From Roseivivax sediminis (GTDB lineage Bacteria > Pseudomonadota > Alphaproteobacteria > Rhodobacterales > Rhodobacteraceae): a stretch of 64,000 nucleotides of DNA. The stretch is taken from contig NZ_FOMS01000006.1 in NCBI RefSeq assembly GCF_900112685.1, forward strand, positions 186,001-250,000, given 5' to 3'. Position 1 is the stretch's first letter; each line of letters begins with the position of its first letter. The translations under genes and the position numbers were made by a program. The notes beneath the pieces are model-generated. The model was not told where the DNA came from. It did no database searches and saw only the letters and a list, made by a program, of their open reading frames with translations. Below are positions 1 through 64,000 of this stretch, in pieces.

Positions 1-62
1 CTTCTTGAGGCGCTTCTAGCAGGCCGCCTCTTGCGACAAGTCAATGACACCCTAGGGAGAAC

Positions 63-436
63 CTACGTTCTCGTCAAGCACGTTTCCCAATTGCAAACTT
101 CGTTTTCAGTCGATCGGCTCGATAACGGCAGCCCGACTAGCCTCCAATGCGCGGCGAACTCGCCGTTGATGTCATCGCCAAAGCCGTGACTCTGAAGGAA
201 CTCCGGGCGAACACGACGTGCGCATCTCGCGGAAGTCGGACGCGATCTCCGGTGGCGTCGCGACGCTTGAGCAGATAGCCGCCGGCTGCGGCGTGGCGAA
301 CGGGGAGCACGACGACATTCTCGTCAAGTCGCAGCAGAACGACCGCTTCGACCCCAGCGAAGCAGTGATCGCAGACGACTGCCGACATGTAGAGCCCACC
401 ACCACGAATGCGTATGGTGACGCGGTCGGCGCTCAT
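63..436 (-). pseudogene. Remnant of small hydrogenase-linked protein of unknown function
   Basis: Reading the minus strand from an ATG at 436 gives a protein beginning MSADRVTIRIRG, with a middle stretch GGYLLKRRDATGDRV. The reading frame then breaks. In another frame the sequence continues as RPEFLQSHGFGDDINGEF and ends at 63, so one frameshift lies near 220-240. The start overlaps the stop of the hydrogenase maturation protease remnant (ATGA), which is typical of a co-translated pair. I do not know a function for this short protein. Its coupling to a hydrogenase protease is the only clue. The call as a pseudogene rests on the frame change and on the damage to its neighbour. Confidence 0.5.
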
Positions 437-831
437 GTCCTTGGCTCCGTTGATCGGCGCTGTATCATTTCCTCGACACGCGCCGCCGCCTTCCCGGCCG
501 CGGCCGAAGCGGCCTCCGATAAACCGACCCCAAAGCCAAGGGCCCCGGCCTCGATCAGGAACACCGTCACATCCGTCGGAAAACATCGCGGAAGATCTGC
601 CGACCGGCATGAAGGGCAGCGTCCCAGCGGAAGTCGTGCAGGTTGAGCCCGGGCGCGTAAGGTCGCTCAAGCTCAGAGCCCGGTACCTCGTACACCGCTC
701 CCGGTTCGGCACCGGTCCGGGGCTGCGTCGATCACAATTAGCGACGTGCAGCCGCGCGCCGCAAACATTACCGACATACCGTCCGTGCCAGCATCGAAGA
801 GTCTAACCTGCGCCTTCGCAAGGCCACGGGC
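433..831 (-). pseudogene. Hydrogenase maturation protease remnant (HyaD/HybD family)
   Basis: Three consecutive minus-strand frames together spell a hydrogenase maturation endopeptidase, the enzyme that clips the C-terminus of the [NiFe] large subunit after nickel insertion. Visible pieces are RLFDAGTDGMSVMF (matching the DGGTxG region that holds a metal-binding Asp), then GAVYEVPGSELERP, then GLNLHDFRWDAALHAGR (region of the metal-binding His), then DVTVFLIEAGALGFGVGLS and the C-terminal helix ending RSTEPRT. At least two frameshifts separate them (near 700 and 570). The N-terminus, which carries the first metal-binding Glu, is missing and the sequence runs into IS66 debris. No hydrogenase structural genes are in the window. 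The family assignment is by motif order read by eye. Confidence 0.65.
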
Positions 832-944
832 TTTTAGAGGTTATGGCCATGGTCTGAGGGGGGGGGGCCGTCCTTCCTGTGCTGAGGCTGGTCTCGGCCC
901 TGCGGAAGCAACCTCCGTTTGCTATACAGCTGCAAAGACCAAGA

Positions 945-1389
945 CAAGGCGCGGATCACCGCCGCGATCGTCGCTGCGTCACGCCCGACCCGCACCGTCA
1001 CGCCGTCGGTCTCCAGCTCAATCGTCGCCGCGCCAGCGGAAGCTCGGCGCCGCTCGCGCCGCGAAGAGCGCTTCTGCGCTGGCGTCTCAACAGCCGACGC
1101 CACCTCGACAAACCGCAGGAACAAACAGCGGCGCCGCACGCTCGGCGCTTTGACCCACCGCCAGCCGTCGGCGTGCCTCGCGTCGCCACGTAAATAACTG
1201 CTGCGGTCGCAGTCCATATTGAGGTGCAATCTCCGACACCACCGCGCCGGGAGCGAGCGCCTCTTCAATGATTCGTCTCTTGTCGGCGTCGGACAAGTAA
1301 CGACGGCCTCCAACACCGGTGATCACCTTAAGCCGTCGCACCCTCGTCGCCGTAGGCTCAAACGTAGGGTCAAGCCTAGACACAAGCAT
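945..1389 (-). pseudogene. IS66-family TnpA remnant, frameshifted
   Basis: The N-terminal part reads RRYLSDADKRRIIEEALAPG followed by VSEIAPQYGLRPQQLFTWRR, the helix-turn-helix signature of the small IS66 OrfA (TnpA). After about residue 80 the frame changes. The C-terminal part, IELETDGVTVRVGRDA followed by ATIAAVIRAL, is found in a different minus-strand frame, so there is a frameshift near 1110-1125. No tnpB or tnpC follows. Downstream the sequence runs directly into the truncated hydrogenase protease, with a run of ten G at 858-867 in between. This is a decayed fragment of an insertion sequence and not a working transposon. Confidence 0.75.
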
Positions 1390-1577
1390 ATCCTCGAATC
1401 AGAGGCTGAACCGCGCCCGTGGACGATCCTGGCCGGGGCCTGACGATAACGGGCCCGCTCTGGCCTATGCCCGCGATGATCGGCCCCGGAGCGCGGCGCC
1501 ATCCACTCGGCATTGTCCATATCTATGTTCCCGACCGCAAGGAGATAAGTCATCCAAGAAGAAAATGCTACGTGGCT

Positions 1578-1882
1578 TCTGCGCCCGGAGGCCTTGCGCG
1601 GCGGTATGATGTCCTGCACCAACGCCGTTGTCCGGTAGCCGGCCTGCATCATCGCATCGACGTCCTGGAGCACGCCGAGCAGGCGCGGCTCGGAATTGAT
1701 GACGTAGATCACGATATTGGAACGCTGACCAGCATTCCCGTTCGCAGCCCATTGGTGCCCGCTCCGGTGGCTGAGACCACAGTATAACCGCCGATGCCCG
1801 GGCCCTTTAGTGTCTCGATGATCGTCCTTTGCAATTCAACTGGCGCGATGATGGTCAAGAGTTTCTTGTTTTCGAGCTACAT
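1578..1882 (-). pseudogene. sbtB: SbtB-like PII protein, damaged
   Basis: Directly downstream of sbtA on the same strand. The translation KKLLTIIAPVELQRTIIETL, then IGGYTVVSATGAGTNGLRT, then (after a frame change near 1740) NIVIYVINSEPRLLGVL and AGYRTTALVQDII follows the fold of PII-like SbtB proteins, which bind adenine nucleotides and regulate the SbtA bicarbonate transporter. Two lesions are visible. The only sensible ATG (1882) is followed at once by TAG, and one base appears missing near 1740. Either the gene is dead or the sequence has errors. The SbtB identity is inferred from family knowledge and from adjacency to sbtA. The exact C-terminal end is not clear. Confidence 0.6.
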
Positions 1883-1901
1883 CCCTTTGCGCAATTGGCG
1901 A

Positions 1902-2915
1902 TCACGGCCACAGCATCCCGGTTGCGGCAAAGTATAGCGGAATCCCGATTATGATGTTGAAGGGGAACGTCAACCCCAGCGCCATCGAGAAGTAGACTCC
2001 CGGCCGTGCCTCGGGGATGGCGTAGCGCACGATCGCCGGGACCACGATGTATGACGCACTCGCCGACAGGACGGCAAGCAACATCGCGTCGCCACGCTGT
2101 AGCCCCAGGGTCCATGCGACCGCGATGGCGATGCCGGCATTCACCGGCGGCGCGACTAGGGCGAAAAGCAGCAAAGGCCGCTCAACGCGCGCCTGCCCCT
2201 CGCTGATCTGGCGGCCAACAAGCAGCCCCATCTCCAGCAGGAAGAAGGCGAGCAGCCCCTTGAAGATGTCAACGGTGAACGGAGCCATCGCCATGGTGCC
2301 TGCGTCGCCGACGATGAAGCCGATGATCAGGCTGCCGATCAGGAGCATGTGGTGCCCGTCGGTCAGCGCCTCGCGCAGAACCTTGCGGAACGACAGCGCA
2401 GGCAGTGGCCTCCCAGCGGTGCCGGCGTCCGAAGGCGTTGTTGCGGCAGTCTTGCGGGCGCGCACGAGGCTGGCGAGCAAGACCGCCATGACGATCGCGG
2501 GTGATTCCATTAGCACCATGGCCACCGTCATGTAGCCACCGAACTCAATCTGGTTGCTGATCAGGAACTGCTGCGTCGCGATGAAGGTGACGGCGCTGAT
2601 CGACCCGTAAGTGGCCGCGACCGCGGCAGCGTCGAAAGGGTCCAGGCGCCGCTTCAGCAGCACAAAGCTATAGGCCGGCACGGCCGCTGCCATGAAGAGC
2701 GAGGCTGCAAGCGCTAGCGCCCCCTCGATTGGCAGGCCGTCCTTGGCCAACGAAGCCCCTCCCTTCAGCCCAAGCGCCATTAGCAGGTAGAGCGCGAGAA
2801 ACTTGGCGATTGCGGCCGGCACTTCGAGGTTCGAACGCAGCAAACCGACAACGGTGCCCAGAGCGAAGAAGAGAATGGCCGGATCTAGCAGGTTCTGCGC
2901 GATGGTGTCGAGCAT
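1902..2915 (-). CDS. sbtA: Sodium-dependent bicarbonate transporter SbtA family
   Basis: A 337-residue, very hydrophobic protein of about ten membrane spans, matching the SbtA family that imports bicarbonate with sodium to raise internal inorganic carbon for RuBisCO. It opens MLDTIAQNLLDPAILFFALG and includes the conserved-looking stretches LKGGASLAKDGLP and YGSISAVTFIATQQFL. A hydrophilic loop near residues 150-175 separates two similar halves. I chose the ATG at 2915 because GAGGA lies just upstream; the frame is open further but without membrane-protein character. A damaged sbtB follows and a LysR gene is divergent upstream, which is the usual layout for a carbon-limitation-induced transporter. 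Confidence 0.85.
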   Translation of the reverse strand: MLDTIAQNLLDPAILFFALGTVVGLLRSNLEVPAAIAKFLALYLLMALGLKGGASLAKDGLPIEGALALAASLFMAAAVPAYSFVLLKRRLDPFDAAAVAATYGSISAVTFIATQQFLISNQIEFGGYMTVAMVLMESPAIVMAVLLASLVRARKTAATTPSDAGTAGRPLPALSFRKVLREALTDGHHMLLIGSLIIGFIVGDAGTMAMAPFTVDIFKGLLAFFLLEMGLLVGRQISEGQARVERPLLLFALVAPPVNAGIAIAVAWTLGLQRGDAMLLAVLSASASYIVVPAIVRYAIPEARPGVYFSMALGLTFPFNIIIGIPLYFAATGMLWP

Positions 2916-3203
2916 CAGGTCCTCGCGGCGGTTGAAACGGAACGCGCAGCACGGTCCGCCGTGGTTGGGCGGTCGTCGGGGTCCAGGGCGATTCCCGCCG
3001 CGCCGCTGCCTAGTCGGACGGCTACGAGACCCCCCAGACCGACGGGCCCGCTGCGCGAGCGAGACGGCCGAACCGCTCCCAGCCGAGCGGCGGAAGGCTC
3101 GGACGATTGGCGGTTTGGCCACGAGTGGATGTTGATGTGGGCGTAGTCCTTGACGCCGGCCTGATATGTCGCTTCAGCCACGTGAACCCTCCGCGTGCTT
3201 GCG

Positions 3204-3270
3204 CCTTTATTGGTTCGCACCGGCATTTCCGGTGTCTCGCGAGATTCCCTATCAGCCCGAACAAATAAGG
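3204..3270. promoter_or_regulatory. Nested inverted repeats in the sbtA-LysR intergenic region
   Basis: The 400-bp divergent gap between sbtA and the LysR gene contains an outer imperfect inverted repeat, CCTTTATTGGTTCG at 3204-3217 against CGAACAAATAAGG at 3258-3270. Inside it is a perfect one, CACCGG at 3218-3223 against CCGGTG at 3229-3234. LysR-type regulators normally bind dyads in such divergent gaps, so this is the best candidate operator, about 50 bp upstream of the LysR start. The role is inference. No promoter boxes are claimed. Confidence 0.4.
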
Positions 3271-3320
3271 GCCAATCAGATGCGCTTGCGGTTCACATAA
3301 CTCACACTTATGCTCCGCCC

Positions 3321-4337
3321 ATGCCGCTGGACTATCGCCAGATCCAGATCTTCGAAGCCGTGGCGCGGCATGGGTCCGTGACCCGCGCCGCGGCGGAGCT
3401 GAATGTCACCCAGCCAGCTGTGTCGATGCAGCTGCGCCAGTTCGAGGCCCGCGTCGGCCTCGCCTTGGTCGAACGATCGGGCCGACGGCTGACCCTGACC
3501 GACGCGGGCGAGGAGGTGCTGCGCCAGGCGCGCGGGCTCTTGCGCAGCATGGCCGACCTGCAGGACAGCCTCGACGCACTGCGTGGGCTCGACCGCGGCC
3601 GGCTGCGGCTGGCAGTGGTCTCCACCGCCAACTACTTTATCCCAAGGTTCCTCGCCGAGTTTCGGCGCCAGCACCCGGGGATCGAGGTGGTGCTGCATGT
3701 CGCCAACCACACCAGCGTGATCGAGAGCCTCGCCGCGAACGAGGCCGACCTGGCCATCGCCGGCCAGCCGCCTGAAACCGCCGACCTGGTGGCGCTTCCC
3801 TTTATGGACAACCCGCTCGTCGCCATCGCACAGCCGGGTCACCCCCTATCCGGGCACCGTTCGATCGCGATCGAACGTGTGACGCAGGAACCCTTCGTGG
3901 CACGCGAGCCGCGCTCGGGCACTCGCGCGGCTTTCGAGCGCGTGCTGGCCGCGCGTGGGCTCGAGGTGCGCCTGACCTGCGTGCTGGCCTCGAACGAGGC
4001 GGTCAAGCAGGCTGTGCAGGCGGGGCTCGGCCTAGCGGTAATATCGGCCCAGACCACCGAAACCGAGCAGGAAACCGGCCGACTCTGCGTGCTCGACGTG
4101 GACGGGTTCCCAATCCTGCGGCAATGGTACATCGTCTATCGGAACTACCGAAGACTGCCGCCGAGCGCGCTGGCCTTCCGCAACCTGCTGCGCCAGGCTG
4201 GGCGGCGGTCGCAGGCCGCAACCGCGGCGGACGACGGTCACGGTCAGCCCGCGGATCGGGTTCCATCGGCGAACCCCAGAAGCGCTGCCGGCGCAGCGGC
4301 CAACGGAAGGGCGAACGATGCCGATCGGTCGGGCTGA
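3321..4337 (+). CDS. LysR-family regulator, CbbR/CmpR-like, next to sbtA
   Basis: A 338-residue LysR-type regulator. The winged helix-turn-helix is at residues 1-65 (RQIQIFEAVARHGSVTRAA, then LNVTQPAVSMQLRQFE), and the periplasmic-binding-protein-like effector domain runs to about residue 300. The wording of the effector domain (AVVSTANYFIPRFLAEF, ANHTSVIESLA, SNEAVKQAVQAGLGLAVIS) is that of CbbR/CmpR/RbcR proteins, which sense Calvin cycle metabolites. It is divergent from sbtA, so it most likely controls bicarbonate uptake. The last 35 or so residues are low-complexity and may be non-conserved. Start chosen at MPLDYRQI because it aligns with the family start. A second CbbR is present at 17760. 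Confidence 0.85.
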   Translation: MPLDYRQIQIFEAVARHGSVTRAAAELNVTQPAVSMQLRQFEARVGLALVERSGRRLTLTDAGEEVLRQARGLLRSMADLQDSLDALRGLDRGRLRLAVVSTANYFIPRFLAEFRRQHPGIEVVLHVANHTSVIESLAANEADLAIAGQPPETADLVALPFMDNPLVAIAQPGHPLSGHRSIAIERVTQEPFVAREPRSGTRAAFERVLAARGLEVRLTCVLASNEAVKQAVQAGLGLAVISAQTTETEQETGRLCVLDVDGFPILRQWYIVYRNYRRLPPSALAFRNLLRQAGRRSQAATAADDGHGQPADRVPSANPRSAAGAAANGRANDADRSG

Positions 4338-4829
4338 GGCGCGGGCGCGCAGCACCGGGCGGGCAAGTTCGAACTCTTGGCCTCGGGGGCAGATCAAACG
4401 ATCACACTGTCACGCTTCGCATGGTCGGCGGTTCTGCCTTATCATGGCTAACTTTGTGCCGGACAGCGCCGCAGAACGACCTGCGACCGCGTTCCAGAAC
4501 AGCGAACCGCGCTCATCCCCGATCGAAATTCATACCGTCATCGGTATTGCGACGCTTGCGATTGGCCTTTACATTCTCGTTGACGGGGCGGCGTCGATGC
4601 CGGCCGTCATGTGACGCGAAGCCCTTCCGCTTTTGCGGAGGCTGTTGCGCAGATCCTCGAGAACCGATGCAATTGTCTGGCTCCGGCCGTAGTCGCCTGC
4701 CATGACGAAGGCCCACTCGGCCCAATCGAGAAAGGTGCGGATCGGCGCGTTGGCCGAGCGTGCTCGTGCTCCAAAGATCAGGCACTTCAGTGATTAAGGT
4801 CTGAAGGTCCTCAACGCCGGTGAGATCGG
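4338..4829. other. Gap without a convincing gene; possible old gene scrap on minus strand
   Basis: The region between the LysR gene and the sugar kinase holds no gene I would defend. On the minus strand, 4569-4780 is an open frame with protein-like wording (IRTFLDWAEWAFVMAGDYG, then TIASVLEDLRNSLRKSG) but no start codon in place, so it may be the tail of a lost gene. On the plus strand a 56-codon ORF at 4444-4614 ends in a single hydrophobic segment; I see no ribosome binding site for it. Both overlap each other on opposite strands. Confidence 0.3.
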
Positions 4830-6110
4830 ATGGCAGCCTTGTTCCTCGGAATTGACATCGGAACCAGCGGGGTCCGCGCTTGTGCCATCGACGAGCATGC
4901 ACGAATCCGGTGCGTGGCATCCGCCATGTTGCCCCCACCGCGCGTCAACGGCGACGCCATCGATCAGCAGCCCGACCTGTGGTGGCAGGCCTCGCTCGTC
5001 GCTATACGCAGGCTCGGCGAGCGGGTCGATCTCGGCGGCATCGAGCGCGTCGTTGTTGATGGCACATCCGGAACGCTGATACTGATTGACGCGGCGGGGC
5101 GGCCATGCACGCGGGGACTGATGTACAACGATGCCCGCGCGACCAAGGAGGCCGCCCGTATGGCTGCGATCGCACCGGCGGAATGCGGCGCACATAGCGC
5201 CAGCAGCGCACTGGCGAAGCTGCTGCACCTTCTCGGCCGCGGGGAGGTCGGGGCTGCGCGCCACGCAGTTGCTCAGGCCGATTGGATTGCCGGCCGCCTC
5301 GCGGAACGACACGGCGTCAGCGACGAAAACAACGCCTTGAAGCTCGGTTACGATCCGGTGGCGCGCGCGTGGCCGGCCTGGCTCGATCGTCTCGGCGTAC
5401 CCCGGGACCTTCTGCCTGAGGTTATGGTGCCGGGGACGCCCTTTGCCGACGTCGGCCCCAGCGTCGCACGCATGCTTGGTCTGTCGCCGCGGGCGCGCAT
5501 TGCAGCCGGCACGACCGATGGCGTGGCTGCCTTCATCGCCACGCGCGCGGACACCCCCGGCGACGCCGTCACATCGCTGGGCACCACGCTCGTCGTCAAG
5601 TTGCTAGCGACGCAGCCGATCTTCGCGCCCCATCAGGGCGTCTATTCACACCGCCTTGGTGATCGCTGGCTTGTCGGCGGCGCCTCGAATTCCGGTGGCG
5701 CGGCCCTCTCGATGCATTTCACGGCCGCCGAAATGGAACGCCTGACACCACAGCTCAGGCCGGCGCAACCGACCGGGCTCGATTTTTACCCCCTCCCGAA
5801 AGCCGGCGAACGTTTTCCGATTGCTGACCCGACCCTGGCGGCCAGGATCACTCCACGTCCCGCCGAAGATCATCGCTTCTTCCAAGGCCTGCTCGAAGGC
5901 ATCGCGTCGGTCGAGGCGCTCGCTTACCGGAGCCTTGCGCTGCTCGGCGCACCCGCGCTGCGGCGTGTCATCAGCATTGGCAGAGGCGCAAGGAACGATG
6001 CGTGGACCGAGATCAGGCGCCGCGTTCTCGGTGTTGATGTTACGGTCGCAGAGCAAACCGAAGCAAGCTACGGCGCGGCGCTCCTGGCGCTACAGGGCGG
6101 ACCGCCATGA
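4830..6110 (+). CDS. FGGY-family carbohydrate kinase, probable D-ribulokinase/xylulokinase
   Basis: A 426-residue FGGY kinase with two actin-like ATPase domains. It opens FLGIDIGTSGVRACAID (phosphate-binding loop), has GLMYNDARA in the sugar-contact region, AAGTTDGVAAFIA at the start of domain II, SLGTTLVVK as the second phosphate loop, and ISIGRGARNDAW near the C-terminus. It is close to the group that phosphorylates D-ribulose or D-xylulose. Its place beside a Calvin cycle operon suggests production of ribulose-5-phosphate or xylulose-5-phosphate for that cycle. It converges with cbbY and reads opposite to it, so it is not part of that operon. The substrate cannot be decided from sequence alone. 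Confidence 0.75.
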   Translation: MAALFLGIDIGTSGVRACAIDEHARIRCVASAMLPPPRVNGDAIDQQPDLWWQASLVAIRRLGERVDLGGIERVVVDGTSGTLILIDAAGRPCTRGLMYNDARATKEAARMAAIAPAECGAHSASSALAKLLHLLGRGEVGAARHAVAQADWIAGRLAERHGVSDENNALKLGYDPVARAWPAWLDRLGVPRDLLPEVMVPGTPFADVGPSVARMLGLSPRARIAAGTTDGVAAFIATRADTPGDAVTSLGTTLVVKLLATQPIFAPHQGVYSHRLGDRWLVGGASNSGGAALSMHFTAAEMERLTPQLRPAQPTGLDFYPLPKAGERFPIADPTLAARITPRPAEDHRFFQGLLEGIASVEALAYRSLALLGAPALRRVISIGRGARNDAWTEIRRRVLGVDVTVAEQTEASYGAALLALQGGPP

Positions 6111-6223
6111 CTGCCACCGCCAATGCAATCCCGGCCTGCGCACCATCGCCGATCGCTTTCATCACGCGTTGATCGATCGTGAACCGGGCAACCTCGGGAT
6201 GGTGACGTCTGCAAATTGGGGCT

Positions 6224-6970
6224 TCACGTCCCCGTTGGGAGCGCGCCATCCTTGCTGGCGGTCATCCGACGTTTCGCCGCGTTTGATGGCAACAGGCGAC
6301 CATCGGCGTTGAACTCGCTTAGATCGGTCAGCAGTGCGTCGGCCTCGGCAAAGTCTTCGCCCTTTGAGTATTGACTTGGTGTGATGACTACGCGCAGCCC
6401 AGCCGCCTTGGCGGCCAGCAGGCCGTTGCGCGAGTCCTCGAAAGCGACGCAGCAATCCGGGCCAAGTCCAAGCCGGTCCAGCGCAATCGTATAGATGTCG
6501 GGGGCCGGCTTCTTGCGCGGCGCCTCGTCGCCGGCGGCTATCACATCGAACACAGCGCCGGCCGGTTCGCCCCAGCACGCGATGCAAAGCGCATCGACAT
6601 TCGGCAGATTCGTCGTCGTCGCCACGGCGGTTTTGATCCCTTGGAGCTTGGCGAACTGGATGAGCTCCCGGACGCCGGGACGCAAGGGAACGCCGCCGCC
6701 GACAATGATATCGCCGTAAGCCTTGGTCTTTTGGCGATGCAGGCTGGCGATGCTCTCATCCGACATGACAACTCCGGGGTATGCGCGCTCAAGAAAGGCA
6801 CGGATCCGCTCTTTGCCGCCGGTGACCTTGAGGAGTTCCCCATAGAGCGGCGCGTCCCAGTGCCAATCAAGACCGGCGGCAGCGAATGTCGAATTGAAGG
6901 CCTGCCGATGGGCCTCCTCCGTCTCGGCAAGTGTGCCGTCAACGTCGAAAATGAAGGCAGCGGTCTTCAT
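6224..6970 (-). CDS. cbbY: CbbY-family HAD phosphatase (xylulose-1,5-bisphosphate phosphatase)
   Basis: A 248-residue HAD-superfamily hydrolase. The nucleophile motif is at residues 7-13 (FIFDVDGTLAETEE), the cap domain follows, motif II is VATTTNLPN, and motif III with its Lys and acidic residues is KKPAPDIYTIALDRLG and CVAFEDSRNG. In red-type RuBisCO organisms CbbY removes xylulose-1,5-bisphosphate, an inhibitory by-product of RuBisCO. It is the last gene of the minus-strand operon. Its ATG at 6970 overlaps the stop of cbbZ (ATGA), so translation is coupled. About 30 residues after the HAD domain look non-conserved. Confidence 0.85.
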   Translation of the reverse strand: MKTAAFIFDVDGTLAETEEAHRQAFNSTFAAAGLDWHWDAPLYGELLKVTGGKERIRAFLERAYPGVVMSDESIASLHRQKTKAYGDIIVGGGVPLRPGVRELIQFAKLQGIKTAVATTTNLPNVDALCIACWGEPAGAVFDVIAAGDEAPRKKPAPDIYTIALDRLGLGPDCCVAFEDSRNGLLAAKAAGLRVVITPSQYSKGEDFAEADALLTDLSEFNADGRLLPSNAAKRRMTASKDGALPTGT

Positions 6971-7629
6971 GGTCTGCCGACCCCCTGCAGCACGTAATCC
7001 GAAAGATCGTCGAAGTGATCGAACACGTACACCGGTTCGAAGGCGTCGACGGACTCCCGGAGATACCCCCCGGAGAACAGCGCGAACGGAACCTTCGCGC
7101 GGAATGCGGTTTCGCCGTCGATCTCGCTGTCGCCGACATAGAGCGCGGAAGTTTCGTCCGCGCCGAGCCGGTCCAAGCAATGAAGCAGGGGAGCGGGGTC
7201 GGGTTTGAGCTGCGGCACCGTGCCTCCCCCCACAAGGGCGCCGACGAAACGCGCAAGCCCGAGCTCTTTGAGAATGGTGACGGCGAACTCAGGCGGCTTG
7301 TTCGTGCAGATGCCGAGCGCAACCCCGGATGCGGCGAGCCGCTCGAGCGTCGGCTCGACGCCAGCGTAAGGCCGTGTCAGCTGCGCCGGGGCACGCGCAT
7401 AGTGCTCCCGGAAGCGGGCGAGCGCGCTATCGAAATCGTCCGCAGGGCCGCCGGTCGCCTCGAGGCACCGCGCGACCAATGTCGGCACGCCGTTGCCCAC
7501 GAAACCGGCGACACGCTCGAGCGTTAAGGGCGGCCGCCCAAGGTCGCCGAGCATCCGGTTCGCCGCAGCGTGGAGATCCGGCGCACTGTCGATCAGCGTG
7601 CCGTCAAGGTCGAAAACGATCGCTTTCAT
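6967..7629 (-). CDS. cbbZ: Phosphoglycolate phosphatase
   Basis: A 220-residue HAD phosphatase of the Gph/CbbZ type. Motif I is FDLDGTLIDSAPDL at residues 5-18, the helical cap follows (ANRMLGDLGRPPLT), motif II is GICTNKP, and motif III is LKPDPAPLLHCLDRLG with YVGDSEIDGETA. The enzyme removes 2-phosphoglycolate made when RuBisCO reacts with oxygen. It overlaps the upstream aldolase-Dabb gene and the downstream cbbY, each by an ATGA junction. Such a gene inside a cbb operon has a clear job only if RuBisCO is present, yet no RuBisCO gene lies in this operon. Confidence 0.88.
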   Translation of the reverse strand: MKAIVFDLDGTLIDSAPDLHAAANRMLGDLGRPPLTLERVAGFVGNGVPTLVARCLEATGGPADDFDSALARFREHYARAPAQLTRPYAGVEPTLERLAASGVALGICTNKPPEFAVTILKELGLARFVGALVGGGTVPQLKPDPAPLLHCLDRLGADETSALYVGDSEIDGETAFRAKVPFALFSGGYLRESVDAFEPVYVFDHFDDLSDYVLQGVGRP

Positions 7630-8873
7630 CTTTTGGTTCCCGACGAAGTCGGCGGCTGGGTGCTCAAACTCGACTCCTTCTCCTCGCCCGAAACATCGAC
7701 AAGCTCGAAATCGATTGTGACGCGATCTGGAGCTGTCGGCCGGAACACCTTGTCGGCATAGCCGACGTGATCAGGGTGATCGCGGTAGCTGGCGACGACC
7801 TCGGGGGACGCGAAGCGGATGAGCCAGCAGTAGAGATATGGTGCATCCGTTCGCAGCGCGCGCCCGGCCAGCACATTGCGCACACCGGGGATTGCGCCAA
7901 TCGCCTCAACGCCCTGCGCCGCAAAAGCGCTCCAGTCTACGTTCTGCCCGCCGTCGCGCAGGTTGTAGACGACGACATGCTCGACTTCGCGCCAACGACG
8001 GCAAGCGGCCGACGCGGCGCCGGCGCGTCCCGCCGCTCCGAACAGCCGGCAGGTCCGCTCGACCTCGGCGCGAACAGCCCCCCGAACGCCGTGGATGAGT
8101 GCGGTGTAAGCCGGCGAGTCCTTGCTTTCCGCTTCCGCCACTATCGAACGCGCCGCGGCGTCGGCGAGGCCGGTAAAGTAGTTAATCTTGGCGACACCGT
8201 TTGCGGCGAGCATCGCGTACTGATCGTCGCTCAAGCCGGTCCCGCCATGGATGACGAGCGGAATGTGCAGGGCATCGCTGAGCGCGGACAGACGTTCGAA
8301 GTCGAGTCGCGGCGCGCCGCGCAGACGGCCGTGGACGGTGCCGATGGAGACCGCAAGGCAATCCACATGCGTTTCCGCGATGTACCGCTCGGCGTCCGCG
8401 AGCGAAGTCATCTGCATCGCGCCGGGATGTTTTTCTGCGTCCTCCCCCTCGACGCCGGGCACATAGCCGAGCTCGCCCTCCACCGTCACGCCGCAGCCGC
8501 GGGCAAGGCGGACGACCTCGCGCGTGGCCGTGATGTTGTCCTCGAGCGACGATAGCGACGCGTCGACCATGACACTGTTGCAGCCGAACCGGATCGCCCG
8601 TTCGACCGTCGTGAGGGAGTGCCCGTGGTCCAGATGGATGGTAACCGGCACCCGGGCGCGGCGCGCGGCATCCACGACCGCCGGCATGAAGCACTCGAAA
8701 TCGAAATGATCGAAATGGGACTCGGCCAAGCTCACGATCACCGGGGCGTCGCAGCCCTCGGCGCCGTCCAGCACAGCCTCTAGAAAAGCTGTGTCCACGA
8801 CATCATAGGCGCCGACGGCGTATCGCTCGCAATGGGCGTGCCGAAGCAGGTCGCTCATGTCCACGAGCGCCAT
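7626..8873 (-). CDS. Class II aldolase domain fused to a C-terminal Dabb domain
   Basis: A 415-residue protein with two parts. Residues 1-285 are a class II (zinc) ketose-bisphosphate aldolase of the FbaA/GatY/KbaY kind: IHLDHGHSLTTVERAI carries the zinc-binding His, VEGELGYVPGVEGED and VIHGGTGLSDDQY follow, and INYFTGLADAA is the phosphate-binding end. Residues 310-400 match a stress-responsive A/B barrel (Dabb): VEHVVVYNLRDG, IPGVRNVLAGRALR and DHPDHVGYADKVFRP. I know of no standard Calvin enzyme with this fusion. A full cbbA is present in the same operon, so this is a second aldolase with unknown substrate. Start ATG lies 5 bp after the cbbE stop; the frame upstream of it is cbbE coding sequence. 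Confidence 0.75.
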   Translation of the reverse strand: MALVDMSDLLRHAHCERYAVGAYDVVDTAFLEAVLDGAEGCDAPVIVSLAESHFDHFDFECFMPAVVDAARRARVPVTIHLDHGHSLTTVERAIRFGCNSVMVDASLSSLEDNITATREVVRLARGCGVTVEGELGYVPGVEGEDAEKHPGAMQMTSLADAERYIAETHVDCLAVSIGTVHGRLRGAPRLDFERLSALSDALHIPLVIHGGTGLSDDQYAMLAANGVAKINYFTGLADAAARSIVAEAESKDSPAYTALIHGVRGAVRAEVERTCRLFGAAGRAGAASAACRRWREVEHVVVYNLRDGGQNVDWSAFAAQGVEAIGAIPGVRNVLAGRALRTDAPYLYCWLIRFASPEVVASYRDHPDHVGYADKVFRPTAPDRVTIDFELVDVSGEEKESSLSTQPPTSSGTKR

Positions 8874-8877
8874 CGGT

Positions 8878-9579
8878 TTACGCTGCCTTTCTCTGCGCCG
8901 CAGTCGCAGCCTCGCGGATGGCGCGGATGTTCCGAGCGTAGGGTGCAGGGTCGGCAACCGATCCGCCCTTGAAGACAGCCGATCCCGCAACTAGTACGTC
9001 AGCGCCAGCGGCGGCGACCAGCGGCGCCGTCTCGGGCGTTACACCGCCATCAACCTCGATATGAATAGGCCGGTCTCCAACCATCTGGCGCAAACGGCGA
9101 ATCTTGGGGACCATGGCCTCGATGAAGCTTTGCCCGCCGAAGCCGGGGTTGACTGTCATCACGAGGATCAGGTCGACGCGGTCGAGGACGAATTCGATCG
9201 CTTCCGCCGGCGTGGACGGGTTAAGCGAGACGCCCGCTTTAGCCCCGGCGGCGCGGATGGCCTGCAAGGTCCGGTCAAGATGCGGGCCAGCCTCGGCATG
9301 TGCGGTGATGATGTCGGCGCCGGCCTCGGCGAATGCGTGAATGTAGGGGTCCACTGGAGCGATCATCAGATGTACATCCATGACGGTCTTCACGTGGGGC
9401 CGGATGGCCCTGCAGAGTTGCGGGCCAAAGGTGATGTTCGGCACGAAATGGCCGTCCATCACGTCGACATGCACCCAATCGCAGCCTTGTGCTTCGATAG
9501 CGCGGCATTCGGCGCCGAAAGCGGCGAAGTCGGCGCTGAGGATGGAAGGTGCGATCTTGATGGAGCGATCGAACGTCAT
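8878..9579 (-). CDS. cbbE: Ribulose-phosphate 3-epimerase
   Basis: A 233-residue TIM-barrel enzyme that interconverts ribulose-5-phosphate and xylulose-5-phosphate. Signatures are [16 protein letters not shown] at the N-terminus, [19 protein letters not shown] (metal-binding His and Asp), [12 protein letters not shown], and [13 protein letters not shown] with [10 protein letters not shown] at the phosphate site. It is in the Calvin cycle operon, overlapping the upstream cbbX-derived ORF by four bases (ATGA). Normal family length and no missing residue seen. In related operons cbbE commonly follows cbbX, which is what remains of the order here. Confidence 0.93.
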
Positions 9580-9863
9580 CTGTCGTCCTCCTTCCCGCCG
9601 TCCTCAGGCGCCACATCGCTGTCCAGCCCGCCGCGAAACACGCGGCTCGCACGCACGTCGCTTTCCTCGATCGTGGATACCGCCTCGATCCCTACCCGGC
9701 CGCCTACGCTCTCGAAGAGGCGATTGGCTTGACGCAGCCGCATACGATCAATGGCGTTGAGGATCGAGCGCGCGTTGGCAAAATGCGGTTGCGCGCGCCG
9801 CAGCGCGCCATCGCCGGGCGCGCTCCTTGCGGTTACGGTCGGGGACTTCAATGCTTCGTTCAT
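9576..9863 (-). pseudogene. cbbX: CbbX C-terminal remnant fused to a short foreign N-terminus; RuBisCO genes deleted here
   Basis: The ORF ends in the C-terminal helical domain of CbbX, the AAA+ activase of red-type RuBis[30 protein letters not shown], then [16 protein letters not shown]. The ATPase domain with Walker A/B is missing. In front are only about 22 residues, [19 protein letters not shown], preceded by a good ribosome site (CAGGAA, then ATG at 9863; an ATG at 9881 is also in frame). The front could be the first codons of cbbL, the large RuBisCO subunit, which would mean one in-frame deletion removed most of cbbL, all of cbbS and most of cbbX. The CbbX end is clear; the cbbL origin of the front is inference. 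Confidence 0.7.
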
Positions 9864-9907
9864 GACAGGTTCCTGGTTCATGCGGCACTGGCAGCGGAGA
9901 TTTGCGG

Positions 9908-10957
9908 CTATAGCGCGCCATTGGTGTAGCGCTTCGCCATTTCGCTCAGCGGAATCGGCTTGATCTTCGAGGCGTTGCCCGCAGCGCCGAACGCTTCGAA
10001 ACGCTCCGCGCAGACCTTCCGCATCGCGTCCATCGCCGGCTTCAGGAACTTGCGAGGATCGAACTCATCTTTCTTCGTATTGGCGATGCGACGGAATTCA
10101 GCAGTTGCGGCGAGTCGGAGATCGGTGTCGATGTTGATTTTCCGCACCCCGTGTTTGATGCCGCGCACAATCTCTTCGACAGGCACACCATAGGTTTCGC
10201 GCATTTGCCCGCCATGTGCGTTGAAAACCTCCTGCCATTCCTCCGGAACCGACGAGGACCCATGCATGACGATGTGCGTGTTTGGCAGCTTCTGATGGAT
10301 CGCTTCGATCACAGACATGGCCAGCACTTCGCCCGTCGGCTTCCTCGTGAATTTGTATGCGCCGTGGCTTGTGCCGATGGCGACGGCCAGCGCATCGACT
10401 TTCGTCTCGGCAACGAAGCGCATGGCTTCGTCGGGATCCGTCAGGAGCATCGACTTGTCGAGCTTGCCTTCGAATCCGTGCCCGTCCTCCGCCTCGCCAA
10501 GGCCGGTCTCCAACGAGCCGAGACAGCCGAGCTCACCCTCCACCGATACCCCGACCATATGGGCGAGTTCGGTGACTTGCCGCGTCACCTTGACGTTGTA
10601 GTCGTAGTCGGCTGGCGTCTTTGCATCCTCCTTCAGCGAGCCGTCCATCATGACAGACGAAAAGCCGTTCTGGATCGCGGAAAGGCAGGTACTGACGTCG
10701 TTTCCGTGATCTTGATGCAAACACACAGGTATGTCGGGAAACATCTCGACGAGCGCCTCAATCACCTTTCGCAGCATGACGTCCCCGGCGTAGGAGCGCG
10801 CGCCTCGACTGGCCTGAATGATGACGGGCGCGTCCATTTCGCGGGCTGCCTCCAGTATTGCGAGGCCCTGTTCCATATTGTTGATATTGAAGGCCGGGAC
10901 GCCGTAACCCTGTTCCGCCGCGTGGTCGAGCAATTGTCTGAGCGTTATGAGCGCCAT
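9908..10957 (-). CDS. cbbA: Fructose-bisphosphate aldolase, class II (Calvin cycle form)
   Basis: A 349-residue zinc-dependent aldolase. It joins triose phosphates to fructose-1,6-bisphosphate and, in the Calvin cycle, also makes sedoheptulose-1,7-bisphosphate. Visible motifs: [20 protein letters not shown] at the start, CLHQDHGND with a zinc-binding His, [29 protein letters not shown], and [16 protein letters not shown] at the phosphate site. The ATG at 10957 is the family start; the frame upstream runs into cbbK. It sits 17 bp after cbbK and just before the cbbX remnant. Confidence 0.93.
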
Positions 10958-10974
10958 CGTCGTTTCCTTTCCGA

Positions 10975-12177
10975 TCATGCCAACTGGGGGGTTCTGAGAA
11001 CCGACACGCCCGGCAGTTCCTTGCCCTCTAACCATTCGAGGAAAGCGCCACCTGCCGCGGACACATAGGTGAAGTCGTCGGTCACTCCGGCAGCGTTCAA
11101 CGCCGCGACCGTATCGCCGCCCCCGGCAATCGATCTAACCTGCCCGACACGTGTCAGGCGCGCCGCTTCGGCGGCGACAGCCTCCGTGGCGTGATCGAAA
11201 GGCTCGATCTCGAAAGCGCCAAGAGGGCCGTTCCAGAGGATGGTCTTCGCCTCTGCAAGGACATCCCAAATGCGCTCGATTGAGCGCGGGCCTGCGTCCA
11301 GTATCATGCCGTGCTCAGGACAACCGTCGAGCTTGACTATGTGCGCCTGCGCGCCGCGCTCGAAGCGGTCAGCCCAAACAATGTCGACCGGCAAGACGAT
11401 CTGGCAGCCGCAGCTTTGGGCCCGCGACAGGATCTTGCGCACGGTCTCGAACTGAGCGGGTTCGTGCAATGATTTGCCAATAGGCAAGCCGTTTGCGGCC
11501 AGGAACGTATTGGCCATGCCGCCGCCGACGATCACGGTATCGAGCTTGCCAATCAGATTGAAGAGCACGTCAATCTTGCTCGATACCTTGGCACCGCCCA
11601 CGAGCGCGACGGCAGGCCGCTGCGGTGCTTCCAGCGCCTGCGTGAGTGCCGAGATCTCCGCCATCATCAGCGGACCGGCCACGGCCGGCAGTCGCTCCGC
11701 GATGGCTACCGTCGATGCGTGTGCCCGATGCGCACAGGAGAATGCATCGTTGACGTAGAGATCGCCTAGCTCCGCCAGTTCTTCCGCCAGGCTCGCGTCA
11801 TTGGCTTCCTCGCGCTGGTCGAACCGTAGATTCTCGCAGACGAGAACATCGCCAGGGCCGAGTGCGGCGGCCGACCTCGCGGCGACGGGTCCACTTATCG
11901 CTTCGCTGAAGGCCACGTCCTTGCCAAGCACTCGGCCCAGGGCCGCGGCCACTGGTTCAAGTGAGAGTTCCGGCCGCCGCTGCCCGTCGGGGCGCCCGAG
12001 GTGAGAGAGAACGACGGCTCGGGCACCTCTCGCCAGAAGCGGTTTCAGACCAGCCACGAAGCGCTCGATGCGCGTCGCGTCCGCAACGCCGCCGTTGTTC
12101 ATCGGCACATTCAAGTCGGCGCGAATGAGGAGGCGACGGCTGGATATCTCGACGTCGTGGACGGACTTCAGCGTCAT
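10975..12177 (-). CDS. cbbK: Phosphoglycerate kinase
   Basis: A 400-residue PGK of normal length, turning 3-phosphoglycerate plus ATP into 1,3-bisphosphoglycerate. N-terminal signature [14 protein letters not shown], the substrate-binding LSHLGRPDG and [39 protein letters not shown], and in the nucleotide domain [11 protein letters not shown] and [12 protein letters not shown]. The ATG at 12177 overlaps the stop of cbbG (ATGA). It provides the step just after RuBisCO in the cycle. Confidence 0.94.
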
Positions 12178-13181
12178 CCGATGAGCCTCCCCATCGCGAC
12201 GGCCGTATCGGCCATCCGGTTCGAGAAGCCCCATTCATTGTCGTACCACGACATGACGCGACAGAGGCGCCCGTCGATCACCTTGGTCTGATCCGTATGG
12301 ACGATCGAAGAGCGCGGATCATGCGTGAAATCCACAGAGACCAGCGGTTCGTCCGTGAAGCCCAGGATACCCTCAAGGTCCGCGCCGGCAGCTGTCCGGA
12401 CGACGCTGTTGATCTCCTCGGCGGTCGTCTCGCGGCTCGCGATGAACTTAAAATCGACGACCGAAACGTTCGGAGTCGGCACCCTGATCGCGACACCGTC
12501 GAGTTTGCCATTCAGCTCCGGCAGCACCAGGCCCACCGCCTTGGCCGCTCCCGTCGAGGTCGGGATCATCGACATCGCCGCGGCGCGGGCTCTGTACGGA
12601 TCCTTGTGCAGAGTATCGAGCGTCGGCTGGTCGCCGGTATAGCTATGGATCGTCGTCATGAATCCCTTGTCGATGCCGATGGCCCGGTGAAGCACCGCCG
12701 CGACCGGGGCGAGACAATTGGTGGTGCAGGAGGCGCAGGAAACGACAATGTCTTCCGCCGACAGGCTATTGTGGTTGACGCCGAAGACGATTGTTTTGTC
12801 GGCGCCTGAGGCGGGAGCGGAGACCAGGACGCGCTTCGAGCCGTTCTCGAGGTGTAGCGAGGCCTTCTCGCGCGCGACGAAGATGCCGGTGCATTCAAGC
12901 GCGATGTCCACGTCTTTCCATGGCAGTGTTTTTGGGTCGCGCTCGGCGGTCACACGGATCGGCGAGCCGCGACCAATATCAATGCTGGCGCCGTTCACCT
13001 TGACGGCGCCCGGGAAAGTTCCGTGCACGCTGTCATATCGCAGCAGATGGGCGTTAATATCGACTGAGCCGAGATCGTTAATCGCGACGACTTCGATATC
13101 GCCCCGCCCCGATTCGTAGATCGCGCGCAGCACGTTGCGCCCGATGCGCCCGAATCCATTAATGGCAACCTTGACCGTCAT
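12174..13181 (-). CDS. cbbG: Glyceraldehyde-3-phosphate dehydrogenase
   Basis: A 335-residue GAPDH. The N-terminal Rossmann motif is [17 protein letters not shown], the catalytic site is [14 protein letters not shown] (active Cys), followed by [12 protein letters not shown], the phosphate-binding [18 protein letters not shown], and the C-terminal [14 protein letters not shown]. The Asp after the beta-2 strand (INDLG) suggests NAD use, though dual specificity cannot be excluded by eye. It lies between cbbT and cbbK with ATGA overlaps on both sides, so it is translated with the operon. Confidence 0.94.
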
Positions 13182-15193
13182 TTGTGCTCCTCCCCGGGCT
13201 TACGGGCGAGCCGCCACCCCTCGGCCGCGACTCTTTCGGCTGTGATGCCAAAGTGGTTGTAAAGATCGGCGGCAGGACCAGAGGCGCCGAAACCCGTCAT
13301 TCCGACGAAGCTGGAATTGGACCCGAGCCATTCTGCCCAGCCGAGAGCGACGCCCGCCTCCACACCGACGCGCGGCGCCTCGCCCAGCACGGATGCGCGA
13401 TAGTCGGCTTCCTGGGCGGCAAACAGCTCCCAGCAGGGCGCAGAAACTACGGCGACCGCCAGCCCGTCTGCCGCCAGCCTGTCGGCCGCCTCGACGGCAA
13501 CGACGACCTCAGATCCCGTGGCGATCAACGTCAAATCGCGGCTCGCGCCCGGGTCGCGCAGGAGATAGGCGCCGCGTGCCGTCATGTTCTCGTCGCCATG
13601 CTCCGTGCGCAGCGTCGGCAGATCCTGCCGTGAGAGGCAAAGCACCGACGGCGTCTTGGCTGCGACGAGCGCGACCTCCCAAGCTTCCGCGGTCTCCACC
13701 GCGTCGGCGGGCCGGAACACGTAGACGTTCGGCATCGCTCTCAGCGATGCGAGGTGCTCGACCGGTTGGTGCGTCGGACCGTCCTCCCCCAGGCCGATGC
13801 TGTCGTGCGTCATCACGTAGATGACCGGCCGACCCATGAGAGCCGACAGACGAATTGCGGGGCGACAATAGTCGGCGAAGGCGAGGAACGTGCCGCCATA
13901 GGGCCGCAATCCTCCATGCAGCGAGATGCCGTTCATCGCCGCGGCCATCCCATGCTCGCGCACCCCGTAGTGGATGTAGTTGCCCGTGAAGTCGGCCCGC
14001 GTCACGGGATGCATGCCCTTGGTGCGCGTGTTGTTGGAGCCGGTGAGATCGGCTGAGCCTCCTACCATGTTGGGGATGGTCGAATTCACGACCTCCAACG
14101 CCAGTTCGGAACCCTTGCGAGTGGCAACCTTCGGCCGCTCGCCGCACAGGCGTCGGCGATGATCGGCCAGCGCTGCATGCAACCTCGCGGCATCGGGGGG
14201 CGCGAGATGGGCCACAAACTCCTCCTGCTGGGGACTGCGAGCGAGCCGCTCTTGCCACTCGGCTCGGATGCGCGTTCCGCGAGCGCCGATTACGCGCCAG
14301 GCATGAACGATCTCCTCCGGAACCTCGAAGGGCGGATAGATCCAGCCAAGGCTTTCGCGTGCCGCGGCTACCTCCTCCTTGCCCAGCGGCGCACCATGCG
14401 TGGCCGATGTCCCCTGCTTATTGGGCGCGCCGAAGCCAATGATGGTGCGGCAGGCGACCAGAGAGGGGCGGGGATCGGCCTGTGCTTCGGCGATCGTCTT
14501 GGCGACCGCTTCCCGGTCGTGGCCGTCAACGGCCACGACATGCCAGCCGGCGGCAGCGAACCGCGCCTTCTGATCCAGCGAGGTCGACAGACTTGTGGGC
14601 CCGTCGATTGTGATCTGGTTGTCGTCCCACAGCACGATGAGCCGGCCAAGGCCGAGATGGCCGGCAAGGTCAATCGCCTCATGACTGATCCCCTCCATCA
14701 GGCAGCCGTCGCCGGCGATCACATATGTATGGTGATCGACGAGCTCGTCGCCAAAACGCGCATTCAGCATACGTTCGCTGAGAGCCATACCCACGGCGGT
14801 TGCGATTCCCTGGCCGAGCGGACCGGTAGTCGTTTCGATTCCCGCAGCATGGCCGAATTCCGGATGCCCAGCTGTCCGGCTGCCGAGTTGGCGAAATCGG
14901 CGCAGCTGGTCCATGGACATGTCTTGGAAGCCGAGGAGGTGGTGAAGTGCGTACAGCAACATCGATCCATGCCCAGCGCTCAGCACAAAACGGTCGCGAT
15001 CGGGCCAATTGGGCTGCGTCGGGTCGATCTTCACGAAGCGGTTGAAGAGCACGGTAGCGGCATCCGCCATGCCCATGGGCATTCCGGGATGGCCTGACTT
15101 CGCAGCCTCTACCGCATCCATCGCGAGCGCGCGGATCGCGTTCGCCATCTGCGCCTCATCGATGATTTCATTGTGCTCGGCAACGAGGTTCAT
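13178..15193 (-). CDS. cbbT: Transketolase
   Basis: A 671-residue thiamine-diphosphate enzyme of normal length, moving two-carbon units in the regenerative part of the Calvin cycle. Motifs: [17 protein letters not shown] near the N-terminus, [15 protein letters not shown], the TPP-binding [18 protein letters not shown], and in the second domain [17 protein letters not shown] and [18 protein letters not shown]. Start overlaps the stop of cbbP and the end overlaps the start of cbbG (both ATGA). No missing key residue seen. Confidence 0.95.
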
Positions 15194-16077
15194 GAGGACG
15201 ACCCTTTCAAACGTTTGGATTGATCGACGAGCCGAAGGATCATCGGTGTGAGGATGAGTTGCATCGCGAGATCGAGCTTGTCTCCGGGTACCACAATCGA
15301 GTTGGCTCGGCTCATCCAGCTGCCGCAGATCATCTGCGTGAGATAGGGGAAATCGATGCCGCGCGGGCTCTTGAAGCGAACGACAACCAGGCTTTCCCCG
15401 GCCGTCGGAATCCAGCGGGCGATGAACGGATTGGATGTATCGACAACCGGCACGCGCTGGAAATTGATGTCGGTCTCAGAGAATTGCGGACAGATGCAGT
15501 GCACATAGGCGTGCATCCGCCGCAGGATGACATCGGTCACGGCTTCGGTGGTGTAGCCGCGTGAAGCCTTGTCCCTATGGATTTTCTGGATCCATTCGAG
15601 GTTGATCACCGGAACAACGCCGATCTTCAGATCGGCATGGTCGGCGATGCGAATGTCCTGGGTACGCACAGCTCCGTGCAACCCTTCATAGAGGAGAACG
15701 TCCGACCCCTTCTCGAAATCTTCCCATTCGGTAAAGCGACCAGGCGGCACTCCGTAGCGTTCGGCTTCCTCGCCGTCGTGGACGTAGTGACGCGTACGCC
15801 CAGTGCCTGTCGCACCGTACGAAGCGAAGACTTTCTCAAGCGCGGCAAGCTCATTTGCCTCGAAGCTGAAGTGGCTGAAGGTGCGATCGCCCTCGTCATA
15901 GCGGCGCTGGAGCTCAGCCTTCATCTCCGCGCGATCGAACCTGTGGAACGCGTCGCCCTCGATCGAGACCGCTTTGATGCCCTCCCTCCTGAAGATCTGA
16001 TCGAACGTGTGCTTAACAGTGCTTGTGCCCGCGCCAGAGGATCCGACAACCGAGATGATTGGATGCTTGCTGCTCAC
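15190..16077 (-). CDS. cbbP: Phosphoribulokinase
   Basis: A 295-residue bacterial-type PRK, which phosphorylates ribulose-5-phosphate to ribulose-1,5-bisphosphate, the RuBisCO substrate. The P-loop is [16 protein letters not shown] at residues 9-24; the substrate region reads [13 protein letters not shown] and [23 protein letters not shown] is the Walker B-like part. I place the start at a GTG at 16077 because AAAGGGG lies just ahead and the family starts here; the open frame upstream runs into cbbF. All residues I know of are present, so the enzyme should be active even though its only dedicated consumer, RuBisCO, is missing from this operon. Confidence 0.93.
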
Positions 16078-16102
16078 CTTCGCCCCTTTCCGGGTTTGAT
16101 CG

Positions 16103-17119
16103 TCACACCCTGAACAAGCCACGCTTGCCGAACAGTGGCGAGATTTCGCTTTCGGGAAGGTCGTGATACGCGCGAACTCGGCTGACTTTCTCGGCAGTGC
16201 CGAAGACGAGTGGCGTGCGCTGATGGAGCTCACTCGGAGTCAGGTCGAGGATGCGGTCGATCCCGTCGGTCGCCTTGCCGCCTGCGCGCTCAACGATGAA
16301 GGCGATCGGTGCGCACTCATAGACCAGGCGCAGTCGCCCCTGGCCATAGCCTCGCCTGGCGTCAGCGGGATAAAGGAAAATCCCGCCCCGCGTGAGAATT
16401 CGGTGGGTCTCGGCGACCAGCGATGCGACCCAACGCATATTGAAGTTCTCTCCCCACGGCCCTTCATCACCGGCGATGCAGTCGTCGACGAAAGCCCGTA
16501 TCGGCCGCGGCCAATGCCGGTAATTGGATGCGTTGATGGCGAACTCGGTTGTCCGATCAGGGATGCGCAAGCTGTCGGAAACGAGGAAGAAGTGACCACG
16601 GTCGAGCACAAACTGGGCAAGTCTGGTCCGAGTCGCGAGGATGAACACCGTTTGTGGGCCATAGACCACATAACCTGCAGCGATTTGCTCGCGCCCCGGA
16701 CGATGGAAACTCTCCAGGCCGGATTCTTTGGCTTCGAAGACCGAGAAGATCGTCCCGATCGAGATGTTCACATCGATGTTGGACGACCCGTCCAGCGGAT
16801 CAATTGCAAGCGCTAGAGTGCCTTCGGGGTTGAGGATTTCCGCAGTTGGGCGCTCCTCCGAGGCATACCAGCGAACAGGTGTGGGAGCGAGCGCCTTGGC
16901 GAAGAGTTCATCCGCCACGACGTCGAGTTTCTTCTGGCGGTCGCCATCGCTGTTCGCACCCACCTCCTCGCCGAGGCGCCCATTGAGCGGACCGCTCGAT
17001 ATCACCCCGGCTAGGGTCTCCGCGACAAAGGCGAGCGCCGTAACGGTGATCGCAAGCGGTTCCGAAACGGAGCCTTCGCCCTCAAGGAAGCTTTCGAGAG
17101 TGCCTTCCAGTGCCGTCAT
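16103..17119 (-). CDS. cbbF: Fructose-1,6-bisphosphatase, class I
   Basis: A 338-residue FBPase, normal length for the Calvin cycle form, which also acts on sedoheptulose-1,7-bisphosphate in many bacteria. Metal and substrate motifs are RWYASEERPTAEILN, LAIDPLDGSSNIDVNIS, NFNMRWVASLVAE with GGIFLYPAD, and YECAPIAFIVERAGG. The ATG at 17119 has GGGAG seven bases ahead; a GTG at 17149 is less likely. A truncated second FBPase lies directly upstream, so the gene is duplicated and this is the complete copy. Confidence 0.92.
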   Translation of the reverse strand: MTALEGTLESFLEGEGSVSEPLAITVTALAFVAETLAGVISSGPLNGRLGEEVGANSDGDRQKKLDVVADELFAKALAPTPVRWYASEERPTAEILNPEGTLALAIDPLDGSSNIDVNISIGTIFSVFEAKESGLESFHRPGREQIAAGYVVYGPQTVFILATRTRLAQFVLDRGHFFLVSDSLRIPDRTTEFAINASNYRHWPRPIRAFVDDCIAGDEGPWGENFNMRWVASLVAETHRILTRGGIFLYPADARRGYGQGRLRLVYECAPIAFIVERAGGKATDGIDRILDLTPSELHQRTPLVFGTAEKVSRVRAYHDLPESEISPLFGKRGLFRV

Positions 17120-17640
17120 GACCGTGCTCCCAGGAGCCAGCTCCCGCACACGGTACTTTGACGCGAGCTAAAGGGAACTTTGAAAATACCTTTGCAGCAT
17201 GAAACAAAACTACTGCCAGGTTTCACGACTAGGCGATCACGCTGGAGTAGCTGCGGGCGCTGACAGCGATCGTCGAAGCCGGAAACCTCACGTCGGGAGC
17301 CGTCCAGCGGATCGATTGCGAGCGCCAGCGGCGCACCTGCGTCGAGGCGAACAGGCGCGGCCAGTTCCTCTGATGCATAAAGCGCGACAGGCGCGCAACG
17401 GGCCGCGTCGAGAAAGGTTTCGTCAGCGTAGATGTCGAGGCTGCGCTGCACACCGCCATCGGCATTTTTCCCGAAGCCTGTGGTCGCGAAGGCAGAGCTG
17501 GTGGTCCCGAAGCCAACCTCGTTGCGGATTCTCAGGGCTGCTGCGGCAAGCATGCAAACTGTCTCGGCGACCGCCGCGCGTGGACTGTCTCCGGCGTGCT
17601 CGTAAGAAGCAAGAAATGCGTCCAGGGTCGACGCGTTCAT
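17116..17640 (-). pseudogene. Truncated second FBPase at the head of the cbb operon
   Basis: The first gene of the operon, starting at an ATG with a strong GGAGGAGAGG ahead of it. Residues 1-115 are an FBPase N-terminus different from that of cbbF: TTGFGKNADGGVQRSLDIYA, VALYASEELAAPVRL and LALAIDPLDGS. Homology then stops abruptly near 17296 and the remaining 60 codons (RREVSGFDDRCQRPQLL onward) are unrelated and end inside the start of cbbF. The catalytic site is cut in two, so it cannot be an active phosphatase. The remainder of the gene has been deleted or replaced. It may still act as a translated lead-in for cbbF. Confidence 0.75.
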
Positions 17641-17759
17641 TGGGAACCTCTCCTCCGATCGCCGCTCTCAGCAGCGACGCCGCCAATGAGACCGAAACGC
17701 CCTCGTAAGGGAAAGTTTAATCTCTTTACATGCAGAATAAGAATTCGTTACTCTTGGCC
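17641..17759. promoter_or_regulatory. Divergent cbbR-cbb operon control region
   Basis: The short gap between the operon head (minus strand) and cbbR (plus strand) must carry both promoters and the CbbR site by the usual LysR layout. It includes an AT-rich stretch, GTTTAATCTCTTTACATG near 17715-17732, that is the best place for the regulator. I cannot assign clean TNA-N7-TNA dyads. The GGAGGAGAGG at 17646-17655 (read on the minus strand) is the ribosome site of the truncated FBPase. Confidence 0.4.
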
Positions 17760-18692
17760 ATGAGAAACCTGACCCTTCGACAGCTTCGCGCTCTTTCGGA
17801 AATCCAGGCCTACGGAAGAATCGTCAACGCTGCCAAATCGTTAGGGCTTACGGCCCCGGCAGTAACCCTACAGCTCAAACAAGCTGAAGCAGAGGCCGGC
17901 CTCACACTGTTCGATCGCACTTCGGACGGCATGCGGCCGACCGCCGCAGGCCGGGCTTTCATCGACGCCGCCCGCGCAATCGAGGAACGGCTGCGCATGC
18001 TGACCGACGAGATCGACGCGATTCGCGGTGCGCGCCTGGGCAGCCTTATCGTCGGGGCGGTCTCGACAGCGAAATATTTCGCACCGAGGCTATTCGCAGG
18101 CTTCATGCACGACTTTCCCGGCATCGACATGAAGCTCGTCGTCGGCAATAGGGAAGAGACGATTATCAGCCTGAGAGAACATCAAATCGACGTCGCGCTA
18201 ATGGGCCGTCCACCCCGCGATTTGGATGTGCACGCCACCGTGTTCGGTGATCATCCACTGGTCGTTATCGCGGCTCCCTGCCATCCGCTTGCCGGCAGGC
18301 GTGACATCCTAAAGGAAGAGATCGCGCGCGAGCACTTCATCATACGCGAGCGGGGTTCCGGCACGCGCATCTCATTCGAGCGTTTCCTGGGAGAAGTTCC
18401 GGGCAAGCTGGATGAGCCCGGCACGGAAATGGATTCAAATGAGACGATCAAGCAGGCAGTGATGGCAGGGCTCGGCATTGCCTTCATTTCCGCCCATACT
18501 GTCGCCTGGGAGGTGGAGGCCGGTCGGCTCGCCGTGCTCGACGTCGTCGGTCTTCCAATACGTCGGCAATGGTTCGCGATCAGCCGCGCCGATCGCGCCG
18601 TGACCCCTACCCTCGGCGCGTTCCGCGGCTTTCTCGAGAGCAAAGGGGCGACCTTCTTGCCGGTTCTGGGTAAGCTGTACCCTGCGGCCTGA
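17760..18692 (+). CDS. cbbR: CbbR, LysR-family regulator of the Calvin cycle operon
   Basis: A 310-residue LysR-type regulator, divergent from the cbb operon as CbbR normally is. The DNA-binding domain is MRNLTLRQLRALSEIQAYGR followed by LGLTAPAVTLQLKQAEAEAG; the effector domain includes GAVSTAKYFAPRLFAGFMHD, REHQIDVALMGRPPRD and SNETIKQAVMAGLGIAFIS. I start it at the ATG at 17760, which matches the usual MRNLTLRQL start; an ATG at 17730 would add ten residues, and neither has a clear ribosome site. It senses Calvin cycle metabolites such as RuBP or phosphoenolpyruvate in characterised relatives. Confidence 0.88.
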   Translation: MRNLTLRQLRALSEIQAYGRIVNAAKSLGLTAPAVTLQLKQAEAEAGLTLFDRTSDGMRPTAAGRAFIDAARAIEERLRMLTDEIDAIRGARLGSLIVGAVSTAKYFAPRLFAGFMHDFPGIDMKLVVGNREETIISLREHQIDVALMGRPPRDLDVHATVFGDHPLVVIAAPCHPLAGRRDILKEEIAREHFIIRERGSGTRISFERFLGEVPGKLDEPGTEMDSNETIKQAVMAGLGIAFISAHTVAWEVEAGRLAVLDVVGLPIRRQWFAISRADRAVTPTLGAFRGFLESKGATFLPVLGKLYPAA

Positions 18693-18765
18693 CAGGCTCG
18701 CGGATCGCGATGCTGATCGGGCGACAGCGGCCAACCTTTAGATCGAGATCTAGGAGATCTAAGAA

Positions 18766-19230
18766 ATGCAACGTGTCACCGTGACCCTTGATGATCTGAT
18801 GGCGGGGCTCGATCGCACCATCGCCTCGAGGGGCTATCAGAACCGGTCAGAGGCGATCCGCGACCTTGTGCGCGCCGGCGCGAAGGAACTGATAGTTGAC
18901 GCACCGGGTGACAGCGAATGCATCGCCGCGCTCGTTTATGTCTACGATCATTCTGCTCGTGAGCTTTCCGAGCGCCTCACCCACTCGTTCCATGATCACC
19001 ACGATCTGTCGCTTGCCACGATGCATATCCACCTCGACCACAGCAACTGCATGGAAGTGACCGTGCTGAAGGGGAACGCTGGCGAAGTGCAGCACATGGC
19101 CGAGCACGTGATCGCCGAGCGTGGCGTGCGACACGGCCGGCTGATAATCATACCGGTCGAGGTCGAGACGCAAAGCCATAGCCATCATGGTGGCGCTGAA
19201 CGGCGGCACTCCCACCTTCGCGTCAGATAG
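18766..19230 (+). CDS. nikR: Nickel-responsive regulator NikR
   Basis: A 154-residue ribbon-helix-helix metal regulator. The DNA-binding part is RVTVTLDDLMAGLDRTIASR followed by NRSEAIRDLVRAGAKE. The metal-binding ACT-like domain carries the NikR ligand set, seen as MHIHLDHSNCMEV (His, His, His pattern and Cys). The tail is His-rich (SHSHHGGAERRHSH), which is extra. AGGAGATCT lies just ahead of the ATG. NikR normally represses nickel import; here it probably served the nickel need of the [NiFe]-hydrogenase whose maturation gene is wrecked at the left edge. Confidence 0.9.
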   Translation: MQRVTVTLDDLMAGLDRTIASRGYQNRSEAIRDLVRAGAKELIVDAPGDSECIAALVYVYDHSARELSERLTHSFHDHHDLSLATMHIHLDHSNCMEVTVLKGNAGEVQHMAEHVIAERGVRHGRLIIIPVEVETQSHSHHGGAERRHSHLRVR

Positions 19231-19308
19231 CGTTTTTGGACACCAGAAACGGTGTCAGAAGCAGTTACGGCATCATCATCCTCGTCTGATCAAAGCTCAG
19301 CGATCGGC

Positions 19309-19446
19309 CTAGGCCAGAGTCTCGATAGCCTGCCGTTTCCACCGCGTGATCCGGTAAGGGTGTTTCGCCGCCAGTTCCGTAACCACCCGCTCCTCGTGAA
19401 TATCCTCAAGAGCGTCCTTCTCCGTGGACTTCGTCGAAGACCCCAT
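19309..19446 (-). pseudogene. IS3-family OrfA scrap
   Basis: A 45-codon minus-strand frame whose end reads ERVVTELAAKHPYRITRWKR and then QAIETLA. This is the helix-turn-helix end of an IS3-type OrfA, where the usual form is a 'VAELAxKxxVxPxxVxxWK' pattern with a similar continuation. It is much too short to be a gene and nothing of OrfB follows. Confidence 0.45.
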
Positions 19447-19886
19447 CGATGTAACTTCATCTTAGATCGTCCATAAGGCGACCCACTTTCTGTTCAAACA
19501 TCGCTGAGCGTTACTTTGGCATTTCAATCACATAGATGTTCGCGTTTTCTACAGAATGGTGCACCACCCTCATTACGCCCCGTGTACCTTTTTCCGGCGG
19601 CTTCTGGATGCACGCCGTGGGTCGCGCGAAGTGAAGCGTAGCGGAACGTAGCGTGACCCACGGGCGACGGCCCGAAACGGCGTAGCTTTCCCGAACCGAG
19701 CCGATTCGTCGGGAGCGACCAATCGCCCCCTGTGGCCCGACCACCTGGGGGGACGCGTGCCCCGTCGGATTGGCCGTGATCGATGCCTCGTGGTGAGTCC
19801 GCGCCGGATCTGTAGAGCATTATCCGAGCGCCAGTACAGGGATCGGCGAAGATCGCGGTGGCTCGCATGCTCGAACGAGAGAGGGA
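19447..19886. other. Non-coding lead into IS110 remnant, with inverted repeat
   Basis: No gene seen. The stretch has a perfect 9-bp inverted repeat, CCGTGGGTC at 19615-19623 against GACCCACGG at 19655-19663, with shorter repeats of GCGTAGC/ACGTAGC in the loop. It lies upstream of the IS110 transposase start. IS110 elements carry structured non-coding ends, and this may be the left non-coding end of that element, but I cannot define its tip. Confidence 0.4.
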
Positions 19887-21135
19887 ATGACCTATCAGAA
19901 ACAATGGTATGCCGGCGTCGACTGGGCGTCGCAGAGCCATCATGTGTTCCTCACGGACGGTGATGGCCGAAAAATCGGCGAAAGGGTCTTCAGGCACGGC
20001 GGCGAGGGCCTCGCCGAGATGGCGGCCTGTGACGGCGACCAGCGGTGCGCTCGAGGCGGGCCAGATCCAGGTCGCGATCGAGGTGCCGCATGGCCCCCGT
20101 GGTCGAAACGCTGATCGAGCGTGGCTTCACGGTGCACGCCATCAATCCGAAACAAATGGATCGCTTCCGCGACCGCTTCACCCTTGCCGGCGCCAAGGAC
20201 GACAGCCGCGACGCCGGAGTGATGGCCTCGGCCATGCGCACCGATCCGCGGTGCTTCCGGCCGCTCGCGGCCGCCGATCCCGTCGTCATCGAATTGCGCG
20301 AGTGGTCACGCATTGCCGAGGGTCTCGGGGCCGAGCGCAACCGGTTGACGAACCGCATGCGCGAGCAGCTCTGGCGCTACTTTCCGGCGCTGCTCGAGCT
20401 CGAAAATGATCTCGGGGCCGAATAGCTGCTCGATCTGTGGGAGACCGTGCCGACGCCGGCCAAAGCCGCGCGTATCCGCGAGGCTACAATCGCCAAGCTG
20501 CTCAAGCGCCATCGAATCCGCCGCTTCGATGCCGCCCATGTGCTCGCCGTGCTGCGCAAACCGCCCGTTGAGGTCGCCGCTGGGACGACCGAGTCGCCAG
20601 CGCCCACATCGACATGCTCATTGCGCGCATCCGCCTGGTGAACCGGCAGCTCAAGCAAGCCCACCATCAGCTCGATGCCTTGACCGCCCGCCTCATCCCC
20701 ACCGAGGAGGCCGAGCCGGGACAGACAAAGCAGCATGACGTGGAGATTCTCGCATCCTTGCCGGGAGTGGGAAGGATCGTCCTCGCCAGGCTGCTTGCAG
20801 AAGCTTTCGATGCCCTGCAGCGACGTGACTACGCCGCCTTGCGCAGTTTGACAGGAGTCGCGCCGGTCACCAAGCGGTCGGGCAAGAGTTGCATCGTCGT
20901 CAGAAGACAGGCCTGCCACGACCGGCTCGCCAACGCCATGTACCATTGGGCGCGCGTCGCCATTCAGCACGACCTTAGCAGCCGTTTGAAGTACGCCGCC
21001 CTTCGAAGCCGAGGTCACAGCCACGGTCGTGCACTGCGATCCGTCGCCGACCGCCTCCTCAACGTCGCTTGTGCCATGCTGAAAGCCCGAGCCACCTTCA
21101 ACCCTTCCCTGGCTACCCAGAAAACCTCTTGTTAA
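19887..21135 (+). pseudogene. IS110-family transposase, multiply broken
   Basis: The N-terminus WYAGVDWASQSHHVFLTDGD is the RuvC-like DEDD start of IS110 transposases. The reading then passes through three lesions: a frameshift near 20035-20060, an in-frame TAG at 20423-20425, and a frameshift near 20580-20610. Pieces in order are FTVHAINPKQMDRFRDRF, AKDDSRDAGVMASAMRTD, then ARIREATIAKLLKRHRIRRF, and the C-terminal transposase_20 part VEILASLPGVGRIVLARLL with RSLTGVAPVTKRSGKS. The whole would be about 410 residues, normal for the family. It cannot make an intact enzyme as read. Confidence 0.85.
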
Positions 21136-21254
21136 ACGGTGGGGAGTCCCCCCGAAGCCAGGCTACCGGTCATTGATGCCGCCGCTGCCAGGGCATATGG
21201 CGCGGTTATCGGCTGGAGGTCGCGCGCCCAACCTGCGGCAACCGCCGCACTTAA

Positions 21255-22187
21255 GAGCCCAACCGAAAATTATGTTGGGTGATTTCAGCAGGTTATGATT
21301 CTCAGTGGTTTGCGAAACTACGGAGGATCGAATGGCCTGGACCGAAATCACCCGGGAGCAATATGACCGACGGCACCTGCGCTACGCAAGCGATAGCACT
21401 GATGATGAATGGGCGTTGATCGAACCGTTCATGCCTGCGCCCAATAAGGTTGGGCGGCCGCGCAAGTGGCGGATGCGAGAGATATGGGACGCGATCCAGT
21501 ATATCGCGGCGGCGGGCTGCCAGTGGGCGATGCTGCCGAAGGACTTTCCACCCTTCACGACGGTCCAGCACTATTTTTACCGGCTGCGCGACAGCGGCAT
21601 GCTCGACCTTATCAACGAAACGCTGGTCATGTGGGCTCGGCTTTTGGCTGGCCGGGCAGCGGAGCCGACGGCGGGGGTAATTGATAGCCAGAGCGTCAAG
21701 ACCACGGAAAGCGGCGGGCCGCGTGGTTTCGACGCCGGCAAGAAGACCAAGGGGCGCAAGCGTCATATCCTTACCGACACCGAGGGCAACATGCTGGGCG
21801 CGGTCACTCACACCGCCGACGTTCAGGACAGGGACGGCGCGCCAAATGTCATTGCCGACACGAAAGAGAGTTTCCCGACACTTGCCCATCTGTTCGCCGA
21901 TGGCGGCTATGCCGGGGAAAAGCTGGAAACCGCCATGCAGAATATGGACGGGCCGACCATTGAGATCGTCAAACGGCCCGATGGCGTAAAAGGCTTCGTC
22001 GTCATCGCGCGGCGCTGGGTCGTCGAACGCAGCTTCGCATGGTTTGGCCGCTGCCGCCGTCTCGCAAAGGACTGGGAGACAACCATCGCGTCCGCCGACG
22101 CATGGCTTCTCATCGCCTCCATCCGCCGCACGACAAGGCTCATCGCAAGAGCTTGAAATCAATGAGTATTAATTTTGAGTCTGACTC
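21255..22187 (+). mobile_element. IS5-family insertion sequence, complete, TAA target duplication
   Basis: A 933-bp element with one transposase gene. The ends are imperfect inverted repeats: GAGCCCAACCGAAAATTA at the left tip and GAGTCAGACTCAAAATTA when the right tip is read inwards. Each tip is flanked by TAA (21252-21254 and 22188-22190), which fits the short TNA target duplication of the IS427-type group in the IS5 family. Intact ends and an intact transposase suggest recent arrival in an otherwise decayed stretch. Confidence 0.7.
21332..22156 (+). CDS. IS5-family transposase
   Basis: A 274-residue DDE transposase. The N-terminal DUF4096-like part reads DDEWALIEPFMPAPNKVGRP; the catalytic acids are in VIDSQSVKTTE, HLFADGGYAGEKLE and RWVVERSFAWFGRCRRL. 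The start at 21332 has GGAGGATCGA directly ahead of it. One continuous frame, no lesion, so probably active. It fills nearly all of the IS element. Confidence 0.9.
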   Translation: MAWTEITREQYDRRHLRYASDSTDDEWALIEPFMPAPNKVGRPRKWRMREIWDAIQYIAAAGCQWAMLPKDFPPFTTVQHYFYRLRDSGMLDLINETLVMWARLLAGRAAEPTAGVIDSQSVKTTESGGPRGFDAGKKTKGRKRHILTDTEGNMLGAVTHTADVQDRDGAPNVIADTKESFPTLAHLFADGGYAGEKLETAMQNMDGPTIEIVKRPDGVKGFVVIARRWVVERSFAWFGRCRRLAKDWETTIASADAWLLIASIRRTTRLIARA

Positions 22188-22190
22188 TAA

Positions 22191-22698
22191 AACCAGATCT
22201 TTCAGCACCAGTCTTCTTCCACCAAAAAGCTTCTTTGCACCTGCTAATAAAGTATACATCGGATAAACTATGATTATTGCGCCAAAATAATACTGGGAGT
22301 ATTATAAGTCACTGATACTCCAAAGAAATAATTGCTTTCTCTGTAACTGGCACGATACTTGCTTGCTCTCTTTGACGCCGTCAACAGAAGGCCGGCGGAT
22401 AGCGGAGTTGGATGCCGTTGTCGGTGAGCACTGTTATTTTAGGCTGAATAGGTATCCTTCGGTGAGGGGTGTTGATGAGTGCGGCAGGGTTTGTCCGCTT
22501 TTGTTGTGAGGGGCAGGAGAAAACGGACCGTCGGAGAGGGAACCGCCGTTCCGTCTTGGCTCGTGCCAAAGCAACCCGTGTGTCGCCATTCTACATCATT
22601 CGCATCAGTATACTTCGGGTACGAAGATAGCCAATGGTTTGGCCTGAGAGCGCATCGCGTTCCCTGATGTTCCGATTGCACAACAAGCGTCGTAGCCG
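22191..22698. other. AT-rich non-coding stretch with stem-loop and IS481 scrap
   Basis: No intact gene. The left half is markedly AT-rich compared with the surroundings and has a 7-bp stem, GGAGTAT at 22296-22302 against ATACTCC at 22315-22321. On the minus strand at about 22381-22440 the sequence reads ITVLTDNGIQLRYPPA, the 'TDNG' catalytic stretch of IS481/IS3-type integrases, cut off on both sides. The rest shows nothing I can name. Confidence 0.45.
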
Positions 22699-23610
22699 AT
22701 GAGCGTCGAGGCGTTGCGCTGCCTGAAGTACGTTCTGGCTGCCGCCGAAATCGGCAGCATGCGTCGTGTAGCGCAGACCTTTGGGGTGCGCGAATCGACG
22801 ATCAGCCGGAGTATCGGCGCCATTGAGCGACAACTGGATATGCAGATTTTCCAGCGTGGACACAGTGGTGTCCAACTAACCGATCAGGGGCGCGATTGGG
22901 TCGAAAGTGTTCGCGGTCACTATCTCGGTCTCGAAGAGGCTCTGAGCAATACCGCTCGCCGAAACGCCGAGAGCAACCGGCTCCATATCGGTCTCAGCGC
23001 GCCTTTCGGCCGCGAGTTCTTGATCCGTCTTGTCGACCGCTTCGAGAAGGCTTGCCCGGACATCGAAGTCACCATTCAGGATGGTTCCTGCCGCAAGCAG
23101 GCGAACGCCATCCGGCGCCGCAGCCTCGACTTGGCCTTCATGTGCGGTAGTTGTGATATGCGGGCCTGCCAGAGCGAAACGATCTGGCAGGAGCGTATCG
23201 CCGCCCTGCTTTCCGCGGATCACCACCTTGCAAAAAAATCCAGTCTGATCTGGCGTGACCTTGCCGGCGAACGCCTGCTCGTACCTCAGGGCGCGGACGG
23301 CCCGCTTCTCGATCCTTGCCTGGCTCGCCAGATCACAGCCTGCGAACAAACGCCGATCATCGAGCAATGCCGGGCCTGCCAGGCGACCGTGATCCTCAAG
23401 GTGCAGATCGGCAAGGGATTCACGATCACGGGTGAGAGCTTCGCCAAGGGACTCAGCGTCGAGGGAACAGTCTGGCGGCCGGTTACAGGCCCGCATTCCA
23501 TCGGTGTCATTAAGGCCGTCTGGCTCGACTCCAATCCCAAGCGCGCCGTCCTGCGCCTTCTCGGCATGGCACGCAATGTGGCCGCCGAGCGGGAGCTCGC
23601 TTTGGAATGA
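22699..23610 (+). CDS. LysR-family transcriptional regulator
   Basis: A 303-residue LysR-type protein. The DNA-binding end reads LRCLKYVLAAAEIGSMRRVA and FGVRESTISRSIGAIERQLD; the effector domain runs from about residue 95 to 290. It has several Cys in the effector half (GSCDMRACQSE, ACEQTPIIEQCRACQA), which is unusual but of unknown meaning. It stands alone between insertion sequences with no adjacent metabolic gene, so I cannot name a target. Regulators of this sort are common cargo on mobile DNA in sphingomonads and rhodobacteria. Confidence 0.75.
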   Translation: MSVEALRCLKYVLAAAEIGSMRRVAQTFGVRESTISRSIGAIERQLDMQIFQRGHSGVQLTDQGRDWVESVRGHYLGLEEALSNTARRNAESNRLHIGLSAPFGREFLIRLVDRFEKACPDIEVTIQDGSCRKQANAIRRRSLDLAFMCGSCDMRACQSETIWQERIAALLSADHHLAKKSSLIWRDLAGERLLVPQGADGPLLDPCLARQITACEQTPIIEQCRACQATVILKVQIGKGFTITGESFAKGLSVEGTVWRPVTGPHSIGVIKAVWLDSNPKRAVLRLLGMARNVAAERELALE

Positions 23611-23979
23611 CTCAATTGACGTGGAGGTGGCGCGCCGGGTGATGATGAGAACTACGTCTACGCTATAGCCCTCTCATGATGGTCACGTCTGGATGAGCGC
23701 ACGACTATTCTGACACCGGAACAAAATCCGATGCAAGATGGGGAGTAAACGACCCGGCGGGTGTGCTGCGCGCGTCTGTTCTGACGACGATTGATCAAAC
23801 TCTCATCCGCGGATTGGCTACCGCGCGACCATTTTCCGTCGTGGACCTTCCTCCGGCTCCAAATCGGGCGTCGTAAGGTACTGCCCCAGGGCTATATCGA
23901 GGATTGTCCGCGTCAATCAGGGCGCGCAGCACGCCAGCCAGGTCGCGATGTCAACGATCGATCTTCTCCCTTCCGTCCG
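23611..23979. other. Gap between LysR gene and IS21
   Basis: I see no gene, hairpin or repeat worth naming here. If the recombinase gene on the far side of the IS21 had been split by the insertion, its missing N-terminus should lie in this stretch on the plus strand. I find no serine-recombinase catalytic domain here, so the N-terminus was lost rather than moved. Confidence 0.5.
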
Positions 23980-24094
23980 TGTGGTTCGGCGTGGAATAAG
24001 GACCCCGTTTCAGGGGTGATCGGCATCCAAAAAGGACCCCTGTAACGGTTGGTCTTCAGACTGCTTCCGGTTTCATCGGAGGCATTTGATTTGG

Positions 24095-25594
24095 ATGTTG
24101 GTTGTGGAGACGATTGCGAAGATACGCCGGCTTTCGCTGGTCCACGGAAAGTCGATCAAGGAGATCTGCCGCGAGTTGCGGATTTCCCGGAAGGTTGTCC
24201 GCAAGGTGCTTCGTTCCGGTGCCACCGAATTCCGATATGAGCGTCAGCACCAGCCAAAACCGAAGATCGGTCCGTGGCAGGCGCAGCTCGACGCCTTGCT
24301 GGTCGGCAATGATGCCAAACCGAAGCGAGAGCGCCTGACGCTGGTGCGCATCTACGAGGAGCTCCGGGGGCTGGGCTATGACGGAAGCTACGATGCGGTC
24401 CGGCGCTACGCGAAGAGCCGGGACAGCGTGCGTGGCGCGGCGATGGCCGAAGCCTATGTGCCGCTGTTCTTTGCGCCGGGCGATGCCTACCAGTTCGACT
24501 GGAGCCACGAGATCGTGCTGATCAGCGGCGTCACGGTGACGGTGAAGGTCGCCCATGTCCGGCTCTGCCACAGCCGCATGATGTTTGTGCGGGCCTATCC
24601 GCGCGAGACGCAGGAGATGGTGTTCGACGCCCATGACCGGGCCTTCGCCTTCTTCGGCGGCGCTTGCACTCGCGGCATCTACGACAACATGAAGACGGCG
24701 GTGGCGACGGTCTTCGTCGGCAAGGAGCGGCAATACAACCGCCGCTTCCTGCAGATGTGCAGTCACTATCTGGTCCAGCCGGTCGCCTGCACGCCAGCCT
24801 CGGGCTGGGAGAAGGGGCAGGTCGAGAACCAGGTCGGACTGGTGCGCGAGCGCTTCTTCACGCCGCGGCTGCGCTTCAAGAGCTACGAGGAGCTGAATGC
24901 CTGGCTGCTCGACAAGTGCGTGGCCTATGCGAAGGCTCATCGCCACGTCGACCAGCCGGAGCGCACCATCTGGGAGGTGTTCGAGGAGGAGCGCGGCAAG
25001 CTGGTCGAGTATCGCGGTCCCTTCGACGGATTCCATACGGTCCCTGCTTCGGTCTCGAAGACCTGCACGGTGCGCTTCGACAACAACAAATACTCGGTGC
25101 TGTCGACGTCGGTCGGCCGCCCGGTCGAGATCCAGGCCTATGCCGATCGCCTCGTCATCCGGCAGGACGGCACGATCGTGGGCGAGCATGCCCGCTCGTT
25201 CGGCCGCAACCAAACGGTCTACGATCCGTGGCACTACGTCCCGGTTCTGGCGCGCAAGCCGGGTGCCCTGCGCAATGGCGCGCCGTTCCAGGGATGGGAA
25301 CTGCCGCCGGCTATGGAACGTGTGCGGCGCAGGCTGAAGGTCGCCGATGACGGCGATCGGCAGATGGTGTCGATCCTGACGGCGGTGCTGTCGGACGGAC
25401 TCGATGCCGTCGAGATCGCCTGCCAGCAGGCGCTCGCCGAGAATGTCTGCTCGTCGGCCGTCATCCTCAACATCCTGGCCCGCCGCCGCGATCCGGCGCC
25501 GGCCGTCACCATCCTCACACCCGACGCGCTGCGTCTGCGTCATGAACCGCAGGCCGACTGCGCCCGCTACGATAGCCTCAGGAGAGCAAGCTGA
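24095..25594 (+). CDS. istA: IS21-family transposase IstA
   Basis: A 499-residue transposase. N-terminal helix-turn-helix: [20 protein letters not shown]. Integrase core acids are in [23 protein letters not shown] and [17 protein letters not shown]. The C-terminal beta-barrel follows ([20 protein letters not shown]). I use the ATG at 24095, where the family-typical VETIAKIRR follows at once, with GGAGG twelve bases upstream; a TTG at 24086 is too close to it. It overlaps istB by ATGA. Confidence 0.92.
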
Positions 25595-26328
25595 TGGAAC
25601 GCACGCAGGTTCTGGATCTGATGGGAACGCTGAAGCTTTACGGCATGCGCGGCGCCTACGACGAGATCATGGCCACCGCGATCAAGCGTCAGCACGAGTC
25701 GCCAAGGGTCGTCGGTGACCTGCTGTCGGCCGAGATCGCCGAGAAGCAGGCCCGCTCCATCAAATACCAGCTCACCGTCGCCAAGCTGCCGCTGGCCAAG
25801 GACATCGACGACTTCGACTTCGCAGGCACGCCCGTCAACGAGACGCTCGTGCGCGACCTCGCCACCGGCGCCTTCGTCGCCGACCAGCGCAACGCCGTGC
25901 TCATCGGCGGCACCGGCACGGGCAAGTCGCATCTGGCCATCGCGATTGCCCGCGCACTCATCCGCAGTGGCGCTCGCGGCCGCTTCTTCAACGTCGTCGA
26001 TCTGGTCAACCGGCTCGAGACCGAGCACCGTGCCGGCAAGCAGGGACGCATCGCCGATTACCTGACGCGGCTCGACTTCGCCGTGCTCGACGAACTCGGC
26101 TATCTGCCCTTCGCCCAGGCTGGCGGACAACTCCTCTTCCATCTGATCAGCCGGCTCTACGAGCGGACCTCGATCATCGTCACCACCAACCTTGCCTTCG
26201 GCGAATGGCCCGCCGTCTTCGGCGATGCAAAGATGACAACGGCGCTGCTCGATCGGCTCACCCATCACTGCGAGATCATCGAGACCGGAAACGAATCCTG
26301 GCGCTTCAAGAACCGCTCTCAAAGCTAA
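25594..26328 (+). CDS. istB: IS21-family ATP-binding helper IstB
   Basis: A 244-residue DnaC-like AAA+ ATPase that directs IstA to its target. Walker A is [17 protein letters not shown] at about residues 105-121, Walker B is [16 protein letters not shown], and the sensor region reads [18 protein letters not shown]. Intact, normal length, and translationally coupled to istA. The last residues after GNESWRFK are the usual short tail. Confidence 0.93.
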
Positions 26329-26470
26329 AGCCAAAGCGCCCAATCAACGCGCCCGACCGGGCTGCGCAACCCAGACCAGCTCCACCCGGTCGGGCGCTCA
26401 CCGTCGCACCCTACGAAGGGGTCCCGTTTGCACGCCGATCCAGGGTCCCCATTCCGAGCCGATTGACATC

Positions 26471-27336
26471 ATGGCGCTGTTCGACGAATACCAGTCAAAG
26501 GAGAACGCCAAGCACGTCCTGCGCGCCATGAACGAGAATGCCCGGCAAGGTTTTTGGAACGGCGCACGGCCGCCCATCGGCTACCGCATCGTCGCAGCCG
26601 AGCAGCGCGGATCAAAGATCAAGAAGAAGCTGGAGATCGATCCGTTGCACGCCGACACCGTGCGCCTGATCTATCGCCTGTTCCTTGAAGGTGACGGCAC
26701 GTCCGGCGCGATGGGCGTCAAGGCTATCGCCGCCTATCTCAAAGAGCGCCGTTTCTTCACTCGCGACGGTGGGCGCTGGGCTGGCGCAAATCCACGCCAT
26801 CCTGACCTGCACCACCTATATCGGCGAGCACAGGTTCAACACCCGCTCGCACAAGAACCGGGAGAAAAAGCCGGAGAGCGAGGTCGCCATCATGGCGGTG
26901 CCGCCCTTGATCGAGCGCGAGATTTACGATGTGGTGCAAGCCCGCCTCAAATCCCGCAATCCCATGGTGACGCCGGCGCGCGTCTCCAGCGGCCCGACGC
27001 TGCTTACCGGCATTTGCTTTTGCGCCAAATGCGGGGGAGCGATGACGCTTCGCACTGGCCAAGGCAGTACGGGAGCGATCAGATCGCACTCGATAGTTCA
27101 GGCAACCAGGGCGTCAGCCCTGACATGCTCAAGGCGTTCGCCCGTAAGGCCCGTGAGCGCATACGGCTCGACGATGGCGGTTACCGGCGCGATCATCTGC
27201 GCGCCCTGGTGCAGCGCGTCGAGGTCGCGGACGACGAGGTTCGCATCATGGGATCGAAGTCGGAATTGCTGCGAACACTGGTCGCCGCTTCGAGCGTAGA
27301 AACGGCGGCGTTCGGCGTTCAGAATTCTGTGAGAAA
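26471..27336 (+). pseudogene. Serine recombinase (large resolvase family) lacking its catalytic domain
   Basis: What remains begins in the recombinase domain (SKENAKHVLRAMNENARQGF, then ARPPIGYRIVAAEQRG), shifts frame near 26785, continues AQIHAILTCTTYIGEHRFNT and LLTGICFCAKCGGAMTLRTG (zinc ribbon), and after another change near 27065 ends with MLKAFARKARERIRLDDGGY and LRALVQRVEVADDEVRIMG. The N-terminal domain with the catalytic Ser is absent, and the left edge coincides with the IS21 right tip. The remnant ends almost at the tRNA-Arg gene, the position an island recombinase would occupy. Confidence 0.8.
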
Positions 27337-27413
27337 TGGCGCACCCGACAGGATTCGAACCTGTGACCTTCGGCTTCGGAGGCCGACACTCTATCCAGCT
27401 GAGCTACGGGTGC
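27337..27413 (-). tRNA. tRNA-Arg (anticodon CCG)
   Basis: A complete cloverleaf on the minus strand: acceptor CGGGTGC pairing with GCACCCG, D-arm with AGCTGGATA, anticodon stem TCGGC/GCCGA around the loop CTCCGAA (anticodon CCG), T-arm with GGTTCGAATCC, discriminator G and an encoded CCA. It lies immediately after the recombinase remnant. Its anticodon stem differs from that of the partial copy at 27657, so the two are not simple duplicates of each other. Confidence 0.95.
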
Positions 27414-27541
27414 ATTCGGTGTTCAGATAATAATGGAGACCGAGCAGGGTCAATCACGAATCCAACTTCGTAACGACTCAAACCGAGCGAACAGAAAGTT
27501 CTACCGATTATCGCCGTTCGTACTCTACAAGCTCCTTCAAC

Positions 27542-27574
27542 GTGCTTCCGTGGTGCTTCCGTGACCACGGAAGC
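27542..27574. repeat. Tandem 11-bp repeat plus inverted repeat between tRNA copies
   Basis: GTGCTTCCGTG occurs twice in tandem at 27542-27552 and 27553-27563. The second copy also pairs with CACGGAAGC at 27566-27574, making a 9-bp stem with two bases between the arms. It lies in the 243-bp spacer between the whole tRNA-Arg and the half tRNA-Arg. It could be a recombinase or excisionase site, but that is a guess. Confidence 0.45.
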
Positions 27575-27656
27575 GGTTTCTTCGCTCCTTCGAGTTCCGC
27601 CAATTAATTGGTTTTCCTTTATTTTTTCGTCGTACACCCATTACCCACTTGACTTA

Positions 27657-27703
<47 letters not shown>

Positions 27704-27776
27704 GTACTTCGCGTTGCGTAGCCGCGTTCGTCGGCGGACGCAACCCGGAACACGCGGCGGCGCTGCGGCGGATCGA

Positions 27777-28790
27777 TCAGGTAGGGCGGCGGCCGACGGC
27801 CAGCTTGGTCATGGCCGGGATCATCTCGATCACCTCGGTCTCGGCGAAGCCGGCGCCGGACAACAGGTTCGACAGACCCGCCGCATCCACAGACCGGGCC
27901 TCGGGCGTGAAGGCGGTGTGCTGCAGCTGCCAGAGCGCGGCGAGCTTGGGTCCGGAGCGGTCCGCCTCCACCACGAAATCGTGGATCAGAAGACGCCCGC
28001 CCGGCACGAGGTGGTGGTAGGCGCGCGCCACGAGGCCGTCATGCTCGCTCCCCGGCACGCCGGAGAGCAGGTAGGACATCATCACGATGTCCTGCCCGTC
28101 CGGCCAGTCGGTCCTGAGCGCGTTGCCGTCGACATAGCGGATGCGATCCGAAAGCCCCGCCTCGTCCACGTAGCGGCGGCCGAGCTTGGAGACGTTGGCG
28201 AAATCGACCACCGTCGCCGTCAGCTCCGGGAAGGCTTGGCAGAGCGTGATCGCGAAGGCCCCGGTGCCGCCGCCGACATCCAGCAGAGTGCGCGCGCCCG
28301 ACAAATCGACCTTCTTCGTGACCTGCCGCGCCGGGCCGAGCGATCCTGCATGCTGGCTTTCCGAATAGAGCCGCGCCTCCTCGGCGTCCTCGAACCAGTC
28401 CTCGTAGGAGACAGTCGCGTCGGGCGGCATGTTGCCCGAGATCGCGGCACCGAGCTGGCTGATCAGCCCGTACATCTGCCGGCCCACCTGCAGCCGCAGG
28501 TAATCGCCGAAATCGTATTTGGCGCCCTGGACGAGGAACACCTCCGCCCCCGGCGCATTGGCAAAGCGCCCGTCCGACACGGTCAGCAGGCCGAGGCCGG
28601 CGAGCGCTGTCAGAAGGGTTTCCGCCCGATCGGGGTGCAGCCCGGTTTTTTCCGAGATTTCATCGACATCCGCGGCACCCTTCGACAGATGCGTGAAGAT
28701 CTGGTGATCGAGCGCCACGAACAGCGCCTTGGACCCCATGAAGCCGAAGGCGATATCCGAAATCTGATCCGCTTCAGTGATCGCCGCCAT
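27777..28790 (-). CDS. O-methyltransferase (acetylserotonin/CrtF-like, SAM-dependent)
   Basis: A 337-residue class I methyltransferase with an N-terminal winged-helix dimerisation domain (IFTHLSKGAADVDEISEKTG, with LTALAGLGLLTVSDGRF) and a C-terminal SAM domain: RTLLDVGGGTGAFAITLCQA is motif I, VVDFANVSKLGRRYV motif II, and VPGGRLLIHDFVVEADRSGP the later motifs. This is the layout of small-molecule O-methyltransferases such as hydroxyneurosporene methyltransferase, but no carotenoid or photosynthesis genes are nearby. The substrate is unknown. It is the first chromosomal gene right of the tRNA boundary and follows sufS on the same strand with a 67-bp gap. Confidence 0.75.
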   Translation of the reverse strand: MAAITEADQISDIAFGFMGSKALFVALDHQIFTHLSKGAADVDEISEKTGLHPDRAETLLTALAGLGLLTVSDGRFANAPGAEVFLVQGAKYDFGDYLRLQVGRQMYGLISQLGAAISGNMPPDATVSYEDWFEDAEEARLYSESQHAGSLGPARQVTKKVDLSGARTLLDVGGGTGAFAITLCQAFPELTATVVDFANVSKLGRRYVDEAGLSDRIRYVDGNALRTDWPDGQDIVMMSYLLSGVPGSEHDGLVARAYHHLVPGGRLLIHDFVVEADRSGPKLAALWQLQHTAFTPEARSVDAAGLSNLLSGAGFAETEVIEMIPAMTKLAVGRRPT

Positions 28791-28857
28791 GCCCGTCTCC
28801 CGTCTGTCTTTCTGCGCGTGCAGCCTAGCTAGCAGGAGGCCGGGCGAAGCGCCAGCT

Positions 28858-30070
<1,213 letters not shown>

Positions 30071-30078
<8 letters not shown>

Positions 30079-30658
30079 GGGGGACAGCCTCCACAGTTGC
30101 GCCGGAGAGCGTCACGAAGAGCGCGAGCCCGAGCGCCAGCCCGGTGACCGCCAGCAGCAATGCCAGCGCGGACTTGCCCACGCCCTCGAAGCCCTGCGCC
30201 TCGGCAAGAAAATTCAAGAGGATCCAGAGGCCCGCCCCGGTCGCCAGCAGCGATACGAGCCCGGCCAGGACGGGCGCCACGGGCAACATCAGCAGCAGAA
30301 CCAGTTGGACCAGCACGTCGAGCCCCTGCAGCCAGGCCACCAGCAGCGCGACATCCTGCACCCGCCCCGCGCCGCCCAGACCGCGCCCGGCCCAGGTCAG
30401 CGCCAGGACCAACACGATCAGCACCGTGGCGAGGCCGACCAGGAACACGAGCGGCTGGCCCAGCAACGGGGCCAGCGCCGGATCGGGCGGCCTGATCTGC
30501 GCCGACATCGTCACCAGCACCGTCTGAAGGACGACCACCAGCGAGAACGACAGGATCAGCGCCTCGGTGTTGAGGCGCAGCGACAAAAGCAGCCGCGCGA
30601 CCTCGCGCGGCGCCGTGACGCTCTGCCAGGCGAGCGCGAAAAATCCGTTCAAGGTCAT
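30071..30658 (-). CDS. YIP1-family membrane protein (second of pair)
   Basis: A 195-residue protein with about five membrane spans (EALILSFSLVVVLQTVLVT, VFLVGLATVLIVLVLALTW, LVQLVLLLMLPVAPVLAGL, ALALLLAVTGLALGLALFV). It fits the YIP1 family of multi-span proteins with unknown role in bacteria. The start at 30658 overlaps the stop of the preceding similar gene by ATGA. It sits between sufD and sufS, so it is expressed with Fe-S assembly genes, yet nothing in the sequence shows a metal or sulfur function. Confidence 0.7.
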
Positions 30659-31137
30659 GCGCCCTCCTCGGCGACCATCAGGCTGCGCAGCCAGAACCAC
30701 GCGAAGACGGCGCACCAGACGAGCCCCACGAGGCTCAGCGCCGGCCCGGGGCCGATCAGGCCCGCGACAAGACCGTTCAACAGGATCAGCGGGGTGGACG
30801 CAAGGAAGCTCCAGAACAGCGCGAGCCGCGCGCCGTACCAGTCGCCCTTGCCGCCCAGCACCTTCGCGACGAGGTGGCTCAGCGCGGCGACGGCATAAAG
30901 CCCAAGCGGCGCGATGAAAATCCATGCCATCAGCGCCCCGCCAAGCTGCGCGTCGAGCGGCAGCTCCTGCAGATGCGCCTCCCGCGCGAGGCGCGGCCAC
31001 GACGACAGGAATGTCAGCGCGCAGGCGCCCATCGCCATGGCGAGCGCGCGGTCCTCCCGCCGCCCCATGGCGAGCAGGTGCCGCATGACGGCGCCCGGCC
31101 CGCGATAGGTGGCAACGATGTCGGTCGTGACCGCCAA
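30655..31137 (-). CDS. YIP1-family membrane protein (first of pair)
   Basis: A 160-residue membrane protein with about four spans (ALMAWIFIAPLGLYAVAALS, LFWSFLASTPLILLNGLVAG, LVGLVWCAVFAWFWLRSLMV). The charged N-terminal half (YRGPGAVMRHLLAMGRREDR) resembles the start of the following gene's relatives, and the two probably form a pair. It follows sufD by seven bases. Function unknown. Confidence 0.7.
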   Translation of the reverse strand: MAVTTDIVATYRGPGAVMRHLLAMGRREDRALAMAMGACALTFLSSWPRLAREAHLQELPLDAQLGGALMAWIFIAPLGLYAVAALSHLVAKVLGGKGDWYGARLALFWSFLASTPLILLNGLVAGLIGPGPALSLVGLVWCAVFAWFWLRSLMVAEEGA

Positions 31138-31144
31138 GGTGCCC

Positions 31145-32446
31145 TCACTTGGCCCGGCGGCGGAAGAGCCAGGCCGAGATGCGCTCCACGATCTCCGCCT
31201 GCAGGTCCTCGTCGTCGATCTCCTGCACCGCTTCGGCGAGGAAGGCGAGCGTCAGGTAATCGGTCGCCTCGGCCTTCTGCAACCCGCGCGAGCGCAGGTA
31301 GAACAACGCCTCCTCGTCGATCGCGCCCGAGGTCGACCCGTGCGAACAGGCGACATCGTCGGCGTAGATCTCCAGCTCCGGCTTGGCCTGGAAGGTCGAG
31401 TCGTCGTCCAGAAGCAGCGATTGCGAGATCTGGTAACCGTCGGTCTTCTGCGCGCCGGCCTCCACCAGGATCTTGCCCTGGAAGACGCCCACGGCACCGT
31501 TGCGCAGTACCTTCTTGTAGACCTGCCGGCTTTCGCAGTTCACCGCGTCGTGGGTGACGAAAACCGTGTCGTCGTGGTGGAAATCGCCGTCGCCCATGCA
31601 GGCGCCCGCGACATGCGCGATGGCGTCGTCGCCGGTCAGCTCCAGCACCACCTCGTTGCGCGTCAGCACGCCATTGGCGGTCAGCGTGAAGGACTTGAAC
31701 GCGGACTCGCGGCCCAGCCGACCGAAGATGTGCGTGGCGGCGCGCCGTTCGTGGTCGCGGCCCTGCGCACGGATGTGGCGGAACACGCCGGTATCGGCAA
31801 CGTCCACCTCGAGGCCCATGTTGACCCGCGCAGCGGCCGGGCCGTTCTCCAGCAAGGTCAGTTCCGCGCCTTCCTCGACCTTCACGACATGGTGCAGGAT
31901 CGCGTCCGAAGCCTCTGACTTGTGGTGATAAATCAGGCTGACGGGCTTGGACGGCTTGCCCGTGACGCGGATCAGCACGCCGTCGGTTGCGAACGCGGTA
32001 TTGAGCGCCGCGAGCGGGCGTTTCACGGGCGTCTGGCCCCGCGCCTCGAGCGTGCCGTAGATGTCCTTGGCCCAGTGGATGTCCGCGCGGCTCTCGGCGA
32101 GGCGCTCGATCTCGATCCCCTCGAGCGCCAGATCGTCCGAGGCATCGGCGTCGAACACGCCGTCCACGAAGACGATCTTCAGACGGTCGAAGGCGCCGAA
32201 GACCGGCGCGTCGTCATCCTCGAAGAGCGCGGCGGGCGTCGGCTCCACCGCGGTCAGCGTGTCGGGCTTGGTGTATTTCCAGTACTCGTCGCGCGCGATG
32301 GGCAGCCCCATGTCGCGCACACGGCTCAGCGCGTCGCGGCGCGCGGGCTCCGCCCAGCCGCCCTCGGGCAGCGTCAGCGCCGCGATGCGCGTCTCGGCGA
32401 GATCGAGCGCCCGAGGCTCGGGCGCTTTCGGTTTCAGCATCGCCAT
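31145..32446 (-). CDS. sufD: Fe-S assembly protein SufD
   Basis: A 433-residue member of the SufB/SufD family, the non-catalytic half of the SufBC2D scaffold. It shows the beta-helix core (ITGKPSKPVSLIYHHKSEA, FRHIRAQGRDHERRAATHIF) and the conserved C-terminal box with His: DDVACSHGSTSGAIDEEALF and YLRSRGLQKAEATDYLTLAF. Normal length. ATG lies directly after the sufC stop with no gap. Confidence 0.94.
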   Translation of the reverse strand: MAMLKPKAPEPRALDLAETRIAALTLPEGGWAEPARRDALSRVRDMGLPIARDEYWKYTKPDTLTAVEPTPAALFEDDDAPVFGAFDRLKIVFVDGVFDADASDDLALEGIEIERLAESRADIHWAKDIYGTLEARGQTPVKRPLAALNTAFATDGVLIRVTGKPSKPVSLIYHHKSEASDAILHHVVKVEEGAELTLLENGPAAARVNMGLEVDVADTGVFRHIRAQGRDHERRAATHIFGRLGRESAFKSFTLTANGVLTRNEVVLELTGDDAIAHVAGACMGDGDFHHDDTVFVTHDAVNCESRQVYKKVLRNGAVGVFQGKILVEAGAQKTDGYQISQSLLLDDDSTFQAKPELEIYADDVACSHGSTSGAIDEEALFYLRSRGLQKAEATDYLTLAFLAEAVQEIDDEDLQAEIVERISAWLFRRRAK

Positions 32447-33199
32447 TTACGCGCCCTCCTTGAGGTCCTGGTAGCCGTGCGTTTCGACTTCCATAGCCAG
32501 TTCCGGCCCGCCGGTCTTCACGATCTTGCCGTCCGACATGATGTGCACGACGTCCGGTTTGATGTGGTCCAGAAGCCGCTGGTAGTGCGTGATCACGAGG
32601 AACCCGCGGTCGGGCGAGCGCAGCGCGTTCACGCCTTCGGAGACCAGTTTCATCGCATCCACGTCGAGGCCGGAATCGGTCTCGTCGAGGATACAGAGCT
32701 TGGGCTCCAGCATCGCCATCTGCAGGATCTCGTTGCGTTTCTTCTCGCCGCCCGAGAAACCGACGTTCACGGGCCGCTTGAGCATGTCCTGATCGATCTG
32801 AAGATCTTTCGCCTTCTCCCTGATAACCTTCAGGAATTCGGTCGAGGACATTTCCTCTTCACCACGCGCCTTGCGCTGCGCGTTCACCGCCGAGCGTAGA
32901 AAGGTCATGTTGCCGACGCCGGGGATCTCAACCGGGTACTGGAACGCCAGGAACATGCCGGCGGCGGCGCGCTCCTCGGGCTCCATGTCGAGGATGTCCT
33001 CGCCCAGCAGAGTCGCGGAGCCATCGGTGACCTCGTAGCCGTCGCGGCCCGACAGAACGTAGCTCAGCGTCGACTTGCCAGACCCGTTCGGCCCCATGAT
33101 CGCGTGCACCTTGCCGGCCTCGACCGTCAGGTCGACGCCTTTCAGGATCGCCTTGTCCTCGTCTTCAAGCTTGACGTGCAGGTTCTTGATCTCGAGCAT
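32447..33199 (-). CDS. sufC: Fe-S assembly ATPase SufC
   Basis: A 250-residue ABC-type ATPase without membrane domain. Walker A is AIMGPNGSGKSTLSYVLSG, the signature is NVGFSGGEKKRNEILQMA and Walker B with D-loop is LCILDETDSGLDVDAMKLV. The His switch is in FLVITHYQRLLDHI. It powers the SufB-SufD scaffold. I chose the ATG at 33199 (MLEIKNLHVKLEDEDKAI), ahead of which lies AAAGAGGAAA. Confidence 0.96.
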   Translation of the reverse strand: MLEIKNLHVKLEDEDKAILKGVDLTVEAGKVHAIMGPNGSGKSTLSYVLSGRDGYEVTDGSATLLGEDILDMEPEERAAAGMFLAFQYPVEIPGVGNMTFLRSAVNAQRKARGEEEMSSTEFLKVIREKAKDLQIDQDMLKRPVNVGFSGGEKKRNEILQMAMLEPKLCILDETDSGLDVDAMKLVSEGVNALRSPDRGFLVITHYQRLLDHIKPDVVHIMSDGKIVKTGGPELAMEVETHGYQDLKEGA

Positions 33200-33231
33200 G
33201 TTTTCCTCTTTCTTCCCATCCTGCGCGGCGC

Positions 33232-33831
33232 TTACGGCCGCTGCATCATCTGGATGATCCGCAGCAGCCGCGTGGGCGGGATCGGCTGCGGGGTGATGTC
33301 GAAGCGCGCCATCCGCCCGGTAAGCGACGGCGCGCCGATGAATGTCTCGATCCGGTGGTAATGCGTCCGGTGCGCATAGTCGTCGAAGAGAAGCGTCAGG
33401 GATCGCTCCGCAAGGTAGGCGGCGGCCAGCGCACAGCCGAGCCGGAAGCGGCCGTCCACCAGCACCACGTCGGGGTGCCGGAACCGCTTTTCCGACCAGA
33501 TGGCAAGGGGATAGCGGGCAAAGTTCCGCCACGCCTCGTCACCCTTCGGGTGCCCCCAATCCTTCGTCGGGCCGATGTCGGACCAGACGATTTCCACGTC
33601 GGTGCCGGCGGCCGGCGGGTTCTCCGCGAACCAGCCGCGCATCATCGCCGCCCACTCGGGATCGGACTCGATCGCGGTGACGTGCTTGCCCGCCATCTCG
33701 CCCGCCATCACCGTGGAGCCGCCCGAGCCGTATTCGAGGATCACCTCCGCCTGCGCGTACTCGCTGCGCAGGAGCGCCGCCTCGGGCTCCGGCAGCGTCA
33801 GCTCCGGCCGCGTGAGCACCGCACCATGCAT
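33232..33831 (-). CDS. SAM-methyltransferase-like protein within suf operon
   Basis: A 199-residue protein with a Rossmann-type methyltransferase fold: AEVILEYGSGGSTVMAGEMA is a motif I, VTAIESDPEWAAMMRGWF motif II and PDVVLVDGRFRLGCALAAAY the central part. Genes of this kind are common between sufC and sufB in Rhodobacteraceae, but I know of no proven function. Overlaps the upstream ybjQ-like gene by one base and lies 33 bp ahead of sufC. Confidence 0.7.
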   Translation of the reverse strand: MHGAVLTRPELTLPEPEAALLRSEYAQAEVILEYGSGGSTVMAGEMAGKHVTAIESDPEWAAMMRGWFAENPPAAGTDVEIVWSDIGPTKDWGHPKGDEAWRNFARYPLAIWSEKRFRHPDVVLVDGRFRLGCALAAAYLAERSLTLLFDDYAHRTHYHRIETFIGAPSLTGRMARFDITPQPIPPTRLLRIIQMMQRP

Positions 33832-34145
33832 CAGCCCAGCACCACCGCCGTGCCCGAGACCGACACCATGAGCATCGAATCTCCGACAACCTCGTAGTCG
33901 ATGTCGACGCCGACCACCGCATTGGCCCCGAGCTGCGCGGCCTGCTCGCGCAGATCCTTGAACGCCTCGGTGCGCGCTTCGCGCAGCGCCGATTCATAGG
34001 CGCCCGAGCGCCCGCCGATCACGTCCCGCACCTGCGAGAAGAAATCGCGGAAGACATTGGTCCCCATGATCGCCTCGCCGACGACGATGTCCTTGTAGTC
34101 GGCGATCTGGTAGCCCTCGACACTGGGCGTGGTGGTCACGATCAT
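33831..34145 (-). CDS. YbjQ-family protein (UPF0145)
   Basis: A 104-residue protein with the family's features: [20 protein letters not shown] at the start, [16 protein letters not shown], and [20 protein letters not shown] followed by [12 protein letters not shown]. The family forms pentameric rings and is often called heavy-metal-binding, though the role is not settled. Start chosen at 34145 with AAGGAGAGACGG just ahead. In the suf operon, 120 bp after sufB. Confidence 0.85.
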
Positions 34146-34265
34146 GTCCGTCTCTCCTTGCGCCACAGACATTGTCGGCGTCGCCGCGATCCCGCCTCTG
34201 AAAGGCGAGACCGGCGGCACGTGCCCGGCGGCGCGACCCGGCGGATCGCACAGCGCGCCCCTGCC

Positions 34266-35801
34266 TCAGCCGACCGACCCCTCGAGAGAGATCGCCACGA
34301 GCTGCTGCGCTTCCATCGCGAATTCCATCGGCAGCGCCTGCAGCACCTCCTTGGCGAAACCGTTCACGATCAGCGCCACGGCCTCCTCTTCGTCGAGCCC
34401 GCGCTGGCGGCAGTAGAACATCTGGTCGTCGTCGACCTTGGAGGTCGTCGCCTCGTGCTCCACCCGGCTCGAGTTGTTCTTCACCTCGATATACGGGACC
34501 GTGTGCGCCCCGCACCTGTCGCCGATCAGCAAGCTGTCGCACTGGGTGTAATTCCGCGAGTTCTTCGCCTTGGGGTGCATCGACACGAGGCCGCGATAGG
34601 TGTTCTGCGCCTGCCCCGCCGAGATGCCCTTGGACACGATGCGCGAGCGCGTGTTCTTGCCCAGGTGGATCATCTTCGTGCCGGTATCGGCCTGCTGGTG
34701 GTTGTTGGTGATGGCGATGGAGTAGAACTCGCCCTGGCTCTCGTTGCCGCGCAGGATGCAGGACGGATACTTCCAGGTCACGGCCGAGCCGGTCTCGACC
34801 TGCGTCCACATCACCTTCGAGCGGTCTCCGCGGCAATCGGCGCGCTTGGTGACGAAGTTGTAGATGCCGCCGCGGCCTTCCTCGTCGCCGGGGAACCAGT
34901 TCTGCACCGTGGAATATTTTACCTCGGCGTCTTCCTCGGCGATGATCTCCACCACCGCGGCGTGAAGCTGCGCCTGGTCGCGCTGCGGCGCGGTGCATCC
35001 CTCGAGGTAGGACACGAAAGAGCCCTTGTCGGCGATGATCAGCGTGCGCTCGAACTGGCCGGTGTTCTCGGCGTTGATGCGGAAATACGTCGACAGCTCC
35101 ATCGGGCAGCGCACGCCCGGAGGCACGTAGACGAAGGACCCGTCGGAGAACACCGCGGAGTTCAGCGTGGCGTAGAAGTTGTCCTGCACCGGCACAACCG
35201 ATCCGAGGTACTTCTTCACCAGCTCGGGATGCTTCTCGATCGCCTCGGAGATCGAGCAGAAGATCACGCCGGCCTCGGCCAGCTCCTTCTGGAAGGTCGT
35301 GCCGACGGAGACGGAATCGAACACCGCATCGACGGCAACCTTGCGCTCGCTCTCGCGGCCCTCGGCCGGCACTTCATCGGCGCCCTCGACCCCGGCGAGG
35401 ATCATCTGCTCCTTGAGCGGAATGCCGAGCTTCTCGTAGGTCTCCAGAAGCTTGGGATCGACCTCGTCGAGCGATTTCGGCTTCTCGGCCATGCTCTTCG
35501 GCCGGGCGTAGTAATATTGTTCCTGGAAGTCGATCTGGGGATACTCGACCATCGCCCAGTCCGGCTCGGTCATCTTGAGCCAGCGCTCGTAGGCGCCCAT
35601 GCGCCATTCGGTCATCCACTCCGGCTCGCCGTTCTTCTCGGAAATGAGGCGCACGATGTCGGGCGTCAGGCCCTTCGGCGCGTAGTCCATCTCCACGTCG
35701 GTTTCCCAGCCGTACTTGTACTTGCCGCCCAGGTTGCGGACCTTGTCCACCGTCTCCTGGTCGACGCCTTCCTTCACCTCGGTCTGGTCCAAAGCTGCCA
35801 T
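34266..35801 (-). CDS. sufB: Fe-S assembly scaffold SufB
   Basis: A 511-residue scaffold on which new Fe-S clusters are built. It begins with the N-terminal domain ([20 protein letters not shown]), then [20 protein letters not shown], the core [20 protein letters not shown] and [20 protein letters not shown], and the C-terminal [20 protein letters not shown]. This is the long SufB form. Start at 35801 with GGAGAGGACGAC ahead. A possible internal Irr-type site lies about 370 bp upstream, inside the preceding gene. Confidence 0.95.
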
Positions 35802-35830
35802 GTCGTCCTCTCCTGACCGCATGCGCCGCC

Positions 35831-36874
35831 TCAGGCGGCCTTTGCGCGAAACTTCCGGTATTGTCGTGCCCAAGCCTCGACGAAGCGCTGCACGTCCTCT
35901 TCTTCGGTCTCGGGCCCGAGGCTCACCCGGATCGCCCCCGACGCCGTCGCCGCATCGAACCCCATCGCCCGCAGCACCCGGCTCTCGCGGACCTTGCCGC
36001 TGGAACAGGCGCTGCCGGCGCTGATGGCGAAACCGGCAAGGTCCATCTGCATGACCTGCGTCTCGCCCTTCCATCCGGGCACCGCGAAACAGCTGGTGTT
36101 CGGCAACCGCCGGGCACCATTCCCGACAAAAATAATCTCATTGCCGAGCTCTGCAATGGAGGATTCTAGAATCCTTCTAAGTTTTTCGACACGGGTCCAC
36201 ACCCCGTCGTCCAGATCGCGCGCCGCCGCCGCCGCCGCGGCGCCGAAGCCGGCAATGCCGATCACGTTCTCGGTGCCCGAGCGGCGGCCCATCTCCTGCC
36301 CGCCGCCGCGGATGCGCGCGGCAAGGTCGGTGCCGCGCTTCATCACCAGCGCGCCGACACCCTTCGGCCCGCCGATCTTGTGGGCCGAGATCAGCGCCAT
36401 GCCGCAGCCCATCCAGTTGAACGCCACCGGCAGCTTGCCGAAGGCCTGCGTGGCGTCGACCACGGCCAGCCCCTCGGGCAACTCCTGCACCACGCCGGTC
36501 TCGGAATTGGCCGCCTGCAGCGCGGTGCGCCCCGGCTCGTCCACGGCCACGCGCCCATCTTCGTCCACGCCGAGCGCCAGGTCGATCCAGGCCGCCACCG
36601 CGTCATGCTCGATATCCGCGCCGACAAGCCCGCGCTCGGCGCAGGCCAGCGCCGCCGCCTCCGTCGCGCCCGAGACGAACACCACGTCCGCCCCCTCGGC
36701 GCCGAAGGCCCGCGCCACCTCGCCGCGAGCCGTCTCCACGATCCGCTTGGCCGCGCGCCCCTCCTCGTGCACCGAGGACGGATTGCCGATCCCGTCCATC
36801 GCCGAGATCATCGCCGCCCGCGCCTCCGGCCGCAGCGGCGCCGTCGCATTCCAGTCGAGATAGACCCGCTTCAC
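35831..36874 (-). CDS. Cysteine desulfurase, NifS/IscS-like
   Basis: A 347-residue group I cysteine desulfurase: [18 protein letters not shown] at the start, [17 protein letters not shown] lysine in [20 protein letters not shown], and the mobile-loop Cys in [20 protein letters not shown]. It is shorter than IscS (about 400) and is the form found next to iscR in Rhodobacteraceae suf operons. I start it at the GTG at 36874, where the conserved YLDWNATA follows at once. Codons at 36120-36190 are abnormally AT-rich for this gene (see the internal palindrome entry). Confidence 0.9.
36167..36183. promoter_or_regulatory. ICE/Irr-type palindrome inside the desulfurase gene, upstream of sufB
   Basis: TCTAGAATCCTTCTAAG matches the ICE/Irr consensus TTTAGAAnnnTTCTAAA at all but the second and last positions. 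It encodes the RRILESS stretch of the desulfurase, using AGA, AGG, ATT and CTA codons that are foreign to the rest of this GC-rich gene. The site is about 370 bp ahead of the sufB start. This suggests an internal iron-regulated promoter for sufB; that is inference. Confidence 0.5.
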
Positions 36875-36887
36875 ACCGCGTACCCTG

Positions 36888-36932
36888 CTTCTTTGGGCCG
36901 ATAAATACTCCGGGGTCTGGGGCGGAGCCCCA
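36888..36932 (+). repeat. Intergenic repeated element, copy 1
   Basis: GCTTCTTTGGGCC, two variable bases, then AAATACTCCGGGG (here TAAATACTCCGGGG) followed by the hairpin GGGGCGGAGCCCC. It lies between iscR and the desulfurase gene. The same arrangement recurs at 52519 (reverse strand), 56707 and, in weaker form, 62935. The hairpin suggests a transcript-level role such as termination or mRNA end protection. Confidence 0.7.
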
Positions 36933-37016
36933 GTCCGCCGCCGCCCACCCGCGCCACCGGCCGGGCAACGCGCGGCCCAGGCGAGGACAGCCCGCAAGGG
37001 CTGGAGGAGCGCGCCC

Positions 37017-37478
37017 TCACGGCTCGTCCACCACGTCGAACAGCGACGGCACCGCCGGGCACGGCACCAGCGCGTTGCCCGCCACGTCCGACAGCCGCGT
37101 CTGGTGCAGGAAGACGTAGACATGCGCCGAGAGCCCCTGCCACAGCCGGTTCGACAGCGATTGCGCCTTCGACCCGGACAGACCGCCCGAGGCGCCCGCG
37201 CCCTTGTGCATCGCGTCCACCGTCTCGTCGACCGCGGCCAGCACGTCGGCCACCCGGATCTCCGTCGCCGGCCGCGCCAGGCGGTAGCCGCCCCCCGGCC
37301 CGCGCACCGATTTGACCAGGTCCGCGCGTCGCAGCTTCACGAAAAGCTGTTCGAGATAGGGCAAGGACACGTCCTGCCGTCGCGAGATGTCGCCCAGCGT
37401 CACCAACGCATCCGCCGGCTGCAACGCGATATCCACCAGCGCGACCATCGCGTAGCGCCCCTTGGTGCTGAGCTTCAT
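37017..37478 (-). CDS. iscR: Rrf2-family regulator IscR, cysteine-poor type
   Basis: A 153-residue Rrf2 regulator. The winged helix reads MKLSTKGRYAMVALVDIALQ and SLPYLEQLFVKLRRADLVKS, with the wing VRGPGGGYRLARP. Where E. coli IscR has its three cluster-binding Cys, this protein reads HKGAGASGGLSGSKAQSLSN with no Cys at all; the only Cys is near the C-terminus (LVPCPAVPS). The Rhodobacter IscR is known to lack the classical Cys set and still bind a cluster, so this fits the group. It opens the suf operon. Start at 37478, the family start, with GGGAGACGGCGGA ahead. Confidence 0.9.
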   Translation of the reverse strand: MKLSTKGRYAMVALVDIALQPADALVTLGDISRRQDVSLPYLEQLFVKLRRADLVKSVRGPGGGYRLARPATEIRVADVLAAVDETVDAMHKGAGASGGLSGSKAQSLSNRLWQGLSAHVYVFLHQTRLSDVAGNALVPCPAVPSLFDVVDEP

Positions 37479-37604
37479 TCCGCCGTCTCCCTTGCCGCCG
37501 CCCTGCGCGTGCACCGTTCCACAGACCGCGCAGCGCGCGGCAATTGACGTTCGATAGGCAAATGCGTATCTGCCACGGACGCTGGCCGAACCCCCGCGCC
37601 TGCG

Positions 37605-37621
37605 TTTAGAAGAGTTCTAAA
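37605..37621. promoter_or_regulatory. ICE/Irr-box palindrome upstream of iscR
   Basis: TTTAGAAGAGTTCTAAA is a perfect match to the ICE motif TTTAGAAnnnTTCTAAA bound by Irr, the haem-responsive iron regulator of alphaproteobacteria. It stands in the gap between iscR (minus) and the alpha/beta hydrolase gene (plus), 127 bp from the iscR start and 66 bp from the hydrolase start. It could control either or both. Confidence 0.7.
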
Positions 37622-37625
37622 ATGT

Positions 37626-37642
37626 TTGACGGATTGCGTCAA
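37626..37642. promoter_or_regulatory. Second palindrome next to the Irr box, candidate IscR site
   Basis: TTGACGGATTGCGTCAA has perfect 6-bp arms (TTGACG/CGTCAA) and a 5-base centre, five bases from the Irr box. A related half, TTGACG, occurs again at 37544-37549. Being beside iscR, it may be the site by which IscR controls itself, but I cannot confirm the consensus from memory. Confidence 0.45.
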
Positions 37643-37686
37643 CAATCCGCTGACCCGCGAAGCCCACGCGAAGGAGCCGCCGCCCC

Positions 37687-38340
37687 ATGCCCGAGGTGAT
37701 TTTTCCCGGCCCCGAAGGCCGCCTCGAAGGCCGTTATCACCCGCAGAAGGACCGCGACGCGCCCATCGCCATCGTGCTGCACCCGCATCCGCAATTCGGC
37801 GGCACGATGAACAACAAGGTGGTCTACAACCTGCATTACGCCTTCTACAACATGGGCTTCACGGTGATGCGGTTCAATTTCCGCGGAGTCGGCCGGTCCC
37901 AGGGCGAATACGACCAGGGCGTGGGCGAGCTCAGCGACGCCGCCTCGGCGCTCGACTACCTGCAGTCGATGAACGCCAATTCCAAGCATTGCTGGGTCGC
38001 CGGGTTCTCCTTCGGGGCCTGGATCGGCATGCAGCTCCTGATGCGCCGGCCCGAGATCACCGGCTTCATCTCGGCCTCGCCGCCGGCCAACATGTACGAT
38101 TTCTCCTTCCTCGCGCCCTGCCCGTCCTCGGGCCTGATCATCAACGGCACCGCCGACCGCGTGGCGCCACCGGCCGATACCGGCGCGCTCGTCGGCAAGC
38201 TGAAGGAGCAGAAGGGCATCACCATCACCCACGAGGAAATCGAGGGCTCCGGTCACTTCTTCGAAGGGCCGCACATGGACACGATGATCGGGACCGTCTC
38301 CGATTACGTGAAGCGCCGCCTGACCGAAAGCACGCGCTGA
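37687..38340 (+). CDS. Alpha/beta hydrolase
   Basis: A 217-residue hydrolase of the small dienelactone-hydrolase-like group. It has the oxyanion motif VLHPHPQFGGTMNNKV, RFNFRGVGRSQGEY, a nucleophile elbow-like GFSFGAWIGMQ, an Asp region GLIINGTADRVAPP and a catalytic His in IEGSGHFFEGPH. The elbow is G-F-S-F-G, so the Ser is present. Substrate unknown. It is divergent from iscR and shares the control region with the Irr box. Eight bases before the next gene's start. Confidence 0.85.
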   Translation: MPEVIFPGPEGRLEGRYHPQKDRDAPIAIVLHPHPQFGGTMNNKVVYNLHYAFYNMGFTVMRFNFRGVGRSQGEYDQGVGELSDAASALDYLQSMNANSKHCWVAGFSFGAWIGMQLLMRRPEITGFISASPPANMYDFSFLAPCPSSGLIINGTADRVAPPADTGALVGKLKEQKGITITHEEIEGSGHFFEGPHMDTMIGTVSDYVKRRLTESTR

Positions 38341-38348
38341 GGCAAGGC

Positions 38349-38594
38349 ATGAGCTATCTCGACGATCTCGCCGACAAGCTGGCGCAGGACGTGCTGGACG
38401 CACAGGACAAGCTCGGGGAAGATCGGCTCTACATCGAGATCGGCGGGGTCATCGCGGCGGCCTCGACGACCCTGGAAGAGGCGTTCCTGACCGCCTGCCG
38501 TGTCCGCCTCGCCGAACGCCGCGCCCGTGACTATCTCGTCGACCGGGTGCGCAAGGCCGATCCGCCGCCCGCCGGGGACGACAGGACGGCCTGA
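38349..38594 (+). CDS. Small conserved hypothetical protein
   Basis: An 81-residue, mostly helical and charged protein (YLDDLADKLAQDVLDAQDKL, IGGVIAAASTTLEEAFLTAC, RLAERRARDYLVDRVRK). No known domain that I recognise. It follows the hydrolase gene by eight bases with an AGGCAAGGC in front of the ATG and is probably co-transcribed. A strong hairpin follows. Confidence 0.65.
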   Translation: MSYLDDLADKLAQDVLDAQDKLGEDRLYIEIGGVIAAASTTLEEAFLTACRVRLAERRARDYLVDRVRKADPPPAGDDRTA

Positions 38595-38596
38595 AA

Positions 38597-38625
38597 GCGG
38601 GCGCGGCGCCGGACCGGCGCCCGCC
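38597..38625. terminator. Hairpin between convergent genes
   Basis: A GC-only dyad, GGCGCCGG at 38605-38612 with CCGGCGCC at 38614-38621 and further pairing outside, lies between the small gene (plus) and the DUF924 gene (minus). No T-run follows, so its termination ability is uncertain. Confidence 0.45.
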
Positions 38626-38643
38626 CTGCGGTCCCGGCCGGCG

Positions 38644-39222
38644 TCAGGCCGGCTGCTTCATCTCCCGCACCACGCGGCCATAGCCGCCCTCGTCGAGAAA
38701 ACGCGCCTCTTCCCCGGTCGTCGACCGGCCGAGCGCGGCGTTGCGGTGCGGGAACCGGCCATAGCGGCGCACGACCTCGCGATGCGCCTTGGCGTGCAGC
38801 ATGTTGTCCGCCGCCTCCCGGGGCATCCGCTCCTTCATCAGGCGCACGCAACGGTCCTGATCGCACAGGTTCTCCGAATGCATCAGCGGCAGGTAGAAGA
38901 ACTGCCGCGCCGGCGGGTCGATCTTCAGGTCCCAGCCGCGATGCACCGCCTGCTTCGCCGCCGCGAGCGCGATACGGTCCGACGCGAAGGCGCGGCGGCT
39001 GTCGCGGAACATGTTGCGCGAAAACTGGTCGAGCAGGATCACGTAGGCCAGCGCGCCCGACGGATAGGTCAGCCAGAGCGCGTAGCGCCCGGCCATCGCA
39101 CCTTCCAGGGTCTCCTGGAACCGCTCGCGGATCTCGGCGTCGAGCGCCGCATCCTGCTTGTACCACCCCTCCGGTCCGACCTCGTCGAGCCAGAAACTCA
39201 GAATCTCTTCGGGTCCCGCCAC
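38644..39222 (-). CDS. DUF924 family protein
   Basis: A 192-residue all-helical protein of the DUF924 (TPR-like) family. Signature pieces: EILSFWLDEVGPEGWYKQDA, LALAYVILLDQFSRN-like region (here ALAYVILLDQFSRNMFRD), and FFYLPLMHSENLCDQDRCV, ending GRFPHRNAALGRST. I start it at a GTG at 39222 because GGAGGA lies upstream and the family starts here. No biochemical role known. Confidence 0.85.
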   Translation of the reverse strand: MAGPEEILSFWLDEVGPEGWYKQDAALDAEIRERFQETLEGAMAGRYALWLTYPSGALAYVILLDQFSRNMFRDSRRAFASDRIALAAAKQAVHRGWDLKIDPPARQFFYLPLMHSENLCDQDRCVRLMKERMPREAADNMLHAKAHREVVRRYGRFPHRNAALGRSTTGEEARFLDEGGYGRVVREMKQPA

Positions 39223-39362
39223 GGAACACTCCTCCTTTGGGCACACCCCAGTCCTGTTGTGGTAACCCGGCGGCACCCGGCTTGATAATCACGATTGATG
39301 TCGCATGGTGTCAGATTGATCGCGCGGTGTTGCGGATCGGCCGATCCTCCCGCTCCGGCGCC

Positions 39363-40655
39363 CTACCCGGAGGCGCCGGATTCGCGTTCGGAGGCGATCG
39401 CCTGCGCCTCGGCCTCCGCCTCGGCGGCCTCCATGGCGGCCTCCTGGGCGTATTCCATCGCCACGACCGTCCCCGTCGGCGCGTAGTAGGTGTAGCTGCC
39501 GGTCTCGTCGACGGACGGCGCGGGCCGCTTGGTCATCCGGTAGATGCCGTACCCGGTCAGCGCCAGCATCGGCACCGCGATCAGCACGAAGTAGCCGCGC
39601 GCGCCCATCTGCTCCATGAACCAGCCGGTGAGGATCGGGCCGATCACCGCGCCCACTCCGTTCACGAACATCAGGCCCGCCGAGGCGCTGGCCATGTCCT
39701 CCACATCGAGGAAATCGTTGGCATAGGCGATGAGCAGCGAATAGAGCGGGTTGGCCGACCCGCCGATCACCGCCGCGACGCCGACGAGCACCAGGAAACT
39801 GTCCGACATCGTCAGCCCGACCACCCCCGCGAGGCCCCCGGCGAGCGCGGTGGAGGCGATGAGCACGCGGCGGTCCATACGGTCCGACAGCCAGCCCAGC
39901 GGGTACTGGCAGACCAGCGCGCCGACGTAGAAGGCCGCAACGAAGACCGACGTCTGCTGCAGCGTCATTCCCGCCTCCGTCGCGAACACCGCCGACATGC
40001 CGAATTGCAGCGCGAAGACCGCCCCCATCAGCGACATCCCCACGAAGGCCAGCGGCGAGGTCGTGAACAGCTTCGTGATGTTCATCGGCTTGGTCGATTC
40101 GAACGCCGGCGTGGGCGAAATCGCCAGGAGGATCGGCGCGAAGGCTATGGAGACCAGCACCGAGGGGATGACGAACAAGAGGTAGCCCGACGGGTCCGGC
40201 ACCACCAGAAGCGCCTGCGCGGCGATGATCCCCACCATCTGCGTGATCATGTAGAGAGATATCGCCTGCCCGCGCGTGTCGTTGGTCGCCGCGTTGTTCA
40301 GCCAGCTTTCGGAGGTCACGTAGACCCCGCAGAACGCGAAGCCGAGGATCACCCGCATGGCGATCCAGACCGCCGGATGCTCCAGCGTCGGAAAGATGAT
40401 CAGCGCCGCCGAGATCAGCGAGCCGAGCGCGGCGAAGACCCGCACATGCCCGACCCGGCGGATCATCTCGGGCGTCATGCGCGAGGCGATCATGAATCCG
40501 AGGAAGTAGGCCGAGATCACCACCGACATGATGAAGGGCGAAAACCCCGCCGCGCCGCCGCGCACCCCCATGAGAGAGCCCTGCAGGCCGTTGCCGACCA
40601 TCAGCAGCATGACCCCGAAGAACAGCGGCCAGGAGCTCAGAAACACGTTCACCAT
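39363..40655 (-). CDS. MFS transporter
   Basis: A 430-residue permease with twelve predicted spans, starting FLSSWPLFFGVMLLMVGNGL. The loop after span 2 reads MTPEMIRRVGHVRVFAALGS. Long cytoplasmic loop in the middle (ISPTPAFESTKPMNITKLFT). The C-terminal tail is Ala/Glu-rich (EAAMEAAEAEAEAQAIASER), probably cytosolic. It resembles the YfkF/YcaD-like sugar-phosphate or drug group; the substrate is not inferable. It stands alone; the gap to the next gene is over 500 bp. Confidence 0.8.
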   Translation of the reverse strand: MVNVFLSSWPLFFGVMLLMVGNGLQGSLMGVRGGAAGFSPFIMSVVISAYFLGFMIASRMTPEMIRRVGHVRVFAALGSLISAALIIFPTLEHPAVWIAMRVILGFAFCGVYVTSESWLNNAATNDTRGQAISLYMITQMVGIIAAQALLVVPDPSGYLLFVIPSVLVSIAFAPILLAISPTPAFESTKPMNITKLFTTSPLAFVGMSLMGAVFALQFGMSAVFATEAGMTLQQTSVFVAAFYVGALVCQYPLGWLSDRMDRRVLIASTALAGGLAGVVGLTMSDSFLVLVGVAAVIGGSANPLYSLLIAYANDFLDVEDMASASAGLMFVNGVGAVIGPILTGWFMEQMGARGYFVLIAVPMLALTGYGIYRMTKRPAPSVDETGSYTYYAPTGTVVAMEYAQEAAMEAAEAEAEAQAIASERESGASG

Positions 40656-41180
40656 CAGGTCTATCCTTCGTCAGAAGCCGGCACGTCCGTCCCCCGGCAC
40701 CCGCTACATCCGCCGGTGTTGGCCGTCCATTCGGATTTCGACACTCCGCCGCTTTTCGTCGCCTCCCTCGGGCGCGCGAATATGGCGAAACTGCCCTCTC
40801 GACCTACCACGGAAGCGAATCGGCGCCTTGGTCGCGAACGCTTCCGCAATATCATTGGCATGAAAACGAAATATTGCCGAACTGGCACCGGCTTGCCCCT
40901 GCGCGCAAAGGAAAATCCGGAAGCCTCGGGAAAAGTTAACGAATATTAACTGCCTCGACCGGAGGCCCCGCGTTGAAATTCCCCCCGCTGTTAATTCATT
41001 CCGGACTTCGCAGCATGTGGGGCCCCGATCAATAAAAACGCAAACCCAAGTTATCGTTTTAAATGAAAATTCCCCCAAACTGCACATTGACGACACATCA
41101 ATGTCGAAATCGCCGCATTGCAGCCCCTATTCGCCACAAGACTGACCGCTCGCACCGAGTGCTGGCAGCGGAGGTTCGAC
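40656..41180. other. Long non-coding gap ahead of tadE-like gene
   Basis: No gene. The right half becomes AT-rich, with TTAAC at 40936-40940 and again at 40946-40950 one helical turn apart, and further TTAAT stretches to 41000. That could be part of a promoter for the Tad-like pair. CtrA sites have the form TTAA-N7-TTAA; here the spacing is N6, so I do not call it CtrA. Confidence 0.4.
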
Positions 41181-41582
41181 ATGACTCGCACTGGGAATTG
41201 GTTGATAATGCTGCGCCGCGATGAAGAAGGCTCGACCACCGTCGAATTCGTGATCTGGACGCCGCTCCTTGCGGCCGGCCTCATGCTTATCCTCGATCTG
41301 TCCTACATGATGATCGTCGATGCCGGGCTCTGGAACGCATCGCGCGATACCGCCCGGGCCGTGGCCCAGCGACGGGTCGCCACCGACGAGGCAGCGGCCC
41401 TCTTCGCGGAACGGATGTTCCCGCGCAACGTCGAATACAGGTTCGGAATTAACGTCGCGGACGACGAGGTTCACATACAGGTCCTGGTCGATGGCGAGGA
41501 CACTGCGCTGAGCCCGTTCCTGCCGAAATTCTACGAAGGCACCATAGGCGCCTCGCTCAGAATGCTGATGGAGCCGGCCTGA
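41181..41582 (+). CDS. TadE-like pilus-assembly protein
   Basis: A 133-residue protein with the TadE pattern: a short basic head, the prepilin-like EEGSTTVEFVIWTPLL, one hydrophobic span (AAGLMLILDLSYMMIVDAG), and a periplasmic remainder with DTARAVAQRRVATDEAA. GGAGG precedes the ATG. It overlaps the next gene by four bases. The Glu of the STTVEF motif is the usual prepilin-type residue. Confidence 0.8.
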   Translation: MTRTGNWLIMLRRDEEGSTTVEFVIWTPLLAAGLMLILDLSYMMIVDAGLWNASRDTARAVAQRRVATDEAAALFAERMFPRNVEYRFGINVADDEVHIQVLVDGEDTALSPFLPKFYEGTIGASLRMLMEPA

Positions 41583-42868
41583 TGCGCCGGTACATCGCGC
41601 AATTCACCAGCGAGGACGGCGCGGTCGGAAGCGTGGCATCCTTCTTCCTGCTGACCTGCACCCTGCTGGTCGGCGGCGCCGCGGTCGACATCGCCAACGG
41701 GTGGCGGGTCCGCGAGATCCTGCAATCCACCGCGGAGGCGGCCGCGCACGGCGCCGCCGTCCGCGCCTCCGAGCCGCGCCTGTCCGAAAGCCCCGAGGCG
41801 GTGGCCGAGCGGATCAGCCGCCAGGCGCTTCGCGTGGCGGGCCTGGAGGACGCCTGGCAGCACGATAGCGTCGTCATGGGGCGGATCGATGACGGCCAGC
41901 CCTTCGATGCCGGCGTGCTGCCGGCCAACGCGGTGCGCGTCACGCTTCGTCGCACGGAGGAACGCGGCACCCCCGAGCCCCTGCGGCTCATCTTTCCCTT
42001 CGGTTTCTCGCCGTGGTCTCTGCAGGGCGACGCGGTGGCGACGTTCCGCGCCGCTCCCTCGGCGCGCTGCGGCGATCCGCTGCTGTCGCTCCAGGCGCGT
42101 GTCGACGTGTCGGAGAAGGACGTGTTCGCCGGCATCTGCCTGTACGCCAATGGAACGGTCGATTACGGCGATGCACCGATCTGGAAAAACGAGGACGTCG
42201 CCGGGTTGATCGACGCGCTCGTGCGCACCGCGACATCCCCGGACTCGCTCGGCGTCGATCTGTTCGGCCTGAACGGCGGCGCCGTCACCGCCCGGCACCT
42301 GCGCGACGCGGTAGCGACCGCCACGCGCAATATCCATGCCGCGAGTCTCGACGACATATCGGTGCTGAGCGACGGCAGCTTCCGCGTGCAATGCGACGAC
42401 CGCGGCGTGGCGCGGCTGGGCGACGGCTTCGTGGTCGAGAACGCCGCGATCTTCGCCGACTGTCCGATCCGCTTCGGCACCGACGTGCGGCTGAAGGCGA
42501 GCCTCGTGGTGTCCAACGTCACGTCGCTGCTGACCGACCTGGGAGAGGTCGAGCTCACGCCCGACGCCCTGCTGCCCGGCTCCCCGCCCTGCATGGCCGG
42601 CGACGGCGTGCGCATCCTGCTCTTCGCCGATCTCGACATCGTGTCGGACATTCCGGCCATCGTGTCGCCCGACACGCCGGTCGGCACACTCATCGAAGCG
42701 GCCGTTGCGGAGACGGGCGGCATACTCGGCGACGTGCTGGACGTGACCGGCAGCCTGCTCGGCGACGTCTCCGAAGAGGTGAGCCGGATCGCCTCGGACT
42801 TCGATCTGCTGCCGATCTGCGTCGGGCTCGAACCGATGCTGGACCGCAATACCGTGATGCTGCGCTGA
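41582..42868 (+). CDS. TadG-like secreted/membrane protein
   Basis: A 428-residue protein with an N-terminal membrane segment following EDGAVGSVASFFLLTCTLLV and GGAAVDIANGWRVREILQST, the Flp/Tad head seen in TadG. The long remainder would be outside the membrane, with paired Cys (AIFADCPIRF, SPPCMAGDGV, LPICVGLEP). Coupled to the TadE-like gene by ATGA. No other tad genes (tadA, cpaB) are in the window, so this is an orphan pair or lies away from the main cluster. Confidence 0.7.
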   Translation: MRRYIAQFTSEDGAVGSVASFFLLTCTLLVGGAAVDIANGWRVREILQSTAEAAAHGAAVRASEPRLSESPEAVAERISRQALRVAGLEDAWQHDSVVMGRIDDGQPFDAGVLPANAVRVTLRRTEERGTPEPLRLIFPFGFSPWSLQGDAVATFRAAPSARCGDPLLSLQARVDVSEKDVFAGICLYANGTVDYGDAPIWKNEDVAGLIDALVRTATSPDSLGVDLFGLNGGAVTARHLRDAVATATRNIHAASLDDISVLSDGSFRVQCDDRGVARLGDGFVVENAAIFADCPIRFGTDVRLKASLVVSNVTSLLTDLGEVELTPDALLPGSPPCMAGDGVRILLFADLDIVSDIPAIVSPDTPVGTLIEAAVAETGGILGDVLDVTGSLLGDVSEEVSRIASDFDLLPICVGLEPMLDRNTVMLR

Positions 42869-42869
42869 A

Positions 42870-43922
42870 TTATGTCGGGATCAGCAGGGACGCGTCCCCG
42901 TAGGAAAAGAAGCGATAGCGCTCTGCCACCGCATGGGCATAGATCGCGCGGACCCTCTCCTGCCCCATCAGTGCCGACACCAGCATCAGAAGCGTCGACT
43001 TCGGCAGGTGAAAATTGGTCATCAGCGCGTCCGTCGCGCGGAAGGTGAAGCCGGGATAGATGAAGATGTCGGTCTCGCCCCGCCACGGCTCCACTTGGCC
43101 GGTGGCGCGCGCCGCCGTCTCGATCAGGCGCAGCGCCGTGGTGCCGACCGGAATGATCCGCCCGCCCGCCGCGCGGGTCTCCGCTATCTCCGCCGCCGCG
43201 CGCTCCGAGACCTCGCCCCATTCGGCGTGCATGCGGTGGGTGGTCACGTCCTCCACCTTCACCGGCAGGAAGGTACCGGCGCCGACATGCAGCGTCAACT
43301 GGCTGAACGTCACGCCGCGCGCGGCGAGGCCGTCCAGCAGCGGCGCATCGAAGTGCAGCGACGCGGTCGGCGCGGCCACCGCGCCCGGCTTGTCGGCCCA
43401 GACCGTCTGGTAATCCTCCCGGTCCTGCGCATCCGCCGCGCGGCGCCCGGCGATGTAGGGCGGCAGCGGCATCGCCCCGGCCTCGGCCAGCGCGGCGTCG
43501 AACTTCGCCCCGGAGAGGTTGAAGCGCAGCCGCCCCTGCCCGTCGCCCTTGGCCTCCAGCACCGCCGACAGCGCCTCCGAAAAGCGGATCGTCTCGCCCT
43601 CGCGCACCTTCTTCAGCGGCTTGACCAGCGCCGACCATGTCCCGTCCGCGCCCGGCTCCAGCAGCGTCGCCTCGATACGGGCGGAGGTCTCGCCCTCGGC
43701 CCCGGCGCGCGTGCGCATCCCCGACAGCCGCGCCGGGATCACCCGCGTGTCGTTCAGCACCAGCCGGTCGCCCGGCCGCAGCCAGTCGCCGAGATCGCGC
43801 ACCACCGCGTCGGTGATCCGGTCGCCCTCGGCCACCAGCAGCCGCGCGGCGGAGCGCGGCCGCGCCGGGCGCGTCGCGATCAGCTCTTCGGGCAGATCGA
43901 AGTCGAACTCGTCGAGGCGCAT
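42870..43922 (-). CDS. queA: tRNA preQ1(34) S-adenosylmethionine ribosyltransferase-isomerase QueA
   Basis: A 350-residue enzyme of queuosine synthesis, adding the epoxycyclopentane ring from SAM to preQ1 in tRNA. Signatures: [19 protein letters not shown] at the start, [53 protein letters not shown], and [20 protein letters not shown] near the C-terminus with [11 protein letters not shown]. Full length, no lesion. Nine bases after the AsmA-like gene's stop. Confidence 0.95.
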
Positions 43923-43931
43923 CGGCCGGGC

Positions 43932-46900
43932 TCACTCTGCGGTCGGGGGCGGGCGGCGAAAGATCTCGCGGAACATGCCGGGGGTGAACACCGAAAGCGG
44001 ATTGACCGCAACCCGCGGCTGCGAGGACGGCCCGGTGACTGTGAAGTTGAAACCCAGCAGCCCCTCGCCCCGCCGCGTGAAGATCGACCCGATGGAGTTC
44101 AGCACGTAGATCGGCGACAGCACCCCCTGCAGGTCGAGCTGGCCCGACCCCAGATCGACGTAGCCGTCCACTGACACGCCCATCGACGGGCCGACGGCGC
44201 TGAACTGCGACAGCGTCACCCGGTCGGGCGAGAGGCGGAACCGCCCTTCGGCCTCCTCGAAATAGATCCCCGGCCCTTCCAGCTGGTCGATGATCCCGAC
44301 GATGGAGATCGCGTCGAGCAGCGCGCCGATCGCCGGCGCGTCGCGCAGCCGCGCCTCGGTCACGGTGACGGCGCCGTCATAGGTGCCCGGCGCGCCCGTC
44401 GGCGTGAGGTTCAGCACCATCCGTCCGCCCGCGACGGTCTTCAGGATGCCGGTCGATTCCAGCACGTTGCCGGCATCCTCGGATGACACGCGCAGCCCGG
44501 TGCCGCCGTTCTGCGGCAGAAGCTGCCCGGTCAGCGCCGCGCTCGTCCCCGCCATCCCGGCGGTGAACCCGCCGTCGAGCCCGCCGGCCCGCGCGGCGAA
44601 GCGCCCCGCGAAGTCCCGCAGAACGATCCCCTCCGCGATGGTCAGGGTGTCGAGCGCGATCCGAAGCGGCGTGCCTCCGCCGCCCCCAGCGCCGCCACCG
44701 CCGGCGCCGAAATTGGCGCCGCGCAGGTCGGCCCGACCGCCGGTCACGCGCACCTCCGGCGCCGCGCCGCCACGGCCGATCAGCGTCACCGGCGCGTCGA
44801 ACCACGACCCCACCCGCACCCGGTCGAGGCTCACCCGGTCCAGCCCGCCATCCGCCCGCAGGGCCACGCGCCCCAAGGTTCGCAACCCCCCGGCGTCGAT
44901 CCGAAGCGTGTCGATATCCGGCGCATCGCCCAGCCGCCCGGCGATCTCCAGCGTCCCGCGCGTGCCCGGCGCCAGCGACCAGCCCACCTGCGGGATCGCC
45001 ATGCCGATCCCGGCGAGCTCCGAGGTCAGCCGGAACCGCGGCGCCCCGCCCGCCGGCAGATCGACGCGCACCTGCGCCGGCCCGGCGCCCGAGATCAGCC
45101 CGTCCGGCAGAGCCACGCCGAGCGCCTCGGCCCCCGCCGCGCTCAACCGCGCGGTCCCCTCGATCCGCGCATCGCCCTCACCCAGCGGCCGGGTCCAGGC
45201 GCCGTCGAAGGGCACGCCGTCGAAGGTCATCGCGCCGGCGATACGCACCGCCTCGTCCGTCACGCTCAGCTCCAGCGTATCGGCGGCGATGCGCCGGCCG
45301 GGCACGGCCTTGGTGCTCTCCACCCCGCTCAGCGTGCCGGAGAGGTCCAGCCCGGTCTCCGCCAGCGTCACGCCGGGGCCGAGCGGGCGGATGATCGTCC
45401 CCGAAACCTGAGCCGTCCCGGTGGCAAGGTCGGTCCCGCGGCCAGCCTTCTCCAGCAACGACAGCGGCGGCTGGTCGAGAAGCGACAGCGCCGCCGTCGC
45501 GCTGCCGGCCGCCTCCAGCCGGATCTCCCCCGTCGCCGGGTCCTGCCGCGTGTCGGGGATGACGAAGGCGCTGCCGGCGAGGTCGATGCCGCCGCCCTCG
45601 GGCGGGGTCAGCGTGCCGGCCTCCAGCCGCGCCGACAGGCGGTCACCGTCATAGACCAGCCGCCCGACCGCGTCCGTAACCGGCGGCAGCGTGTCAGTGA
45701 ACTGGACCGCGGCATCCACGAAATCGAGGTCGAAGTAGAGATCGAGCCGGTTGCCCGGCTGCCAGCGCAGCGCCAGCGTGGCATCCCGCGCGCGCCCGCC
45801 GGTGACGCGCTCGACCACCCATTGTCGCGTCTGGGGGGCCAGCGCCACGGGCCAGTGCGCCGCAAGCGCGTCCGGCGTCACCCGGTCGGCCTGCGCGTCC
45901 ACCCGCACCGACCAGCCCGCCTCGCCGGCGCTGACCCGGCCGCTGGCGCGCAGGGCCTTCTCGGGGTCGGCGATGCGCAACCGGCCGATGTCGATCTGGA
46001 ACGGCGACAATTGCAGGCGCAGGTCGAGCTCCGCCCGGTCCACGCGCACCGGGCCCGCGAAGGCGCCGCCGGGATTGGCGGTGAGGTCGGAGAGCACGAA
46101 CTGGCCGGTGATCGCCTCGGGCCAGCCGCCCTCCGCCGCGCCGATCTGCGCCCGCCCGGTGGCGCGCGCGTCTCCTGCGGCGGTCTCCACCGCGATCTCC
46201 GTGAACTCGATCCGCCCGGTCGAAGGCACGTAGGACAGGTAGGTCTGCGCCCCCTCGAAGCGCAGGGGCTCGGCCGCCTCGGTCGGTTGCAGGACCCCCG
46301 CGCCGATGCGCAGCGTCGCGTCGAGCCCGCCGAGTGCCCCATCCGGCGCGGTCCAGCCCCGCAGCGCGCCCGAGATCGGCGCGCGCAAAGCCTCCAGCCA
46401 GGCCAGTGCCGGGCTCTGCGTGGCGATGTCCCGTGCCTGGAGGTTGTCGAGCGACAGCCCGAAAGAGGCGTCGGTCGCACCGATCGGGCTCTCGGCGTTG
46501 AGCGAGAGGCTCGCCGCGCTGTCGCCCTGCCCGAGCAGCGCCGCGCTTCCGGAGACCCGAAGGTCGCCGCCGGTGCGTTCGACCGACACTTGGCCGCCAT
46601 CGGCCAGCCACTCGCGCCCCAGCCGCGCGTCGATGAAACGGATCGTCAGGCCGTCGAGCGTGACGCCGTCCAGCGCCGCGAGGCGCGGATCCTCAAGCGC
46701 CGCGTCGATGCCCGCGATAACCTCGGGCACGCTCGGGTTCTGCTGTTCCCGCGCGATGCCGAGGCCGATACCAAGGCGCCCGTCCTCGGCCCGCCGCACG
46801 GTGAGGAAGGCGCCGGACACGCGCGCCTCGCGCAGCTCCACGTCGCCTTTCAGAAGCGGCGGGAGCCGGGCCGCGATCTCCAGTTCCGACAGCGCGGCGA

Positions 46901-47186
46901 TGGGCGTGCCGTCAATTGCGCGCAGCGCCGCGTCGTCGAGCCGGACGCGCACGAGACCGGCATCGCCGATCACCAGCCGCAATTGCTCGAATCCGATGGT
47001 GGCGCCGGGGACGAGGTCGGCGATGCGTGCCTCGATCCGCTCGGCCACCCAGTCCGGCACCACCAAGGGCCGCCCGACCAGCGCGCCGGCGGTCAGCGTC
47101 GCCGCCGTGAGCAGCAGCACGATGGCCGTCGCCAGGCGCAGCGGCCAGCGGCGGCGCCGCGGTGTCGGCGGTGTGTCGGCGGTCAC
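43932..47186 (-). CDS. Large AsmA/YhdP-like protein (DUF3971)
   Basis: A 1084-residue protein with one N-terminal membrane segment (LRLATAIVLLLTAATLTAGAL) and a very long periplasmic part full of short beta-strand repeats (VRGDL-type patterns such as LDGVTLDGLTIRFIDARLG, LTIAEGIVLRDFAGRFAARA). The C-terminal AsmA_2-like box reads YFEEAEGRFRLSPDRVTLSQ and MGVSVDGYVDLGSGQLDLQG followed by GVLSPIYVLN. YhdP-family proteins form long bridges that carry phospholipid between the membranes. A Gly/Pro run (GAGGGGAGGGGGTP) lies near residue 840. It would be translated with queA. Confidence 0.85.
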   Translation of the reverse strand: MTADTPPTPRRRRWPLRLATAIVLLLTAATLTAGALVGRPLVVPDWVAERIEARIADLVPGATIGFEQLRLVIGDAGLVRVRLDDAALRAIDGTPIAALSELEIAARLPPLLKGDVELREARVSGAFLTVRRAEDGRLGIGLGIAREQQNPSVPEVIAGIDAALEDPRLAALDGVTLDGLTIRFIDARLGREWLADGGQVSVERTGGDLRVSGSAALLGQGDSAASLSLNAESPIGATDASFGLSLDNLQARDIATQSPALAWLEALRAPISGALRGWTAPDGALGGLDATLRIGAGVLQPTEAAEPLRFEGAQTYLSYVPSTGRIEFTEIAVETAAGDARATGRAQIGAAEGGWPEAITGQFVLSDLTANPGGAFAGPVRVDRAELDLRLQLSPFQIDIGRLRIADPEKALRASGRVSAGEAGWSVRVDAQADRVTPDALAAHWPVALAPQTRQWVVERVTGGRARDATLALRWQPGNRLDLYFDLDFVDAAVQFTDTLPPVTDAVGRLVYDGDRLSARLEAGTLTPPEGGGIDLAGSAFVIPDTRQDPATGEIRLEAAGSATAALSLLDQPPLSLLEKAGRGTDLATGTAQVSGTIIRPLGPGVTLAETGLDLSGTLSGVESTKAVPGRRIAADTLELSVTDEAVRIAGAMTFDGVPFDGAWTRPLGEGDARIEGTARLSAAGAEALGVALPDGLISGAGPAQVRVDLPAGGAPRFRLTSELAGIGMAIPQVGWSLAPGTRGTLEIAGRLGDAPDIDTLRIDAGGLRTLGRVALRADGGLDRVSLDRVRVGSWFDAPVTLIGRGGAAPEVRVTGGRADLRGANFGAGGGGAGGGGGTPLRIALDTLTIAEGIVLRDFAGRFAARAGGLDGGFTAGMAGTSAALTGQLLPQNGGTGLRVSSEDAGNVLESTGILKTVAGGRMVLNLTPTGAPGTYDGAVTVTEARLRDAPAIGALLDAISIVGIIDQLEGPGIYFEEAEGRFRLSPDRVTLSQFSAVGPSMGVSVDGYVDLGSGQLDLQGVLSPIYVLNSIGSIFTRRGEGLLGFNFTVTGPSSQPRVAVNPLSVFTPGMFREIFRRPPPTAE

Positions 47187-47296
47187 TGGTCGTCGGCCCT
47201 TCGCGCGTTATGATCCCGTCTCGCCGGACTATGGCGCGCCACCCCGGGATTGACCACGGGGGGCCGTGCCGCAACAGCCAACAGGAGCCCCTCATC

Positions 47297-47758
47297 ATGC
47301 TGGATACCGCCGATACCGCCCCCGACTTCACGCTGCCGGTCACCGGCGGCGGCGAGGTCACGCTCTCCGCCCTGCACCCCGCGCCGGTGGTGCTGTTCTT
47401 CTACCCGCGCGACGACACCTCGGGCTGCACCAAGGAGAACGAGGCGTTCACCGCGCTTCTGCCGGAGTTCGAGGCGGCGGGCGCGAAGGTCTTCGGCATC
47501 TCCAAGGACAGTATCGCCAGCCACGACAAGTTCATGGCCAAGAAGTCGCTGACGGTGCCGCTGCTGTCGGACGAGGACGGCGACGTCTGCGAACGCTACG
47601 GCGTGTGGGGCGAAAAGAAGATGTACGGCAAGACCTTCATGGGGATCACCCGCGCGACCTTCCTGATCGGAGGCGACGGCCGGATCGTCCGCGCCTGGCC
47701 CAAGGTGAAGGTCCCCGGCCACGCCGAGGAGGTGCTGGAGGCGGTCAAGGCGCTCTGA
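47297..47758 (+). CDS. bcp: Peroxiredoxin, Bcp/PrxQ type
   Basis: A 153-residue thiol peroxidase. The peroxidatic Cys is in FYPRDDTSGCTKENEAFTAL. The resolving Cys that E. coli Bcp has five residues later is replaced by Glu-Ala, so this is the one-Cys or distant-Cys type; a second Cys is in GDVCERYGVWGEKK. Start at 47297, with ACAGGAGCC ahead. Divergent from the AsmA-like gene. Confidence 0.92.
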   Translation: MLDTADTAPDFTLPVTGGGEVTLSALHPAPVVLFFYPRDDTSGCTKENEAFTALLPEFEAAGAKVFGISKDSIASHDKFMAKKSLTVPLLSDEDGDVCERYGVWGEKKMYGKTFMGITRATFLIGGDGRIVRAWPKVKVPGHAEEVLEAVKAL

Positions 47759-48068
47759 GGAGGCGCTCGCTCCGGCTCGACAGCGCCCCGCGCGAAACAG
47801 CGGCCGCAGGCCGCCGCGCATCGCCGGGCCGCCCCCCGGACCGGCGATTTGTCGACGCTCGCGCAAAGCTCGAAGGTTGCCCGGACGTGGCCGCCATAAA
47901 GCACCGCCGCTCGACGGTCGGGATCGCCGATCCGCGGCCCGTCGCTGCGCGGCTTGGCACCATGGACCGAACCCGGGACAGCGCCCAGTTCGACACCCAC
48001 CGCCGTACCCTTTATGGCCATCCCCGTGACCGGACGCCTGCCATACCGATGCCAGACAGGAGCCATAC
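47759..48068. other. Gap with no gene seen
   Basis: About 310 bp between bcp and the DUF455 gene. GC-rich, with no ORF that has protein character, no hairpin with T-run and no repeat I would name. Confidence 0.5.
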
Positions 48069-48884
48069 ATGCAGACTCTCAGCGAAATGGCGGTGGACGT
48101 CCTGACCACCGCGGACGGCCGCGAGAAGACCGCGAAGAGCCGCGCCTACGCCGCGCGCTGGTTCGACGCCCGCGCCGCCGGCGAGGAAATCCCGATCGGC
48201 ACCGCCACGCCGCCCCTGCGCCCCGCACGTCCCGAGGCGCCGGCCCTGCTCGATCCACGCGAGGTGCCCAAGCGCAAGCCCGGCAGCCCGCAGGGACGCA
48301 TCGCGCTTCTTCACGCCGTCGCGCATATCGAACTCAACGCGGTCGACCTGCACTGGGACATCATCCCGCGCTTCGCCGCAACGCCCCTGCCGCCGGGATT
48401 CTACGACGACTGGGTCAAGGCGGCGGACGAGGAATCCAAGCATTTCAACTTGATGTGCGACTGCCTGGAGGAGGCGGGATCGCATTACGGCGCCCTGCCC
48501 GCCCATGCCGGCATGTGGCGCGCGGCCGAGGACACCGCCGAGGACCTCTTCGGCCGCCTCGCCGTCGTGCCGATGGTGCTGGAGGCGCGCGGCCTCGACG
48601 TCACGCCCGGCATGATCGAGATCTTCCGCAAGGCCGGCGCAGACAGCGCCGTCGCCGCGCTCGAGACGATCTACGCCGAGGAGGTCGGCCACGTCGCCTA
48701 CGGCTCCAAGTGGTATCACTTCCTCTGCGGGAGGCACGACGTGGATCCTCTGCCACAGTTCCACGCCCTCGTGCGGCACTATTTCAAGGGAGCGTTGAAA
48801 CCGCCCTTCAATGAAGAGAAACGGGCAGAGGCCGGCCTTGCACCGGATTTCTACTGGCCCCTCGCAGGCGAGCCGCGCCCTTGA
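48069..48884 (+). CDS. DUF455 family ferritin-like protein
   Basis: A 271-residue protein of the DUF455 family with a ferritin-like four-helix core. Likely metal ligands are seen in HIELNAVDLHWD, ADEESKHFNLMCDCLEE and AEEVGHVAYGSKWYHFLC, giving the E-x-x-H type pattern of diiron carboxylate proteins. N-terminal 75 residues are a lead (AARWFDARAAGEEIPIG, EVPKRKPGSPQGRIAL). Related to the tRNA-hydroxylase MiaE-like fold; substrate unknown. Confidence 0.82.
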   Translation: MQTLSEMAVDVLTTADGREKTAKSRAYAARWFDARAAGEEIPIGTATPPLRPARPEAPALLDPREVPKRKPGSPQGRIALLHAVAHIELNAVDLHWDIIPRFAATPLPPGFYDDWVKAADEESKHFNLMCDCLEEAGSHYGALPAHAGMWRAAEDTAEDLFGRLAVVPMVLEARGLDVTPGMIEIFRKAGADSAVAALETIYAEEVGHVAYGSKWYHFLCGRHDVDPLPQFHALVRHYFKGALKPPFNEEKRAEAGLAPDFYWPLAGEPRP

Positions 48885-49079
48885 CTTGGGCGCAACGCAT
48901 TCCGGAATCGGCGGATTTCTGCCGTTTCGGCGCCTTTACGCGCCCGCATCCGCGTGACCTGCCTCAAATTGTTGCAACACCAACGCTGCCTCAGTAAGCC
49001 CTTGCCCCAAGGCGCCGGTCTTATTGGGGAACCGAGCGCCAGATATTGAGCCGGGTGACACGGGACAGAGGGCCACCAC

Positions 49080-50387
49080 GTGAGAACGCGCTTCGCGATC
49101 AAGACACATGCGCTCCTGGAGCGCTTCTTTCCGGAACGCCGACTGTTCCTCCGCTCCGACAACGACACACGGTTCATCCGCCTCAGGCCCGAAACGCAGG
49201 CCGTCGCCTTCGCAGGCGCCACCGCGGTGGTGGCCTGGTCGATCGTGGCGACGGCGGTCCTTCTGATGGATTCCATCGGCGCGGGATCCTACCGCGAACA
49301 GGCGCGCCGCGATCAGGTCACCTACCAGCAGCGTCTGAACGCAGTGGCCGCCGAACGCGACGCCCGCGCCGCAGAGGCCCTGGCGGCGCAGCAGCGCTTC
49401 AATTCCGCACTCGCGGAGGTCTCCGCGATGCAGTCCCAGCTCCTACAGAGCGAGGCGCAGCGGCGCGAGCTGGAAACCGGGCTCGACGTCGTGCAGGCCA
49501 CGCTGGGCGACACGATGAAGGAGCGTGAGGCGTTCCGCGACCAGTACGCCACCCTGCGCCAGCGCATCGAGGAAGGCGGAACCGCCGTTGCCGAAGGTGG
49601 CGACGACAGCACCGTGGACCTGCTGACCACCGCCCTGTCGCGCACCGCCGAGGAACGCGACCGCGTGGTCGCCGATGCGCAGGACGCGCTGATGCGCGCC
49701 GACGAGATGGCGACCGAGATCCGGCTGATGGAAGAGAAGAACGACATGATCTTCCGCCAGCTCGAAGAAGCGATGACCGTGTCGGTCAAGCCGCTCGACA
49801 AGATGTTCGAACGCGCCGGCATGGACCCCGACCGCATCATCAACGAGGTGCGCCGCGGCTATTCCGGCCAGGGCGGCCCGCTGACGCCGCTGTCCTTCTC
49901 CACCCGCGGCGAGGATCTCGGCGCCGACGCCAGCCGCGCCAACGACATCCTCGGCCAGATGGACCGGTTGAACATGTACCGGATCGCCGCGCAGCGCGTG
50001 CCCTTCGCCTCGCCGCTGAAGGACCCGTTCCGCTTCACCTCGGGGTTCGGCCGCCGCTGGGGACGGATGCACGAGGGCACCGATTTCGCGGCGCCCCACG
50101 GCACCGCGATCTACGCCACCGCCGACGGCGTCGTGACCCATGCCGGCTGGATGTCGGGCTATGGCCGGCTGGTGAAGATCAAGCACGAATTCGGGATCGA
50201 GACCCGCTACGCGCACAACTCGAAACTGTACGTCTCCGAAGGGCAAAGGGTCTCGCGCGGCCAGAAGATTGCTGCTATGGGAAACACTGGACGTTCGACC
50301 GGCACGCATCTGCACTATGAGGTCCGTGTCGGCGGTAAGGCCGTCAATCCCATGACCTATATCAAGGCTGCGAACGATGTTTTCTAA
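49080..50387 (+). CDS. M23 family metallopeptidase with coiled coil
   Basis: A 435-residue cell-wall peptidase. A membrane segment at residues 45-65 (AVAFAGATAVVAWSIVATAV) is followed by a long coiled coil (residues 75-240, rich in Ala/Glu/Arg/Gln). The C-terminal LytM/M23 domain has the zinc pattern HEGTDFAAPHGTAIYA (H-x-x-x-D) and THLHYEVRVGGKAVNP (HxH). Start is a GTG at 49080, where the preceding region has no coding character. The end overlaps the bactofilin gene by 11 bp. Similar M23-bactofilin pairs shape cells in other bacteria. Confidence 0.9.
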   Translation: MRTRFAIKTHALLERFFPERRLFLRSDNDTRFIRLRPETQAVAFAGATAVVAWSIVATAVLLMDSIGAGSYREQARRDQVTYQQRLNAVAAERDARAAEALAAQQRFNSALAEVSAMQSQLLQSEAQRRELETGLDVVQATLGDTMKEREAFRDQYATLRQRIEEGGTAVAEGGDDSTVDLLTTALSRTAEERDRVVADAQDALMRADEMATEIRLMEEKNDMIFRQLEEAMTVSVKPLDKMFERAGMDPDRIINEVRRGYSGQGGPLTPLSFSTRGEDLGADASRANDILGQMDRLNMYRIAAQRVPFASPLKDPFRFTSGFGRRWGRMHEGTDFAAPHGTAIYATADGVVTHAGWMSGYGRLVKIKHEFGIETRYAHNSKLYVSEGQRVSRGQKIAAMGNTGRSTGTHLHYEVRVGGKAVNPMTYIKAANDVF

Positions 50388-50934
50388 GAGCAAGATCAAC
50401 GATCCGGCGCCGAAACCGGAGGAGGGCAAGCCGGCCGCGCCCGAGACCCAGGCAGCGCCGCAGCGCCAGTCCACCGATTTCAAACCCGCCGCCCCCAAGG
50501 CGAAGCCGGCCGCGTCGGTCCTGTCCAGCGATCTTCACATCACCGGCAACGTCAAGACCACCGGCGACATCCAGGTCGAAGGCACGGTCGAAGGCGACAT
50601 CCGCGCACACCTTCTCACCGTCGGAGAGACCGCGACGATCAAGGGTGAGTGCATTGCCGACGACGTCGTCGTGAACGGCCGCATCGTCGGCCGCGTGCGC
50701 GGACTGAAGGTGCGCCTGACCGCGACCGCGCGGGTCGAGGGCGACATCATCCACAAGACCATCGCGATCGAATCCGGCGCCCATTTCGAAGGCTCGGTGC
50801 AGCGCCAGGACGACCCGCTCTCGGCCAACAAGGGCAAAAGCGCCGGCGCGTCGGCGCCCCAGGCCGGTGGCGGCCAGCAGGGAGGCGGCGGTCAGGCTCA
50901 GCCGGCGCAGAAGTCGCAGCAGCAGACGGGCTGA
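50377..50934 (+). CDS. Bactofilin
   Basis: A 185-residue polymer-forming cytoskeletal protein. After a Pro/Ala-rich head (residues 1-45), the beta-helix core has repeats of the form VLSSDLHITGNVKTTGDIQV, EGTVEGDIRAHLLTVGETAT and VVNGRIVGRVRGLKVRLTAT. The tail is Gly/Gln-rich (GGGQQGG-type). Start overlaps the M23 gene, so the pair is co-expressed; the peptidase may be placed by the bactofilin filament. Confidence 0.93.
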   Translation: MFSKSKINDPAPKPEEGKPAAPETQAAPQRQSTDFKPAAPKAKPAASVLSSDLHITGNVKTTGDIQVEGTVEGDIRAHLLTVGETATIKGECIADDVVVNGRIVGRVRGLKVRLTATARVEGDIIHKTIAIESGAHFEGSVQRQDDPLSANKGKSAGASAPQAGGGQQGGGGQAQPAQKSQQQTG

Positions 50935-51214
50935 CGCCGGCGCGCCCGGTTGTCGGGTGCGGCCGAAGACATGCCCACCAAGCCACGGGTCACCGCAGAC
51001 ACGCGGCGGCCCGTTTCCGATGACGATCTGTTTACGGAGCGGCGCCGCAGGCACTTAATGTCGGCGGCGGTCATGATCACGCGCATTCCGGCACCGCTAC
51101 TGGCATCGACAACGCGCTCACACAGATCGCTGCGCCGCCGCAGGCGCACAACGGGCCAGGTCGGCGGTCCCTGCCGCGGGGGTGGAATGGGTCGGGTTCA
51201 GGCCGCGCTGGCGA

Positions 51215-51799
51215 TCACTGCTCCAGCTCGGCATCCCAATAGAGAAAGTCGATCCAGCTATGGTGCAGGTGGTTCGGCGGGAAGCGCCGGCCCATGTTGC
51301 GCAATTCTTCCGCGCCGGGCTGGCGCGGCGGCTTGCGCAGGCTCAGGCCCGAACGGCGCAGGCTCTTGGACCCCTTGCGGAGGTTGCACGGCGCGCAGGC
51401 CGCGACGACGTTTTCCCAGCTTGTGATGCCGCCCGCGGCGCGCGGGACCACGTGATCGAAGGTCAGGTCCCCGGTCGATCCGCAGTACTGGCAGCAGAAT
51501 TCGTCCCTCAGAAAAAGATTGAAGCGCGTGAAGGCCACGCGCTTCTGGGGTTTGACGTAATCCTTGAGCACCACGACGCTCGGTATCCTGAGCGTCATCG
51601 ACGGGCTTCGCACCACCTCGTCGTATTCCGCGATGATGTCGACCCGGTCGAGAAAGGAGGCCTTCACCGCCTCCTGCCATGGCCAGAGCGACAGCGGATA
51701 ATACGACAAAGGCCGGTAATCCGCGTTCAGCACCAGCGCCGGATGGCGCTTCAGCGCCCCCGGCTCGCGCACGAAATGTGTCCTGAATTCCCCGTTCAT
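51215..51799 (-). CDS. HNH endonuclease
   Basis: A 194-residue HNH protein. It has VLNADYRPLSYYPLSLWPWQ at the N-terminus, the first zinc knuckle in RDEFCCQYCGSTGDLTFDHV, the HNH acids in FDHVVPRAAGGITSWENVVA, and the second knuckle CAPCNLRKG. This is a common stand-alone HNH type in alphaproteobacteria, without sign of an intron or restriction partner. Convergent with the bactofilin gene. Confidence 0.9.
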   Translation of the reverse strand: MNGEFRTHFVREPGALKRHPALVLNADYRPLSYYPLSLWPWQEAVKASFLDRVDIIAEYDEVVRSPSMTLRIPSVVVLKDYVKPQKRVAFTRFNLFLRDEFCCQYCGSTGDLTFDHVVPRAAGGITSWENVVAACAPCNLRKGSKSLRRSGLSLRKPPRQPGAEELRNMGRRFPPNHLHHSWIDFLYWDAELEQ

Positions 51800-52015
51800 C
51801 TGCGACTCGGTCCTCGCCCTGCCTGCCCGTCTTCCGAAGCACCAGAGCGGGGAGCCCCGCCCCAGCTTGGGATCACTATATATCGCGATCCGATTCCGAC
51901 AAGTCCCGCATATGCGGTGTCACCCGGCGGAATAGTAGCTGATTGAAACATGTGCATGACAATGTGGACAAGTGCCAGCGGTGACGGCGCGGCCGCATGC
52001 TGTTACCGTCCCGCC

Positions 52016-52441
52016 ATGTCAGATGAACCGCGTCCCGTCCCACCCAGCCACCTGCTCGAAGCCGCGCTCTACGCCGAGGATCTGGAGGCGGCGGAAGCGT
52101 TCTTTACCGGGGTGCTGGGGCTCGATGTCGTCGTGCGCGTGCCGGGTCGACACGTCTTCTTCCGCTGCGGCACAGGGGTGCTGCTGGTCTTCGATCCCAG
52201 GGCAACGGCGCAGCCGCCGAAGAACCCGGACCTGCCGGTGCCGCCGCACGGCGCCCAAGGGCCGGGCCATGCCTGCCTCGCGGTGGACGGCGCGGCGCTC
52301 GATGCCTGGCGCGCGCATCTGGAGGCCGCCGGGGTCGAGATCGAGGCCGACTTTCGCTGGCCGACGGGCGCACGGTCGATCTATATCCGCGACCCGGCCG
52401 GCAATTCGCTGGAACTGGCGGAACCGAGACTCTGGATGTGA
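52016..52441 (+). CDS. VOC family (glyoxalase/bleomycin-resistance-like) protein
   Basis: A 141-residue protein of two beta-alpha-beta-beta-beta units. LLEAALYAEDLEAAEAFFTG opens the first; HACLAVDGAALDAWRAHLEA and SIYIRDPAGNSLELAEPRLW form the second. The metal-type residues are a His in GPGHACLAV and a Glu in SLELAEP. Substrate unknown. Faces a convergent hydrolase gene; a repeated element lies between. Confidence 0.85.
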   Translation: MSDEPRPVPPSHLLEAALYAEDLEAAEAFFTGVLGLDVVVRVPGRHVFFRCGTGVLLVFDPRATAQPPKNPDLPVPPHGAQGPGHACLAVDGAALDAWRAHLEAAGVEIEADFRWPTGARSIYIRDPAGNSLELAEPRLWM

Positions 52442-52518
52442 GTGCGCTCGTGGCGGGCAGATTGCACACTTTATCGCGCCGCCGCCGCCGGCCGGGCGCG
52501 GGCCGAGAGGTCGCGTAG

Positions 52519-52571
52519 GTGGGGGCTCCGCCCCCTACATCCCCCGGAGTATTTTTCGGCCCAAAGAAGCC
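52519..52571 (-). repeat. Intergenic repeated element, copy 2
   Basis: On the minus strand: GCTTCTTTGGGCC, then GAAAAATACTCCGGGG, then a hairpin in GGGGGCGGAGCCCCC. Same layout as copy 1 at 36888. It stands between two convergent genes, where it would be at the 3' end of the hydrolase transcript. Confidence 0.7.
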
Positions 52572-52583
52572 GGGAGGCGCGAC

Positions 52584-53249
52584 TCAGAGGCCGCACTTGT
52601 CGCGCATGAAGGCGAGCGCGACCGACAGCCCGTCGGGGGCGATGCCGTGCGCGGTGCCCTTCATCACGTGACCGTAGACCTCTGTCCAGCCGGCCTTCTG
52701 AAGCGCATCGGCGGCGTCGGGCATGGATTGCGGCGGGACCACATCGTCCTGATCCCCGTGAACAAGCAGGACCGGAGGGCGGCTGACCGCCTCGTCGACC
52801 AAGAGCTCGGGCTGCAGAAGGCGCCCCGAGAAGCCGACGACGCCCGCGACCGCGTCTTCGCGCCGCGGCGCGACATGCAGCGCCATCATCGTGCCCTGCG
52901 AGAAGCCGAACAGCACCACTTGTTCCGGTAGCAGATCCTCGTCGACCATGAAGGCGTCGAGGAAGGCGTCGAGATCGGCGATCGCGGCGCGCATGCCCTG
53001 CTCCGCCTCCTCCTGGCTCGATCCGTCGATCCAGGGGATCGGGAACCATTGCAGGCCCATCGGATTGACCGCGCAGGTCTCGGGCGCGTCGGGCGCCACG
53101 AAGAGCGTGTCGGGCAGATGCTCCCCGAGCGCATCGGCGATCCCCAGAAGGTCCGCCCCGTTGGCGCCGTAACCGTGCAGGAAGATCACGGCCGAGCGCG
53201 TGTCTCCGGAGACGGGCGGCCGGCGGCCGGCCTGCAGAACGCGGGTCAT
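52584..53249 (-). CDS. Alpha/beta hydrolase, phospholipase/carboxylesterase type
   Basis: A 221-residue serine hydrolase. HGYGANGADLLGIADALGEH contains the oxyanion region, VVLFGFSQGTMMALHVAPR is the nucleophile elbow (G-F-S-Q-G), PPVLLVHGDQDDVVPPQSM the acid and HVMKGTAHGIAPDGLSVA the His. This is the carboxylesterase/thioesterase family of DUF-free type close to YpfH. Its start overlaps the stop of alkA. Confidence 0.9.
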   Translation of the reverse strand: MTRVLQAGRRPPVSGDTRSAVIFLHGYGANGADLLGIADALGEHLPDTLFVAPDAPETCAVNPMGLQWFPIPWIDGSSQEEAEQGMRAAIADLDAFLDAFMVDEDLLPEQVVLFGFSQGTMMALHVAPRREDAVAGVVGFSGRLLQPELLVDEAVSRPPVLLVHGDQDDVVPPQSMPDAADALQKAGWTEVYGHVMKGTAHGIAPDGLSVALAFMRDKCGL

Positions 53250-53896
53250 GCGATGCCCTCCCTATCCTTGGCGACGTGGTAGTAGGCCCAGAGCGCGCGC
53301 GCCGCAACCGATCTCCACGGGCTCCACGCCTCGGCCATGCTGCGCAGGGCGCGATCCTTCGGCCGCTCGGGCAGATCGAAGAGGATCCGCGCGCCCTCCT
53401 GCAGCGCCAGGTCGCCGGGCGCGAAGACATCCGCGCGGCCGAGGCTGAACATGGCGTAGATCTCGGCCGTCCAGACGCCGATGCCCTTCACGCGGGTCAG
53501 CGTCGCCACGACCTCCGCGTCCGGGGCCTCGCGCAGGGCGGCGTAGTCGATCCCCGCCTCCGCCAGCGCCACCGCGTAGGACGCCTTCTGCCGCGACAGG
53601 CCGAGCGCGCGCAGGCGCGGCTCCCCGGCGGCGAGGATAGCCTCCGGCGTCGTCATGCCAGCCGCCTCGAGCCGCGCCCGGATCGCGCGGGCGGAGGCGA
53701 CGGAGACCTGCTGGCCGACGATGGCGGTCAGAAGCTGATCGAAGCCGTCCGGCGCGCGGCGCAGCGGCAGTGGCCCCGTGCGTGCCAGCGCGGAGGCAAA
53801 GCGAGGCTCCGCCCGTGCAAGCCAGTCCGCGCCCTCGGCCACGCAGGCCTCGCCGACGATCAACCGACCGGCGACCGGGTGGTATGTCGCAGCCAT
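53246..53896 (-). CDS. alkA: DNA-3-methyladenine glycosylase II (AlkA type)
   Basis: A 216-residue HhH-GPD glycosylase removing alkylated bases. DQLLTAIVGQQVSVASARAI is the start of the helical core, the hairpin is LTRVKGIGVWTAEIYAMFSL and the catalytic Asp is in DVFAPGDLALQEGARILF. Shorter than E. coli AlkA because the N-terminal domain is missing, which is common in this group. It begins inside the last 37 bp of cobK. Confidence 0.92.
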   Translation of the reverse strand: MAATYHPVAGRLIVGEACVAEGADWLARAEPRFASALARTGPLPLRRAPDGFDQLLTAIVGQQVSVASARAIRARLEAAGMTTPEAILAAGEPRLRALGLSRQKASYAVALAEAGIDYAALREAPDAEVVATLTRVKGIGVWTAEIYAMFSLGRADVFAPGDLALQEGARILFDLPERPKDRALRSMAEAWSPWRSVAARALWAYYHVAKDREGIA

Positions 53897-54585
53897 TTCA
53901 GCGCCTCTTCCACAGTGCCCGCGACCGGCCCCGAAGGGCGAGGCGGCCGCTCGATCATCGCCACGTTGAGCCCGAGCCCGCGCGCGGCGTCGAGCTTCGG
54001 CCGCGCCCCCGCGCCGCCGGCATTGCGCAGGACCAGCCAGTCGATCCCGAGCCGCCGAAACAGCGCCGCCTCGCCCGCCGGGGTGAAGGGCGGCGCCCCC
54101 GGATGCACCCGAATCCCCGGCGCCGGGTCGGCGCCGCCGATCTGGCGCAGGTGCACTTCCGCCCGAAGCCGTCGCAGCGCGGCCAGATCCTCGCGCCCGG
54201 TCGCCGCGAAGACGCGGCCCCCCGGCGGGATCACGCGCGCCAGGTCGTCGGCATGGGCGGCGCGGTGCCAGCGCTCGCCGGGCCGCCGCCGCCAGGGCGG
54301 GCGCAGGATCGTGACGAAGGGGATTGCCAGCGTCCGCGCGGCCAGGCGGGCGGACGCCGCGGTGGCGGTGTCGAACGGGTGCGCGGCGATTACGAGCGCA
54401 CCCGCCCCGGTCCCGGCCAGCCACTCGGCCGTGACCGGCCCGACAGAGACCGCCCCCGGCCAGCGGCGCGGCACGCGTTCCCCGTCTGGCAGGCGCACCG
54501 GCGCGCCCGGGCAGGCGGCGGCGAGCCGGCGCGCCTCGCCAGCGCCGCCGACGATCGCGACGGGGGTGGAAGGGCTGTCCTTCAT
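53860..54585 (-). CDS. cobK: Cobalt-precorrin-6A reductase CobK
   Basis: A 241-residue NADPH-dependent reductase of the cobalamin pathway. It has VAIVGGAGEARRLAAACPG for the nucleotide loop, VIAAHPFDTATAASARLAAR, RPPWRRRPGERWHRAAH, and VFAATGREDLAALRRL. The end contains RLGIDWLVLRNAGGAGARPK with LDAARGLGLNVAMIERPPRP, the family end. No other cob gene is adjacent. It overlaps alkA by 37 bp, which is longer than usual. Confidence 0.9.
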   Translation of the reverse strand: MKDSPSTPVAIVGGAGEARRLAAACPGAPVRLPDGERVPRRWPGAVSVGPVTAEWLAGTGAGALVIAAHPFDTATAASARLAARTLAIPFVTILRPPWRRRPGERWHRAAHADDLARVIPPGGRVFAATGREDLAALRRLRAEVHLRQIGGADPAPGIRVHPGAPPFTPAGEAALFRRLGIDWLVLRNAGGAGARPKLDAARGLGLNVAMIERPPRPSGPVAGTVEEALKWLRHTTRSPVG

Positions 54586-54672
54586 CGGTTTTCTGATACC
54601 GCGCCGCGCCGCGGATGCCCATGGCAAAACCGGCGCTTGCGGTTGCCGCCGGCGCGGCCTACCCATCGCTGC

Positions 54673-55887
54673 ATGAGTGCCGCCCCTGCCTTCCGCGCCC
54701 GCCGCAACGTGACCGTGCTCGTGCTTGCGCAGGCGCTCCTGGGCGCGCAGATGCCGATGATCTTCACCATCGGCGGGCTCGCAGGGCAGTCGCTCGCCGG
54801 CAATCCCTGCCTCGCCACGCTGCCGATCACGCTGATCGTGCTGGGGTCCATGCTCTCGGCGCCGGTCATGTCGACGATCATGCAGCGGTTCGGACGGCGC
54901 CCCGGCTTCGTGCTCGGCGCGCTCTTCGGAGCGGCCGGCGGGGCGGTCGGGGCCTGGGGGCTCTACCTCGCCTCGTTCGAGGTCTTCCTTGCCGGATCCT
55001 TCCTGACCGGCACCTACATGTCGGCGCAGAACTTCTACCGTTTCGCCGCCGCCGACACCGCCGACGAGGCATTCCGGCCCAAGGCGATCTCCTACGTGCT
55101 GGCCGGCGGGCTGGCCGCCGCGCTGATCGGCCCGCAGATCGTCAAGCTGACGGCCGACGCCTACGTCGTGCCCTTCCTCGGCACCTATGCCGCGGTGATC
55201 GCGGTGAACATTCTCGGCGCGACGCTGTTTGCCTTCCTCGACATCCCCCGGCCCCCGCGGCCGGAAACCGGCGCCCCGGCCGGCCGCAGCGTGGGCCAGC
55301 TTCTGGCGACACCGCGCATCGCGGTCGCGGTGATATGCGCGACGGTCTCCTACGCGCTGATGAACCTGATGATGACCTCGACGCCGCTCGCCGTGGTGGG
55401 CTGCGGGTTCTCGCAGAACGCCGCCGCCGACGTGGTCAGCGCGCATGTCGTCGCGATGTTCGCGCCGTCTTTCTTCACCGGCCACCTGATCGCCCGCTTC
55501 GGGGCGGAGCGCATCGTCGCCGCCGGCCTCCTGCTGCTCGGCTGCGCAGGCGCGGTCGGCCTCGCGGGCGTCGACCTCGCCAATTTCTTCGGCGCGCTGG
55601 TGCTGCTCGGGCTCGGCTGGAACTTCGGCTTCATCGGCGCGACCTCGATGCTCGCCGCCTCGCATGGGCCCGAGGAACGGGGCCGCGTGCAGGGCATGAA
55701 CGACCTCATCGTCTTCGGCGGCGTGACGCTGGCCTCGCTCGCCTCTGGCGGGCTGATGAATTGCGCCGGCGGCACCGCGGAGGAGGGCTGGACGGCGGTC
55801 AACGTCGCGATGGTGCCGCTGATCTGCCTCGCCGGCGCCGCGCTGATCTGGCTGGCCCTTCGCCCCCGCGAGGCGCCGGCCGAGTAG
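54673..55887 (+). CDS. MFS transporter
   Basis: A 404-residue permease with twelve spans. VTVLVLAQALLGAQMPMIFT opens it; the motif A loop is STIMQRFGRRPGFVLGALFG. Other marks are FLTGTYMSAQNFYRFAAADT and FGFIGATSMLAASHGPEERG, then RVQGMNDLIVFGGVTLASLA. Drug- or metabolite-exporter type; substrate unknown. Divergent from cobK by 87 bp and convergent with the squalene/phytoene synthase-like gene. Confidence 0.85.
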   Translation: MSAAPAFRARRNVTVLVLAQALLGAQMPMIFTIGGLAGQSLAGNPCLATLPITLIVLGSMLSAPVMSTIMQRFGRRPGFVLGALFGAAGGAVGAWGLYLASFEVFLAGSFLTGTYMSAQNFYRFAAADTADEAFRPKAISYVLAGGLAAALIGPQIVKLTADAYVVPFLGTYAAVIAVNILGATLFAFLDIPRPPRPETGAPAGRSVGQLLATPRIAVAVICATVSYALMNLMMTSTPLAVVGCGFSQNAAADVVSAHVVAMFAPSFFTGHLIARFGAERIVAAGLLLLGCAGAVGLAGVDLANFFGALVLLGLGWNFGFIGATSMLAASHGPEERGRVQGMNDLIVFGGVTLASLASGGLMNCAGGTAEEGWTAVNVAMVPLICLAGAALIWLALRPREAPAE

Positions 55888-55888
55888 G

Positions 55889-56662
55889 TCAGACCGCGCG
55901 CCCGATCCCCGCGGCGCGCAACGCCAGGCTCAGGCGCGGGCGCATCACCGCCTGCCCGAGCGTGCCCTCCAGCACCCGCCGCGGCGCCGCCGCAGCCTCG
56001 CGCAGCACCGCGTCCGCCCGCCAGACCGCCAGCTCCGCCCGCCTTTGCGCCGCCGACGGCGCCTCGCCCAGGCCCGCGCGGTCGTCGCGCCAGCGTGCGG
56101 CGACCCGACCGATCGCCTCCGCCTCCATCTGCGGAAACGGCCGGCGCCCCCGCCGCTGCAGCGCCGAGGCGCCCAGCAGCCAGTTGGCCCGCGCCCCGCG
56201 CAAACCGGCCGCCCGCGCCCGCGCCTCCTGGTCCGAGCCGAGCGCGCGCGCCGCGGTCCACAGAAGGCCGCCCCCGGTCGCCGCGAGATAGGCGTCCAGA
56301 TCCCTGATCTCGGTCACGTCCTCGCGCGACGCATCGGCGCGCCGCGCCTCCACCGCCCCGGTCAATATCTCCGCCCCTTCGGCATCCAGCACATGCGCCA
56401 GCGGCGTGACCACCTCGTGCCGGCGCACCACGCCGCCGCTGCCGATCTCGTCCAGAGCGTCGATCCACCATTGCAGCCGCATCTCGGCGATCAGCGGCTC
56501 CTCGGTCACCCAGGGCGCGCGCGACACCTCGATGTTGAACGCATAGAGCGGGAACAGCACCGACCGCGCCCGGACCGGCACCGCCATCGCCGCCCGGAAC
56601 CGGTCGGGATCGCCCTCTTCCACCATCGCCGCGCAGGCATTCAGATCGTCATCGAACTCCAT
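55889..56662 (-). CDS. Squalene/phytoene synthase family protein
   Basis: A 257-residue all-helical protein in the squalene/phytoene synthase family: LFPLYAFNIEVSRAPWVTEE, RLQWWIDALDEIGSGGVVRR, DAYLAATGGGLLWTAARALG and RGARANWLLGASALQRRGRR. The two Asp-rich boxes of real terpene synthases (DxxxD) are weak or missing: only EMRLQWWIDAL and RDLDAY remain. It resembles the NDUFAF6-like group tied to complex I assembly in alphaproteobacteria and mitochondria rather than carotenoid synthesis. No crt genes nearby. Confidence 0.8.
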   Translation of the reverse strand: MEFDDDLNACAAMVEEGDPDRFRAAMAVPVRARSVLFPLYAFNIEVSRAPWVTEEPLIAEMRLQWWIDALDEIGSGGVVRRHEVVTPLAHVLDAEGAEILTGAVEARRADASREDVTEIRDLDAYLAATGGGLLWTAARALGSDQEARARAAGLRGARANWLLGASALQRRGRRPFPQMEAEAIGRVAARWRDDRAGLGEAPSAAQRRAELAVWRADAVLREAAAAPRRVLEGTLGQAVMRPRLSLALRAAGIGRAV

Positions 56663-56706
56663 GGTGCGAACCTATCCCCCGCGCCGCCCCCGAAAAGCCC
56701 GCGGCC

Positions 56707-56760
56707 TGCTTCTTTGGGCCTCAAATACTCCGGGGAGCGCGAGGGGCTGGCCCCTCGCTC
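56707..56760 (+). repeat. Intergenic repeated element, copy 3
   Basis: GCTTCTTTGGGCCTCAAATA then CTCCGGGG, followed by a hairpin GCGAGGGGCTGGCCCCTCGC. Third copy of the element at 36888 and 52519. It lies between the 3' end of cimA and the 5' end of the squalene/phytoene synthase-like gene, both on the minus strand. Confidence 0.7.
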
Positions 56761-56784
56761 CTGTCCCCTCCGAGAGCCACGGCC

Positions 56785-58404
56785 TCAGGCAAGCGCGACC
56801 GCGTCCCGCGACAGCTTCCAGCGCACCGCGTCGAGAAGCGCCTCGAAGGAGGCATCGACGATGTTCGGCGACACCCCCACCGTGGACCAGCGCCGCCCCT
56901 GCCCGTCGGCGCTGTCGATGATAACGCGCGTGACCGCCTCGGTGCCGCCTTGCGTGATCCGCACCTTGAAGTCCACGAGGTGCATGTCGTCGATGATCTC
57001 CTGGTACCGCCCGAGGTCCTTGCCGAGCGCCTTGGAGAGCGCGTTTATCGGGCCGCGGTCCGAGCCGGTCTCGTCCATCGACTCGCTCACCGACAGCTTC
57101 TTCTCGCCGTCGATCTTGACCACCACGACCGCCTCGGACAGCGTCACCATCCGGTCGTACTTGTTCTTGCGCCGCTCGACGCTGACCCGGTAGCGCTTGA
57201 CCTCGAAGAACTCCGCCGCCTGCCCCAGCTCGGCGCGCGCGAGCATCTCGAAGGAGGCCTGCGCGGTGTCGTAGGCGTAGCCCTCGTTCTCGCGCGCCTT
57301 CACCTTGTCGAGGATGCGGGCGAGCGCCGGATCGCCCGGCGCGACCTCGATCCCGGCCTCCATCAGGCGGCGGCGCAGGTTCGACTGGCCGGCCTGGTTC
57401 GACATCGGAATGAAGCGTTCGTTGCCCACGCTGGCCGGATCGACATGCTCGTAGGTCGACGGATCCTTGAGGATCGCGCTCGCGTGTAGCCCCGCCTTGT
57501 GCGCGAAGGCCGAGGCGCCGACATAGGCAAGCTGCTTCAGCGGCACCCGGTTCAGCACGTCGTCGAGCATCCGGCTCACTTGCGTGATCCGCGCCAGCGC
57601 GTCACGCGACACGCCGGTCTCGTATCGGCCGGCATAGGGCTCCTTGAGCAGGAGCGTCGGGATCAGCGACACGAGGTTGGCATTGCCGCAGCGCTCCCCG
57701 AGGCCGTTGAGCGTGCCCTGGATCTGCCGCGCGCCGGCCTCGACGGCGGCGAGCGATCCCGCGACCGCGGTCTCGGTATCGTTGTGGGTGTGGATGCCGA
57801 GCCGGTCGCCGGGGATGCCGGCCTCGATCACCGCGCGCACGACGCGGCCGATCCCATAGGGGAGCGTGCCGCCGTTGGTGTCGCACAGGACGATCCACCG
57901 CGCGCCCGCGTCCCGCGCCGCGCGAAGACACTCCAGCGCGTAATCGGGGTTCGCGGCGTAGCCGTCGAAGAAGTGCTCGGCGTCGAACAGCGTCTCGCGC
58001 CCCTGTGCCACGCAATGGGCGACCGAGGCGCGGATATTCTCCACGTTCTCCTCGAGCGTGATCCCCAGCGCCGTCTCCACATGGAAATCGTGGGTCTTGC
58101 CGACAAGGCAGACCGCCGGCGTGTTCGCGTTCAGCACCGCCGCGAGGACGTCGTCGTTCTCGGCCGAGCGCCCCGCGCGCTTGGTCATCCCGAAGGCGGT
58201 CATGGTCGCGCACGAGGGCGCCATCTCATCGAAGAAGGCGCTGTCGGTGGGGTTGGCGCCGGGCCAGCCGCCCTCGATATGGTCGATGCCGAGCCCGTCG
58301 AGCGCCTTGGCGATCTTCATCTTCTCGGCAACGGAGAACTGCACACCCTGCGTCTGCTGCCCGTCCCGGAGCGTGGTGTCGTAGAGGTAAAGGCGCTCAG
58401 GCAT
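56785..58404 (-). CDS. cimA: (R)-citramalate synthase
   Basis: A 539-residue enzyme joining acetyl-CoA and pyruvate to citramalate, the first step of the threonine-independent isoleucine route. LYDTTLRDGQQTQGVQFSVA is the DRE-TIM barrel start, LGIHTHNDTETAVAGSLAAV the metal-binding His pair, and QGTLNGLGERCGNANLVSLI the family signature. The C-terminal LeuA-type regulatory domain runs from about residue 400 (AVVVVKIDGEKKLSVSESMD). Start ATG at 58404; an upstream ATG at 58464 would overlap cysS. Confidence 0.93.
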   Translation of the reverse strand: MPERLYLYDTTLRDGQQTQGVQFSVAEKMKIAKALDGLGIDHIEGGWPGANPTDSAFFDEMAPSCATMTAFGMTKRAGRSAENDDVLAAVLNANTPAVCLVGKTHDFHVETALGITLEENVENIRASVAHCVAQGRETLFDAEHFFDGYAANPDYALECLRAARDAGARWIVLCDTNGGTLPYGIGRVVRAVIEAGIPGDRLGIHTHNDTETAVAGSLAAVEAGARQIQGTLNGLGERCGNANLVSLIPTLLLKEPYAGRYETGVSRDALARITQVSRMLDDVLNRVPLKQLAYVGASAFAHKAGLHASAILKDPSTYEHVDPASVGNERFIPMSNQAGQSNLRRRLMEAGIEVAPGDPALARILDKVKARENEGYAYDTAQASFEMLARAELGQAAEFFEVKRYRVSVERRKNKYDRMVTLSEAVVVVKIDGEKKLSVSESMDETGSDRGPINALSKALGKDLGRYQEIIDDMHLVDFKVRITQGGTEAVTRVIIDSADGQGRRWSTVGVSPNIVDASFEALLDAVRWKLSRDAVALA

Positions 58405-58463
58405 TGCAGGTTTCTCTGCTGAGGAGTTTGAGCTTTGGGCTAACGCCAAGCTTTGCATGAGCA

Positions 58464-59855
58464 CTATTCATCAGAAGCTAGCGCCTCTAGTGCTATAGGA
58501 TCAAAGGACTTTTCCAACCTGATTGTTGGTCCGTCGGGCCCATCCTTTACGTCTACTCCCGCAGAAGCCAAGCCATCTCTAATCCGGTCGGCTTCGGCGA
58601 ATTCCTTCTGCTTTCGCGCTTTTTGTCGACGTTCGAGAAGACCGGCGATGACCGGACGATATGTCTCGTAGTCAAGAATGTAATAGTGAGCTTCGAGGTC
58701 TCCCTCAGGTATCGGCATTAAAATACCGAGAAACTGCAACCCGGCCTTCAGTTCTCTGAACTGCCCCTCGCGATACATGAGTCGCAATGCGGTAATTGCG
58801 CCATGCGTGTTCAAATCATCGGCTAAGACAGCCAGAATCTCGTTCGGAACGCTCTCTCCCGCCTCGGCATCCGCGGTGGCCAGTGCCCATTTATACAGCT
58901 CTTCCTCGGCCGCTTTTGCCTTCGCCGCCGTCCAGTCCATCGGCTTTCGGTAATGCGTCGAGAGGAACACGAAGCGGATCACCTCGCCCGGGATGCCTTC
59001 GTCCAGAAGGTCGCGCACGGTGAAGAAGTTGCCGAGCGACTTCGACATCTTCTTGCCCTCGACCTGCAGCATCTCGTTGTGCAGCCAGACCTTCGCGAAA
59101 TCCCCGTGCGGATGGGCGCAGGACGACTGCGCCAGCTCGTTCTCATGGTGGGGAAACATCAGGTCGTTGCCACCGCCGTGGATGTCGAAGCTCTTGCCCA
59201 GGATCGCGTCCGCCATGGCCGAGCATTCGATGTGCCAGCCCGGGCGGCCCCGGCCCCAGGGCGAGTCCCAGCCCGGCAGCCCCTCGTCGGAGGGTTTCCA
59301 CAGCACGAAATCCATCGGGTCGCGCTTGTACGGCGCGACCTCCACCCGGGCGCCGGCGATCATGTCCTCGACCGAGCGGCCCGACAAAGCGCCGTACTCC
59401 GCGTAGCTGTCGACCGAAAACAGCACGTGCCCCTCCGCCGCGTAGGCATGGCCGCGCTCGATCAGCCCCTCGATCATCGCGATCATCTCTCCGATATACC
59501 GCGTCGCGCGCGGCGCGTGCGTCGGCTCGAGCGCGCCGAGGGCGCCCATGTCGGACAGGAACCAGCCGATGGTCTCCTCGGTGATCTCGCCGATATCGCG
59601 GCCGGTCTCCTCCGCCCGAGCGTTGATCTTGTCGTCGACGTCGGTGAAGTTGCGCACGTAAGTCACGTGTTCCGCACCGTATTCGTGCCGCAGCAGGCGG
59701 AAGAGCACGTCGAACACGACCACCGGCCTTGCATTGCCCAGATGCGCGCGGTCGTAGACCGTCGGCCCGCAGACATACATGCGCACGTTTTCAGGGTCGA
59801 TCGGCGCGAAGTCCTCGCGCTGGCGGGTCTTGGTGTTGTGAAGGCGGATCGTCAT
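58464..59855 (-). CDS. cysS: Cysteinyl-tRNA synthetase
   Basis: A 463-residue class I synthetase. The zinc-binding Cys and HIGH region is [19 protein letters not shown], further zinc ligands are in [13 protein letters not shown] and [13 protein letters not shown], and KMSKSLGN is the KMSKS loop. The C-terminal anticodon-binding end reads [29 protein letters not shown] precedes the ATG. The last 140 or so codons (58464-58880) are clearly lower in GC than the rest of the gene, as if replaced from another source. A small Cys-rich ORF lies upstream. Confidence 0.95.
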
Positions 59856-59942
59856 GGCGTCCTCGCGCGGGGCCTCGGGCTCGCGGCGGGCTTTAGCAAG
59901 TTCGATCCTGGGAGAAAACGAAAAGAGCGGCCCGCCGAAGGT

Positions 59943-59987
59943 TCAGCAGGGAATGCAGCAGGAAATGATGGTGCGTGCAGGGCTCAT
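59943..59987 (-). promoter_or_regulatory. Candidate Cys-codon leader peptide upstream of cysS
   Basis: A 14-codon ORF, MSPARTIISCCIPC, ends with TGC TGC ATT CCC TGC TGA, 88 bp ahead of the cysS start. If translation begins further up in the same frame, two more Cys codons are added (SCYARC before the Met). A short GC-rich dyad and T-rich stretch (CGGCGGGCCGCTCTTTTCG) follow the stop. This is what a cysteine-responsive leader of a Cys-tRNA synthetase gene would look like. No clear ribosome site is seen for the short form. Confidence 0.4.
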
Positions 59988-60163
59988 GCAACGCGCATAG
60001 CACGAAGTCGCGCCCCGCGCCAAGGTCCGGCACGCATCCGCGCGCGTCGGATTGGGCGAACCACCGGCGCCGGCCCTGCGCTTCCCAGCGGCAGCCCACG
60101 GGGAACATCCGCCAGCGCGCGCGCGTTCATCGGCCAATCACGCCTCAACCCCGGAGACACGTC

Positions 60164-60337
60164 ATGGACCTCGTCCGCATCATCCTGTCGATCCTGCTGC
60201 CGCCGCTGGGCGTCTTTCTGCAGGTGGGGATCGGCAAGCATTTCTGGATCAACATCCTGCTGACCATCCTCGGCTACATCCCCGGCATCGTGCATGCGGT
60301 ATGGGTGATCGCCCGCACCGGCCCGCGGACCGCGTGA
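60164..60337 (+). CDS. YqaE/Pmp3 family small membrane protein
   Basis: A 57-residue protein with two membrane spans: IILSILLPPLGVFLQVGIG and FWINILLTILGYIPGIVHAV. This is the Pmp3/YqaE (UPF0057) pattern, with the PPLGVF motif. Family members affect membrane potential and salt stress. CCGGAGACAC precedes the ATG. Seven bases before the DUF4112 gene. Confidence 0.92.
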   Translation: MDLVRIILSILLPPLGVFLQVGIGKHFWINILLTILGYIPGIVHAVWVIARTGPRTA

Positions 60338-60344
60338 CGCAGCC

Positions 60345-60788
60345 ATGAGCGATACAACAGCATTCCAAGGCGATACACCGGTGGTGAGCCGGGGCACAGG
60401 CGCGCTGCCGCACGAGGATCTCATGACGGTCGAACGCTGCGAGCGCATTGCGGTGCGCATGGACAGCGCCTTCCGCATCCCCGGCACCGGCATCCGCTTC
60501 GGCTGGGACGGCGTTCTCAGCATCGTGCCGGGCATCGGCGACACGCTGGCGCTGGCGCCGGCTGCCTATATCTTCCAGTCGGCCTGGCGCATGGGCGCGC
60601 CTTCGCATCTGATCGGGCGGATGGCCTTCAACACCGGGATCGACTGGGCGATCGGCTCCATCCCGGTGATCGGCACGATCTTCGACGTCGGTTACAAGTC
60701 GAACCGCAAGAATGCCGCACTGGTCCGGGCGTTCGTGGAAGAAAAGCACGGCGGCAAGCTCGCCCCGGCGCGCGGCGCGCACGTCTGA
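60345..60788 (+). CDS. DUF4112 domain protein
   Basis: A 147-residue protein of the DUF4112 family: MDSAFRIPGTGIRFGWDGVL, SIVPGIGDTLALAPAAYIFQ and FNTGIDWAIGSIPVIGTIFD with VGYKSNRKNAALVRAF. Two or more membrane segments. Role unknown. In an apparent pair with the Pmp3 gene. A strong hairpin terminator follows. Confidence 0.88.
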   Translation: MSDTTAFQGDTPVVSRGTGALPHEDLMTVERCERIAVRMDSAFRIPGTGIRFGWDGVLSIVPGIGDTLALAPAAYIFQSAWRMGAPSHLIGRMAFNTGIDWAIGSIPVIGTIFDVGYKSNRKNAALVRAFVEEKHGGKLAPARGAHV

Positions 60789-60812
60789 GCGAACACGCCC
60801 CCACGCAATGAA

Positions 60813-60838
60813 AAACGGGAGCCGAATGGCTCCCGTTT
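60813..60838. terminator. Bidirectional hairpin terminator
   Basis: AAACGGGAGCC at 60813-60823 pairs fully with GGCTCCCGTTT at 60828-60838 around a GAAT loop, with an A-run before and a T-run after. It serves the DUF4112 gene on the plus strand and ndk on the minus strand. Confidence 0.85.
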
Positions 60839-60868
60839 CGTCGGTCGGCTCGCGGGATCGCGGGCGTC

Positions 60869-61291
60869 TCAGCCGACGATTTCCAGACCCGAGAAGAAGA
60901 AGGCGATCTCTTCGGCCGCGGTCTCGGGCGCGTCCGAGCCATGGACGGAGTTTTCTCCGACCGATTCCGCGAACTCGGCGCGGATCGTGCCCTCGGCCGC
61001 GTCGGCGGGGTTGGTCGCGCCCATCACTTCGCGGTTCTTGGCGATAGCGCCCTCGCCTTCCAGCACCTGCACCACCACCGGTGCGGAGGCCATGAATTCG
61101 CACAGCTCGCCGTAGAACGGACGCTCGGCGTGGACCTTGTAGAACTCGCCGGCCTGCGCGGGCGTGAGCAGAATACGCTTCTGCGCGACGATGCGCAGGC
61201 CCGCTTCCTCGAACTTGGCGTTGATCTTGCCGGTGAGGTTGCGCTTGGTCGCGTCGGGTTTGATGATCGACAGGGTGCGTTCGGTCGCCAT
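60869..61291 (-). CDS. ndk: Nucleoside diphosphate kinase
   Basis: A 140-residue [23 protein letters not shown] at the start, [40 protein letters not shown], and the active His in [12 protein letters not shown]. Normal length. Start at 61291 with GAAAGGCTTATC ahead, matching the family start. Confidence 0.96.
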
Positions 61292-61466
61292 GATAAGCCT
61301 TTCGGGTTGCCGCCCGCGCATCGGGCGGGCTCTCGGATCGGCGCTCCCGTAGCATGGCCCTCCGGACTTGAAAACACTCCTCGTGACGGACCCCGTCCGG
61401 GGGTCTTCGCGTTGTCCACCCAATTGTGCGCATCTCATTGAGATAATAAGCGGACGGGAGGGACGG

Positions 61467-62921
61467 ATGAACGCCATCGTCGATTTTCTGAACACGGTGC
61501 TCTGGGGCTATGTGCTTGTCTGGGGGCTTCTTGCGGTCGGGATCTTTCTGACCTTCCGCCTGTCGGGACTGCAATTCCGCCATTTCGGGGAATTCTTCCG
61601 TGTCATCGCCTCCTCGCGCAGCACCGGATCGGACGGGATCACGCCGCTTCAGGCGCTGACCATCAGTCTCGCCAGCCGGGTCGGCACCGGCAACCTCGCC
61701 GGTGTCGCGGTGGCGATCTATCTCGGCGGTCCCGGCGCGGTGTTCTGGATGTGGATGGTGGCCCTCGTCGGCATGGCCACGGCCTACGCGGAATCGACGC
61801 TCGCGCAGCTCTACAAGGTACGCAACGCCGACGGGCGCTACCGCGGCGGGCCGGCCTATTACATGTGGCACGGGCTGAACGCGAAGTGGCTCGGCTACGT
61901 GTTCTGCTTTTTCTTCCTGTGCTCCTTCGGCCTGATCTTCGTGGCGGTGCAGTCGAACTCCATCGCAGATGCGGCCGACGGCGCGATGGGCATCCCCAAG
62001 ATCGCGACAGGTGTCGTCATCGCGGGCCTCGTGGCGCTGGTGATCTTCGGCGGTATCCCGTCGATCGCACGGGTGGCCGAGCGCATCGTGCCGTTCATGG
62101 CCGGGCTCTATCTGCTCGTCGCGCTTGTGATCATCGCGATCAACATAACCGAGGTCCCCGGCGCGCTGGCGATGATCGTGCAATCCGCCTTCGGCTTCGA
62201 CCAGGCGGTCGGCGGTTTCACCGGCGGCATTACCGCGGCGATCCTGAACGGGGTCAAGCGCGGGCTCTTCTCGAACGAGGCGGGCATGGGCTCTGCCCCG
62301 CACATCGCCGCGGTGGCGGTGCCCGAACCGCACCACCCGTCCTCGCAGGGGCTGGTGCAGGGCCTTGGCGTCTTCATCGACACCATCCTGATCTGCACGG
62401 CGACGGCGCTGATGATCCTGCTCTCGGGCGCGGTGGATTACGGCCCCGACGGGGTCACGGGGATGGAGCTGACGCAGAACGCGCTGCAGGCGCATGTCGG
62501 CGCGGCCGGGCCGATCTTCATCGCCGTGGCGATCCTGTTCTTCGCCTACACCTCGATTATCGGCAACTACGCCTATTCCGAGAACGTGCTGGAGTTCCTG
62601 GGCCTTGCCGGGAAGACGCCGCTGACCGTGTTCAAGTGCATGCAGCTCGCCATGGTCCTTTGGGGTGCGGTGCAGCCGGTCACGCGGGTGTTCAACTTCG
62701 CCGACGCCGCGATGGCGACGATGGCCACCATCAACCTCGTCGCGCTGGTGATGCTGGCGGGCACGGTCAGGCGGCTGACGCAGGACTACTTCGCGCAGCG
62801 CAAGGCGGGCGAGGAGCCGATCTTCCGCATCCGCAAGCACGAGGGCCTGAGCCGCGGCATCGACGAGACGATCTGGAACCGCCACGTCGAGGAAGAGCAC
62901 CAGGCGGCGGGCAAGACCTGA
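61467..62921 (+). CDS. AGCS-family sodium:alanine/glycine symporter
   Basis: A 484-residue transporter with about eleven spans. [20 protein letters not shown] opens it, [20 protein letters not shown] and [20 protein letters not shown] are family regions, and [20 protein letters not shown] is the AGCS signature with N-E-A-G-M-G-S. GGGAGGGACGG lies ahead of the ATG. Imports small neutral amino acids with sodium. Confidence 0.94.
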
Positions 62922-62934
62922 GGGACCGGAGGGG

Positions 62935-62993
62935 GCTATCTGCCCCCTCTCGGCCGCCTGCGACGGTCAAGTCACCCCCGAGATTTATCGGGC
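62935..62993 (-). repeat. Intergenic repeated element, copy 4 (diverged)
   Basis: On the minus strand: GGCCCGATAAATCTCGGGGG, then a spacer, then a hairpin GAGGGGGCAGATAGCCCCCTC. It keeps the order of the other three copies (GGGCC, AAATA/AAATC, CGGGG, hairpin) but lacks the CTTCTTT head. It lies after the AGCS gene. Confidence 0.5.
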
Positions 62994-63052
62994 CGGATGA
63001 AGGGCGCGCGGAGGTGCTTTCCGACGCCTGGAGGCTCTGCTAGAGCGCGGCC

Positions 63053-64000
63053 ATGCTGCAGATCGCCGACATCTCCTATTCCGTCGAAGGCCGCCCGCTC
63101 TTCGAGAACGCCTCGGCCACCATCCCCGAGGGCCACAAGGTGGGTCTCGTGGGCGCCAACGGCACCGGCAAGACGACCTTGTTCCGGCTGATCCGGGGCG
63201 AGCTGACCCTTGACGGGGGCGAGATCGCCCTGCCCGCCCGCGCCCGCATCGGCGGTGTCGCGCAGGAAGTGCCGTCCTCGGAGACCTCGCTTCTCGACAC
63301 GGTGCTCTCCGCCGACACCGAACGCGCGGGCCTGATCGCCGAAGCCGAGACCGCCACCGACGCGACCCGCATCGCCGAGGTACAGACCCGGCTCGCCGAT
63401 ATCGACGCCTGGTCGGCCGAGGGGCGCGCGGCGGCGATCCTGAAGGGCCTCGGCTTCGACGACGACGAACAGAAGATGCCGTGCTCGGCCTTCTCCGGCG
63501 GCTGGCGGATGCGCGTGGCGCTGGCCGGGGTACTCTTCGCTCAACCCGACCTTCTGCTGCTCGACGAGCCGACCAACTACCTCGACCTCGAAGGCGCGCT
63601 CTGGCTCGAAAGCTACCTCGCGAAATACCCGCACACGGTCATCATCATCTCTCACGACCGCGGCCTACTGAACCGCGCGGTTGGCGGCATCCTGCACCTG
63701 TCGGAGAAAAAGCTGACCTACTGGCAGGGTCCCTACGATCAGTTCGCCCGCCAGCGCGCCGAGCAGCGCGCGCAGCTTGCCGCACAGGTCAAGAAACAGG
63801 ACGCCCGCAAGGCGCACCTGCAGAAATTCGTCGACCGTTTCCGCGCCAAGGCCTCCAAGGCCAAGCAGGCGCAGGCCCGCGTGAAGATGATCGAGCGCAT
63901 GGACACGATCACCCTGCCCGAGGAGGCGGCCAAGCGCGTCTTCACCTTCCCGCAGCCGGACGAGCTGTCGCCGCCCATCGTCAACATCGAGGGCGGCGCC
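63053..64000 (+). CDS. ABC-F family ATPase (Uup/YheS-like), N-terminal part
   Basis: The first 316 codons of an ABC-F protein; it runs off the window. The first ATPase domain has Walker A VGLVGANGTGKTTLFRLI, the signature CSAFSGGWRMRVALAGVLFA, Walker B LLLLDEPTNYLDLEGALWLE and the His switch VIIISHDRGLL. The linker with many Lys/Gln (VKKQDARKAHLQKFVDRFRA) follows. ABC-F proteins act on ribosomes. No membrane part. Confidence 0.93.
   Translation, partial: MLQIADISYSVEGRPLFENASATIPEGHKVGLVGANGTGKTTLFRLIRGELTLDGGEIALPARARIGGVAQEVPSSETSLLDTVLSADTERAGLIAEAETATDATRIAEVQTRLADIDAWSAEGRAAAILKGLGFDDDEQKMPCSAFSGGWRMRVALAGVLFAQPDLLLLDEPTNYLDLEGALWLESYLAKYPHTVIIISHDRGLLNRAVGGILHLSEKKLTYWQGPYDQFARQRAEQRAQLAAQVKKQDARKAHLQKFVDRFRAKASKAKQAQARVKMIERMDTITLPEEAAKRVFTFPQPDELSPPIVNIEGGA

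Follow-up and report, generated by a model that had tools for sequence, protein, structure and literature searches.

The 64,000-nucleotide stretch of the Roseivivax sediminis genome analysed here, which we refer to as the window, carries in its cbb operon a gene (7626 to 8873, minus strand) for a 415-residue protein in which a class II aldolase domain is joined to an A/B barrel (Dabb) domain. The same fusion is found in 15 other genomes, and all 16 encode RuBisCO. From sequence conservation, gene context and structure models, we propose that the protein is a putative metal-dependent, DHAP-releasing lyase that would dispose of RuBisCO side products, a reading to which we assign a probability of about 0.4, and that it is not merely an extra FBP aldolase. 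Both domains are known; their combination is new, and the substrate is probably new as well. The original prediction held that no ketose-bisphosphate aldolase with a Dabb domain had been described, and the titles and abstract openings of the papers listed from one open-access library likewise yielded no description of an aldolase-Dabb fusion. The accessible portions of papers on BTAi1-type cbb clusters (PMC3130060) and on Calvin-cycle aldolases (PMC7895386) treat these subjects without a Dabb domain or a fusion.

Gene and domain architecture

The reading frame runs on the minus strand from an ATG at 8873-8871 to a TGA at 7628-7626, and both the frame and Pfam confirm that the aldolase and Dabb domains belong to a single protein. 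The aldolase domain (residues 4 to 283; 8025 to 8864, minus strand) matches PF01116 (F_bP_aldolase) with 253.9 bits against a cut-off of 25.5 (E = 2.7e-75), in keeping with the conservation among 16 orthologues and with fold comparison. The Dabb domain (residues 297 to 390; 7704 to 7985, minus strand) matches PF07876 with 38.1 bits against a cut-off of 25 and is further supported by a model of the domain and by motif counts; its length agrees with the roughly 95 residues predicted. The C-terminal tail (residues 395 to 415) is modelled with a pLDDT below 50. The predicted ATGA coupling to cbbZ is present as an overlap at 7629-7626, but the spacing after cbbE, given earlier as five bases, is in fact 4 bases from the cbbE stop (8880-8878). 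One continuous reading frame in 16 genomes rules out a frame error joining two genes, and because the 15 other genomes share the same architecture, we regard the fusion as genuine and not as a product of chance.

The cbb operon of the window

Read on the minus strand from 17149, the operon has the order fbp-prk-tkt-gap-pgk-cbbA-(scar)-cbbE-fusion-cbbZ-cbbY. Four of these genes were identified by reading: fructose-1,6-bisphosphatase (16103 to 17149, start codon provisional), transketolase (13178 to 15193; 94% identical to BTAi1), glyceraldehyde-3-phosphate dehydrogenase (12174 to 13181; 98%) and phosphoglycerate kinase (10975 to 12177; 97%). Family models identify phosphoribulokinase (15190 to 16059; NF011997, 465.6 bits, cut-off 362), the canonical class II FBP aldolase CbbA with its DPRK motif (9908 to 10960; TIGR01521, 674 bits, cut-off 496), the ribulose-phosphate 3-epimerase CbbE (8878 to 9579; PF00834, 274 bits) and the phosphoglycolate phosphatase CbbZ (6967 to 7629; TIGR01449, 216 bits, cut-off 180). 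The HAD phosphatase CbbY (6224 to 6973; PF00702) is 91% identical over 222 residues to its neighbour in BTAi1, and by name and place it is a putative phosphatase of the XuBP type. Between cbbA and cbbE lies a deletion scar (9576 to 9881; PF17866, AAA_lid_6) in which the first codons of cbbL are fused to the last ~76 codons of cbbX; a blastn comparison with the BTAi1 locus showed that 2.7 kb is absent from the window. The single RuBisCO match of the R. sediminis genome is outside the window, on the same contig at a distance of about 17 kb. The genes around it read as those of an alpha-carboxysome and a hydrogenase.

Membership of the fusion in the operon is supported by the order cbbL-cbbX-cbbE-fusion-cbbZ-cbbY in Bradyrhizobium BTAi1, and this identity of gene order rules out a stray insertion. 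An FGGY kinase at 4830 to 6110 was also considered as a conserved partner of the fusion and was rejected, there being no match to it in the 21-kb BTAi1 locus (L037).

Distribution of the fusion

The fusion was found in 16 genomes as 17 copies, alpha-, beta- and gammaproteobacteria included. The hosts include Bradyrhizobium BTAi1, Albidovulum, Thiohalobacter and Gallionellaceae MAGs, and Thiococcus; Thiococcus pfennigii has two copies, the second directly downstream of a cbbY homologue. The fusion is absent from 60 relatives (8 of them congeners) and from 195 other genomes of the order, and 385 genomes of the class gave, beyond the copy in the window, one orthologue (HR40, 58% identical) and two aldolase-only matches. 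A scan with two short patterns over one genome per species returned 11 loci, all of them full length and 53 to 94% identical, with HR40 among them; this last locus was found twice (L026 = L039) and counted once. Among 398 Pseudomonadota genomes, a profile search matched 17, made up of five fusions (our own and four new ones) and 12 aldolase-only genomes that were left out of the fusion count. Four fusions of the profile search had not been recovered by the pattern scan, and the actual total is therefore probably far higher. A plasmid search with the whole fusion protein gave 401 records, none of which covers 80% of the query.

Linkage to RuBisCO and cbb genes

A RuBisCO large-subunit gene was found in 11 of 11 pattern-scan genomes and in 4 of 4 profile-search genomes, as well as in R. 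sediminis. In genome G830 it is only a fragment at the contig start, which reads as the end of the large subunit and lies 87 bases ahead of the fusion. Because the RuBisCO family occurs in 117 of the 398 genomes of the Pseudomonadota sample, its presence in all four fusion genomes of that sample besides our own has a chance of about 0.7%, uncorrected for kinship.

Eight of the 17 copies, the window copy included, lie among cbb genes. The arrangements elsewhere are cbbLS-cbbX-fusion (L031), cbbLS..cbbO-fusion-cbbE..cbbY..cbbZ (L033 and L041), cbbLS..cbbO-fusion-sbt-like (L038), cbbL..cbbX-cbbE-fusion-cbbZ-cbbY (L037, BTAi1), cbbL-fusion (L084) and cbbY-fusion (L090), where cbbQ before cbbO, and cbbS in L037, are putative assignments from the gap. 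No cbb neighbour was found in the examined flanks of the other nine copies (L032, L034, L035, L036, L039, L040, L081, L082 and L083), four of which (L034, L035, L040 and L083) lie at most about 0.7 kb from a contig end. The fusion does not always sit beside cbbYZ, a point raised with the original prediction: cbbY and/or cbbZ is nearby in 5 of the 17 copies.

All 16 fusion genomes have a further PF01116 match (in G609 a contig-edge fragment only), which rules out the fusion as the sole class II aldolase of the cell; FBP and SBP cleavage is therefore probably covered by another enzyme. A close CbbY (E of 1e-48 or better, at least 45% identity) is present in 15 of the 16, our own included, and the best CbbY match of HR40 is just 34% identical. 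It is thus unlikely that the fusion substitutes for CbbY, and we conclude that it replaces neither that enzyme nor the other PF01116 aldolase.

The aldolase domain

The aldolase of the window carries the motifs H80-x-D82-H83-G, E132-G-E134, H181-G-R183, H209-G-G and K229-I-N231-x-x-T234. Invariant in 16 of 16 copies are D82, H83, H181 and H209, which we take to be the catalytic Asp and the metal-binding His triad, together with N231 and T234, presumably on the DHAP side, R183, and E51-S52-H53-F54. The DPR[KD] motif, whose Arg presumably holds the distal phosphate of FBP (R331 in E. coli), is found in none of the 16 aligned fusion copies, compared to 13 of 13 CbbA-type rows; a 17th copy, the second from Thiococcus, has DPRA in this loop. 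The motif is also absent from the NF005284 rows, several other bare aldolase groups of the tree, YdjI and SqiA, and its loss in the fusions thus points away from FBP but towards no single substrate.

The fusion falls below the cut-offs of all 20 NCBIfam families listed. Those for FBP or ketose-bisphosphate aldolases are among them (TIGR00167, 197.8 against 215.6; TIGR01859, 212.5 against 343.05; TIGR01521, 99.6 against 496.35), and the best score, 251.6 bits for NF005284, is under that family's cut-off of 406. The closest folds to the model include the sulfofructose-phosphate aldolase SqiA (8q57; Z 39.5, rmsd 1.7 A across 278 residues) and YdjI (6ofu; Z 39.1, 1.3 A), and FBP aldolases tie with both (9a4l, Z 39.3; 3q94, Z 38.7), so that the fold picks neither YdjI or SqiA nor an FBP aldolase.

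In a 60-row tree, calculated without rows for L012 and L024 and with the HR40 locus entered once, the fusions form one clade with support of 100/100. The sister of this clade is an enterobacterial aldolase of the NF005284 type (support 93/81, flagged as a possible long-branch effect); the YdjI branch adjoins the clade and its sister (85/78), and CbbA lies elsewhere. The gene of the bare sister aldolase is flanked on one side by that of a D-lyxose/D-mannose isomerase (NF051472, 431 bits) and on the other by that of a PfkB kinase, with an ABC transporter adjoining, an operon that suggests a ketulose-1-phosphate substrate. With its scores under 20 NCBIfam cut-offs, no DPR[KD], and nearest bare relatives in this D-lyxose isomerase-aldolase-PfkB operon, the fusion is likely to act on a substrate other than FBP, as the original prediction had suggested.

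The Dabb domain and its standalone relatives

Since the fold list of the whole protein is filled by aldolases alone, the Dabb domain was modelled separately. Structure prediction of this part bears out its assignment: as a single-chain model it takes the Dabb fold (pLDDT 93), with mll5499 (3bde; Z 14.2, 2.4 A over 99 residues) as the best match, and further matches to olivetolic acid cyclase (OAC; Z 13.9), Passiflora hydroxynitrile lyase (Z 13.5) and LsrG (Z 11.3). The motifs of the window Dabb are H299, Y363-x-x-H366-P367-x-H369, F377-R378-P379-x-x-x-x-R384 and D388. By alignment, H299 (16/16), Y363 (15/16) and H369 (15/16) are the counterparts of H5, Y72 and H78 of OAC, which we take to be catalytic residues; PDB titles include OAC mutants at all three. 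The F-R-P-x-x-x-x-R signature is present in all 16 copies, in the second Thiococcus copy and in a standalone Dabb protein of Allomeiothermus, and is absent from the generic Dabb relatives aligned in full (L096-L104 and 3bde).

This standalone protein, encoded on plasmid pMESIL01 of Allomeiothermus silvanus (Deinococcota), is 37 to 51% identical to the fusion Dabbs and is the sole plasmid match to the fusion Dabb. Its gene overlaps by ATGA a HAD gene whose product is 47% identical to the window CbbY, and tkt adjoins; past a LysR gene of opposite orientation and three small genes, the same strand carries glpX, cbbL, cbbS, cbbX, prk, rpe and fba, the last with the DPRK of a canonical aldolase. 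Separate aldolase and Dabb genes in relatives had been named as a possible sign of a frame error. A close Dabb is indeed separate in this cbb cluster, but the aldolase there is of the canonical DPR type, and the case shows modularity rather than a sequencing error. The Dabb subfamily is thus linked to RuBisCO with or without the aldolase, and the retention of its pocket in both fused and standalone forms argues for a catalytic or ligand-binding role over a purely structural one. The sample of 398 Pseudomonadota genomes also contains 11 standalone Dabb relatives, which score 36 to 55 bits compared to 147 to 169 for the five fusions; where both places are given, they lie on contigs other than that of the RuBisCO of the same genome.

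Selection

Between the window and BTAi1, dN/dS for the fusion is 0.46, based on small counts (21.5 synonymous and 29.5 non-synonymous changes), compared to 0.07 to 0.28 for eight neighbour genes; selection on the fusion may thus be weaker in this pair. Between L033 and L041 the value is 0.14 overall and 0.16 for the Dabb part. The fusion is clearly constrained in the L033/L041 pair and less so in the window/BTAi1 pair.

Proposed function and alternatives

RuBisCO by-products are inhibitory. The threo C3-C4 configuration made by FBP aldolases is present in XuBP and absent in RuBP, so that a class II aldolase could destroy XuBP and spare RuBP. The side products described in the accessible part of PMC9833046 are XuBP (misprotonation), D-glycero-2,3-pentodiulose-1,5-bisphosphate (PDBP; oxygenase misfire) and CTBP, which arises from PDBP. 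Passages of PMC10212915 describe a laboratory synthesis of XuBP in which DHAP is added to glycolaldehyde phosphate in an aldol reaction, and they present bacterial CbbY as an established phosphatase of XuBP, one that removes the C1 phosphate to give Xu5P, not Xu1P. Given a close CbbY in 15 of the 16 genomes, a second side product would be a more economical target for the fusion than XuBP.

The conserved residues and gene context suggest that the enzyme is an aldolase that releases a DHAP half, that its distal side is non-canonical and that it has a clean-up role. The target would most likely be a C5 sugar (bis)phosphate formed by RuBisCO in error. The Dabb domain would bind, and possibly rearrange, this compound; the aldolase domain would then cut its C3-C4 bond to release DHAP, which would go back to the Calvin cycle, and the second product, a C2 piece (either 2-phosphoglycolate or glycolaldehyde, phosphorylated or not), would pass to the neighbouring phosphatases. 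A putative lyase that is conserved, linked to RuBisCO and found together with CbbY, and that has kept both its active sites, would be a candidate for a metabolite-repair step so far missing in bacteria, and such a fusion might be of use in engineered carbon fixation.

The PF01116 domain and the location in a cbb operon would also suit a second Calvin-cycle aldolase for FBP and SBP, in which the Dabb domain serves dimerisation or stability only. The tied best folds include FBP aldolases, and class II aldolase genes number 1.18 copies in Calvin-cycle genomes against 0.81 in others, according to the accessible part of PMC7895386. We nonetheless consider this quite unlikely, since each of the 16 genomes has another PF01116 gene (one a contig-edge fragment), every listed FBP-aldolase cut-off is above the score of the fusion, DPR[KD] is missing, and the Dabb pocket is conserved in a subfamily that also occurs unfused beside a cbbY-like gene.

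A pentulose-1-phosphate aldolase, which would split xylulose-1-P or ribulose-1-P into DHAP and glycolaldehyde and be fed by by-product phosphatases or by sugar catabolism, is suggested by the operon of the NF005284-type sister, where a route from lyxose through xylulose and xylulose-1-P to DHAP and glycolaldehyde may be read. That sister join is, however, the one flagged for long-branch effects (93/81), the FGGY kinase of the window is without a match at the BTAi1 locus, and the product of known CbbY is Xu5P rather than Xu1P (PMC10212915, in the portion at hand), so that we hold this reading to be unlikely. Proximity to RuBisCO fails to separate a clean-up role from that of an ordinary sugar-catabolic enzyme that hitchhikes. 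A YdjI-like aldolase for a sugar acid or another sugar phosphate, merely travelling with mobile cbb clusters, would fit the adjoining YdjI branch (85/78), the rmsd of 1.3 A and the nine of 17 copies without adjoining cbb genes in the examined flanks; yet RuBisCO is encoded in 16 of 16 genomes and the cbb arrangements are several and distinct across alpha-, beta- and gammaproteobacteria, which makes mere travelling distinctly unlikely.

Comparison with known systems

The putative RuBisCO-linked lyase resembles the NF005284 (PRK06801) branch and YdjI in its fold, in its metal and catalytic motifs and in the lack of DPR[KD], but these have no Dabb domain; the NF005284 rows come from enterobacterial sugar operons, not cbb operons, and their strand-2 motif is AEVHF, compared to AESHF in the fusions. 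CbbA (TIGR01521) shares the PF01116 domain and the operon with the fusion, from which it differs by the presence of DPRK, the absence of Dabb, its separate clade and an identity of only about one third over the shared part. The Dabb proteins mll5499, OAC and Passiflora hydroxynitrile lyase have the same fold as the C-terminal domain, and the pocket residues of OAC have counterparts there, although all three proteins are freestanding; 3bde is without the F-R-P-x-x-x-x-R found in the fusions, and the OAC alignment stops inside this signature.

LsrG and LsrF serve in the breakdown of autoinducer-2. LsrG, a protein of the ABM type and not a Dabb, carries out a carbonyl shift on phospho-AI-2. PDBP is, like phospho-AI-2, a 2,3-pentodiulose, and by analogy the fusion might be a one-protein counterpart of LsrG and LsrF that destroys PDBP, a specific version of the clean-up role that we regard as a long shot. 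A carbonyl shift in the Dabb domain, with its His/Tyr/His pocket and the additional invariant R378 and R384, would yield a 3-hydroxy-2,4-diketone 1,5-bisphosphate. Cleavage of this diketone by the metal aldolase domain would produce DHAP and 2-phosphoglycolate, and the latter would lose its phosphate to CbbZ, with whose gene the fusion gene overlaps by ATGA; a separate protein beside the CbbY homologue would perform the Dabb step in Allomeiothermus. If this were so, the main side products of RuBisCO would be dealt with by the fusion-cbbZ-cbbY cassette, with CbbY acting on XuBP. In the accessible part of a 2009 paper (PMC2728841), 2-phosphoglycolate is reported from LsrG and DHAP is proposed from LsrF, whose products were undetected. 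As described there, LsrG and LsrF differ from the fusion in that LsrF is a class I enzyme, the two are separate proteins and their substrate is another one, but they share with it the pairing of a small alpha/beta-barrel with an aldolase-type protein, a pair that in their case processes a five-carbon diulose phosphate.

Loss of RuBisCO from the operon

The cbb operon in the window has lost its own RuBisCO and retained the aldolase-Dabb fusion gene. A blastn comparison with positions 6336-9021 of the corresponding Bradyrhizobium BTAi1 locus (L037) placed a deletion scar on the minus strand at window 9576-9881, where the start of cbbL is joined to the end of cbbX. The 2.7 kb that is present in BTAi1 and deleted in the window comprises almost the whole of cbbL, the stretch that follows it (cbbS by its place), and the majority of cbbX. 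The two blastn alignments have 7 bases in common. The sole RuBisCO match of the R. sediminis genome lies outside the window. The BTAi1 fusion gene has seven additional bases near its start (L037:9985-10010), which shift the first ATG into another reading frame, so that a later TTG or ATG would have to serve as the start codon.

Flanks and mobility of the cbb cluster

Family searches identified an Sbt_1 bicarbonate transporter (window 1902-2900, minus strand), a LysR regulator (3195-4337, plus strand), and a XylB-like FGGY kinase scoring well under the XylB cut-off (4830-6110, plus strand). The kinase gene is convergent with cbbY, and comparison with the BTAi1 locus revealed no counterpart of it there. 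The fusion was absent from all eight congeners searched, and the compared operon proteins are 91-98% identical to those of BTAi1, which together would fit a mobile cluster. In keeping with this are two plus-strand ORFs downstream of the cbb region (21305-22156 and 24086-26328) that resemble insertion-sequence genes, named by reading only.

Related genes in other genomes

In Thiococcus pfennigii (L090:6830-8825, minus strand), the second fusion gene lies directly downstream of a cbbY homologue whose product is 48% identical to the window CbbY. On Allomeiothermus silvanus plasmid pMESIL01, a standalone Dabb gene overlaps a cbbY-like HAD gene within a cbb cluster (L091:18099-19714, minus strand). 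Two small genes that follow this pair (95 and 92 amino acids) look similar to each other by eye, and neither has a Pfam match.

The enterobacterial aldolases of the NF005284 type, which have no Dabb domain, sit in an operon with an ABC sugar transporter, a D-lyxose/D-mannose isomerase, and, after the aldolase, a PfkB kinase (L085:3189-9326). The families were assigned by testing in L085, and by reading the order is the same in L086 to L089. The NF005284 name, "ketose 1,6-bisphosphate aldolase," may be wrong if the real substrate is a ketulose-1-phosphate.
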